From Roseateles sp. (lineage in GTDB: Bacteria; Pseudomonadota; Gammaproteobacteria; Burkholderiales; Burkholderiaceae_C), in contig JADMJQ010000121.1 in NCBI GenBank assembly GCA_018780415.1, forward strand, positions 1 through 36,029: 36,029 nucleotides of DNA. The letters run 5' to 3'. The notes beneath the pieces are model-generated. The model did no database searches, had not been told where the DNA came from, and saw only the letters and a list, made by a program, of their open reading frames with translations. This document shows, piece after piece, positions 1-36,029 of this stretch; position 1 is the stretch's first letter; the number at the start of each line of letters is the position of its first letter. Position numbers and translations under genes: made by a program.

Positions 1-137
1 GAAGTCGCTGCGCGACGCCCGGCAAATTCTCCGCTCTTCGCCCATGCAGAAGGGGGACTCCAAAGAACACGGCTCGCTGCGCGTCGCCTCGATGGGTGCT
101 GCGCTGCGCGCGCGCACCTCGCAAGTCGATGCCGTGA

Positions 138-174
138 GGGTCAGGTCTTGCCTATATTTTCGAAACCTGACTCC
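138..174. repeat. REP-like palindromic element, copy 1
   Basis: GGGTCAGG (138-145) is followed about 20 nt later by the near-complement CCTGACTCC (166-174), so the stretch can fold into a hairpin. The left arm continues as GGTCAGGTCTTGCCT, which is shared with the copy near 1513. It lies downstream of the FRG gene. Such elements resemble extragenic palindromes mobilised by IS200-like REP-associated transposases; no such transposase is in the window. Confidence 0.6.
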
Positions 175-191
175 GAACCATACAAAGCCGC

Positions 192-1379
192 TCAAAGCGG
201 TCGCATCTCGGGCGCCAGAGCAGGAGTTGGTTCCATTGAAGCACCTGCGGGATGGCCCGGGGCCTTGACACTTCGAGGAGCGAACGACATCGCATGCCGC
301 ATCATGCGGCAAACACCATCCAAGCCGGGGAACATGGTTGCAGCAGTGAGCCCCATATATGCGAGATCCTCCAGTGCTTGGCCAGCCAAATGTACGGGTA
401 GGTCAACAGCAAAAAGGAACTGACTTCCCGCCAGGACTTCCATATGCCGGATGTAGGCCTCCACCGCCGCTACGTTCGTAACCAAGAAGCGACCTTGTTG
501 CGCATAGAGGCGCGCATTCTGACGCGCTGAAATGGCAAGTGAAGCAACGTATGGGACAGCCGTTGGAAGCGTGACCACATGGGGAGAGGTCTGATTTACG
601 AATTGCCTCGTTAGTCCATACACGCGGACGTGAGTGTGCTTTCCGCCGCGTGCTGCCTCAAGCGCATCGGTAAACGCAAAGAATGCTGCAACATACGGTG
701 AGTCAGTCCAGTCAAGAAGAGGTGTCGGCAAACCGTGGTGCTGGGCAAGTCCAAGTACCGTAGAGAAATCTTCTCCATCGCGCAAGTTGAATCGAGCACC
801 TAGGACCGCTTCAGCGTGGTTCTTGAAAGTAGGTATCTCTTCAGCACAATAACGTTCGATACGGTGCCTTCCCGCTCGATGAAACGTTGTTGACAGACCA
901 AACTGGCTGCTTCCTTGACCTCGGAAAGTAAGAGCATCGTGCTCTGTTCGAATCCAAGTTGCCCAGTCCTTGAATTCCTGCCACGAGTTGCAAATCTTTG
1001 GTTTAACGCCCCGAAATCTTCGCGGCTTTAGGAATTGCATTCGCCCCGATTTTCCCTCTTCGTTTGACCACTCTCCCACCAACGAGTCATCCTTGTCCCG
1101 AAGAAAAGCTTGAGTGGTACTCATCGCCTTAATTTCTTGAACATCCAGTATTGGAAGCACTAGCCCACCGCTCTCATCTGGCCGGTATAGAAGTCTCGGA
1201 GCTAACTTGATTACTTCGCCATCGCGTACACAGTCGACCAAAACAGCGCTGTGTGCGATCTTCTCGCCAAACAAATGCACCATCATTTCGTCAGGCCGAT
1301 CGGCATCCACGCACAACATGGCCCTAGCTACGCCCGCTGCTGTTTCGATGGTGCCGAATCTCTGGAGTCTCGAAGTCAT
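192..1379 (-). CDS. FRG domain-containing protein
   Basis: The C-terminal two thirds match the FRG domain, named for a conserved Phe-Arg-Gly. From the ATG at 1379 (395 aa) the FRG motif (TFRGQGSSQFGLSTTFHR) lies at about residues 151-168. The conserved HHGLPTPLLDWT block follows at about 214-225, then AAFFAF, and ARQNARLYAQQGRFLV at about 285-300. The first roughly 130 residues are not recognised. The biochemical function of the FRG domain is not established; these genes are often scattered in accessory regions. No signal peptide or membrane segment is visible. The reading frame is open to a TTG at 1409, giving 10 more residues; neither start has a good ribosome binding site, so the ATG is a choice. 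Base composition is clearly less GC-rich than in the genes from 4100 onward, which suggests horizontal acquisition. REP-like palindromes lie on both sides. Confidence 0.82.
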   Translation of the reverse strand: MTSRLQRFGTIETAAGVARAMLCVDADRPDEMMVHLFGEKIAHSAVLVDCVRDGEVIKLAPRLLYRPDESGGLVLPILDVQEIKAMSTTQAFLRDKDDSLVGEWSNEEGKSGRMQFLKPRRFRGVKPKICNSWQEFKDWATWIRTEHDALTFRGQGSSQFGLSTTFHRAGRHRIERYCAEEIPTFKNHAEAVLGARFNLRDGEDFSTVLGLAQHHGLPTPLLDWTDSPYVAAFFAFTDALEAARGGKHTHVRVYGLTRQFVNQTSPHVVTLPTAVPYVASLAISARQNARLYAQQGRFLVTNVAAVEAYIRHMEVLAGSQFLFAVDLPVHLAGQALEDLAYMGLTAATMFPGLDGVCRMMRHAMSFAPRSVKAPGHPAGASMEPTPALAPEMRPL

Positions 1380-1512
1380 GGCGCAGTCGGTAAGTAGAAG
1401 ACGTGTCAATGCTATCTGAGGTGCTTTGCCGCCCTAACTTTGCTAAGCGCAAACGGAGTTCGCTGGCGAAGCTTGACCGCTGAACTCACGAGTCAACGGG
1501 GTCACAGTCAAT

Positions 1513-1550
1513 GGGGTCAGGTCTTGCCTTCATGTTCAAGGCATGACGCC
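1513..1550. repeat. REP-like palindromic element, copy 2
   Basis: GGGGTCAGG (1513-1521) is followed by CTTGCCTT, a short loop, AAGGCATGAC and GCC (to 1550), an imperfect hairpin. The left arm GGTCAGGTCTTGCCT is the same as in the copy at 138. It lies between the FRG and ASCH genes. Confidence 0.65.
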
Positions 1551-1830
1551 GGGCTCGACCCCGACCCCGGCCTCTTTGCCTGCGCGGCGGTGGCATGCAG
1601 TGCTGTGTTGTCCGCGCTACAGGCACGGGCTACGGCAGCAAATCCTAACGCCAACCGGCAGGGCAGCACGTTTGGATGTCGGTCAAAGGATTCCAGCGGG
1701 ACGCGCCCGAGCTGATGGACTTGCCTACCGTACATAATCGGCGTCATGTTTGTCGCCAACTCCAACCAATCCCCATTGCCAGCAAGCCTCGCTACTCACG
1801 CTGGCACTGGCGGTTTCGTTCAATACGGCG

Positions 1831-1904
1831 GTTTATCTGCCGCCGGCCGCGACCGGCTGCGTGGCCACCGCCGTGTGGCGGCAGATAAACGCTAACTGTT
1901 AGGA
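1831..1904. repeat. 14-bp inverted repeat next to an integron-like core site
   Basis: GTTTATCTGCCGCC (1831-1844) and its exact complement GGCGGCAGATAAAC (1877-1890) flank a 32-nt GC-rich loop. Eight bases further on is GTTAGGA (1898-1904), which resembles the GTTRRRY core of integron attC sites except for its last base. The ASCH start codon follows 17 nt later, a typical position for a cassette gene. The matching TCCTAAC at about 1645-1651 is too distant for a normal attC, so the assignment is tentative. Confidence 0.35.
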
Positions 1905-1921
1905 CGCACACTTTCAAAATC

Positions 1922-2407
1922 ATGGTGATCCCCTCAAATGTCCAATCCATGTGGCGCGAGTACTTAGGCATCGTTCAGGATGTCGAGGAGAGTCGCTTCT
2001 ATGAGGCTTTCTCCTTCGGCGACTCTCCCGCAATGGCAGATGAGCTCGGACAGTTGGTTGTCGCTGGCGTCAAGCGGGCGACCGCGGGCTCCGTGTGGTC
2101 GTATGAAGATGCTGGCAAACCAGTTCCGAGGAAAGGCGATCTCAGTGTCGTCACTGACTCCAGAGGAAAGCCGTTATGCATCATCGAAACCACTCAAGTA
2201 GATATAGTTCCATTCGGTCAGGTCACCGCTGAGTTTGCGTCAATAGAAGGCGAAGGCGATGGGTCTCTCACGTATTGGCGGGACGAGCACAAGGCCTACT
2301 TCATGCGGGAATGCGATGCTTCCATGCGGGTCTTTTCTGACTCTATGCCTTTGGCCTGTGAGCAGTTCAAGGTGGTTTTTCCGTTGCCAACGCAAAGTGC
2401 GGCCTAA
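1922..2407 (+). CDS. ASCH domain-containing protein
   Basis: This 161-residue protein has the length and pattern of a stand-alone ASCH domain, a beta-barrel fold related to PUA and predicted to bind RNA or modified nucleotides. The segment LVVAGVKRATAGSVWSYEDAG (residues 45-65, with the KRAT motif), followed by PVPRKGDLSVVTDSRGKP and CIIETTQVDIVPFGQV, is characteristic, as is the acidic EGDGSLTYWRDEHKAYF block towards the C-terminus. No catalytic reaction can be assigned. There is no convincing ribosome binding site before the ATG. The TAA stop sits inside GCCTAAC, a good RYYYAAC match, as often seen where a cassette gene runs into its attC site. ASCH genes are common integron cassette cargo. 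GC content is lower than in the core genes downstream. Confidence 0.85.
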   Translation: MVIPSNVQSMWREYLGIVQDVEESRFYEAFSFGDSPAMADELGQLVVAGVKRATAGSVWSYEDAGKPVPRKGDLSVVTDSRGKPLCIIETTQVDIVPFGQVTAEFASIEGEGDGSLTYWRDEHKAYFMRECDASMRVFSDSMPLACEQFKVVFPLPTQSAA

Positions 2408-2708
2408 CGAATAAGCTTAGACCGCGCTTGCCGCGATCTGAACCGGCGGTTTGACGAACCCGGATTGGCACGCCCGGGGTGGCTTGTGGCCTACAGAAAA
2501 CATCTTCTGACAGATGCGCCGTCGCGCTGAGCGCGGGGGGGAGGGCGGCTCATGGCGGCGGAACCTTCGGGGTCAGGTCTTGACTGCAGGTTTTAGTCCT
2601 GACCCCGAGCAGCACGCGGGTCAGCATCCTGCCGGCGCAGTACCGGCAGCGCTTTTCAGGTGCCACGCTTCACGGCTAGTAGCTGCTCGCTCACAGCAGA
2701 CCACTTTT
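2408..2708. other. Intergenic region with a palindrome, no gene recognised
   Basis: This stretch of about 300 nt between the convergent ASCH and EF-hand genes has no credible coding frame. It contains REP-like copy 3 (2569-2606) and a small GCCGG/CCGGC stem near 2633-2651 without a U-tract. No integrase and no complete attC site can be seen. Confidence 0.45.
2569..2606. repeat. REP-like palindromic element, copy 3
   Basis: This is the best-preserved copy. GGGGTCAGG (2569-2577) pairs perfectly with CCTGACCCC (2598-2606) around a 20-nt loop that starts TCTTG, as in the other two copies. It could also act as a bidirectional transcription barrier between the convergent ASCH and EF-hand genes. 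Confidence 0.75.
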
Positions 2709-3320
2709 CTATGCGGTGCTGTCCGCCACTTCTTGGTAGCGCTGCAGCGCCAGATCACTGGCCGAGCGAGCGTTCGTTTGTTTGGGATGCTCCACCGCAT
2801 AAGCTTGGCGCTCCGGCTCGGTGACCTTGCCGTCCTGGTTGGCGTCTTCCTTCTCGTAGCCGGATACCGAGCTGCTCGAAGAACTGCTCGAGCCGCCTGC
2901 AGCACCTGCGCCGCCGGCCTTGCCGCCACCGCCAGCGCCGCCCGATCCACCTGGAGGAGGGCCCTGCGGCCGGCCCGCCCCCTTGCCAGCGCCAGCTTCG
3001 CCAGCAGGGCCGCCGCCTGCAGGTGGCTGAGACAGCGCCTGCTTGAACTCGGTTTGGCTCAGTTCGCCATTGCCGTCTGCATCGGCCTTGTTGAGGCTTT
3101 GCTCGATGTCTTTCTGAAGCTTGGCAGTGGCGGCAGCGTCCGCTTTGCGAGCACCCGCTGGCGAAATTTTCACAAGATAGGCGGCCGCGTCGGACGCCGT
3201 CACCGAGCCCTTGCCTTCGCTGTCGATTTGTTGGAAAACCTCCTCGGCCTTGGGCGGCCGCTGCGGTGCTGCGGCGCGGGCGTTGGCGGAGGCTGCATTG
3301 GGGTTGGCGCTTGCAATCAT
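2709..3320 (-). CDS. EF-hand domain protein with Gly/Ala and poly-Ser linkers
   Basis: This is a putative calcium-binding protein of about 203 aa. Two loops are canonical: DADGNGELSQTE, followed by a long Gly/Ala/Pro-rich segment and an eight-serine run, then DANQDGKVTEPE. An earlier DSEGKGSVTASD looks like a third, degenerate EF-hand. This arrangement of paired EF-hands, disordered linker and a last EF-hand near the C-terminus resembles a family of small EF-hand proteins in Burkholderiales whose role is unknown. The ATG at 3320 (MIASANPN) is chosen because family members tend to begin MIS/MIA and a GAGGT lies about 11 nt upstream. The frame stays open to a TTG at 3422, which would add 34 residues. 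No signal peptide is obvious. It is divergent from the putative lipoprotein gene at 3470. Confidence 0.8.
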   Translation of the reverse strand: MIASANPNAASANARAAAPQRPPKAEEVFQQIDSEGKGSVTASDAAAYLVKISPAGARKADAAATAKLQKDIEQSLNKADADGNGELSQTEFKQALSQPPAGGGPAGEAGAGKGAGRPQGPPPGGSGGAGGGGKAGGAGAAGGSSSSSSSSVSGYEKEDANQDGKVTEPERQAYAVEHPKQTNARSASDLALQRYQEVADSTA

Positions 3321-3469
3321 GATGGTGATGACCTCGGCTATTGAACTTGCCTTGTTGTCGGCCTGCGCGGGTTCAAACTTGCCCAGCTTTACTTTGCTCA
3401 ACACAATCTGCCCGGCCGACAAACCCGGTCGACAAGCCCGGCCGACACAAATTGGAGTTCACAAACTAT

Positions 3470-3994
3470 ATGGATAGCGTTTTCAAACGAAGTGGCCCAC
3501 GCGGCTTTTGCGTAAGGGCTCCAGCCAAAACTTATCTTGCCGCACTGGGCCTGGTGGCCCTCATGCAAGGGTGTGAAAGCGGCGGTGGCAGCAACGAGGC
3601 CGCCGCGGCGCAAGCTCGCGCCCAGCTCGTCGCCACGCTGAGCGCTCAGGCCGATCGCTGGGACCAGGCCATAGTCCGCAAGGATAGGGCCGCCATCGAA
3701 AGCAATATGGCCGCCGACTTTCGCCAGATTGACGGGCAGGGGGCGCTAGAGAACAAGCAGTCTTTCGTTGACGACTTGATGTCGGCGGAACTTGAAATCC
3801 AGCCCTACACCGTCGAGGACTTCGACGTCAGGCTTTACGGCGAAACCGCTTTGATCACCGGCCGAACGCGGATGACCGGCAAGTACCAAGGCAAACCATT
3901 CGCCACGCACTATCGCTACACCGATGTCTATGTTCGCCAGGGCGAAGAATGGAAGATCGTCAGCGTGCAAATTTCAAAAATTCCAGGGCCTTGA
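3470..3994 (+). CDS. Putative lipoprotein with NTF2-like (DUF4440/SnoaL-type) domain
   Basis: This 174-residue protein has a basic N-terminus, a hydrophobic stretch (YLAALGLVALMQ) and then GC at about residues 34-35, followed by a Gly/Ser/Asn-rich linker. This suggests an exported lipoprotein, although the lipobox (MQGC) is imperfect. Residues 50-174 fit the NTF2-like cone fold: a helix with WDQAIVRKDRAAIESNMAADFRQID, then DVRLYGETALITGRTRMTGKYQGK, and a final YTDVYVRQGEEWKIVSVQIS. Such domains may bind small ligands or act as accessory domains, so no enzyme activity is assigned. The ATG at 3470 is preferred, with GGAG about 12 nt upstream; the longer frame from 3341 has no signal-like start. 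The 145 nt after this gene hold no recognised feature. Confidence 0.7.
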   Translation: MDSVFKRSGPRGFCVRAPAKTYLAALGLVALMQGCESGGGSNEAAAAQARAQLVATLSAQADRWDQAIVRKDRAAIESNMAADFRQIDGQGALENKQSFVDDLMSAELEIQPYTVEDFDVRLYGETALITGRTRMTGKYQGKPFATHYRYTDVYVRQGEEWKIVSVQISKIPGP

Positions 3995-4139
3995 TTGATA
4001 TGGCTTCCAACGAGCTCTGAGGGTATTCACTCAGCTGAAGTCGGGGGGTGTCTTTCGTCATGATGCCGCTGGCTTGCCAGAATGAGGGAGTGCAAGCTCG
4101 CCATGGCCCTCAGCAACAGCCACTCAATTTCTGGTCTAC

Positions 4140-4574
4140 ATGACTGCAAACGCAACACCGGACTTGGGTGGACGCTGCTACTGCGGCGCTGTTGGCGTCC
4201 AAAGCGTCTCACCCCCCACAAGCATCATCAACTGCCACTGCCATCAATGCCGACGACTCAGTGGCGCCGCGTTCACGACCTGGCTCAGCCTGCCGCGGCA
4301 GGCGACGGCCATATCCGGCGCGGCGAATTTGCAGCACTTTGCGCCCAGCGAGAACGGCCTGCGCTACTTCTGCAAACATTGCGGCACCCATGTCTTCACC
4401 GAGGACAGACGCATGCCCGATATTTTGGGCGTGCCGGCCGGGATTCTCAGCACCGCATTGCCCTCGAATCCAAGCGGCCATTACTTCTTCAGTGACAAAG
4501 CCAGCTGGACCGCGTGCGGCGACGACACGCCCAAATTTGGCGGACCGTCCGGCTTTGAGCGCGTCGATGCTTAA
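4140..4574 (+). CDS. GFA family (CENP-V-like) zinc protein
   Basis: This 144-residue protein has the cysteine pattern of the GFA superfamily, named after glutathione-dependent formaldehyde-activating enzyme. The ligands are GGRCYCGAV (about residues 11-19), NCHCHQCRR (about 31-39) and YFCKHCGTHVF (about 76-86), which bind zinc. Most short homologues have no proven substrate, so formaldehyde activation should not be assumed. The protein should be cytoplasmic. Its TAA stop overlaps the start of the methyltransferase gene (ATG at 4567), so the two are probably translationally coupled. The ribosome binding site before 4140 is weak. Confidence 0.87.
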   Translation: MTANATPDLGGRCYCGAVGVQSVSPPTSIINCHCHQCRRLSGAAFTTWLSLPRQATAISGAANLQHFAPSENGLRYFCKHCGTHVFTEDRRMPDILGVPAGILSTALPSNPSGHYFFSDKASWTACGDDTPKFGGPSGFERVDA

Positions 4575-5292
4575 GACGCCCGACTCAGCGTCCCGGCTCG
4601 AGCCCGCTCAGGCTGACGCGCGTCTGTCCGATCGGGCGGGCGCTTGGTGGGACGGCTTTTATGCCGACAGGTCGAAGGCTGTGCCGTTTTTTGGCACAGC
4701 GCCGGATGAATGCCTGCACGAATGGCTTGCGGAAGGGCTGCTTGCGCGCGGGGCTGCCTTGGATCTTGGTTGCGGGAATGGCAGGAATGCCATTTACCTT
4801 GCCCAGGCTGGATTTGATGCCGAGGGCATCGATTACTCGCAGGCCGCCATCGCTTGGGCGGCGCAACGGGCGAGCGAGGCGGGGGTGGACGTGCGCCTGC
4901 GCCATGGCTCGGTCTTTGAGTTGGAGATTGAGCCGGCCGCCTACGATCTCGTCTACGACTCCGGTTGCTTTCATCACCTGGCGCCTCACCAACGCGAGCG
5001 CTATGTCCAGCTGGTCTGGGCGGCCTTGAAGCCGGGCGGCTGCTTTGGCCTGGTGTGCTTCAGGCCCGAGGGCGGCAGCGGCTTGAGCGACAGCCAAGTG
5101 CTCGAAGGCAAGACCTTGGGCGGCGGACTGGGCTATACCGAAGCTGCTCTGCGAGCGCTATGGGGGCAATCCTTCAAAATTCAGCGCCTGCGCCAGATGC
5201 GCCAGCAGGCCGGCGACAGCGGCTTGTTTGGCCAATCCTTTTTGTGGGTCATGCTGGAGCAAAAGCCGAGCTGCTCCACGGCCCAAATTTAG
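4567..5292 (+). CDS. Class I SAM-dependent methyltransferase
   Basis: A 241-residue methyltransferase with a clear AdoMet-binding motif I (ALDLGCGNGRNAIYLA, about residues 64-79). It is followed by EGIDYSQAAIAWA (motif II acidic residue), YDLVYDSGCFHHL (motif IV region) and ALKPGGCFGLVCF (motif VI). The overall pattern is like small-molecule methyltransferases of the TehB/thiopurine type, but the acceptor substrate cannot be told. The start is taken at the ATG overlapping the end of the GFA gene; the same frame is open far upstream, but that part is only the GFA gene read in another frame. The overlap implies co-expression with the GFA protein. The next gene begins 35 nt downstream with its own ribosome binding site. 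Confidence 0.85.
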   Translation: MLKTPDSASRLEPAQADARLSDRAGAWWDGFYADRSKAVPFFGTAPDECLHEWLAEGLLARGAALDLGCGNGRNAIYLAQAGFDAEGIDYSQAAIAWAAQRASEAGVDVRLRHGSVFELEIEPAAYDLVYDSGCFHHLAPHQRERYVQLVWAALKPGGCFGLVCFRPEGGSGLSDSQVLEGKTLGGGLGYTEAALRALWGQSFKIQRLRQMRQQAGDSGLFGQSFLWVMLEQKPSCSTAQI

Positions 5293-5327
5293 AAACAAAT
5301 AGTAGAAAACCCACGAGGAAGATGACG

Positions 5328-7481
5328 ATGACTTTGAAGACAAAAATGGCCCACAAGGCCGTCACACTGGCCACAATGACGTTTTTAGCGCTGAGCCAGG
5401 CGCAGGCGCAAACCGCGCCCAGCTACCCCCTGACGCCTAAGGTCGAGCAAACCGATACCTATCACGGCACGGCCGTGGCGGACCCCTACCGCTGGTTGGA
5501 AGACGACAACAGCGAGCAGACCAAGGCCTGGGTCAAGTCTCAAAATCGGGTCACCGACGCTTACCTCGAAGCGATGCCGCAGCGGCTGCCGGTGCGCAAG
5601 CTCTATACCGAGCTGTACAACTTCGAGAAGTTCGGCATCCCGTTCAAAGAGGGCGGCCGCTATTTCTGGACCCGCAATAACGGCCTGCAGCAGCAGGCTG
5701 TGCTCTACACCGCCAAGTCACCGACCGATGAGCCGACCATTGCGCTCGACCCCAACACGCTGAGCAAGGATGGCACTGCTGCTTTAGGTGGTTATGCCGC
5801 CTCGCGTGACGGCAAGTTATTGGCCTACGGCGTGGCCGCAGCCGGCTCCGATTGGCAGACCTGGAAAGTGCGCGATCTGACGACCGGGCGCGACCTGGCC
5901 GACAAGCTGGACTGGGTGAAGTTCTCGGGTGCGGCCTGGACGCCGGACGGCAAGGGTTTCTTTTACTCCCGCTATGACGCGCCGGCCGAGGGCGCGGCGC
6001 TGACCGGTGCGAACTATTTCCAAAAGCTGTATTACCACCGCCTCGGCACAGCACAGTCCGAGGACCAGCTGGTCGCCAGCAACCCCAATGAAAAGGAATG
6101 GGGCTTTGGCGCCGAAGTGTCGGACGACGGCAAGGCTGTCTTCATCACGATTTGGAAGGGCGGCGAGAAGAACGGCCTGATGCTGCTGCCTCTGGTCAAG
6201 GGCGCTTATGCGGGCGGCGAGCCCAAGGCGATCAGCCTGGCCTTTGACGCCAGCTATGTGCCGGTCGCCCTGAACGGCAAGACCCTGATCGTCAAGACCG
6301 ACAAGGACGCGCCGCGCGGCCGCCTGATCGCCATCGACCTGGCCGCGCCCGGCAAGCAAGCCTGGAAGACCCTGGTGGCCGAGAGCGGCGACGCGATGAC
6401 GGGCGCCTCGGCGATCGGCGGCCGCCTGCTCTTGAGCTATCTGCGCGACGCGGCGACGGTGGTGACCATCCATGACATGAAGGGCAAGCCACAAGGCGAG
6501 GTCAAGCTGCCCGGCGTCGGCACGGCCAGCGGCTTCGGCGGCCGCGCCTCGGACAAGGAAACCTTCTTCAGCTACACCAGCCTGACCACGCCGACCGAGA
6601 CCTATCGCTTCGATGTGGCGGCCAATAAGGCGACCTTGTTCAAGCGTCCGCAAACGGCGTTTGACGCCGAGCAGTTCGAGACCCAGCGCGCCTTCGTCAC
6701 CAGCAAGGACGGTACCAAGCTGCCGATCTTCATCGCCCACAAAAAGGGCCTGAAGCTGGACGGCAACAACCCGACCCTGCTGTACGGCTATGGCGGCTTC
6801 AATGTGCCGATGACGCCGGGCTATGGCATCACCGCCGCGACCTGGATGAAGATGGGCGGCGTCTATGTCTTGGCCTCGCTGCGCGGCGGCGGCGAGTACG
6901 GCTCGGCCTGGCATGAGGCCGGCACCAAGCTGAAAAAGCAAAATGTGTTTGACGACTTCATCGCCGCCGGCGAATGGTTAATCGCGAACAAGTACACGCA
7001 GCCCGCCAAGCTGGCCATCAATGGCGGCAGCAACGGCGGTTTGCTGGTAGGTGCGGTGGTCAACCAGCGGCCCGATCTGTTCGGTGCGGCGGTGCCACAA
7101 GTCGGCGTGATGGACATGCTGCGCTATCAGAAGTTCACCATCGGCTGGGCCTGGGAGCCCGACTACGGCTCCAGCGACAAGGCGGACGAGTTCAAGGCGC
7201 TGCTGGCTTACTCGCCGCTGCACACGATCAAGTCCGGCGTTAGCAACTACCCGGCCGTCTTGGTGACCACTGGCGACCATGACGACCGCGTCGTGCCGGC
7301 CCACAGTTTCAAGTACACGGCGGCGCTGCAGGCGGCGGACACCGGCGCTGCGCCGAAGCTGATCCGCATCGAGACGCAGGCCGGACACGGCGCCGGCAAG
7401 CCCACCTCCAAGATCATCGAGGAGCGCGCCGATATGCTGGCCTTCATCGCCAACACCTTCAAGATGCCGGTGCAACCGTGA
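5328..7481 (+). CDS. Exported prolyl oligopeptidase (S9A family)
   Basis: This serine peptidase cleaves after proline in short peptides. The 717-residue product starts with a signal peptide (basic start, hydrophobic ALSQAQAQ, likely cleavage near residue 27), so it should work in the periplasm. The N-terminal S9 signature YPLTPKVEQTDTYHGTAVADPYRWLEDD is present, followed by a beta-propeller. The C-terminal hydrolase domain has Ser568 in GGSNGG, the Asp within the DHDDR motif (about 650-654) and His687 in AGHGAGK. The length matches the family. The ATG at 5328 is preferred over the one at 5322 because GAGGAA (5315-5320) is then 7 nt away. It is followed by the M16 pair in the same direction and may be co-transcribed with it. 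Confidence 0.93.
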   Translation: MTLKTKMAHKAVTLATMTFLALSQAQAQTAPSYPLTPKVEQTDTYHGTAVADPYRWLEDDNSEQTKAWVKSQNRVTDAYLEAMPQRLPVRKLYTELYNFEKFGIPFKEGGRYFWTRNNGLQQQAVLYTAKSPTDEPTIALDPNTLSKDGTAALGGYAASRDGKLLAYGVAAAGSDWQTWKVRDLTTGRDLADKLDWVKFSGAAWTPDGKGFFYSRYDAPAEGAALTGANYFQKLYYHRLGTAQSEDQLVASNPNEKEWGFGAEVSDDGKAVFITIWKGGEKNGLMLLPLVKGAYAGGEPKAISLAFDASYVPVALNGKTLIVKTDKDAPRGRLIAIDLAAPGKQAWKTLVAESGDAMTGASAIGGRLLLSYLRDAATVVTIHDMKGKPQGEVKLPGVGTASGFGGRASDKETFFSYTSLTTPTETYRFDVAANKATLFKRPQTAFDAEQFETQRAFVTSKDGTKLPIFIAHKKGLKLDGNNPTLLYGYGGFNVPMTPGYGITAATWMKMGGVYVLASLRGGGEYGSAWHEAGTKLKKQNVFDDFIAAGEWLIANKYTQPAKLAINGGSNGGLLVGAVVNQRPDLFGAAVPQVGVMDMLRYQKFTIGWAWEPDYGSSDKADEFKALLAYSPLHTIKSGVSNYPAVLVTTGDHDDRVVPAHSFKYTAALQAADTGAAPKLIRIETQAGHGAGKPTSKIIEERADMLAFIANTFKMPVQP

Positions 7482-7511
7482 TTGCAACGGTCAAACTCTA
7501 GAAAGCTGCCC

Positions 7512-8912
7512 ATGCATAAGAAACTCTCATTCAGTGTCCTGTTCGCTGGCCTGGCCCTGTCTTTCTCGGCCTTGGCTGCAGACACTTGGCAGGTGCCTGT
7601 TCACAGCAAGCAACTGCCCAACGGCCTGACCGTACTGGTCTCGCCCGATCACAGCTCGCCGACCGTCGGCGTCAGCGTGGTCTACAAGGTCGGCATGCGG
7701 CTGGAGCCGAAGAACCGCACCGGCTTCGCCCATCTTTTCGAGCATCTGATGTTCCAGGGCACGCCGACCGCGCCCAAGGGCGTGTTCGACAAGGTCATCA
7801 CCGGCGGCGGCGGCAATAACAATGGCTCGACCCGCGCCGACTTCACCAACTACATCGAGACCGCGCCGGCCTCGGCGTTGGAGTCCATCCTGTGGCTGGA
7901 AGCCGACCGCATGAAGACGCTGGACTTCAACGCCGCGACGCTGAAGAACCAGCAGGATGTGGTGAAGGAAGAAATCCGCGTCAATGTGCAGAACCAGCCC
8001 TATGGCGGCTTTATGTGGATTGATATCGGCGGCCTGGCCTTCGAGAAGTGGGAGAACAACCACGACGGCTACGGCAGCTTCAAGGACCTGGAGAACGCCA
8101 GCCTGGACGATGTGCGCGCCTTTCACCGCGACTATTACGGGCCCAATAACGCGGTGCTGGCGATCTCGGGCGACATCACGGCGGCCAAGGGCTTCGCGTT
8201 GGCGGAGAAGTATTTCGCCGCCATCCCGAAACGCGCCACACCGGCGCCGAGTGACTTCCGCGAAGGCCTGAACACGGCCGAGAAGCGTCTGCAGCAAAGC
8301 GACAAGTTGGCGCAGGTGCCGGCGATCGCGGCGGCCTGGAAGATGCCCGAGCGCGGCAGCAAAGACCAGCCGGCCTTCGCCGTGCTGGGCGAGTTGCTGG
8401 CCGGCGGCGACGCCTCGCGTTTCTATCAAGGCCTGGTCAAGGGCCGTGAGCTGGCGCTGAATGTCGAGTCGCTCTACGGCCTGACCAGTGTCTGGGAATA
8501 CGACGGCCCGACCATCTTCACCGTCTTCGCGCTCTACAAGCCGACCACCAGCGCCGACGTGGTGCTGGCGGCGCTGGACGAGGAGATCGCCAAGGTCGCC
8601 CAGGGCGGTGTCGACGAAGCGACGCTGAAACGCGTCAAGACCCGCTTGCTGGCCGATTGGTACAACGGCCTGGAGAGTTTCTTGAGCCGCGCCGACACGC
8701 TGGCCAAGCTGCAAACGCTGTGGGGCGACGCCAAGGTCGTCAATCAGATTCCGGGCTGGATAGAAGCGGTCACTTCCGCCGATGTGCAGCGGGTCGCCAA
8801 GACCTATTTGACCGTCGCCAACCGCTCGGTGATCGACCGCGTGCCGGTGGCGATGCTGAAGGCTGATCCCGCCGCAACCCCTGCATCGGCCGCATCGGCT
8901 GCCAAGCCTTGA
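7512..8912 (+). CDS. M16 family zinc metallopeptidase, catalytic subunit
   Basis: An exported peptidase of the pitrilysin/insulinase family (466 aa). Residues 1-23 form a signal peptide ending in FSALAAD. The inverted zinc motif HLFEH is at residues 74-78, and the further glutamate ligand lies in ESILWLEADRM (about 124-134). The pattern NGLTVLVSPDHSSPTVGVSVVYKVG is typical of the N-terminal M16 domain, and the C-terminal half carries the second, non-catalytic M16 domain. The ATG at 7512 (MHKKLSF) is chosen because the signal sequence begins there; the frame extends 10 codons upstream without sense. It is followed after 14 nt by a paralogue lacking the zinc motif. Such pairs are known from bacterial M16B heterodimers. 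Confidence 0.93.
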   Translation: MHKKLSFSVLFAGLALSFSALAADTWQVPVHSKQLPNGLTVLVSPDHSSPTVGVSVVYKVGMRLEPKNRTGFAHLFEHLMFQGTPTAPKGVFDKVITGGGGNNNGSTRADFTNYIETAPASALESILWLEADRMKTLDFNAATLKNQQDVVKEEIRVNVQNQPYGGFMWIDIGGLAFEKWENNHDGYGSFKDLENASLDDVRAFHRDYYGPNNAVLAISGDITAAKGFALAEKYFAAIPKRATPAPSDFREGLNTAEKRLQQSDKLAQVPAIAAAWKMPERGSKDQPAFAVLGELLAGGDASRFYQGLVKGRELALNVESLYGLTSVWEYDGPTIFTVFALYKPTTSADVVLAALDEEIAKVAQGGVDEATLKRVKTRLLADWYNGLESFLSRADTLAKLQTLWGDAKVVNQIPGWIEAVTSADVQRVAKTYLTVANRSVIDRVPVAMLKADPAATPASAASAAKP

Positions 8913-8926
8913 AGGAGAACAACACC

Positions 8927-10339
8927 ATGCAAAAAAACAAGATCATGCTGGCCGCCCTGCTGGCGCTGCCGCTGACGGCGTTTGCCGCAGAGGCCGTCAA
9001 GATGCCGGCCGCGCTGCCCAAATACGGCCAGGACAAAGCCATCCAGGTGCCGCAAATAGCTAAGCAGACGCTGGCCAATGGCCTTGAGGTCTGGGTGCTA
9101 CCGCGCCAGGGCCTGCCACGCGTCGACTATGTGCTGGCGCTGCGCGGGGCCGGCTTCGGCGCCGATGCCGCGGACGCACCCGGCCAAGCCAAGCTGCTGG
9201 CCGGCCTGCTCAACGAGGGCACAGCCCAGCGCGACTCGCGTGCGATTGCCGAGGCCGCCCAGGGCATGGGCGGCGGCGTGGCGGCAAGCGCTGCTAACGA
9301 CGGTATTACCGTGACCGCCTACGCCTTGCAATCGCAGGCCGAGCCGATGATGAACCTGCTCGCCGAGGTGACGCGCCAGTCGGCCTTCCCCGAGGGTGAG
9401 GTGGCGCTGGCGAAGGCGAATGCGCTGCAGGCCTTGATGGTGGCCAGCGCCCAGCCTAGCTTTCGCGCCAGCAAGGCCTTGAACCAGGCGATCTATGGCG
9501 ACCACCCCTATGGCCGCAGCCAGGAGACGGCCGAGGCTATTGAGGCGACCACGGCCGCCGGCCTGCGCGCCGAGCATGCCAAGCGCTTCCGCCCCGACCG
9601 CGCCTTGCTGGTCATCACCGGCCGCATCGAGGCGGCCGAGGCGCTGAAGCTGGCTGAGGCCGCCTTCGGTGACTGGGCGGCCAAAGGCCCGGCGCCGGCC
9701 GAGATCGCCGCTTCGCCGCTGAGCGCCAAGCCCCAGCACATCCTGCTGGAGCGCGAGGGTAGCGTGCAGTCCACCATCCGCTTGGGCCGCCCCGGCGCGC
9801 CGGCCAATGGCGCCGACCAGGTGCCGCTGCGCCTGACCAGCACCATCTTGGGCTCGGGCTTCTCCAGCCGCATCAACCAGAACCTGCGCGAAGAAAAGGG
9901 CTACACCTATGGCGCCAGCGCCGGTGCGCGTTCCTACCGCGTCGGCGGGGCCATTTCAGGCGGCGCCGATGTGCGCAACGAAGTGACCGGCGCCTCGCTG
10001 CAGGAGTTCGTCAACGAGTACCGCCGCATCGGCGCCGAGCTGGTGCCGGCCGCGGAGCTGGCGATGAACAAGCGCTATGTGGCCGGCAGCTATCTGCTGA
10101 CCACCCAGCTGCAAGGGGCGGTGGCGCAGACGCTGGCGAACAACTGGCTGATCGGCCTGCCGGCCGAGTTCCTGGGCCAATATGTGCCGCTGATCCAGAA
10201 GGTCACGGCCGCCCAGGTGCGCGAGATCGGCAAGAAGTACTTTGCACCCGAAGCGCAGACCCTGGTCGTGGTCGGCGACAAGGCGGTGGCCGAGCAGCTG
10301 AAGGGGTTTGGGGCCTTCAAGAGTTTCAGCCAGCAATAG
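8927..10339 (+). CDS. M16 family protein, non-catalytic partner subunit
   Basis: This 470-residue exported protein (signal peptide LAALLALPLTAFAAE) has the M16 fold, shown by the N-terminal TLANGLEVWVLPRQGLPRVDYVLALRGAG and the C-terminal block SSRINQNLREEKGYTYGASAGARSYRVGG. Where the zinc motif should lie it reads AKLLAGLLNEGT, so both histidines and the glutamate are missing. It is probably the substrate-binding half of a heterodimer with the upstream M16 peptidase. AAGGAG (8912-8917), overlapping the stop of the upstream gene, sits 9 nt from the ATG at 8927. This supports that start and tight coupling between the two subunits. Confidence 0.9.
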   Translation: MQKNKIMLAALLALPLTAFAAEAVKMPAALPKYGQDKAIQVPQIAKQTLANGLEVWVLPRQGLPRVDYVLALRGAGFGADAADAPGQAKLLAGLLNEGTAQRDSRAIAEAAQGMGGGVAASAANDGITVTAYALQSQAEPMMNLLAEVTRQSAFPEGEVALAKANALQALMVASAQPSFRASKALNQAIYGDHPYGRSQETAEAIEATTAAGLRAEHAKRFRPDRALLVITGRIEAAEALKLAEAAFGDWAAKGPAPAEIAASPLSAKPQHILLEREGSVQSTIRLGRPGAPANGADQVPLRLTSTILGSGFSSRINQNLREEKGYTYGASAGARSYRVGGAISGGADVRNEVTGASLQEFVNEYRRIGAELVPAAELAMNKRYVAGSYLLTTQLQGAVAQTLANNWLIGLPAEFLGQYVPLIQKVTAAQVREIGKKYFAPEAQTLVVVGDKAVAEQLKGFGAFKSFSQQ

Positions 10340-10346
10340 GGCGTCC

Positions 10347-10925
10347 TTAGCCCAGCGGCCGCACGCCGATCAGTGCCGCATGGCCCCAAAACGCAAAGCC
10401 CGCCCAGGCCAGCGCGCCGATCAACACGGTCAGCGCAGTGCCGCTGGGGCTGGCCGTCAGCGGGGCGGGTGGATTGGCGCGGTCACGCTGGCGGGCGGCG
10501 CGAAAACTCAGCACCGCCCAGACCAGAAAGCTGCCGAACAGCAGCAGGTCGGCCAGGCTGTTATTGGACAGCAAATGCGCCAAGGCCCAGACCTTGACGC
10601 CCAGCACCATCGGGTGGCGCAGCTTGGCCTTGATCGCATTGCGCGGCACATAAGCGGCAGCCAGAAAGACGAAGGCGACCAGCGTCAGCAACGCGGCCAG
10701 ATGGTTCATGCCCTTGGGCGTGGCCCACAAAAACTGCGGACTTTGGCGGGCCAAGCCATAGCCCCAGACGATCAAGCCAAAGCCGAGCAGGGACAGCGCC
10801 GTGTAGCCGAGCTTCCAGACCTTCTCACCGCGCTGCTGAATTTGCGCGCTGCGCCAGTCATTCGCGACGATGCGCACCGAGTGCACGCCCAGAAACAGCA
10901 CCAGCCCCAAGATCAATTCAAGCAT
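10347..10925 (-). CDS. NnrU family membrane protein
   Basis: This 192-residue integral membrane protein has about five or six hydrophobic segments. It shows the NnrU pattern: MLELILGLVLFLGVHSVRI at the start, WKLGYTALSLLGFGLIVWGYG, then HPMVLGVKVWALAHLLSNNSLADLLLFG. NnrU-type proteins are named for their linkage to nitrogen-oxide reduction genes, but homologues are common outside such loci and their role is unsettled. No denitrification gene is visible here. The ATG at 10925 has a GGAG about 9 nt upstream; the frame is open for a further 34 codons without supporting signals. The gene is convergent with the M16 pair (7 nt gap) and divergent from the M24 peptidase gene. Confidence 0.86.
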   Translation of the reverse strand: MLELILGLVLFLGVHSVRIVANDWRSAQIQQRGEKVWKLGYTALSLLGFGLIVWGYGLARQSPQFLWATPKGMNHLAALLTLVAFVFLAAAYVPRNAIKAKLRHPMVLGVKVWALAHLLSNNSLADLLLFGSFLVWAVLSFRAARQRDRANPPAPLTASPSGTALTVLIGALAWAGFAFWGHAALIGVRPLG

Positions 10926-10984
10926 TAAAAGTTCTCCACGCGACGACGCTGCCGCAGGCTCGCTTTGTACGCGAGGAGTCGCGT

Positions 10985-11013
10985 CTGCATTAAGATATTG
11001 TTTAAATATATTT
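10985..11013 (+). promoter_or_regulatory. AT-rich promoter-like segment before the M24 gene
   Basis: A run rich in A and T (TAAGATATTGTTTAAATATA and adjoining bases) stands out in this GC-rich sequence, just before the GAGGAGT ribosome binding site (11014-11020). It contains an ATATT/AATAT inverted repeat. It probably holds the promoter region for the M24 gene and perhaps the divergent nnrU-like gene. No well-spaced -35/-10 pair could be fixed. Confidence 0.35.
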
Positions 11014-11026
11014 GAGGAGTGAGCCA

Positions 11027-12238
11027 ATGACGATCGGTGTCGGTGGAAAAACGGCTGAGCAGGCGCTGGCCGGCTTGAGCGACATGATGAGTGGCGCGCA
11101 GCCGATAGAGCTGGCCGAGTACCGCGCCCGTGTTGCCGCCGCGCAGGCGCTCTTGCGTGAGCTGGGCCTGGGCGCCCTGTATGCGCATGCCGGCACGAAT
11201 ATGCGTTACTTCAGCGGCACCGTCTGGCACCCGAGCGAGCGGCTGGTCGGCTTGATCATCCCGGCCGAGGGTGAACCGCATTACGTGGCCCCGGCCTTCG
11301 AGGAGGGCACGCTGCGCGAATACATGCAGTTGCCCGGCCAACTCCATCTCTGGCAGGAGCATGAGAGCCCTTATGCGCTGTGCCGGCGCGTGCTGGCGCG
11401 GGCGGGCGTGGCCAGCTCGGCGCGCCTGGCGCTCAGCGAGGACACACCGCTGTTCGTTGTGGACGGCCTGCAGCGAGAGGGCATCGCCTGGGTCAATGCC
11501 AAGCCGGTCAGCGCCGCTTGCCGCATGCGCAAATCAAGCGCCGAGATCGCGCTGATGCAGCGTGCGCACGACATGACCATGGCCGTGCACCGCGCCGCCG
11601 CCAGCATCCTGCGGCCCGGCATCAGCAGCACCGAGGTCGAGGCCTTCATTGCCGCCGCGCACCGCAAGGTTGGCGCCAGCGGCTCCTATTTCTGCATCGT
11701 CTTGTTCGGCGTTGCCAGCTCGTTCCCGCATGGCGTCAAAGACGCGCAGCTGCTGCGCGACGGCGATATGGTGCTGATCGACACCGGCTGCCTGGTGCAT
11801 GGCTATATGTCCGACATCACGCGCAGCTATGTGTTTGGCGAGCCCACGCCGCGCCAGCGCCAGATTTGGGACCTGGAGCAAGCGGCGCAGGCGGCCGCGT
11901 TCGCGGCGGCGCAGCTGGGCACGCCCTGCTGCGAGCTCGACCGCGCCGCTCGGGCCGTCATTGCCGCCGCCGGTTTGGGGCCAAGCTATGCGCTGCCTGG
12001 CCTGCCGCATCGCACCGGCCATGGCTGCGGCCTGGACATCCATGAATGGCCCTATTTGGTCGACAACGACGACACACCGCTGGCCGTCGGCATGTGCTTC
12101 AGCAATGAGCCGATGATTTGCATGCCGGGCGAATTCGGCGTCAGGCATGAGGATCATGTCTATATGACGGCGAGCGGGCCGCGCTGGTTCAGCCAGCCGG
12201 CGCATTCGGTCGATGACCCCTTCGGCTTGAGCGTTTGA
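11027..12238 (+). CDS. M24 family metallopeptidase (Xaa-Pro aminopeptidase-like)
   Basis: This 403-residue cytoplasmic protein has the pita-bread fold. The dinuclear metal ligands are Asp252 (VLIDTGC), Asp263 (SDITRSY), His332 (HRTGHGCGLDIHE), Glu361 (NEPMIC) and Glu375 (RHEDHVY), so an active aminopeptidase or prolidase is likely. The N-terminal creatinase-like domain (ALYAHAGTNMRYFSGTVWHPSERLVGLIIP) fits Xaa-Pro peptidases. The exact substrate cannot be told, and creatinase-type hydrolases share the fold. GAGGAG is 7 nt before the ATG at 11027, which fixes the start. It is transcribed away from the nnrU-like gene and ends about 80 nt before a strong terminator. Confidence 0.9.
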   Translation: MTIGVGGKTAEQALAGLSDMMSGAQPIELAEYRARVAAAQALLRELGLGALYAHAGTNMRYFSGTVWHPSERLVGLIIPAEGEPHYVAPAFEEGTLREYMQLPGQLHLWQEHESPYALCRRVLARAGVASSARLALSEDTPLFVVDGLQREGIAWVNAKPVSAACRMRKSSAEIALMQRAHDMTMAVHRAAASILRPGISSTEVEAFIAAAHRKVGASGSYFCIVLFGVASSFPHGVKDAQLLRDGDMVLIDTGCLVHGYMSDITRSYVFGEPTPRQRQIWDLEQAAQAAAFAAAQLGTPCCELDRAARAVIAAAGLGPSYALPGLPHRTGHGCGLDIHEWPYLVDNDDTPLAVGMCFSNEPMICMPGEFGVRHEDHVYMTASGPRWFSQPAHSVDDPFGLSV

Positions 12239-12317
12239 CGCCCATTTGAAATCTTGGCACGGAAGCTGCTAAAGCTAAGTATCTTCAGTTGTCTCCTCCG
12301 CCGCTTCCGGTGGATTC

Positions 12318-12352
12318 ATGCCCCAAGGCCTTGTGCTTTGGGGCATTTTTTT
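12318..12352 (+). terminator. Rho-independent terminator after the M24 gene
   Basis: ATGCCCCAAGG (12318-12328) pairs with CTTTGGGGCAT (12336-12346), with one G-T pair, around a short loop. A run of T follows to 12352. The stem and U-tract give it the form of an intrinsic terminator on the plus strand. Confidence 0.85.
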
Positions 12353-12435
12353 GTCCGCTGCGCCCTGGCCGGTGTGCGTATTTGTGCGGCGATGCACCAC
12401 GCTGTGGCGCATGCACCAAATCAAGCTCTAACGCC

Positions 12436-12570
12436 TCAGCTTTGCATCAAGCTGCCGAGGCTCCACAACAAGCCGGGGTAGACCACGCCCCACACAATGG
12501 CGACCAGGAGCAAAGCCTTGACGGCGACCAGCGCGTTCTTGATCCGGCTGGGGCTGGTGAGTTGTTTCAT
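12436..12570 (-). CDS. Possible 44-residue membrane peptide
   Basis: A short frame starting at the ATG at 12570 has a good ribosome binding site (GAGGT, 7 nt upstream on the minus strand). It encodes a basic N-terminus (MKQLTSPSRIKNALVAVK), then a single hydrophobic helix (ALLLVAIVWGVVYPGLLWSLG) and a short tail. It is divergent from the S9 peptidase gene and lies in an otherwise empty gap, so it is not a shadow of another gene. The GVVYP motif recalls the first helix of KdpC, but there is nothing else of KdpC here. No family was recognised, and it may not be translated. Confidence 0.45.
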   Translation of the reverse strand: MKQLTSPSRIKNALVAVKALLLVAIVWGVVYPGLLWSLGSLMQS

Positions 12571-12709
12571 GGCAGGCACCTCGATTCCGATGAACTTGGG
12601 GCCAGTGCTGGACGCAAGAGCCGTGCCTACGCCATGGCCAACGGCGCCGCCGTGGTTTCGCGCCAGAATGCAGGCCTCGAACACCAGCAATACCAGGAGC
12701 GTTTCTCGC

Positions 12710-14755
12710 ATGAATATGTTTAATTTGAGCCGCCTGCACGTGGCCTGCACCGCATCGGCCTGGCTGCTCTTTGCCGCTACCGCCACGGCGCAGACAGCGC
12801 CGACCAAGGCCGACGAGACCACCCAGCCCGCGCAAGTCGCGGCGGCCGTGTTGGCGCCCAACGCCAATTTGCTGGTGCAGGGCATCCCTGCCGTGCCGCA
12901 GAGCTTGGCCGACAAGGTGGGCGGCTATAACGACTTCCGCGGCCATGGCTTTGTTGCCTGGCATCCGACTCGCCGCGAGATGTTGGTGACGCACCGCAAG
13001 GCCGGCGCCAATACCGCCCAGCTCTACCGCGTTGATAAGCCGATGGCGGCCTTGGAGCAGTTGACCGACGCGGCCGACCCCGTCAGCAATGCCAGTTACG
13101 AGCCCCGCAACGGCCGCTACATCGTGTTCGCCCGCGCCACCGGTGGCAACGAGGTGGCCCAGCTCTACCGGCTGGATGGCCAGGGCAAAGAACCGGTACT
13201 GCTGACAAACCCCGACCAGCGCCATGCGATGGCGGGCTGGCTGCACAAAAGCAGTCAACTGCTGATGACCTCGGTGCCGCTGGACCGCACGGCCCAGGGT
13301 GGCAGCCGCGCCCAGGTGCTGACCCAGCTTTGGTTGATGGACCCCGAGCAGCCGGCGAAAAAGCGCCAGATCGCCGAATTGCCAGGCGGCGGCTGGGGCG
13401 TCGGCGCGGTGTCTTGGGACGATAAGCAACTGGCCCTGTCGGAATATGTTTCGGCCAATGAGTCACGCATCTGGCTGATGGACCTGGCCACCGGCGAAAA
13501 GCGCCAGCTCCTGCCGGCCGCCGGCGAGCAGGTGCGGGCCAGCCACTTCCCGGCTGTTTTCGCGCGTGACAACAAGTCGTTGCTGCTGCTCAGCAACCGC
13601 TTTGGCGAGTTTGTCGAGCCGGCGCGCCTGACCTTGGCTAACGGCAAGCTCGAGCGTCTTGAGACCCAGATCCCCTGGGATGTCAGCGGCCTGACCCAGA
13701 CCGAGGACGGCAAGCGCCTGGCCCTGCAATTCAATATCGATGGCCGGGATGAGCTGCGTTTCTATGACGCCCGCAGCTTCAAGCCGCTGCCGGCGCCGCA
13801 AATGCCGCCGGGCAGTATTGGCAGCGCCCAGTACGACCGCACACGCAATGAGCTGGCCTTCAGCGTCAACGGCGCGCAAGGGCCGAGCCAGCTCTACACG
13901 CTGGATGCCAAAGGCGCGGTCCAGAACTGGACGCAAGCCTACACGCCGCCCGGCATCGACAACCGCCAGTTCACCGAGCAGCAGGTGGTGCGCTGGAAGA
14001 GTTTTGATGGCCAGCAGATTTCCGGCCTGCTGAGCCTGCCGCCGGCCAAGTTCACCGGCAAGCGGCCGGTCGTCATCAGCATCCACGGCGGGCCCGAGGG
14101 GCAGGCGACGGTCGGCTTCCTGGGCCGCAATAACTACTATTTGCAGGAACTGGGCGTGGCCTTTGTCCAGCCCAATGTGCGCGGCTCGGCCGGCTTCGGC
14201 AAGACCTTCCTCGATCTGGACAACGGCTTCAAGCGCGAGGACTCGGTCAAGGACATTGGCGCCTTGCTGGACTGGATCGCGACGCAGCCGAATCTGGATG
14301 CATCCCGTGTGCTGGTCACCGGCGGCAGCTATGGCGGCTATATGACGCTGGCCGTGGCGACCAACTACCCCGAGCGCATCGTCGGCGCACTCGATGTGGT
14401 GGGCATTTCGCACTTTGTCACCTTCTTGAATAACACCGAGAGCTATCGGCGTGATCTGCGCCGGGTCGAGTATGGCGACGAGCGTGATCCGGCCATGAAG
14501 GCTTTCCTGGAGCAGATCTCGCCGCTCAGCAACAGCGCCAAGATCAAGGCGCCCTTGTTCGTGGTGCAGGGCAAGAACGACCCGCGTGTGCCCTATACCG
14601 AGGCCGAGCAAATCGTGGCCAAGGTGCGCGAGCAGGGTACGCCGGTCTGGTATTTGCGCGCCGACAACGAAGGCCATGGTTTTGCCCGCAAGGAAAACCA
14701 GGACTATCTGTTCTACGCCACCATCATGTTCATGCAGCAAACGCTGCTGAAGTAG
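12710..14755 (+). CDS. Exported S9 family peptidase (dipeptidyl/acylaminoacyl peptidase-like)
   Basis: The 681-residue product has a signal peptide (AWLLFAATATAQ, cleavage near residue 28), a beta-propeller with WD40-like/TolB-type strands (for example GRYIVFARATGGNEVAQLYRLD) and a C-terminal alpha/beta-hydrolase domain. The catalytic triad is Ser540 (GGSYGGY), Asp624 (GKNDPRV) and His656 (NEGHGFA). HGGPEGQ and NVRGSAGFGK, near 460-495, shape the oxyanion hole region. The family removes dipeptides or acylated residues from peptide N-termini; the exact specificity cannot be read. AGGAG lies 10 nt before the ATG at 12710. It is convergent with the MocR gene, 14 nt apart, with no obvious terminator. 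Confidence 0.92.
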   Translation: MNMFNLSRLHVACTASAWLLFAATATAQTAPTKADETTQPAQVAAAVLAPNANLLVQGIPAVPQSLADKVGGYNDFRGHGFVAWHPTRREMLVTHRKAGANTAQLYRVDKPMAALEQLTDAADPVSNASYEPRNGRYIVFARATGGNEVAQLYRLDGQGKEPVLLTNPDQRHAMAGWLHKSSQLLMTSVPLDRTAQGGSRAQVLTQLWLMDPEQPAKKRQIAELPGGGWGVGAVSWDDKQLALSEYVSANESRIWLMDLATGEKRQLLPAAGEQVRASHFPAVFARDNKSLLLLSNRFGEFVEPARLTLANGKLERLETQIPWDVSGLTQTEDGKRLALQFNIDGRDELRFYDARSFKPLPAPQMPPGSIGSAQYDRTRNELAFSVNGAQGPSQLYTLDAKGAVQNWTQAYTPPGIDNRQFTEQQVVRWKSFDGQQISGLLSLPPAKFTGKRPVVISIHGGPEGQATVGFLGRNNYYLQELGVAFVQPNVRGSAGFGKTFLDLDNGFKREDSVKDIGALLDWIATQPNLDASRVLVTGGSYGGYMTLAVATNYPERIVGALDVVGISHFVTFLNNTESYRRDLRRVEYGDERDPAMKAFLEQISPLSNSAKIKAPLFVVQGKNDPRVPYTEAEQIVAKVREQGTPVWYLRADNEGHGFARKENQDYLFYATIMFMQQTLLK

Positions 14756-14769
14756 GGCAGGGCTGGTTC

Positions 14770-16194
14770 TCAGGCGAGGGTGGCCAAGCGCCGGATACCC
14801 TCGACCGCCATCGCGGCGGGCTGGGTGAAGGCCAACCGGATGAAGTCGTCGCCGGCGCCGCCCTGGCCCACTGCCAAGGCGTTGCCCGGCGTGAGCCGGA
14901 CATTGACGCTTTCGGCGCGCGCCACCAGCTCGGGCGCGCGCGGCCCGGTCGGCGGCAATTTGCACCACAGGAACAAGCCGCCTTCGGGCGGGCTAACTCG
15001 CCAATTGGGCAGATGTTGCTGCAAGGCTTGCAGCAACTGCTGGCTTTGTGTTTGCAGGCTGCTGCGGCGCGGCGCAATCAAGGCGTCGAGGTGGTCCAGC
15101 AGGTCGCAGGCGATCGCGCTGGACAGGCTGCTGCTGGCGATGTCGGCGCAGACCTTGGCGCGGCGCAACTGCTCATGGATCGCCGGGGACGGCGCGCGCA
15201 ACCAACCGATGCGCAAGCCCGCCCAGAGTGTTTTCGACAAGCTGCCAATATGGATGCCGACCGCCCCGGCGGGCAGCCGCAGCGGCGCATGCCTGGCGCC
15301 GAAATGCAGCTCGGCGAGCGAGTCGTCGATCAGCAGCAAGCCGCCGCTGCGCGCCGCCGCACGGCCTAAACGGGCGCATGCGCTGGCCGACCAGCTGGTG
15401 CCGGTCGGGTTGTGCAAGCCGGGGCAGACATAGCTCAGCTTGGGGCGCAGTCGCTCCAAGGCTTCGACGAAGCTCTGTGCATGGGCGGCGTGAGGCCGCA
15501 CCGGCACGGCGATCAGTCGCGCGCCGCTGGCGCGGAAGACATCGATGGCTCCGAAGTAGTTGGGGTCCTCGAGCAAGACGCTGTCGCCCGGGCGCAGATA
15601 CTGCTGGGCCACGAGGCTGATGGCTTGCTGAGCCCCGCTGCAGACCAAGATCTGCTCGGGGTTGGTCGCCAGGCCCTGCGCGCTATAGCGTGCGGCGATG
15701 CGCTGGCGCAGGGCCAGCATGCCCTCGGCTTGGTAAGCGTTCTCGCGCAGCATCAAATTGCGGCTGTGCTCACTTGGGGTCAGCCAGGCTAAGTCGGGCA
15801 CGGCGGTGGCCAAGGAGAAATCGATCCAGGCTTTGGCATCACCGACCCTTGAGTGCCGCAGCGCCGGGTTGCCCACCTGGGCACGGCGCTTTGCGGGCGC
15901 GATATGACCGGGAGGCCCGCAACTGACCGTCGTGCCCTGGCCTTGGCGGGTGGTGACCCAGCCGTCCGCCGCCAAGCGCGCGTAGGCGGCGACGACGGTC
16001 GTGCGGCTGAGCGCCAAGGCCTGGGCAAAAGCGCGCTCGGTCGGCAATCTGTCGCCGGGCAGCAGCTCACCGCGCAGCACCAAGCCCTGCAGCGCAGAGG
16101 CCAGAGCGGCATAAAGCGGAGCCGGCGTTTCGCGCCAGGCGCCCAGCAAGGATGGCGTGCGTAGCAAGTCCATGGGCGTCAAATTGGATTGCAT
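14770..16194 (-). CDS. MocR-type transcriptional regulator (GntR HTH plus aminotransferase domain)
   Basis: A 474-residue regulator. The N-terminal GntR winged helix (LYAALASALQGLVLRGELLPGDRLPTERAFAQALALSRTTVVAAYARLAADGWV) is followed by a fold-type I aminotransferase-like domain. The likely PLP-binding lysine is in GSLSKTLWAG, and ICSGAQQAI-like and HNPTGTSWSA motifs are present. MocR proteins sense PLP or amino-donor metabolites and usually regulate a divergent gene. Here the divergent gene encodes a PLP-dependent decarboxylase, its probable target. The ATG at 16194 is chosen over an upstream TTG. No strong ribosome binding site is visible. Confidence 0.92.
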   Translation of the reverse strand: MQSNLTPMDLLRTPSLLGAWRETPAPLYAALASALQGLVLRGELLPGDRLPTERAFAQALALSRTTVVAAYARLAADGWVTTRQGQGTTVSCGPPGHIAPAKRRAQVGNPALRHSRVGDAKAWIDFSLATAVPDLAWLTPSEHSRNLMLRENAYQAEGMLALRQRIAARYSAQGLATNPEQILVCSGAQQAISLVAQQYLRPGDSVLLEDPNYFGAIDVFRASGARLIAVPVRPHAAHAQSFVEALERLRPKLSYVCPGLHNPTGTSWSASACARLGRAAARSGGLLLIDDSLAELHFGARHAPLRLPAGAVGIHIGSLSKTLWAGLRIGWLRAPSPAIHEQLRRAKVCADIASSSLSSAIACDLLDHLDALIAPRRSSLQTQSQQLLQALQQHLPNWRVSPPEGGLFLWCKLPPTGPRAPELVARAESVNVRLTPGNALAVGQGGAGDDFIRLAFTQPAAMAVEGIRRLATLA

Positions 16195-16196
16195 GG

Positions 16197-16230
16197 TTAA
16201 GTCCAATCGACTTTAGCATCGGTGCATCGG
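16197..16230. promoter_or_regulatory. Candidate MocR operator
   Basis: The 71-nt divergent gap holds an inverted repeat, TTAAGTC (16197-16203) and GACTTTA (16209-16215), matching at six of seven positions. Immediately after it are two direct copies of GCATCGG (16216-16222 and 16224-16230). Direct repeats are a usual form of MocR/GabR binding sites. The role is inferred from position and symmetry only. Confidence 0.45.
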
Positions 16231-16265
16231 CTGGAACTTCGCCGGCAGTCACCATGGAAGTAAGC

Positions 16266-17654
16266 ATGCACCCGCTGTTGCAACAAGATCTTCAATCCTT
16301 GCCCGAGCTGACCCAGGCCGCCCGTGATCTGGCCTTGGGCTATTTGCAGGGCCTTGATGAGCGGCCGGCTGCACGGGCGCCGCGTGGCCAAGCGGTGGAC
16401 GCCAAGCCCATGCCCTTGCAGCAGGGCGCTGCGGCAGCCATGGCCTTGTTTGAGCGAGAGTGGCTGCCCACCCTGGCCGGCAGCGCCGGGCCGCGCTATC
16501 TGGGCTTTGTGACCGGCGGCGCGACGCCGGCCAGCTTGCTCGGCGACTGGCTGACCTCGGCCTTGGATCAAAACCCGACGGCCGGCTGGGACTCCGAGGC
16601 GCCGGTGCTGGAGCGCCAAACGGTGGCCGCCCTGGGCGAATGGTTTGGCCTCAGCGCGGCGCACTCGGGCGCCTTTGTGTCCGGCGCGACGATGTCGAAC
16701 TTTGTGGGCCTGGCGCTGGGCCGCGAGTGGCTGGGCGAGCAGCGCGGGGTGTGTGTCGCCGAGCAAGGTGTGGCGGCACTCGGCCCGGTCCGCATCCTCA
16801 GTGGCGCCGCGCATTCCAGCATTCACAAGGCCGCTTCGATGCTCGGTCTGGGCCGGCAGGCCGTGCGCAAGGTGGCCACCTTGCCTGGGCGCGATGCGCT
16901 GGACCCGCTGGCGCTGGAGGCCGAACTGGGGGCGCTGGCTGGGCAAGCAGCGGTGATCGTGGTGGCCAATGCCGGCAGCGTCAACAGCGGTGACTTTGAT
17001 GATCTGCGGGCCATTTTGGCGCTGCGCCAGCGCCACAAGTTCTGGCTCCATGTGGACGCCGCGTTTGGTGCTTTTGCTGCGCTGGACTCGCGCGTGGCCG
17101 ACCTGGTGAGTGGCTTGGACGAGGCCGACTCGGTCTGCGTGGATTGCCATAAATGGATGAATGTGCCCTATGACAGCGCGCTGCAGTTCACCCGCAGGCG
17201 CGACCTGCAAGTGCGGGTGTTCCAGAACTCGGCCGCCTATTTGGGCGAGGTCGGCGAGCGGCCCGACTTTGTGCACCTGACACCCGAGAACTCGCGGCGC
17301 TGGCGCGCCCTGCCGGCCTGGTTCGCTTGGGCCGCTTATGGCCGCGACGGGCAGGCCGAGATCGTGACGCGCAATCTAGACGGTGCGCGATTGCTGGGTG
17401 AGTTGGTGGCGCAAGAGCCGGCGCTGGAACTGTTGGCGCCGGTGCGACTCAATATCGTGTGCTTTGCCGTGCGCGGCGCGGATGACGCTCGCGCGGTGCA
17501 AGCCTTGTTGGAGCGCTTGAGAGACAGCGGTGAGGCCTTTTTGACGCCGACATTTTTCATGGACCGCTGGGCCGTGCGGGCGGCGTTCAGCAACTGGCGC
17601 ACCCAGGCTGCCGACGTCAGGCGCGTGTTCGCCGCCTTGCGCGCTTTGCTGTAA
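16266..17654 (+). CDS. PLP-dependent group II decarboxylase family protein
   Basis: This 462-residue enzyme belongs to the glutamate/aromatic-amino-acid decarboxylase group. The N-terminal PRYLGFVTGGATPASLLGDWLTSALDQN and AHSGAFVSGATMSNFVGLALGRE blocks are typical. HVDAAFGAF carries the cofactor-contacting His and Asp, and Lys296 in DCHKWMNVPYD should bind PLP. Close relatives act on aspartate, aromatic amino acids or other amino acids, so the substrate is left open. Two ATGs are in frame (16254 and 16266); the second is preferred because GGAAG lies 5 nt before it. The gene is divergent from the MocR regulator and followed by the tRNA-Leu gene. Confidence 0.88.
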   Translation: MHPLLQQDLQSLPELTQAARDLALGYLQGLDERPAARAPRGQAVDAKPMPLQQGAAAAMALFEREWLPTLAGSAGPRYLGFVTGGATPASLLGDWLTSALDQNPTAGWDSEAPVLERQTVAALGEWFGLSAAHSGAFVSGATMSNFVGLALGREWLGEQRGVCVAEQGVAALGPVRILSGAAHSSIHKAASMLGLGRQAVRKVATLPGRDALDPLALEAELGALAGQAAVIVVANAGSVNSGDFDDLRAILALRQRHKFWLHVDAAFGAFAALDSRVADLVSGLDEADSVCVDCHKWMNVPYDSALQFTRRRDLQVRVFQNSAAYLGEVGERPDFVHLTPENSRRWRALPAWFAWAAYGRDGQAEIVTRNLDGARLLGELVAQEPALELLAPVRLNIVCFAVRGADDARAVQALLERLRDSGEAFLTPTFFMDRWAVRAAFSNWRTQAADVRRVFAALRALL

Positions 17655-17685
17655 ATTTCCGAAGTTTTTTTCGGCTTGGCCGAAA

Positions 17686-17710
17686 TGCTTGAAATTCAAT
17701 GCTAAAGTCC
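17686..17710 (+). promoter_or_regulatory. Probable tRNA-Leu promoter, extended -10
   Basis: TGCTAAAGT (about 17700-17708) reads as an extended -10 element (TGn plus TAAAGT), about 27 nt before the tRNA. It is preceded by TTGAAA at 17689, which is too close to be its -35. Upstream is a small TTTCGG/CCGAAA stem. The assignment rests on the -10 alone. Confidence 0.4.
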
Positions 17711-17734
17711 GGCCTCTTCTTAGGAAGACACCTT

Positions 17735-17819
<85 letters not shown>

Positions 17820-17825
17820 AACAAG

Positions 17826-17854
17826 AAAGGCCAGCACGCAAGTGCTGGCCTTTT
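17826..17854 (+). terminator. Rho-independent terminator of tRNA-Leu
   Basis: AAAGGCCAGCAC (17826-17837) and GTGCTGGCCTTT (17842-17853) form a perfect 12-bp stem around GCAA, ending in TTTT. The symmetric A/T flanks mean it could work in both directions. Confidence 0.9.
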
Positions 17855-17872
17855 GCGTTTGGAGGCCAGGAA

Positions 17873-18009
17873 GCAAGGCCCCTGCGGGCCTTGCGTGGGG
17901 ACGAGAATGGCGTCCGCATGCTTGCGGCGCTGGGGCTGAGGCCGGACCGGCCCAAGTCCCTGCGGACTTGAGCCAGCCTGCCGAAGGGCGAGTACTTGCA
18001 AGTACTCGC
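17873..18009. repeat. Cluster of small hairpins downstream of tRNA-Leu
   Basis: Three perfect palindromes and one weak one lie in 137 nt: GCAAGGCCC/GGGCCTTGC with a CTGC loop (17873-17894); a weak CCGC/GCGG stem (17914-17927); CAAGTCC/GGACTTG, also with a CTGC loop (17953-17970); and a perfect 22-bp palindrome starting GCGAGTACTTG (17988-18009). No reading frame here looks like a protein. Together with the terminator, four strong hairpins occur in under 200 nt. Confidence 0.6.
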
Positions 18010-18080
18010 GCGGCCTGCAAGGCGCGGAACGTGACCGAGTCCTCGAAAAATATAGACCGACACTTGCGTGCGGGCCTTTG

Positions 18081-20246
18081 TCATTTCTGGGTCAGCACCA
18101 ACTCGAACGCCGCCGCCGACATCGGGCGGCCAAACAGAAAGCCCTGCGCGTAGTCGCAGCCGGCGGCGATCAGCAATTCGCGCTGCTCGGCGGTCTCAAC
18201 CCCTTCGGCCACCACCTTCAGCCCCAAGGCATGGGCCATCGTGATGATGGCCGTGCACAGCGCCAGGTCCTTGGCATTGGGGTGCAAATTTTTGACGAAG
18301 CGCTGGTCAATCTTCAGCAGATCGATGGCGTACTTTTGCAAATAGGCGAGTGAGGAAAAGCCGGTGCCGAAATCATCCAGCGAAACCTGGAAGCCGGCCG
18401 CGTGCAGTGCGGCCAGATGAGATTCGACCTCGCTGTCCGCCTCCAGCAGCAGGCCTTCGGTGATCTCGATCGCGAGCGCGTCCCCCGCCACGCCGAGCTC
18501 ATGCATGGCCTCGGCCCAGCTATGGCTTGCCGGCGCACGGCCGGTCTCGTCACGAAACTGCACCGGCGACTTGTTGACGCTGATTTGAAAGCCCGGGTCA
18601 AACTGCGCGCGCCACTGCTTCACTTGCAGCGCTGCTTGTCTGAACACCCATTCGCCCATTTCGATGATCAAGCCACTGGTTTCAGCCAGCGGCACAAACA
18701 CGCTCGGGCTGATCACGCCCTGGCTGGGGTGCAGCCAGCGCAGCAAGGCCTCGGCCTTGCGGATGCGCCCGCTACGCAGGTCGACAATCGCCTGGTACTC
18801 GATGAACAGCTGCTGCTTGGGTAAGGCATCGCGCAGGTCGTTGCCCAGCCGCATCCTGTTCAGCGCCGCCTGCTGCAGTTCGGGCGTGAAGTAGCCCAGG
18901 CGGTTGCGCCCGGCGGCTTTGGCCGCATACAGGGCCTGGTCGGCATGTTTGAACAAGGCCTCGATATGGCGGCCATCGCCGGGGTAGTGGCTCAGGCCTA
19001 TGCTGGCCGAGACAAAGACGCGCTCCGCGCCCAGCTGAAACGCCTTGGCCAGGCTGGCAATGATGTGCTGCGCCATCTCACGTGCCACCTGCTCGGACTG
19101 CGGCGCGGCGGCCAGCGGATGCAGCAGCACGGTGAACTCATCGCCGCCCATGCGCGCCACCATATCGCCCGGGCGCAGGCAGGCGGTGACGCGAGCGGCG
19201 GCCTCGATCAGCAAGGCATCGCCGACATCATGGCCCAGCGTGTCGTTGACTTCCTTGAAGTGATCGAGGTCGATGAAGAGCAAGGCCAACTCGCCGCAGT
19301 CTTGCTCGCCTTGCAGCAGAAGTAGCTCCAGTCGTTCGCGCAAGCTGCGCCGATTCGGCAGGCCGGTCAGCGGGTCCAGATGAGCCTGGCGCCAGATCAA
19401 GGCCTCGGCCTCCTTGCGATGGCTGATGTCGGTGTGGGTGCCGACCATGCGCAACGGCCGGCCCTGCTCGTCGCGGCTGATCACCATGCCGCGGCTGTGA
19501 ATCCACTTCCAGCGGCCGTCTTTGCAGCGCACCCGGTGTTCGTTGCTGTAGCTGCTGGCCCGCCCGCTGAAATGAGCCTCTCGGTCGGCCTGCATCTGCG
19601 CCAGGTCGTCGGGATGGGTGCGGGCATCGAACTCGGCCGGCGTCGGGCGAACGTCGCTCTCGTCATAACCGTAAATCTGCAGATAGCGGGTCGAATAGAG
19701 CTCGACGCCGCTTTGCACATACCAGTCCCAGACGCCGTCGCCATTGCTTTCCAGCGCCAGTTTCCACAAGTCGTCGGCGTCTTGCAGCCGCGACTCGGCC
19801 TGCTTGCGCTCGTCGATATCGCTGTGCGAGCCCAGCAAAAAAAGCTCGGCGGCAGTGGGGGCCGCCGGCCTCAACTGCGCCGTCAGCAAATGCCAGCGAT
19901 AGCGGCCGTCAGCGGCCAGCAGGCGGTAGTCATGCGTCAGCGCCTGCTCGGGTGTTGTCAGCGCCGCGTCGGCCAGATACTGGCGGCAGGCCTGCTCAAA
20001 GCCGGGCCAATCATGCGGATGAACCAGGGCCTGCAAGCCAAGCTGGCCCAGCATGGCGGCGTCAAGGCCGGCGTAGTGCAGCAAGGCCGCGGTGGCAAAG
20101 CGGGGCCGCATCTGTGCATCGATGACCCAAACCAGCGTGGGCAAGGCGTCCAGCAGGCATTCGGCCGGCCAAGCAAAATCGGGCCATTGCGGGTCGCCGC
20201 CATCGCTTGGCTGCAGCAACAGATCTGAATTGACTTCGAGCTTCAT
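18081..20246 (-). CDS. PAS-GGDEF-EAL protein (diguanylate cyclase/phosphodiesterase)
   Basis: This 721-residue cytoplasmic c-di-GMP enzyme has two PAS domains (about residues 30-145 and 155-278), a GGDEF domain and an EAL domain. The cyclase signature GGDEF is intact at 367-371, with an RPGD inhibitory I-site at 358-361. In the EAL domain Glu499 (EALLRW), the Asn of VNKSP, the Glu in EITE (about 594-597), the double Asp of DDFGTG (624-625), KID and AEGVE are all present. Both activities are therefore possible, but which one dominates cannot be told. There is no membrane segment, so the input is probably a soluble PAS ligand. The gene faces the tRNA-Leu terminator and hairpin cluster. No clear ribosome binding site was seen before the ATG. 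Confidence 0.95.
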   Translation of the reverse strand: MKLEVNSDLLLQPSDGGDPQWPDFAWPAECLLDALPTLVWVIDAQMRPRFATAALLHYAGLDAAMLGQLGLQALVHPHDWPGFEQACRQYLADAALTTPEQALTHDYRLLAADGRYRWHLLTAQLRPAAPTAAELFLLGSHSDIDERKQAESRLQDADDLWKLALESNGDGVWDWYVQSGVELYSTRYLQIYGYDESDVRPTPAEFDARTHPDDLAQMQADREAHFSGRASSYSNEHRVRCKDGRWKWIHSRGMVISRDEQGRPLRMVGTHTDISHRKEAEALIWRQAHLDPLTGLPNRRSLRERLELLLLQGEQDCGELALLFIDLDHFKEVNDTLGHDVGDALLIEAAARVTACLRPGDMVARMGGDEFTVLLHPLAAAPQSEQVAREMAQHIIASLAKAFQLGAERVFVSASIGLSHYPGDGRHIEALFKHADQALYAAKAAGRNRLGYFTPELQQAALNRMRLGNDLRDALPKQQLFIEYQAIVDLRSGRIRKAEALLRWLHPSQGVISPSVFVPLAETSGLIIEMGEWVFRQAALQVKQWRAQFDPGFQISVNKSPVQFRDETGRAPASHSWAEAMHELGVAGDALAIEITEGLLLEADSEVESHLAALHAAGFQVSLDDFGTGFSSLAYLQKYAIDLLKIDQRFVKNLHPNAKDLALCTAIITMAHALGLKVVAEGVETAEQRELLIAAGCDYAQGFLFGRPMSAAAFELVLTQK

Positions 20247-20453
20247 TGACTGTGATGCCGGCGCCGATGGACTGTTGCAGCTTACTTGATTGGCGCGCCT
20301 TGAGCTCAGCGCCCGCGTTACACGATGTAGTTGCGCGTATTTTTTCGGGTTTGCGCCGCTCTTTCATGCGGCTGTCCATCGGCAACAGCGCGCTTTGGGT
20401 CAAAATGACGCCGCCCGAGATCGTCGGGCTCAACCTTGAGACGAGATTCTGGA

Positions 20454-20825
20454 ATGAACAAGACCGAATTGATTGCACACCTGGCCGCCAAGCACGAACT
20501 GACCAAGGCCGATGCCGGCCGTATCCTTGAGACCCTGCTTGACGTTGTGGTTAGCACGGTTAAAAAGGGCGAGGCCGTGGCCATACCCGGCTTTGGTTCC
20601 TTCAAGCAGCACGCCCGCGCCGCCCGCACCGGCGTGAACCCCAGCACCGGCGACAAGATCAAGATCCCGGCCGCAAAGCTGCCCAAGTTCACCCCAGGCG
20701 CCGGCTTCAAGGCCGCCGTTGACCCCAAGGCGGCTGCGCGCAAGGCCGCCAAAGCCACCCCAGCCGCGGCCAAGCCCGCCGCCAAAGCGGCACCCAAGGC
20801 CGCCGTGAAGAAGGCCAAGAAGTAA
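20454..20825 (+). CDS. HU family DNA-binding protein with Ala/Lys/Pro-rich tail
   Basis: Residues 1-90 form an HU/IHF domain: MNKTELIAHLAAKHELTKADAGRILETLLDVV, then VKKGEAVAIPGFGSFKQHARAARTGVNPSTGDKIKIPAAKLPKFTPG with the DNA-contacting arm around the NP sequence. The last 33 residues are almost only Ala, Lys and Pro, similar to the histone-H1-like tails on some betaproteobacterial HU variants. It is a likely nucleoid protein of 123 aa, not the standard 90-aa HU. The ATG at 20454 starts the conserved MNKTEL sequence; an in-frame TTG 18 nt upstream is unlikely. The 207 nt before it contain no recognised gene. Confidence 0.93.
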   Translation: MNKTELIAHLAAKHELTKADAGRILETLLDVVVSTVKKGEAVAIPGFGSFKQHARAARTGVNPSTGDKIKIPAAKLPKFTPGAGFKAAVDPKAAARKAAKATPAAAKPAAKAAPKAAVKKAKK

Positions 20826-20910
20826 GTTCCTTAAGTGAGTGATTGAGTGGGTTGGGGCTGGCCTTGCGCTGCGGCACCGTGCACATCGCTATTGAGCAAG
20901 GACAGAATCA

Positions 20911-21990
20911 GTGGCAAGCAAAGCAGGGTCCAGCCCGACGATTATTGATGTGGCCGAGCAGGCCGGCGTGTCGATCAAGACCGTCTCGCGCGTGCTCAAT
21001 AACGAGGCCGGCGTGCAGGAGAAGACCCGCGAGCAAGTGCTCAAGGTCGTCGCTGCGCTGAAGTACCGGCCTAAATTGGCGGCCCGCAGCATGGGCGGCG
21101 GGCGCTCGTTTCTGATCGGCCTGCTCTATTACGACCCCAGCGCGGCCTTTGTCGGCGGGGTGCAGCAAGGCGCCACGCTGCGCTGCCGCGAGTCGGGCTA
21201 TCACCTGGTGGTCGAGTCCCTGCACAACGACTCGCCCGATATCTACAACCAGGTCGACCGGATGGTGGCCGCGCTGCGGCCGGACGGCATGATTTTGACG
21301 CCACCGCTGTGCGATAACCCGAAGGTGCTGCAGGCACTGCGCGACAGCGACACGCCCTTTGTGCTGCTGTCGCCGGGCCAGCAGCAGGCCGAGCAGTTCA
21401 GCGTGCGCATGGATGACGAGTTGGCGGCCGAGGAGGTGACGAATTTGCTGATCAGCCTGGGCCACGAGCGCATCGGGTTTATCAAGGGCGCACCCGATCA
21501 GGCGGCGTCTGAGCTGCGTTACCGCGGCTTTGTGCGGGCGATGCAGGCGCATGATTTGGCCGTCGACGCCAGCCTGGTTTGGGAGGGCAACTTCACCTTC
21601 CCCAGTGGCGTGGAAGGCGCGCACAAGCTGCTGAGCCGCAGCGTGCGGCCAACGGCGGTGTTCGCCAGCAATGACGATATGGCCTTGGGCGTGCTGGCGG
21701 CGGCGCAACGGCTGGGTTTGAATGTGCCGGCCGATTTGTCGATTGCCGGCTTCGATGATTCCAGTGCGGCCAGCTTGGTGTGGCCGCCGCTGACCACCGT
21801 GCGCCAACCGACCCATGAGATGGCCAGTGTGGCGGTGGAAATGCTGATCGCGGCCAAAGGCAGTGATGCCGAGGCGGCCACGCCGCTGAATTCTCATCGG
21901 GTGCTGCCCTACCAATTGCTGGTGCGCGACTCCACGCGCGCCCTGCATGCGGGCCAGGTGCCGCGCGCCAAGTCCGCGCCTAAAAAGTAA
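20911..21990 (+). CDS. LacI family transcriptional regulator, pentose locus (first)
   Basis: A 359-residue repressor. The N-terminal helix-turn-helix (TIIDVAEQAGVSIKTVSRVLNNEAGVQEKTREQVLKVVAALKYRPKLAARSM) with hinge helix is followed by a periplasmic-binding-like sugar domain (IGLLYYDPSAAFVGGVQQG, VFASNDDMALGVLAAAQ, IAGFDDSSAASLVWPPLTTVRQP). It starts at GTG 20911, with AAGGAC 7 nt upstream. It is convergent with the transaldolase gene (12 nt apart) and probably responds to xylose or xylo-oligosaccharide. A paralogue lies at 29342, beyond the far end of the operon. Which of the two binds the operator upstream of the beta-xylosidase gene cannot be told. Confidence 0.92.
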   Translation: MASKAGSSPTIIDVAEQAGVSIKTVSRVLNNEAGVQEKTREQVLKVVAALKYRPKLAARSMGGGRSFLIGLLYYDPSAAFVGGVQQGATLRCRESGYHLVVESLHNDSPDIYNQVDRMVAALRPDGMILTPPLCDNPKVLQALRDSDTPFVLLSPGQQQAEQFSVRMDDELAAEEVTNLLISLGHERIGFIKGAPDQAASELRYRGFVRAMQAHDLAVDASLVWEGNFTFPSGVEGAHKLLSRSVRPTAVFASNDDMALGVLAAAQRLGLNVPADLSIAGFDDSSAASLVWPPLTTVRQPTHEMASVAVEMLIAAKGSDAEAATPLNSHRVLPYQLLVRDSTRALHAGQVPRAKSAPKK

Positions 21991-22002
21991 GCGCCGGTCC
22001 CG

Positions 22003-22977
22003 TCAGGCGGCAGGCTCGGTACGCTGTTGCTGTTGACGAATCATCTGCTCCAGAGCCTCGGTGTCGGCCTTGAATTGCGCAATACCTTGCCGCAGCTTTT
22101 CGCTGGCCATCGGGTTGGCGCCGAGTGCGGCCTCAAAGCCGGCCTGGGTCAGCGCCGCCGGGCTGGGCTCAAGCTCGCCTTCATGGGGGCGAAGCTGGGC
22201 GGCGACCGGCGCGCTCGACGCGGCCAGTTCGGCCAGCAGACCCGGGCTGATCGTCATCAGATCGCAGCCGGCCAGCGCCAGGATCTGGCCGCAGTTGCGA
22301 AAGCTGGCCGCCATCACTTCGGTGCGGATGTCGTGGCGTTGGTAGTGCCGAAAAATCTCCACGACCGAGCGCACGCCGGGGTCATTGGCGCCGGCTTGGC
22401 TGCCCTCATCCCAGCCGGCGCCGGCGGCATTTTTGTACCAGTCATAGATGCGGCCGACAAAGGGCGAGATCAAACGCACGCCGGCATCGGCGCAGGCCTG
22501 GGCCTGGGCCAAACAGAACACCAAGGTCAGATTGGTGTGGATGCCAATGGCCTCCAGTTGACGGGCCGCTTGTATGCCCTCCCAGGTCGCGGCCAACTTG
22601 ATCAGCACCCGTGCACGCGGTATATCGGCCGCGGCGTACAGCGCAATCAGGCGCTGGGCTGAGGCGACCGAGGCCGGCGTGTCGTAGCTCAGGCGCGGAT
22701 CGATTTCGCTGGAGACCCGGCCCGGCACCAAATGAAGAATTTCAATGCCAAAACTCACCAGCAGATGTTCGGCGACGCTTCCGGCGCTGGCGCCCGGATG
22801 GTCGGCGACGGCGCGTTCCAGCAGCGCCAAATAACGCGGCGACTGCACGGCCTTGAGCACCAGCGAGGGGTTGGTGGTGGCGTCCTGCGGGCGGAACTGC
22901 AAGAGCTGTTCAAAGTCACCGGTGTCGGCGACCACGGTCGTGTGCTGACGCAGTTGTTCGAGGCTGTTCATAGGCAT
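22003..22977 (-). CDS. tal: Transaldolase
   Basis: This enzyme interconverts sedoheptulose 7-phosphate plus glyceraldehyde 3-phosphate with erythrose 4-phosphate plus fructose 6-phosphate. The 324-residue protein is of the TalB type. It has DATTNPSLVLKA (about residues 32-43), the Schiff-base lysine K127 in RVLIKLAATWEGIQAA, and the later block NLTLVFCLAQAQACADAGVRLISPFVGRIYDW. As the last gene of the xylose operon it feeds xylulose 5-phosphate carbon into glycolysis. Two ATGs (22977 and 22971) are possible, and neither has a strong ribosome binding site. It lies 27 nt after xylB. Confidence 0.96.
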   Translation of the reverse strand: MPMNSLEQLRQHTTVVADTGDFEQLLQFRPQDATTNPSLVLKAVQSPRYLALLERAVADHPGASAGSVAEHLLVSFGIEILHLVPGRVSSEIDPRLSYDTPASVASAQRLIALYAAADIPRARVLIKLAATWEGIQAARQLEAIGIHTNLTLVFCLAQAQACADAGVRLISPFVGRIYDWYKNAAGAGWDEGSQAGANDPGVRSVVEIFRHYQRHDIRTEVMAASFRNCGQILALAGCDLMTISPGLLAELAASSAPVAAQLRPHEGELEPSPAALTQAGFEAALGANPMASEKLRQGIAQFKADTEALEQMIRQQQQRTEPAA

Positions 22978-23004
22978 GGCTGGGCTGGTGTGGCTTGGGG
23001 GGAT

Positions 23005-24477
23005 TCAGGCGAACTCTTGGCACAGCGCGCCGTACAGGCGCTGGAAGCGGGCATGGCGGGGCAGCAACGCGGCCGCCAGCGCGGCATCGGGCTCGGCCAC
23101 ACGGGCGATCTCGGGTGCGCGGCAGACCTCGTCCGGCGCGCCGCCGCAGGCCAGCCAAGCCAGCCGCGCCGCACCGAGCGCGCCGCCGGCCTCGGCGCCG
23201 ACGCCGCTCACCAGGCGGGTGTTCAGCAGCGAAGCCAACAGCGTCGCCCACCAGTCGCTGCGCGCGCCGCCGCCGACCAGGGCCAATGACTCCGCGCCGC
23301 CACCATCAGCGGTCAGCGCTTGCCAGCCGTCCAGCAGACCGAAGCCGACGCCTTCCAGCACCGCATAACCGAGCGCCGCAGCGTCATGCTCGTGGGTCAG
23401 GCCGAAGAACACGCCGGTGGCGTTGGCGTTGTTGTGCGGCGTGCGCTCACCGCTGAGATAGGGCAAAAAGATCGGCGCTTGCGCGCGCTGGCTGGCGGTC
23501 AGCCGAGACACTTTTTCGATCAAGACCGCCTCGTTCGCTTGGCCCAGCATTTGCGTGGCCCAGCGCAGCGAGCTGGCGGCGCTGAGCATCACGCTCATCT
23601 GGTGCCAGGTAGCGGGCAGGGCGTGGCAGAAGGCGTGCACCGCCCGCGCTGCCGTGATTGGATTTGGTCGGAACTTGTCATTGCACAAAAAAATCACGCC
23701 CGAGGTGCCCAGCGACAGAAAGCCCTGGCCCGGCCGCACCGCGCCCATGCCGACCGCGCTGGCGGCGTTGTCTCCGGCGCCGCCCGCTATCGGGATACCT
23801 GCGGGCAAACCCCAGCGCTGCGCCAGCTCGGGTTTGAGGGTGGCGCTGATCTCGCTGCCCTCGACCAGGCGCGGCATATTGCTCTTGTCCAGCCCCGTCA
23901 GGGCCAGCGCCTCCGCCGACCAGCGGCGATTCGCTACGTCCAGCCAAAGCGTGCCGGCGGCGTCGCTCATCTCGCTGACATGCTCGCCGCTCAAGTGCAG
24001 GCGCAGCCAGTCCTTGGGCAGCAGCACCTTGTCGGCCTGTGCGAACAGATCCGGCTCATGGCTGCGCATCCAGGCCAGCTTGGGCGCCGTGAAGCCCGGC
24101 ATCGCCAGATTGCCGGTGATGGCCGGCAGCTCGGGGCAGGCCGCCATCATCTGCGTGCATTCGGCGGCGCTACGGCCGTCGTTCCAGAGGATGGCCGGGC
24201 GCAGCACCCGGTCGGCCGCGTCCAGCACCACCGCGCCATGCATCTGCCCCGACAGGCCTATGCCTTGCACGCGGGCGAGGGCGCCCGCGTGATCCTGCTT
24301 CAGCTGCGCCATGCCGCGGTCCAACGCAGCCCACCACTCGGCGGGTTGCTGCTCGCTCCACAGCGGCTGTGGCCGTTGAACCGTCAGCGCGACGCCGGTG
24401 GTGGCGATGATGCGGTGCTGCTCGTCGAGCAGCAATAGCTTCAGCTCGGAAGTGCCGAGGTCGATGCCAAGAAACAT
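23005..24477 (-). CDS. xylB: Xylulokinase
   Basis: This 490-residue FGGY-family kinase phosphorylates D-xylulose to xylulose 5-phosphate with ATP. The N-terminal MFLGIDLGTSELKLLLLDEQ is the phosphate-binding fold, and GLSGQMHGAVVLD and RPAILWNDGRSAAEC are xylulokinase signatures. The catalytic base is the Asp in GGAGDNAASAVG, and a second nucleotide-binding block is LALVGGGARSDWWATLLASLL near the C-terminus. The ATG is only 3 nt after the xylA stop codon, so translation is likely coupled. The length matches E. coli XylB. Confidence 0.96.
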   Translation of the reverse strand: MFLGIDLGTSELKLLLLDEQHRIIATTGVALTVQRPQPLWSEQQPAEWWAALDRGMAQLKQDHAGALARVQGIGLSGQMHGAVVLDAADRVLRPAILWNDGRSAAECTQMMAACPELPAITGNLAMPGFTAPKLAWMRSHEPDLFAQADKVLLPKDWLRLHLSGEHVSEMSDAAGTLWLDVANRRWSAEALALTGLDKSNMPRLVEGSEISATLKPELAQRWGLPAGIPIAGGAGDNAASAVGMGAVRPGQGFLSLGTSGVIFLCNDKFRPNPITAARAVHAFCHALPATWHQMSVMLSAASSLRWATQMLGQANEAVLIEKVSRLTASQRAQAPIFLPYLSGERTPHNNANATGVFFGLTHEHDAAALGYAVLEGVGFGLLDGWQALTADGGGAESLALVGGGARSDWWATLLASLLNTRLVSGVGAEAGGALGAARLAWLACGGAPDEVCRAPEIARVAEPDAALAAALLPRHARFQRLYGALCQEFA

Positions 24478-24480
24478 GGT

Positions 24481-25806
24481 TTAGACGAAGTTGTTGACGA
24501 TGTTTTCGAGGCGCTCCTGGCGACCCGAACGCGGTTGCGGCGAGATGCCTTGAGCGTGCACCAACTGAGCCAGATCGTCGAGGCCGGCCCCCGCCTGGAT
24601 GCGTTTGCCCAGATCCCCATTCCAGCCCGCATAACGCTCGCTGACGACGTTCTCCAGCTGGGCGCTGCTGTACAGCTCGGCGGCGCTCAAGAAGGCGCGC
24701 GCCATCGTGTCCATGCCGCCGATATGACCTTCGATCTGGTCGATGGGATCGATGCTCTGGCGCCGCACCTTGGCGTCGAAGTTGGTGCCGCCTGTGGTGA
24801 AGCCGCCGGCGCGGATGATCTCCAGCATCGCCGGCACCAGGGCCGCGTGGTTATTGGGGAATTGGTCGGTGTCCCAGCCTAACTGCTCATCGCCACGGTT
24901 GGCGTCGATGCTGCCGAAGATGCCAAGCGCACAGGCGGTCGCGACCTCATGCTCGAAGCTGTGGCCGGCCAAGGTGGCGTGGTTGACCTCCAGATTGACC
25001 TTGACCTCGTTCTCCAGGCCATAGGTTTTCAGGAAGCCGTAGACGGTGGCGCTGTCGTAGTCGTACTGGTGCTTGGTCGGCTCTTGCGGCTTGGGCTCGA
25101 TCAGGATCGCGCCCTTGAAACCGATCTTGTGCTTGTGCTCGACCACGGCCGAGAGGAAGCGGCCGTACTGGGCCAGCTCGCGCTTGAGGTCGGTATTGAG
25201 CAGGGTTTCGTAGCCTTCGCGGCCGCCCCACAGCACATAGTTCTCGCCACCCAGCCGGTTCGTCCACTCCAGCACATGCTTGACCTGGGCGCCGGCATAG
25301 GCGAACACCTCGGGGTCCGGGTTTGTGGCTGCGCCACTCATATAGCGGCCGTGCGAGAACAGATTGGCCGTGCCCCAGAGCAATTTGACTCCACCGTCCT
25401 GCATCTTCTTGGCGGCCGCGTCTAACAGGCCGTCGAGGATGCGGTTGGTCTCGGCCAGGCTGGCGCCTTCGGGGGCGACATCGCGGTCATGGAAGCACCA
25501 GTAGGGCAGGCCTAGCTTCTGGAAGAAATCAAAGGCGGCGTCCAGCTTCAGATGCGCGGCCTTGACCGGGTCGCTTTCCGCAAACCAGGGTCGCTGGAAC
25601 ACGGTGTTGCCGAGGCCGAAGATGTCCTCGCCCTTCCAGCAGAAGTTGTGCCAGTAGCAGACCGCCGGGCGCAGATGCTCGGCCAGGGTCTTGCCCAGCA
25701 CCACGCGCTTGGCGTCGTACCAGTGGTAGGCCAGTGGGTTGCTGGACTTTGGGCCTTCGTATTGGATGTTAGGGATTTCAGAGAAGACGGTGTTGGCGGT
25801 GCTCAT
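24481..25806 (-). CDS. xylA: Xylose isomerase
   Basis: This enzyme converts D-xylose to D-xylulose. The 441-residue protein is the longer, class II form. Catalytic His106 and Asp109 lie in FHDRD. Metal and substrate residues are Glu237 and Lys239 ([17 protein letters not shown]), Glu273 and His276 ([12 protein letters not shown]), and Asp301, Asp312 and Asp314 ([20 protein letters not shown]). [16 protein letters not shown] is another conserved block. All key residues are present. The start codon at 25806 has AAGGAAG about 7 nt upstream. It sits 15 nt after the transporter gene and 3 nt before xylB in the same operon. Confidence 0.98.
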
Positions 25807-25821
25807 GATGGGCTTCCTTGG

Positions 25822-27330
25822 TTAAACGGGGGAAAGATTGGCTTCGAGGCGGCGCCGGGCCAGCTCGTCGGCCATTTGCAGCGTGGTCTTTTTCGTCAGC
25901 TTGTTGGCGAGCAGGCAGATCGCGCAGGCGGCGAACAGCAGGGCCACGACCAGGCTGGAGGTGACGCGGTAGCCGTGCACGGCATCGGCGGCTGCCGGCA
26001 GCTGGGTGTCGTAGTTGAAGAAGCCGGCCAGCAGCCACAGCAGGCTGGCCGAGCCCAGGGCCAGGCCGACCTTGAGCGAGAAACCGATGGTCGCGAACAC
26101 CATGCCGGTGAAGCGGCGGCCGGTCTGCCATTCTGAAAAATCGGCCGCATCGGCATACATGGACCACATGATGGCGCAGGTCGGCGCATAGACGATGGCG
26201 CCCAGCATGGCCAGGCCCACCATGGCCCAGACATCGGTCGGCACCAGCAGATACATAGCAGCGGCGGTGACGGCCGACAGCGCAAAACAGGTGGCGGCGA
26301 CCGAGCGCTTGCCGAAGCGCGCGCTTAAGGACGTGGACAGCATGATGACGATGATGGTGGTGCCGGTGCCGACCATATTGACGATGCTGTTGAAAACATC
26401 GGCGACATTGGAATTGGCGATGCTGTCCCTTGTGCCATGGACGATATAGCCGAGCGAATCGAGCAGTCCGCCTGACTTGGCTGCGTCGGCGCTGGTCAGA
26501 CCGAGCGTCTCGACAAAGTCGAACATCGCGGCCTTGTCGGCGAAGTGGTGGTAGTAGTTGTAGTGCGCGCCGCCGCGCAGGGCCAGCATGGCGAAATGGA
26601 ACAGCGTGTAGCAGACCAGGGCGATCCAGGGGCCGTTCATGAGCAGGTCGGCAAAGTCCTGCTTGGGCGAGCTCTTGACCTGGCTGATAGTCTTGATGCG
26701 CTCCTTGGTGGTGAAGAAGGTCACCATGAACAGCAGCAGGCAGGCGGCGGCCCAGATCGACATCGTGACCTGCCAGCCATGCTGGCGGTCGGCGCCTTGG
26801 GCGAACTTGGCGACCAGGGGCAGGGTCAGGCCGCCGACGACGAACTGGGCGATATTGACCGACACGAAGCGGAAGGAGTTCAGCTTGGTGCGCTCGTTCA
26901 GGTCCGCCGTCATCACCCCACCCAGGGCCGAGTACGGCATATTGTTCATCGAGTACAGCGTCATCAAGAGCGCGTTGGTGATGCCGGCGTAGGCGACCAC
27001 CATGGTGACGCTCCAGCCCCAGGCCGGGTCGGGCGTGGTGTAGGCCATCACCATCACCACGGCCCAGGGCACGGCGGTCCACAGAATCCAGGGCCGGAAC
27101 TTGCCCCAGCGCGTCTCGGTGCGGTCGGCCAGCACGCCCATGATGGGATCGAACACGGCATCCCACAGCCGCGGCCACAGCAGGATGGCCGCCGCCGTGC
27201 TGGCGCTGAGGCCGAACACATCGGTGTAGAAGTTCAGCTGGAACAGCACCATGGTCATGAAGACCAAATTCGCGGCGGCGTCTCCGGCGCTGTAGCCGGC
27301 CTTTTCGATGAAGGAAAGTGGCGCGTTCAT
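25822..27330 (-). CDS. GPH family (MFS) xyloside/sugar transporter
   Basis: A 502-residue sugar:cation symporter with about 12 membrane helices. The N-terminal pattern (MNAPLSFIEKAGYSAGDAAANLVFMTMVLFQLNFYTDVFGLS, then RLWDAVFDPIMGVLADRTETRWGKFRPWILW) is that of the glycoside-pentoside-hexuronide family, which includes xyloside transporters. The cytoplasmic beta-xylosidase encoded upstream implies import of xylo-oligosaccharides, although free xylose cannot be excluded. It is longer than usual because of a hydrophilic segment of about 60 residues in the middle (about 255-320, beginning HNYYHHFADK). It is 64 nt from the end of the GH43 gene and 15 nt before xylA. Confidence 0.93.
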   Translation of the reverse strand: MNAPLSFIEKAGYSAGDAAANLVFMTMVLFQLNFYTDVFGLSASTAAAILLWPRLWDAVFDPIMGVLADRTETRWGKFRPWILWTAVPWAVVMVMAYTTPDPAWGWSVTMVVAYAGITNALLMTLYSMNNMPYSALGGVMTADLNERTKLNSFRFVSVNIAQFVVGGLTLPLVAKFAQGADRQHGWQVTMSIWAAACLLLFMVTFFTTKERIKTISQVKSSPKQDFADLLMNGPWIALVCYTLFHFAMLALRGGAHYNYYHHFADKAAMFDFVETLGLTSADAAKSGGLLDSLGYIVHGTRDSIANSNVADVFNSIVNMVGTGTTIIVIMLSTSLSARFGKRSVAATCFALSAVTAAAMYLLVPTDVWAMVGLAMLGAIVYAPTCAIMWSMYADAADFSEWQTGRRFTGMVFATIGFSLKVGLALGSASLLWLLAGFFNYDTQLPAAADAVHGYRVTSSLVVALLFAACAICLLANKLTKKTTLQMADELARRRLEANLSPV

Positions 27331-27394
27331 GGGTCTCCTGGCTTGTCTCTGATGTATTTATGCGGGCCTCGGGGCCGGGTCGAAAGGCTGGTTC

Positions 27395-29050
27395 TTAGGG
27401 CCGGGCTTCGTAGTCGAAATAGTCGAAGTCCGCATGCAGGCGCGTGCCCGCCAGATCCTGGCAGGCCAGGGCGATGAAGTTGCCGGTGAAGCCGAAGGCG
27501 CGCGCATAGCCGCCTTCGAAGCGGGTGACGGCCTCGTCGCTGAGCATGGCGGTCTCGAACGCCGGGCCTATCGTCCGCCAATCGCTGCCCGCTTGGGCGT
27601 AGGAAAACTGGAACTGCGCGTGGCTGAACTCCAGGCGCAGATCGACCGGGCCGTCCGCCAGCTCGACCGCCTGCGCCGGCTCGGTCAGCGCACCGTCCCG
27701 GTTCAGATAGACCCGCAGCACGCGTGCCCCGCCGTCCAAGGCGCGGCTGACATTGAGGTAGGCGTGATTGCCGGTGTTGTAGTAGGCCAGCAGGCCGGCC
27801 ATTTGATGGAAGTTCGCGGGCTCGAAGGCGAGCCGGGTCTCGGCGCGGCAGTTGAAATGCTGCTGCCGGCGCGCCACCAGGCTTTGTTCAAACAAGCTCA
27901 TCAGCGACTCGCGGCCCTTCAGCCGAAGATGGCCGGGGCGCTCGGTCAGTGAGATCCAGCTGGCGTCGAAGGGCAGGCGCAGCGCGTTCAAATGCGGGCT
28001 CAATTGCGGCGCATCGAAGTCATCGCGCAGCGCCTCGGCGGGCCAGGGGTGGGCCGGCAGATCGGGGGCGTCCACCAGCACGCGGGGCTGGTTGCTGCCG
28101 GCGTGAATTTCGGGCCAGTCGTCGGTGCGCCAAGTCAGTGGCTGCAGCGCGGTCTCGCGGCCCAGCGGGCAATGCAGGCCGCTGTAGTCGACCTCACCGT
28201 TGAGGTCGGGCGCTTTTTTGCCGGCGTTCGGGCCACTCCATTCCAGCGGGCGGCCACACAGATGTGCCATCCACCAATCACCCTGGGCGGTCTGCACCAG
28301 GCTGGCATGGCCGGCGCGCTGCAGGCCGTCGGTCTGGCGCTGGTAGGCGGTCAGCAAGGGCTTGCCCGGCATGGTCTCGTAGGGCCCGTCGATCTGGCGC
28401 GAGCGCGCCAGCGTCACCGTGTGCTCGTAGAAGGTGCCGCCCTCGGCCGTCAGCAGGTAGTAATAACCGTTGCGGCGGTACAGGTGCGGGCCCTCGACCA
28501 CGCCGCGCTCGGTGCCGGCGTAGATGTTCTTGATCGGCCCCACCAGCTTGCCCGCAGCGCGGTCGTATTCCTGCAACAGGATGCCGTTGAAATTGTGTTG
28601 GCCGGGATGGTGCAGCCATTGCTGGTTGAGCAACCAGGTTTTGCCATCCTCATCGTGGAACAGGCTGGGATCAAAGCCTGAGCTGTTCAGATAGATGGGC
28701 TCGCTCCAGGGGCCGTCCATGCTTGGCGCGGTGACCAGGTAGTTGTGCGAGTCCTTGTAGGCGCCGTACATGCTGCGCACATCGGTAAAGATGAGCCAGA
28801 ACTGGCCATGCGCATGGCTCAGGCAGGGCGCCCAGATGCCGCAGGAGTCGGGGTGGCCGATCAGGTCGAGCTGGCTGCGGCGGGTCAGGGCATAGCTGTG
28901 ATGGCGCCAGTTCACCAGATCGCGCGAATGGTGGATGCGCACCGCCGGCCACCATTCAAAGGTGGAGGTGGCGATGTAGTAATCGTCACCGACGCGCAGC
29001 ATCGAGGGGTCGGCGTGAAAGCCGGGCAGTATGGGATTCGAGATCGTCAT
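27395..29050 (-). CDS. xynB: GH43 beta-xylosidase (subfamily 11 type), cytoplasmic
   Basis: This enzyme releases xylose from the non-reducing end of xylo-oligosaccharides. The 551-residue protein has a five-bladed propeller with Asp14 (FHADPS, base), Asp127 (GFDPSLF) and Glu186 (VVEGPHLY, acid), at the same numbers as in the well-studied Selenomonas SXA enzyme. The C-terminal beta-sandwich (from about residue 330) supplies part of the active site. Arabinofuranosidase activity is a common side reaction. There is no signal peptide, so it should act on imported sugars. It is the first gene of the operon xynB-transporter-xylA-xylB-tal, with a promoter and operator upstream. No good ribosome binding site precedes the ATG. 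Confidence 0.96.
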   Translation of the reverse strand: MTISNPILPGFHADPSMLRVGDDYYIATSTFEWWPAVRIHHSRDLVNWRHHSYALTRRSQLDLIGHPDSCGIWAPCLSHAHGQFWLIFTDVRSMYGAYKDSHNYLVTAPSMDGPWSEPIYLNSSGFDPSLFHDEDGKTWLLNQQWLHHPGQHNFNGILLQEYDRAAGKLVGPIKNIYAGTERGVVEGPHLYRRNGYYYLLTAEGGTFYEHTVTLARSRQIDGPYETMPGKPLLTAYQRQTDGLQRAGHASLVQTAQGDWWMAHLCGRPLEWSGPNAGKKAPDLNGEVDYSGLHCPLGRETALQPLTWRTDDWPEIHAGSNQPRVLVDAPDLPAHPWPAEALRDDFDAPQLSPHLNALRLPFDASWISLTERPGHLRLKGRESLMSLFEQSLVARRQQHFNCRAETRLAFEPANFHQMAGLLAYYNTGNHAYLNVSRALDGGARVLRVYLNRDGALTEPAQAVELADGPVDLRLEFSHAQFQFSYAQAGSDWRTIGPAFETAMLSDEAVTRFEGGYARAFGFTGNFIALACQDLAGTRLHADFDYFDYEARP

Positions 29051-29107
29051 GATTATTGGAATTTTGGGCTGCCGGCTAGGCGAAACGCCGACCTAGGAAT
29101 GGTGAAA

Positions 29108-29121
29108 TGGTAACGCTACCA
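29108..29121. promoter_or_regulatory. LacI-family operator upstream of xynB
   Basis: TGGTA-ACGC-TACCA is a 14-bp palindrome with a central CG, the standard form of a LacI/GalR-family binding site. It lies 58 nt before the xynB start, directly downstream of a probable -10 box on the minus strand, where bound repressor would block transcription. No second copy was seen before the other genes of the locus. Confidence 0.8.
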
Positions 29122-29127
29122 ATTTCA

Positions 29128-29157
29128 AATACACTGCGGGTTTTCGCTAGTGTTGAA
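29128..29157 (-). promoter_or_regulatory. Probable promoter of the xylose operon
   Basis: On the minus strand TTCAAC (complement of 29152-29157) and TGTATT (complement of 29128-29133) form a -35/-10 pair with an 18-nt spacer. The LacI-type operator begins 6 nt after the -10 box. The fit to consensus is moderate and the position is good. Confidence 0.55.
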
Positions 29158-29260
29158 GGGCAGGGCGTAGTCCGGCTACAGTCCCGGTCGGCGCGCCTGC
29201 AGACTTGAACCTCAACGCTGCACTGGCGCGCTCTTAAAGCGCCCCCAGACCTGTCGCTTT

Positions 29261-29311
29261 GCGCCAGGCCCCCCGAGGGGGAGGAGAAACAACTTGGGAG
29301 CGGCCCGGCGT
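29261..29311. repeat. Burkholderiales-type extragenic repeat
   Basis: The segment has a GGCCCCCCGAGGGGG core (palindromic CCCCC/GGGGG arms), then a short spacer, CTTGGGAGCGGCCCGGCG and a T-rich end. From memory, near-identical CCCCCGAGGGGG...GGCCCGGCG elements are scattered through many Comamonadaceae and related genomes. Only one copy is in this window, so repetition cannot be shown here. It lies just before the second lacI-type gene. Confidence 0.5.
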
Positions 29312-29341
29312 TTTGTTTCTCATGATCATTCGAGGTAAAGA

Positions 29342-30403
29342 TTGAAACCAAGCCCCAGGGTAGGACGCAGCCCCAATGTCGCGACCGTGGCCGACGTCGC
29401 ACGTCTGGCCGGTGTGTCGCCGATGACGGTTTCGCGCGTGGTCAATGGCGAGCTGAATGTGCGCCCGGGCACGCGTGAAAAGGTGCAGGCGGCGGTCGCT
29501 GCGCTCAACTACCTGCCTAATCAAGCGGCCCGTCATCTGGCGGGCGCGGAGGCCATACGCATTGGCATGCTCTACAAAGACCCGAGCGCAGGCTACCTGA
29601 GCGAGTTCCTGATCGGTTTGCTCAACAAGGCCAGCTTGAGCCCGGTGCAATTGATTGTGCAGAAATGCGAGAGCCGCGAGCACGAGGCCGAGCAGGTCGC
29701 CGAGATGATGGCGAATGGCTTGGACGGGCTGATCCTGCCGCCGCCTTTTTGCGATTCGCAGGCACTGCTGAAGCTGGTCACCGACACCGGCCTGCCCGCC
29801 GTGACCGTCTCCAGCGGCCAAGCGCTGGCGGATGTTTGCGGCGTCGGCATTGATGACTATCAGGCCGCCTATGTGATGACCGGGCATTTGCTAGCGCTGG
29901 GCCACCATCGCCTCGGCTTCATCATGGGCGACCCCAACCAGACCTCCAGCGCGCGCCGTTTGGGCGGTTTCCATGCGGCGATGAGCGATGCCGGCCTGAA
30001 TATCGCCGAGGAGGAGGTGATCGCCCAGGGCATGTTCACCTATCGCTCCGGCCTGGAGGCGGCCGAGTTTTTGCTGAGCCAGCAGCGGCGGCCGACGGCG
30101 ATCTTCGCCAGCAACGACGATATGGCCGCCGCCACGGTGGCGATCGCCCACCGCCTGGGCTTCGACGTGCCGGGCGACTTGACGGTGGTGGGCTTCGACG
30201 ATGCGCCGCTGGCCACCACCATCTGGCCCGAACTGACCACCGTGCGCCAGCCCATCATGGAAATGGCGGCCGCGGCGGTGGACCTCTTGGTGCGCCAGAT
30301 ACGTGGCCGGCGCAGCGGTGAGGCGGCCCATTGCGAGCAGGTGCTGATGGACTTTGAGCTGATCCGGCGGCAGTCCGATGCCGCGCCACAGCTATCGACT
30401 TGA
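29342..30403 (+). CDS. LacI family transcriptional regulator, pentose locus (second)
   Basis: A 353-residue regulator. The helix-turn-helix (TVADVARLAGVSPMTVSRVVNGELNVRPGTREKVQAAVAALNYLPNQAARHLAG) and sugar-binding domain (IGMLYKDPSAGYLSEFLIGLL, IFASNDDMAAATVAIAHRLG, VVGFDDAPLATTIWPELTTVRQP) are clear. It is a paralogue of the regulator at 20911. The start is TTG at 29342, with GAGGT 5 nt upstream; no ATG fits. It is divergent from xynB across a gap containing the LacI-type operator, making it the leading candidate for the operon repressor. It runs convergently into the halogenase-oxygenase operon with a gap of only 7 nt. Confidence 0.92.
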   Translation: MKPSPRVGRSPNVATVADVARLAGVSPMTVSRVVNGELNVRPGTREKVQAAVAALNYLPNQAARHLAGAEAIRIGMLYKDPSAGYLSEFLIGLLNKASLSPVQLIVQKCESREHEAEQVAEMMANGLDGLILPPPFCDSQALLKLVTDTGLPAVTVSSGQALADVCGVGIDDYQAAYVMTGHLLALGHHRLGFIMGDPNQTSSARRLGGFHAAMSDAGLNIAEEEVIAQGMFTYRSGLEAAEFLLSQQRRPTAIFASNDDMAAATVAIAHRLGFDVPGDLTVVGFDDAPLATTIWPELTTVRQPIMEMAAAAVDLLVRQIRGRRSGEAAHCEQVLMDFELIRRQSDAAPQLST

Positions 30404-30410
30404 GCCCTGC

Positions 30411-32666
30411 TCAGCCGGCCAGCTTGGCGCTCTTGAAAAACGCGTTGACGGTCAAGCGGCCCAGGCCGGCTTGATAGGCGGCCGGCGGCCCCTGGATATC
30501 GCCGGAATGGAAGATGCTGCCGTCGTAAAAAACCGCCCGGTTCCATTTCGCCGGCACCCGCCCGATGACCTCGAAATAGCGGTTGCTCTGCGTCATATAG
30601 CTCGCTGGGATACCGTATTTCTCGCCGAATTCATGGCCGCTCATCGATTTGGCATCGGCCAGGAAGTCTTGCGTGGCCGGCTCGGACATCAGTGAGCGGA
30701 ACAAGACCGTGCCGCCGAGCTGTTCGTCACCGAATAGATAGTGGACCAGGGCGCACATCATCTGGCCAGGCTCAAGGCCGGAGTCGTCGCGGTGGCAGGT
30801 GCGCTGGCGGGCGTCCAGCGTCGTGCTGTCCTGGGTGACGCGTGAAAAGCGGCCATACATGCCTTGCGCGGGGCCGGCATGCAGGCGGGCGCGCAGATGC
30901 TGGTGGAAATAGGCGTCGAGTTGCGCGGCCAGCGCCGGCGGCAGGTCGAGCTGCGGGCCAGGATAGGGGTGGCCGGGCGGGATGTGGAACTGGTCAGCGA
31001 CCGACTGGGCCAAACGCACCAAGCCATCCGGGTCCTGCACGAAGTCGTCGATGACGAAGACCTGCTGTCCGTTCGTCAGTGCTATGGTCTGAATAGCGGG
31101 CTGCGGATTGAGCAGCAGGGCGGGCATGGCGGCAACAGGAGCGGCAGCTGCGGGCTTGGGCGCGGCATAGAGCCGGCTGACATAGTCCTGGTGCTTGGGC
31201 AACTTGATCAAGCTGCGTGCGGCTTCCTTGCGAATCTCGCCGAGAAATTCGCTCAGGTCGGCGTTGTCCATCTGGCGTGTCACCGGGTGGTGGGCGCTGG
31301 GCGTGATGCCCTGGCCCATCATCACCTGGATCCAGGAGTTGTCGCGGAACAGCTCGTCGGCATCGAGGCAGACACGGGCCGAATCCCTGAACAACTGGAT
31401 GCGATGCGCCAGCAACTTAGGCACCGCCATCTCGCGGCATTCACGCCAGAAGGCGGCGTCGCTGCGATTGTTGACGTGGTAGTGCAGGATGATGAAGTCG
31501 CGAATGGTTTCTATGGCCGTGCGTGACTGCTCGTTGTACTCGTCGATATCGCTCTGGCAAATGCCGTCGGCCGGGAACATCTGGATCAGCCGCGTCAAGC
31601 CGCGTTGAATCAGGTGAATGCTGGTCGACTCGATCGGCTCCAGGAAGCCGCTGGACAGGCCGATGGCGACGCAGTTGCGCTTCCACACCAGCTCGCGCTG
31701 GCCGGGGGTGAACTTGATCACGCGCGGTGGCCGCATCACCTCGCCCTGCACATGGGCCAAGAGTGCGGCCTTGGCCGCCTCGTCGTCGAGGTGCTTGCTG
31801 CTGAAGACCAGGCCGTTGCCGACCCGGTGCTGCAGCGGGATCTGCCATTGCCAGCCCCAGGGATGGGCGATCGAACGGGTGTAGGGCACGGCCTCGCGGA
31901 CCGAAGCGGTCTGCACGGCGACGGCGCTGTCGCAGTGCAGCCATTCCGACCAATCCTGATAGGCCACGCCCAGCGTCTCGCCCAGCAGCAGGGAGCGCAT
32001 GCCGGTGCAGTCAATGAACAAATCGCCTTCGATCAGCGCGCCGCCGTCCAGGGTCAGTCCGGTGATGCCGCCGTTGCTGGCTTCTTGGCTGGTCTCGCTG
32101 TGAACCTTGACGATCTTGCCTTCGATGCGCTGCACGCCCAGGGCCTCGGAGTAGCGGCGCAAGTACTGCGCGTACAGGGTGGCGTCGAGGTGATAGGCAT
32201 AGTTCAAGCCGGCGTTGGGCAGATGGGCAAAGCGGTTGTCCATCGCCGCACGCAGTTCCAGGCAATAGTCGCCGTAGTCGCTGGCCAGGCCGCGCTTGCG
32301 GCCCTCCAGCCAGAAATGCTGGAAACCCGCCGTCCAATGCGGCTTGCCGGTAGTGCCGAAGGAATGGAAATAGTCCTCGCCCACATTGCGCCAGTTCTCG
32401 AAGCTGATGCCCAGCTTGAAGGTGGCCTGCGTGGCGGCCATGAACTCGCGCTCGTCGATACCAAGAATTTCGTGAAAGAAATGCAGGGTCGGGATGGTCG
32501 CTTCGCCGACGCCTATGGTGCCAATTTCTTCCGACTCGATCAGGCGGATCTCATACAGCCGCCCCAAACTTTTGGAGAGACCGGCCGCCACCATCCAGCC
32601 GGCCGTGCCGCCGCCGGCGATGACGATGCGGCGTACCGGTTTGGACGCGTAAGGTGCAGTGTTCAT
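30411..32666 (-). CDS. Flavin-dependent halogenase homologue fused to an Fe(II)/2OG-type oxygenase domain
   Basis: This 751-residue two-domain protein begins with a tryptophan-halogenase-type domain (about residues 10-500). It has the FAD motif GGGTAGW at 18-24, the catalytic Lys84 (ATFKLG), the halogenase signature WQWQIP at 272-277, and Glu346-Ser347 in FLEPIESTS at the same numbers as in PrnA. After an Ala/Pro linker (about 502-515), residues 535-751 form a second domain with His625, Asp627 (CHRDD), His720 (IFHSGD) and Arg737 (GRLTVNAFF). This is the iron-binding triad plus 2-oxoglutarate arginine of oxygenases; the domain looks like DUF6445 or a related prolyl-hydroxylase-like family, and that assignment is tentative. 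The substrate is unknown. It is the last gene of a four-gene operon. Confidence 0.88.
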   Translation of the reverse strand: MNTAPYASKPVRRIVIAGGGTAGWMVAAGLSKSLGRLYEIRLIESEEIGTIGVGEATIPTLHFFHEILGIDEREFMAATQATFKLGISFENWRNVGEDYFHSFGTTGKPHWTAGFQHFWLEGRKRGLASDYGDYCLELRAAMDNRFAHLPNAGLNYAYHLDATLYAQYLRRYSEALGVQRIEGKIVKVHSETSQEASNGGITGLTLDGGALIEGDLFIDCTGMRSLLLGETLGVAYQDWSEWLHCDSAVAVQTASVREAVPYTRSIAHPWGWQWQIPLQHRVGNGLVFSSKHLDDEAAKAALLAHVQGEVMRPPRVIKFTPGQRELVWKRNCVAIGLSSGFLEPIESTSIHLIQRGLTRLIQMFPADGICQSDIDEYNEQSRTAIETIRDFIILHYHVNNRSDAAFWRECREMAVPKLLAHRIQLFRDSARVCLDADELFRDNSWIQVMMGQGITPSAHHPVTRQMDNADLSEFLGEIRKEAARSLIKLPKHQDYVSRLYAAPKPAAAAPVAAMPALLLNPQPAIQTIALTNGQQVFVIDDFVQDPDGLVRLAQSVADQFHIPPGHPYPGPQLDLPPALAAQLDAYFHQHLRARLHAGPAQGMYGRFSRVTQDSTTLDARQRTCHRDDSGLEPGQMMCALVHYLFGDEQLGGTVLFRSLMSEPATQDFLADAKSMSGHEFGEKYGIPASYMTQSNRYFEVIGRVPAKWNRAVFYDGSIFHSGDIQGPPAAYQAGLGRLTVNAFFKSAKLAG

Positions 32667-32682
32667 GGCTACTTCCTACTAA

Positions 32683-33675
32683 CTAGCGATTCAGTCGGTT
32701 CAGCAGCACCGCGCGCAGATGGCGCGCGCGGTCCGACGTGATGGGGGCCAGCACACCTTGGGCGCTGGGTGGGATGTGGGCGGCGGTCTGCGCATCCGCA
32801 TCAAAAACATAATGCTCAAACAAGGCGGCCCAGGCCTGGCGCTGGGCCGGCGGCAGGTCGCGCAGCGTCATCAAGGCCAGCATCAAGGTGTTCATCGGTG
32901 AATCCATGAAGGCAGGGCTTTGCCGCCACCAGAAATTCACCAGCGCGCTGACCGGCTCCAGCGCCTCCACCGCATGCCACCAGAGGCTGGGGATGAAGAT
33001 CGCGTCACCGGGCGCCAACTCGACGGTCTGCGCATGTGCCAGCGCCTGTGCGTAGCGCGGGAAGCGATTGAGGTCGGGCTTGGCAATATCGACCAAGCTA
33101 ATGGCTTGCCCTGCCGGTGTCAGGTCCAGCGGGCCGATATAGAGATTGGCGACCTGTTCGGGAGGGAACAGCGTGAAGCGGCGCCGCCCGGCGACGACAC
33201 AGGCGATATTGTCCGGCAGGTCAAAGTGGGCGGCGACGCGCACCCGGTTGCCCAGCCACAGGCTGACCAAGGGGTCGGCCACATTCAGCTTCAAGTCATT
33301 GCCCTGGCGCAGGCCGGGGAAGGAACCGTCCAGCTCGGTGGAGCCCAGATAGAGCGCCGGCGGTGCCGGGTCATCTGCATGCGCCAGCAACTCGTCCAGC
33401 AGGGCGTCGAAGCGGCCAATCTCGCGTTGATAGTTGAAGCCGCTGAACTCAGCGTTATAGAAAAAGCGCCCCTCTATGTCTGGCGCGCCGCGCCAGAGGC
33501 CAACCTTGGTGGCGCCGCCAAATCCGCGCAGGTAGTCGCAAAACTGCCGCTCCGACTGCAGCGCCGCCTGCACCAGCGGCCAATGCCGCACCAGGCCGCG
33601 CAGCAGCACCGGCTGGGTGCTCTGCAGCAAGTCGGCCGGCAGGGCGTCGGTCACCAGGGCGTTGCGCTCAAGCAT
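32683..33675 (-). CDS. Cupin-like (JmjC-type) Fe(II)/2OG oxygenase homologue
   Basis: A 330-residue protein of the Cupin_8 group, related to FIH-type asparaginyl hydroxylases and tRNA/ribosomal oxygenases. Metal ligands are His150 and Asp152 (AAHFDLPDN) and His234 (SLWWHAVEAL). LRGLVRHWPLVQ at the start, VVAGRRRFTLFPPEQ and PGDAIFIPSLWWHAV are family signatures. It probably hydroxylates a protein or small-molecule substrate, which is unknown. AGGAGG lies 9 nt before the ATG, overlapping the end of the sapC-like gene 4 nt upstream. The next gene, the halogenase-oxygenase fusion, follows after 16 nt. Two oxygenase-type domains in one operon are notable. Confidence 0.9.
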   Translation of the reverse strand: MLERNALVTDALPADLLQSTQPVLLRGLVRHWPLVQAALQSERQFCDYLRGFGGATKVGLWRGAPDIEGRFFYNAEFSGFNYQREIGRFDALLDELLAHADDPAPPALYLGSTELDGSFPGLRQGNDLKLNVADPLVSLWLGNRVRVAAHFDLPDNIACVVAGRRRFTLFPPEQVANLYIGPLDLTPAGQAISLVDIAKPDLNRFPRYAQALAHAQTVELAPGDAIFIPSLWWHAVEALEPVSALVNFWWRQSPAFMDSPMNTLMLALMTLRDLPPAQRQAWAALFEHYVFDADAQTAAHIPPSAQGVLAPITSDRARHLRAVLLNRLNR

Positions 33676-33679
33676 AGAG

Positions 33680-34420
33680 TTAGGCCTCCTGAGCGAGGTG
33701 CAAGCGAATCAAGGTGTGCAGATTCGACAGCGAGGCAATCGCCATATAGATAGGCAGCAGGTAATCGGCCTGGTGCAGCAGACCGATGGTCTTTTCGTCC
33801 AGCGCCGCCAGGCGTTCCTCGTGGATGGTGTGCAGACCGACCAAGCGGCCGTGGGTGCCGTCCGGGCGCTCGACATCCAGCACAAAAGGCTCCAGCAATC
33901 CATGCGCGACCAGGGCCTCGACGAAGGCGGGCGTGGCTTGCAGGCCCTCGTGCAAGGCCTTCAGTACCGAGTTGGCTTGTTCCAGAAATTCGCTGCTGCC
34001 GCCCTGCGGCAAGAACACGGCGACGCCCTCGGCACCTTGACCGATGCGCGGGCTGGCCATGTCCACCAACATCCGCAACTCATCGTCGTTGACGCCAATC
34101 ATGAAGGGCTCACGTTGCATGGCCAGCGGGATATAGGGCACGGTCCAACCGTCCGGGTCGAGAAACAGGTTTTGACCGTCCTGCAGGCCGAACAAGGCCA
34201 GGGGCTGCATTTGGCCCTGGGCATCGCGCTGAAAAACAATCGGGTAATGCACTTGCAGCTTGCGGAATTCGTCCGGTGTGACGAGGCAGGACATCACCGC
34301 ATCGCCCCACGCTGCGCCGCGCCGGGTGATGACGCGCAGGTCCTGGTGGCTGATGTTGTTGAGCAGTTCTGGGTTTTGCATGGCGATGGAGTTCGGGCTG
34401 AAGTGGACGCTGGCATTCAC
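33680..34420 (-). CDS. SapC family protein
   Basis: A 246-residue protein of the SapC family, named after an S-layer-linked protein of Campylobacter. The pattern is PELLNNISHQDLRVITRRGAAWG, then CLVTPDEFRKLQVHYPIVFQRD, LFLDPDGWTVPYIPLAMQREPF and a C-terminal HTIHEERLAALDEKT. Its biochemical function is unknown. The GTG start at 34420 overlaps the stop codon of the upstream halogenase gene (GTGA), indicating coupled translation. The ATG at 34381 (MQNPELLNN) is an alternative that would fit the conserved part better. Members of this family often lie next to TonB-dependent receptors and tryptophan-halogenase-like genes. Confidence 0.9.
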   Translation of the reverse strand: MNASVHFSPNSIAMQNPELLNNISHQDLRVITRRGAAWGDAVMSCLVTPDEFRKLQVHYPIVFQRDAQGQMQPLALFGLQDGQNLFLDPDGWTVPYIPLAMQREPFMIGVNDDELRMLVDMASPRIGQGAEGVAVFLPQGGSSEFLEQANSVLKALHEGLQATPAFVEALVAHGLLEPFVLDVERPDGTHGRLVGLHTIHEERLAALDEKTIGLLHQADYLLPIYMAIASLSNLHTLIRLHLAQEA

Positions 34421-35979
34421 CGTGATGGCATGCCGTGCGCATGGATGTGCTGGATCAGATCGCGGTGGCGGGGCAGGCCGCCCAGCAACCGTTTGGTGGC
34501 GGTCGCGGCGCTCTGGAAGCAGGCCTGCGCCTGCGCCAGGCGGGCGGGGCGGGGGGCGGCTATGGCGGGTTTGAAGCCCATGCCGTAGAGCACGTATTGG
34601 TAGCTGGCGGCGGGGAAGACCTCGTCGATCCGGAACAGATCATTTCTGAACGGCGCCCGGTGCTGCCAGAGTTGCAGCAGCTCGCCCAGGCGCTCGGGCA
34701 GGGTGCCTGTGCAGCGGTGGTCGCGCCGGTAGTCGGCGTCATCGCGCTGGCTCAAGACGTAATGCAGCTTGAGGAAATCGATGATGCGGGCCCAGCGGTA
34801 CTCGAAGGCGTCATTGAAGCGTCGGCCCACGAGGTCCATATCGGCGCGATTGGCCGGCAGCTCATCCCGGATCATCGCCGCCGACAACTCGACCAGCGCG
34901 AGCGCCGAGGCCTCCAGCGGTTCGATAAAGCCCGAGGACAGGCCCACGGCCACGCAGTTGCGGTGCCAGAAGCGCTCACGGTAGCCGGGCGTGAAACGGA
35001 TCAGGCGGGCCGGGGGCAGGTCGCTTGCTGCCGGCCCGCCGCTGCGCTCTACATACCGGCGCAGCGCGGCTTGCGCCGCTTCGTCGCTGGTGTGCGCGCT
35101 GGAAAACACCAGGCCGACGCCGCGCCGGGTCGGCAGGGCGATGTCCCAGGTCCAGCCTTGCGCATGCGCGGTCGAGATCGTCGCCGAGGCCAGCGGGGCA
35201 TTCGGGTCGGTGGTCGGTATCTGCAAGGCCAGCGCGCAGTCATTGAACAGCACCTGCTGCTGCGAGCGCAGGGCGATGCCGTAATGCTGCCCGATTAGCA
35301 GCGCGGCCATGCCGGAACAGTCGATGAAGAGGTCGGCGGCGATGTCACCGTGCTCGCGGGTCTGCAGCGCGGCGATGTCGCCGTTGTCATGGCTGAGCAC
35401 CGCCGTGACCTCGGCCAAGACATGGCGCACGCCCAGCTTGTCTATCGTGTGTTTGCGCAGCAGCAGGCCCAGCTTGACGGCATCGAAGTGATAGCCGTAG
35501 TTGGCGACGGCGGCGAATTCCGGGGTGCTGGTCTGCTTAGGCCCCAAGGCCGCATCGCACAGATGGGGTTGGGGGCTGACGCAGTCAGCGAACGAGGTTG
35601 CGGTCGATGCATGCAACCAGCCGCCGACCAGATCGGCCTCGCCATAGCCCTGCGGCAGCGAGAACGGGTGGTAGTAGCGGTCGCCGTCGCTGCCGTCGCG
35701 GCCATGGACCCAGCCGTCAAAGCGCGAGCCCTGCTTGAACGCGGCGTCGCACTCGCGCACCAGATCGACCTCGCTGAGGCCGATACGCTGCAGTGTTTCG
35801 CGCATCGAAGGCCAAGTGCCCTCGCCGACGCCGATGGCAGGCGCGGTCGGGGATTCGATCAAGGTGATCTGCAAGGCTTGCGCGTCATTGCCGCCATGTT
35901 CCGCAGCCAACAGCGCCGCCGTCAACCAGCCCGCCGAGCCGCCCCCCAGCACCACGACGCGTCTGATCGCATCCGTCAT
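34417..35979 (-). CDS. Tryptophan halogenase family flavoprotein, variant active site
   Basis: A 520-residue homologue of flavin-dependent halogenases. The FAD motif GGGSAGW is at 12-18, Lys82 (AAFKQG) matches the catalytic lysine, and Glu346 is kept in FIEPLEAS. Two positions differ from the standard enzymes: the WxWxIP signature reads WTWDIA (276-281), and the serine after the catalytic glutamate is Ala347. The flavin site looks intact, but halogenation of tryptophan should not be assumed. The ATG at 35979 has an AGGG about 6 nt upstream. It is the first visible gene of the operon; promoter and any TonB-dependent receptor gene would lie beyond 36029. No redox partner (flavin reductase) is visible in the window. 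Confidence 0.9.
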   Translation of the reverse strand: MTDAIRRVVVLGGGSAGWLTAALLAAEHGGNDAQALQITLIESPTAPAIGVGEGTWPSMRETLQRIGLSEVDLVRECDAAFKQGSRFDGWVHGRDGSDGDRYYHPFSLPQGYGEADLVGGWLHASTATSFADCVSPQPHLCDAALGPKQTSTPEFAAVANYGYHFDAVKLGLLLRKHTIDKLGVRHVLAEVTAVLSHDNGDIAALQTREHGDIAADLFIDCSGMAALLIGQHYGIALRSQQQVLFNDCALALQIPTTDPNAPLASATISTAHAQGWTWDIALPTRRGVGLVFSSAHTSDEAAQAALRRYVERSGGPAASDLPPARLIRFTPGYRERFWHRNCVAVGLSSGFIEPLEASALALVELSAAMIRDELPANRADMDLVGRRFNDAFEYRWARIIDFLKLHYVLSQRDDADYRRDHRCTGTLPERLGELLQLWQHRAPFRNDLFRIDEVFPAASYQYVLYGMGFKPAIAAPRPARLAQAQACFQSAATATKRLLGGLPRHRDLIQHIHAHGMPSR

Positions 35980-36029
35980 ATCAAACCCTGCTCAAGTCAA
36001 ATGAGGGAGCCGCCGACCCCCCTGCAGAA

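Follow-up and report, generated by a model that had tools for sequence, protein, structure and literature searches.

Flavin-dependent halogenases, which are recognised by a catalytic Lys and Glu (K79 and E346 of PrnA) and a WxWxIP motif, classically act on small molecules, while the flavoproteins MibH and QhpG act on peptide-bound tryptophan. Among the oxygenases, an HxD...H motif with a distal Arg is the signature of Fe(II)/2-oxoglutarate (2OG) dioxygenases, and FIH and JMJD5 are protein hydroxylases, FIH binding 2OG through a Lys. To our knowledge, no function has been assigned to the protein of PDB entry 2PYX and no biochemical function defines the SapC family. According to the main texts of the two papers on the halogenases Xcc4156 and BrvH, both enzymes act in vitro on indole and its derivatives and neither halogenates free tryptophan (PMC7336383, PMC5945002), indole turnover by BrvH is slow (PMC5945002), and the native substrate is recorded as unknown for BrvH and three Xanthomonas halogenases (PMC7336383), as it is for the Xcc4156 type. 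BrvH was compared with the peptide halogenase MibH (PMC5945002), a comparison drawn in both papers. TonB and SapC are mentioned in neither main text (PMC7336383, PMC5945002), and the main text on TonB carbohydrate-utilisation (CUT) loci mentions neither halogenase, SapC, oxygenase nor tryptophan (PMC1790865). We found no description in the open-access literature of the cassette reported here, nor of a role in this setting for SapC, Cupin_8 or DUF6445.

The window analysed, a 36,029-nt stretch of Roseateles sp. DNA, carries four minus-strand open reading frames encoding HalA, SapC, Cupin_8 and a HalB-DUF6445 fusion (Table 1), all with Pfam scores far above the cut-offs (21 bits for PF04820, 28.9 bits for PF07277 and 24 bits for PF20043). 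The reading frames and Pfam matches bear out the four-gene, one-strand operon of a preliminary description, as well as its gene types, although the halogenase domains number two rather than three, one as a separate protein and the other in the fusion. Its spacings of 4 nt and 16 nt also stand, but a 4-nt overlap between HalA and SapC, which would result if SapC started at GTG 34420 (34420-33680), was dropped after the start codons were compared with those of three Paucibacter orthologues. These have in common an ATG matching window position 34381 and do not keep the preceding stretch as a reading frame; SapC thus probably starts at ATG 34381, making the junction a probable 35-nt gap.

Table 1. 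Coordinates of the operon and neighbouring features in the window.
Feature	Coordinates	Strand	Description
HalA	34417..35979	-	520 aa, operon gene 1; flavin-dependent halogenase homologue, 2PYX relative; PF04820 374 bits
SapC-family protein	33680..34381	-	233 aa from probable ATG; PF07277 218 bits
Cupin_8 / FIH-like Fe(II)/2-oxoglutarate oxygenase homologue	32683..33675	-	330 aa; PF13621 242 bits
HalB-DUF6445 fusion	30411..32666	-	751 aa; PF04820 611 bits and PF20043 208 bits on one ORF
HalB halogenase domain, Xcc4156 type	31266..32630	-	residues 13-467; PF04820 coordinates; 688 bits to 6Y1W
DUF6445 domain, probable Fe(II)/2OG oxygenase	30435..31106	-	residues 521-744; HxD...H...R pattern
50 nt between HalA and contig end	35980..36029	-	upstream TonB receptor gene inferred to continue on contig C83
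LacI regulator	20911..21990	+	directly after operon in Paucibacter; 91-94.5% identity to L019-L021
Xylose block	22003..30403	.	between operon and its LacI; outside cassette; absent at site in L019, L020 and L021

Receptor, halogenases, oxygenase-like proteins and SapC form a conserved unit in the order TonB receptor - (HalA) - SapC - Cupin_8 - (HalB) - (DUF6445), headed by the receptor gene, which comes first in 84 of 85 receptor chains. HalB, HalA, Cupin_8, SapC and DUF6445 are each absent from some chains, and no single chemistry is therefore obligatory. The loci compared comprised 80 Cupin_8 loci (L084-L163) hand-picked from roughly 200 listed places (60 of family f13, 20 of them chosen for low score, 11 of f31 and nine others) and 60 SapC loci (L024-L083), one per genome, of which 40 were taken by descending score, four came from genomes of the same family or order and 16 were hand-picked among the matches listed. 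Among the 60 Cupin_8 loci with scores of 400 bits or more, 55 form a same-strand chain with a receptor and 57 have an adjacent SapC gene; such a receptor chain was also found at 13 of the 20 low-scoring loci; in L142, which was omitted from the receptor alignment, Cupin_8 lies on the other strand. In a tally of 116 genomes of one family, covering receptor places that scored 400 bits or more (64 of 86 rows, the 22 weaker rows being left out) and at most seven scored receptor candidates per genome, such that receptors may be undercounted, 39 of 40 Cupin_8 places lie directly downstream of one receptor subfamily on the same strand, at 909-3145 bp, and the sole exception is a broken gene. Conversely, of the 42 receptor places that reach 500 bits, 39 are accompanied by Cupin_8, and the remaining three by SapC and a halogenase instead. 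From the 22 receptors scoring 400-500 bits, ten were fetched; two halogenase genes adjoin a receptor of this range in L209.

Protein distances of the cassette members track those of the receptor (Mantel r 0.68-0.88 over 45 loci, 28 for DUF6445, and at most 0.30 in 500 permutations, with species descent uncontrolled). Recurrence beside TonB-dependent receptors, as stated in the preliminary description, is supported by the counts at 60 loci and in 116 genomes, and the neighbourhood data fail to refute co-inheritance, for which scattered homologues had been named as the refuting observation. Co-inheritance suggests, without proving, that the enzymes alter the receptor or something that the receptor handles.

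The window is an entire contig that ends at position 36029, 50 nt upstream of HalA, and the TonB-dependent receptor expected to the right of that position was located on another contig of the same genome (C83:1-2865, minus strand), whose end cuts the receptor's C-terminus. This protein shares 85% identity with the L020 receptor (residues 2-960), whose gene immediately precedes the orthologous Paucibacter operon, and we infer that it adjoins HalA in its own genome. Receptors occupy the position directly upstream of the operon in L019-L023, with receptor-HalA gaps of 92-115 bp in Paucibacter, and the TIGR01782 scores are 598 bits for the L020 receptor and 538 bits for the cut own-genome receptor. 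Its neighbours on C83 (locus L192) encode GH1, glucokinase, a putative MFS transporter and GH5; from GH1, GH5 and glucokinase, we infer that the receptor transports a carbohydrate. No relative of the receptor was found in the PDB by sequence at E 0.001, and an AlphaFold model built from five sequences was set aside for its pLDDT of 33.

Both halogenases retain the catalytic Lys and Glu. HalB aligns almost end to end with Xcc4156 and matches BrvH (6FRL) with 464 bits; its Lys84 and Glu346 are invariant in 71/71 sequences and WxWxIP is kept in 69 of these. The nearest Xcc4156 relatives in the sampled set are themselves cassette HalBs, at 68% identity (L012, L066). HalA, for which 2PYX is the best PDB match (533 bits), has Lys82 and Glu356 invariant in all 63 HalA-type sequences from cassette loci; WxWxI is likewise present in 63/63, but with G, A, D or S where WxWxIP has Pro, and in 61 of the 63 the residue following the catalytic Glu is Ala instead of Ser. 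HalB is fused to DUF6445 in five ORFs (the window and L019-L022), and DUF6445 is a separate gene after HalB in 28 chains. With H625, D627, H720 and R737 invariant in 37/37 sequences, DUF6445 is a probable Fe(II)/2OG oxygenase. The Cupin_8 protein finds its best PDB match in FIH (E about 2e-16, with only about 110 residues aligned), and JMJD5 is also among the best. Its HxD...H iron triad is present in 87/87 sequences, all of which have Arg165 at the position of the FIH-type 2OG-binding Lys, a conservative change that may still allow 2OG binding; we class the protein as Cupin_8, FIH-like, and not as FIH. SapC had no relative by sequence in the PDB at E 10, and a profile of 28 sequences reached a best E of 1.3, which is chance level; its AlphaFold model (six sequences) was set aside for its pLDDT of 53.

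One receptor residue emerged as a lead, though not as proof, of where HalB might act. W538 (L020 numbering) ranks first of 950 receptor columns for tracking HalB, with no changes on HalB-bearing branches (71% of tree length) and six on HalB-lacking branches (p 5e-4 uncorrected), a signal that depends on three HalB transitions, is lost on correction over the 950 columns and would have a p of about 0.006 over the 11 Trp-consensus columns. It is present in the receptor of the window's own genome and kept in 5/9 receptors that lack a cassette gene in the short fetched stretch, where the alignment is gappy around it. W538 probably lies in an extracellular loop; it is a candidate HalB target, and may also be conserved simply for stacking on sugar. 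For the presence of HalA, even the best-tracking receptor column (p 0.0065 of 950) did no better than chance, and none survived correction over 950 for HalA, Cupin_8, SapC or DUF6445. W364, invariant in HalA-bearing receptors, was dropped as a HalA-linked residue on finding it in 9/9 receptors without an adjacent cassette gene.

The explanation we tentatively put first, at a little short of even confidence, is that the receptor undergoes oxidative modification by these enzymes ahead of its export, which would make the operon an oxidative-tailoring cassette dedicated to one subfamily of TIGR01782-type sugar receptors. The cassette enzymes have no visible signal sequence and would therefore work on the receptor precursor while it is still in the cytoplasm. 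There, HalB, and HalA where present, would target the receptor's aromatic side chains by oxidation or halogenation, W538 in its probable extracellular loop being the proposed HalB target; Cupin_8 and DUF6445 would hydroxylate other side chains, and SapC would recognise or hold the client protein. The effect of the modification would be to adjust how the receptor binds sugar or to shield it where it is exposed. That the proteins act jointly on one substrate, as first proposed, is plausible, and that substrate is possibly the receptor. Consistent with receptor modification are the pairing with one subfamily, the receptor-first chains, the tracking distances and the persistence of receptor and halogenase/SapC genes together amid changing glycan genes, to which the invariant catalytic residues, the open active site of homologues and the likeness to FIH and JMJD5 may be added, along with the rank of W538. 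There is also no room at the locus for a precursor-peptide gene, since no gap within the operon exceeds 35 nt and those between receptor and HalA in Paucibacter are 92-115 bp; a RiPP tailoring cluster of the MibH type, with its precursor gene in the cluster, was rejected on these grounds. Arguing against receptor modification are the caveats on W538, the lack of a tracking column for HalA, the dispensability of the enzymes and the Arg in Cupin_8. The fully specified version is more doubtful, though possible: one subfamily of outer-membrane sugar receptors would acquire halogen or hydroxyl groups at defined side chains ahead of export, with SapC as client-recognition factor and the ligand-side W538 as the HalB target.

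A rather unlikely but serious alternative is that the cassette produces or modifies a small aromatic compound, such as an indole, a phenol or the aromatic group of a glycoside, which the receptor imports or senses without being a substrate itself. The classical chemistry of the family and the in vitro activities of Xcc4156 and BrvH point this way, even if their inactivity on free tryptophan and the slow turnover of indole do not, and the pairing of receptor and enzymes is equally expected for uptake coupled to processing. A scan of 73 of the 132 listed flanking proteins yielded one tryptophan synthase alpha chain, a point in favour. Against it, no NRPS or PKS scaffold family is among the 25 of 82 Pfam families inspected, and the commonest neighbours were glycan and sugar-transport genes, with GH3 (14/73) and GH16 (7/73) the commonest glycan enzymes and sugar transporters at 9/73.

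Those same neighbours, the genes beside the own-genome receptor and a GH43 gene near one cassette would also fit membership of a polysaccharide pathway, with a substituted glycan, or the aromatic groups that decorate it, as the substrate of the enzymes. We judge this improbable: laminarin-type glucans carry no aromatic group, and receptor and halogenase/SapC genes stay together while the glycan genes vary, from beta-glucan type to none at one cassette and, for the shorter receptor-halogenase-SapC forms, to agar or galactan type, with agarase in one case and galactosidases in another. The coupling to xylan use suggested earlier was rejected on synteny. The xylose block, which comprises transaldolase, GH43 and a second LacI, identified by Pfam, and XylB, XylA and a transporter, named from sequence, separates the operon from its LacI in the window; in three of three Paucibacter loci (L019-L021) no such block is present at the site, and LacI directly follows the operon. 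That the halogenase-like and oxygenase-like proteins are co-regulated passengers, either sensors of redox state or oxygen, or unrelated enzymes that travel with a useful receptor, is very improbable, for although none of the enzymes is indispensable to every cassette and SapC commonly occurs without other cassette genes (49/60 fetched SapC loci), the cassette spans alpha- and betaproteobacteria and many genomes of the window's class, with gene order and key catalytic residues kept and gene distances tracking the receptor.

The cassette points to a precise partner, a single receptor subfamily together with, in the case of HalB, a single candidate residue. If receptor modification is correct, it would provide the missing natural substrate of Xcc4156-type halogenases, and perhaps also of the 2PYX and BrvH types, and would constitute a new kind of outer-membrane protein modification bearing on the bacterial uptake of algal and plant glucans. 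If the receptor is not modified, the pairing still shows where a small-molecule substrate must be sought.

Xcc4156 and BrvH were described as single enzymes with in vitro substrates, whereas HalB is here fused to DUF6445. The open active site of Xcc4156-type enzymes may admit peptides. The stretch of the 2PYX 'tryptophan halogenase' structure used for comparison is 83% identical over 329 aa to the cassette HalA of L152. MibH and QhpG are related flavoproteins; QhpG is the top NCBIfam match of HalA, yet at 42.6 bits against a cut-off of 240 the assignment of HalA as QhpG was rejected. FIH and JMJD5 have HxD...H in common with Cupin_8, which differs in its invariant Arg from the Lys of FIH. Finally, the CUT loci of Xanthomonas and Caulobacter, which we take this locus to resemble, place a TIGR01782 receptor near glycoside hydrolases and LacI, as here, whereas the cassette is also found without glycan genes.

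A widely conserved, receptor-linked cassette underlies what reads as an ordinary set of family names. In the window, which is contig C14 in full (36,029 bp), the minus-strand set of four genes reported in the preliminary description was borne out: HalA, SapC, Cupin_8 and a fusion of HalB with DUF6445. Its 4-nt and 16-nt gaps also stood; the 4-nt overlap did not, giving way to 35 nt (junctions of 35, 4 and 16 nt) if SapC starts at ATG 34381, which is likely preferable to GTG 34420 because it is common to three Paucibacter relatives. No signal peptide was evident by eye at any of the four N-termini, and the FAD-binding motif lies only a few residues from the N-terminus in both halogenases.

Using SapC as a query against genome contigs, we recovered five loci. 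Three are close orthologues from Paucibacter, with 84-86% identity, and a TonB-dependent receptor gene lies immediately upstream of the operon in 5/5. When the window's own genome was searched with the Paucibacter receptor, a single 85% match was obtained at the end of contig C83, which truncates it after residue 960 of 1027. This is a candidate for the receptor sought beyond position 36029, with C83 and C14 presumably neighbours in the genome. Beyond it, in the Paucibacter order, C83 carries genes for GH1, glucokinase, a putative MFS transporter, which matched no Pfam family at 1e-5, and GH5. The runner-up full-length match (53%) is the first gene of a second cassette, L012, whose HalB is 68% identical to the flavin-dependent halogenase Xcc4156. 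Two other loci of this genome, L015 and L011, are listed in the table.

Features in the window and in fetched loci (G000, the window's own genome)
Locus	Contig	Positions	Content
Window	C14	4965-10339	838-aa ORF, then two 476-aa ORFs resembling M16-type peptidases
Window	C14	20911-21990	LacI regulator
Window	C14	22003-30403	Xylose genes (8.4 kb)
L012	G000:C320	1041-7431	Receptor, SapC, Cupin_8, HalB, then GH16
L015	G000:C58	9475-15830	Second, lone DUF6445 gene between HalA-like gene and convergent TonB receptor
L011	G000:C268	10062-11573	HalB-type halogenase behind TonB receptor, no SapC or Cupin_8 nearby; also preceded by putative GH3, GH1 and ABC sugar transporter genes (reading of sequences)
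L199	Sphingomonas parapaucimobilis plasmid	4954-11528	Receptor-SapC-Cupin_8-halogenase unit
L035		9888-18650	SapC without cassette near 2,400-2,900-aa open frame
L031, L040, L054, L055, L058, L061			As L035

SapC was found in 123/348 Pseudomonadota genomes. Ten of 60 SapC loci fetched are receptor cassettes; one on a short contig (L067) has SapC, two halogenases and DUF6445, with no receptor visible, and the remaining 49 were counted as standalone. Of 80 Cupin_8 loci, 60 score at least 400 bits; SapC is adjacent in 57 of these, 56 have a halogenase and 55 a receptor chain. For the 20 weaker loci the figures are 6, 10 and 13, a fourteenth chain counted by script having Cupin_8 on the opposite strand. 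Across 85 receptor chains, the order receptor-HalA-SapC-Cupin_8-HalB-DUF6445 occurs in 23, the same without DUF6445 in 19, without HalB and DUF6445 in 11, and without HalA in 12 (DUF6445 also missing in 8). Of the rest, 16 have less common arrangements, in some of which SapC or Cupin_8 is missing, and four have the HalB-DUF6445 fusion, three of them with HalA. Besides the window, only L019-L022 have the fusion; in 28 chains HalB is followed directly by a separate DUF6445 gene, so the fusion unites neighbouring genes. A distant form without SapC (L125, L129, L138, L139, L141) consists of receptor, HalB-like gene, one or two Cupin_8 copies and a second HalB-like gene.

The proposed recurrence of the set beside TonB-dependent receptors held in a less selected test, 116 genomes of one family, where 39/40 Cupin_8 places are preceded, on the same strand, by a receptor scoring at least 500 bits, and the sole exception carries two stop codons. 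Conversely, 39/42 such receptors have Cupin_8 and the other three SapC plus a halogenase. Cupin_8 accompanies 0/22 receptors of 400-500 bits; of ten fetched, nine show no cassette gene within the fetched stretch and the tenth has a pair of halogenase genes. The cassette partner is thus essentially one receptor subfamily within TIGR01782.

Coupling of the operon to xylan use, suggested earlier, was not upheld. In the Paucibacter loci L019-L021 a LacI regulator, 91-94.5% identical to that of the window, directly follows the operon, and in L020 and L021 it is followed by HU, a sensor protein and one more protein, all with window counterparts. The xylose genes that separate operon from LacI in the window are absent at this site in 3/3 relatives; whether by gain here or loss there, the block was not inherited with the operon. 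Among 73 proteins scanned in the flanks of other cassettes were GH3 (14), MFS sugar transporter (9), GH16 (7), LacI (3), and one each of GH1, GH9 and glucokinase. On annotated plasmids, the Sphingobium cassette lies near GH16, LacI, MFS, GH3 and GH43, and a shorter receptor-halogenase-SapC form adjoins agarase and beta-galactosidase in Catenovulum and galactosidases in Pseudoalteromonas. The L199 unit, which has arsenic/sulfur genes on one side and a type VI secretion cluster on the other, has no glycan genes nearby.

Outside the cassette, 7/49 standalone SapC loci have a same-strand open frame of at least 2,400 aa within 4 kb; RTX calcium-binding repeats were found in one (L035) of three long frames scanned, and in Azospirillum brasilense SapC comes after a ~15 kb gene. 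A SapC role with surface proteins would fit, if weakly.

We aligned 84 cassette receptors with 13 from control loci. Of 41 columns identical across all 67 HalB-bearing receptors, W538 (L020 numbering) is the sole Trp and the least kept without HalB (6/17). On the 97-receptor tree, W538 changes 0 times on HalB-bearing branches (71% of length) and six times on the others. It is top-ranked among the 950 columns, with an uncorrected p of 5e-4 that becomes about 0.5 after correction over 950 columns and about 0.006 over the 11 Trp-consensus columns; HalB itself changed state only three times. As counter-evidence, W538 is also retained in 5/9 receptors whose short fetched stretch shows no cassette gene, and the alignment around it is gappy. 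In the same 950-column test, HalA had no comparable column. According to a low-confidence model and the sequence itself, W538 and W364 may lie in long inter-strand stretches, presumably extracellular in such barrels; sugar stacking would therefore explain the conservation of W538 equally well.

The catalytic residues are kept throughout: Lys and Glu in HalA (63/63) and HalB (71/71), HxD...H in Cupin_8 (87/87) and HxD...H...R in DUF6445 (37/37). That these enzymes modify the receptor is, in our view, the best single explanation, held tentatively; tailoring of a small molecule is a less likely alternative. Our search, which covered accessible open-access literature and left subscription papers and preprints outside its scope, found no description of the cassette. 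As to the known relatives of HalB, the active site of Xcc4156 and of BrvH is open because its loops are short. The alignment of HalB to Xcc4156 contains few gaps, so the corresponding loops of HalB are probably also short. The authors of the Xcc4156 structure suggest larger substrates, possibly peptides (PMC7336383), and those of BrvH compare it with the peptide halogenase MibH (PMC5945002).
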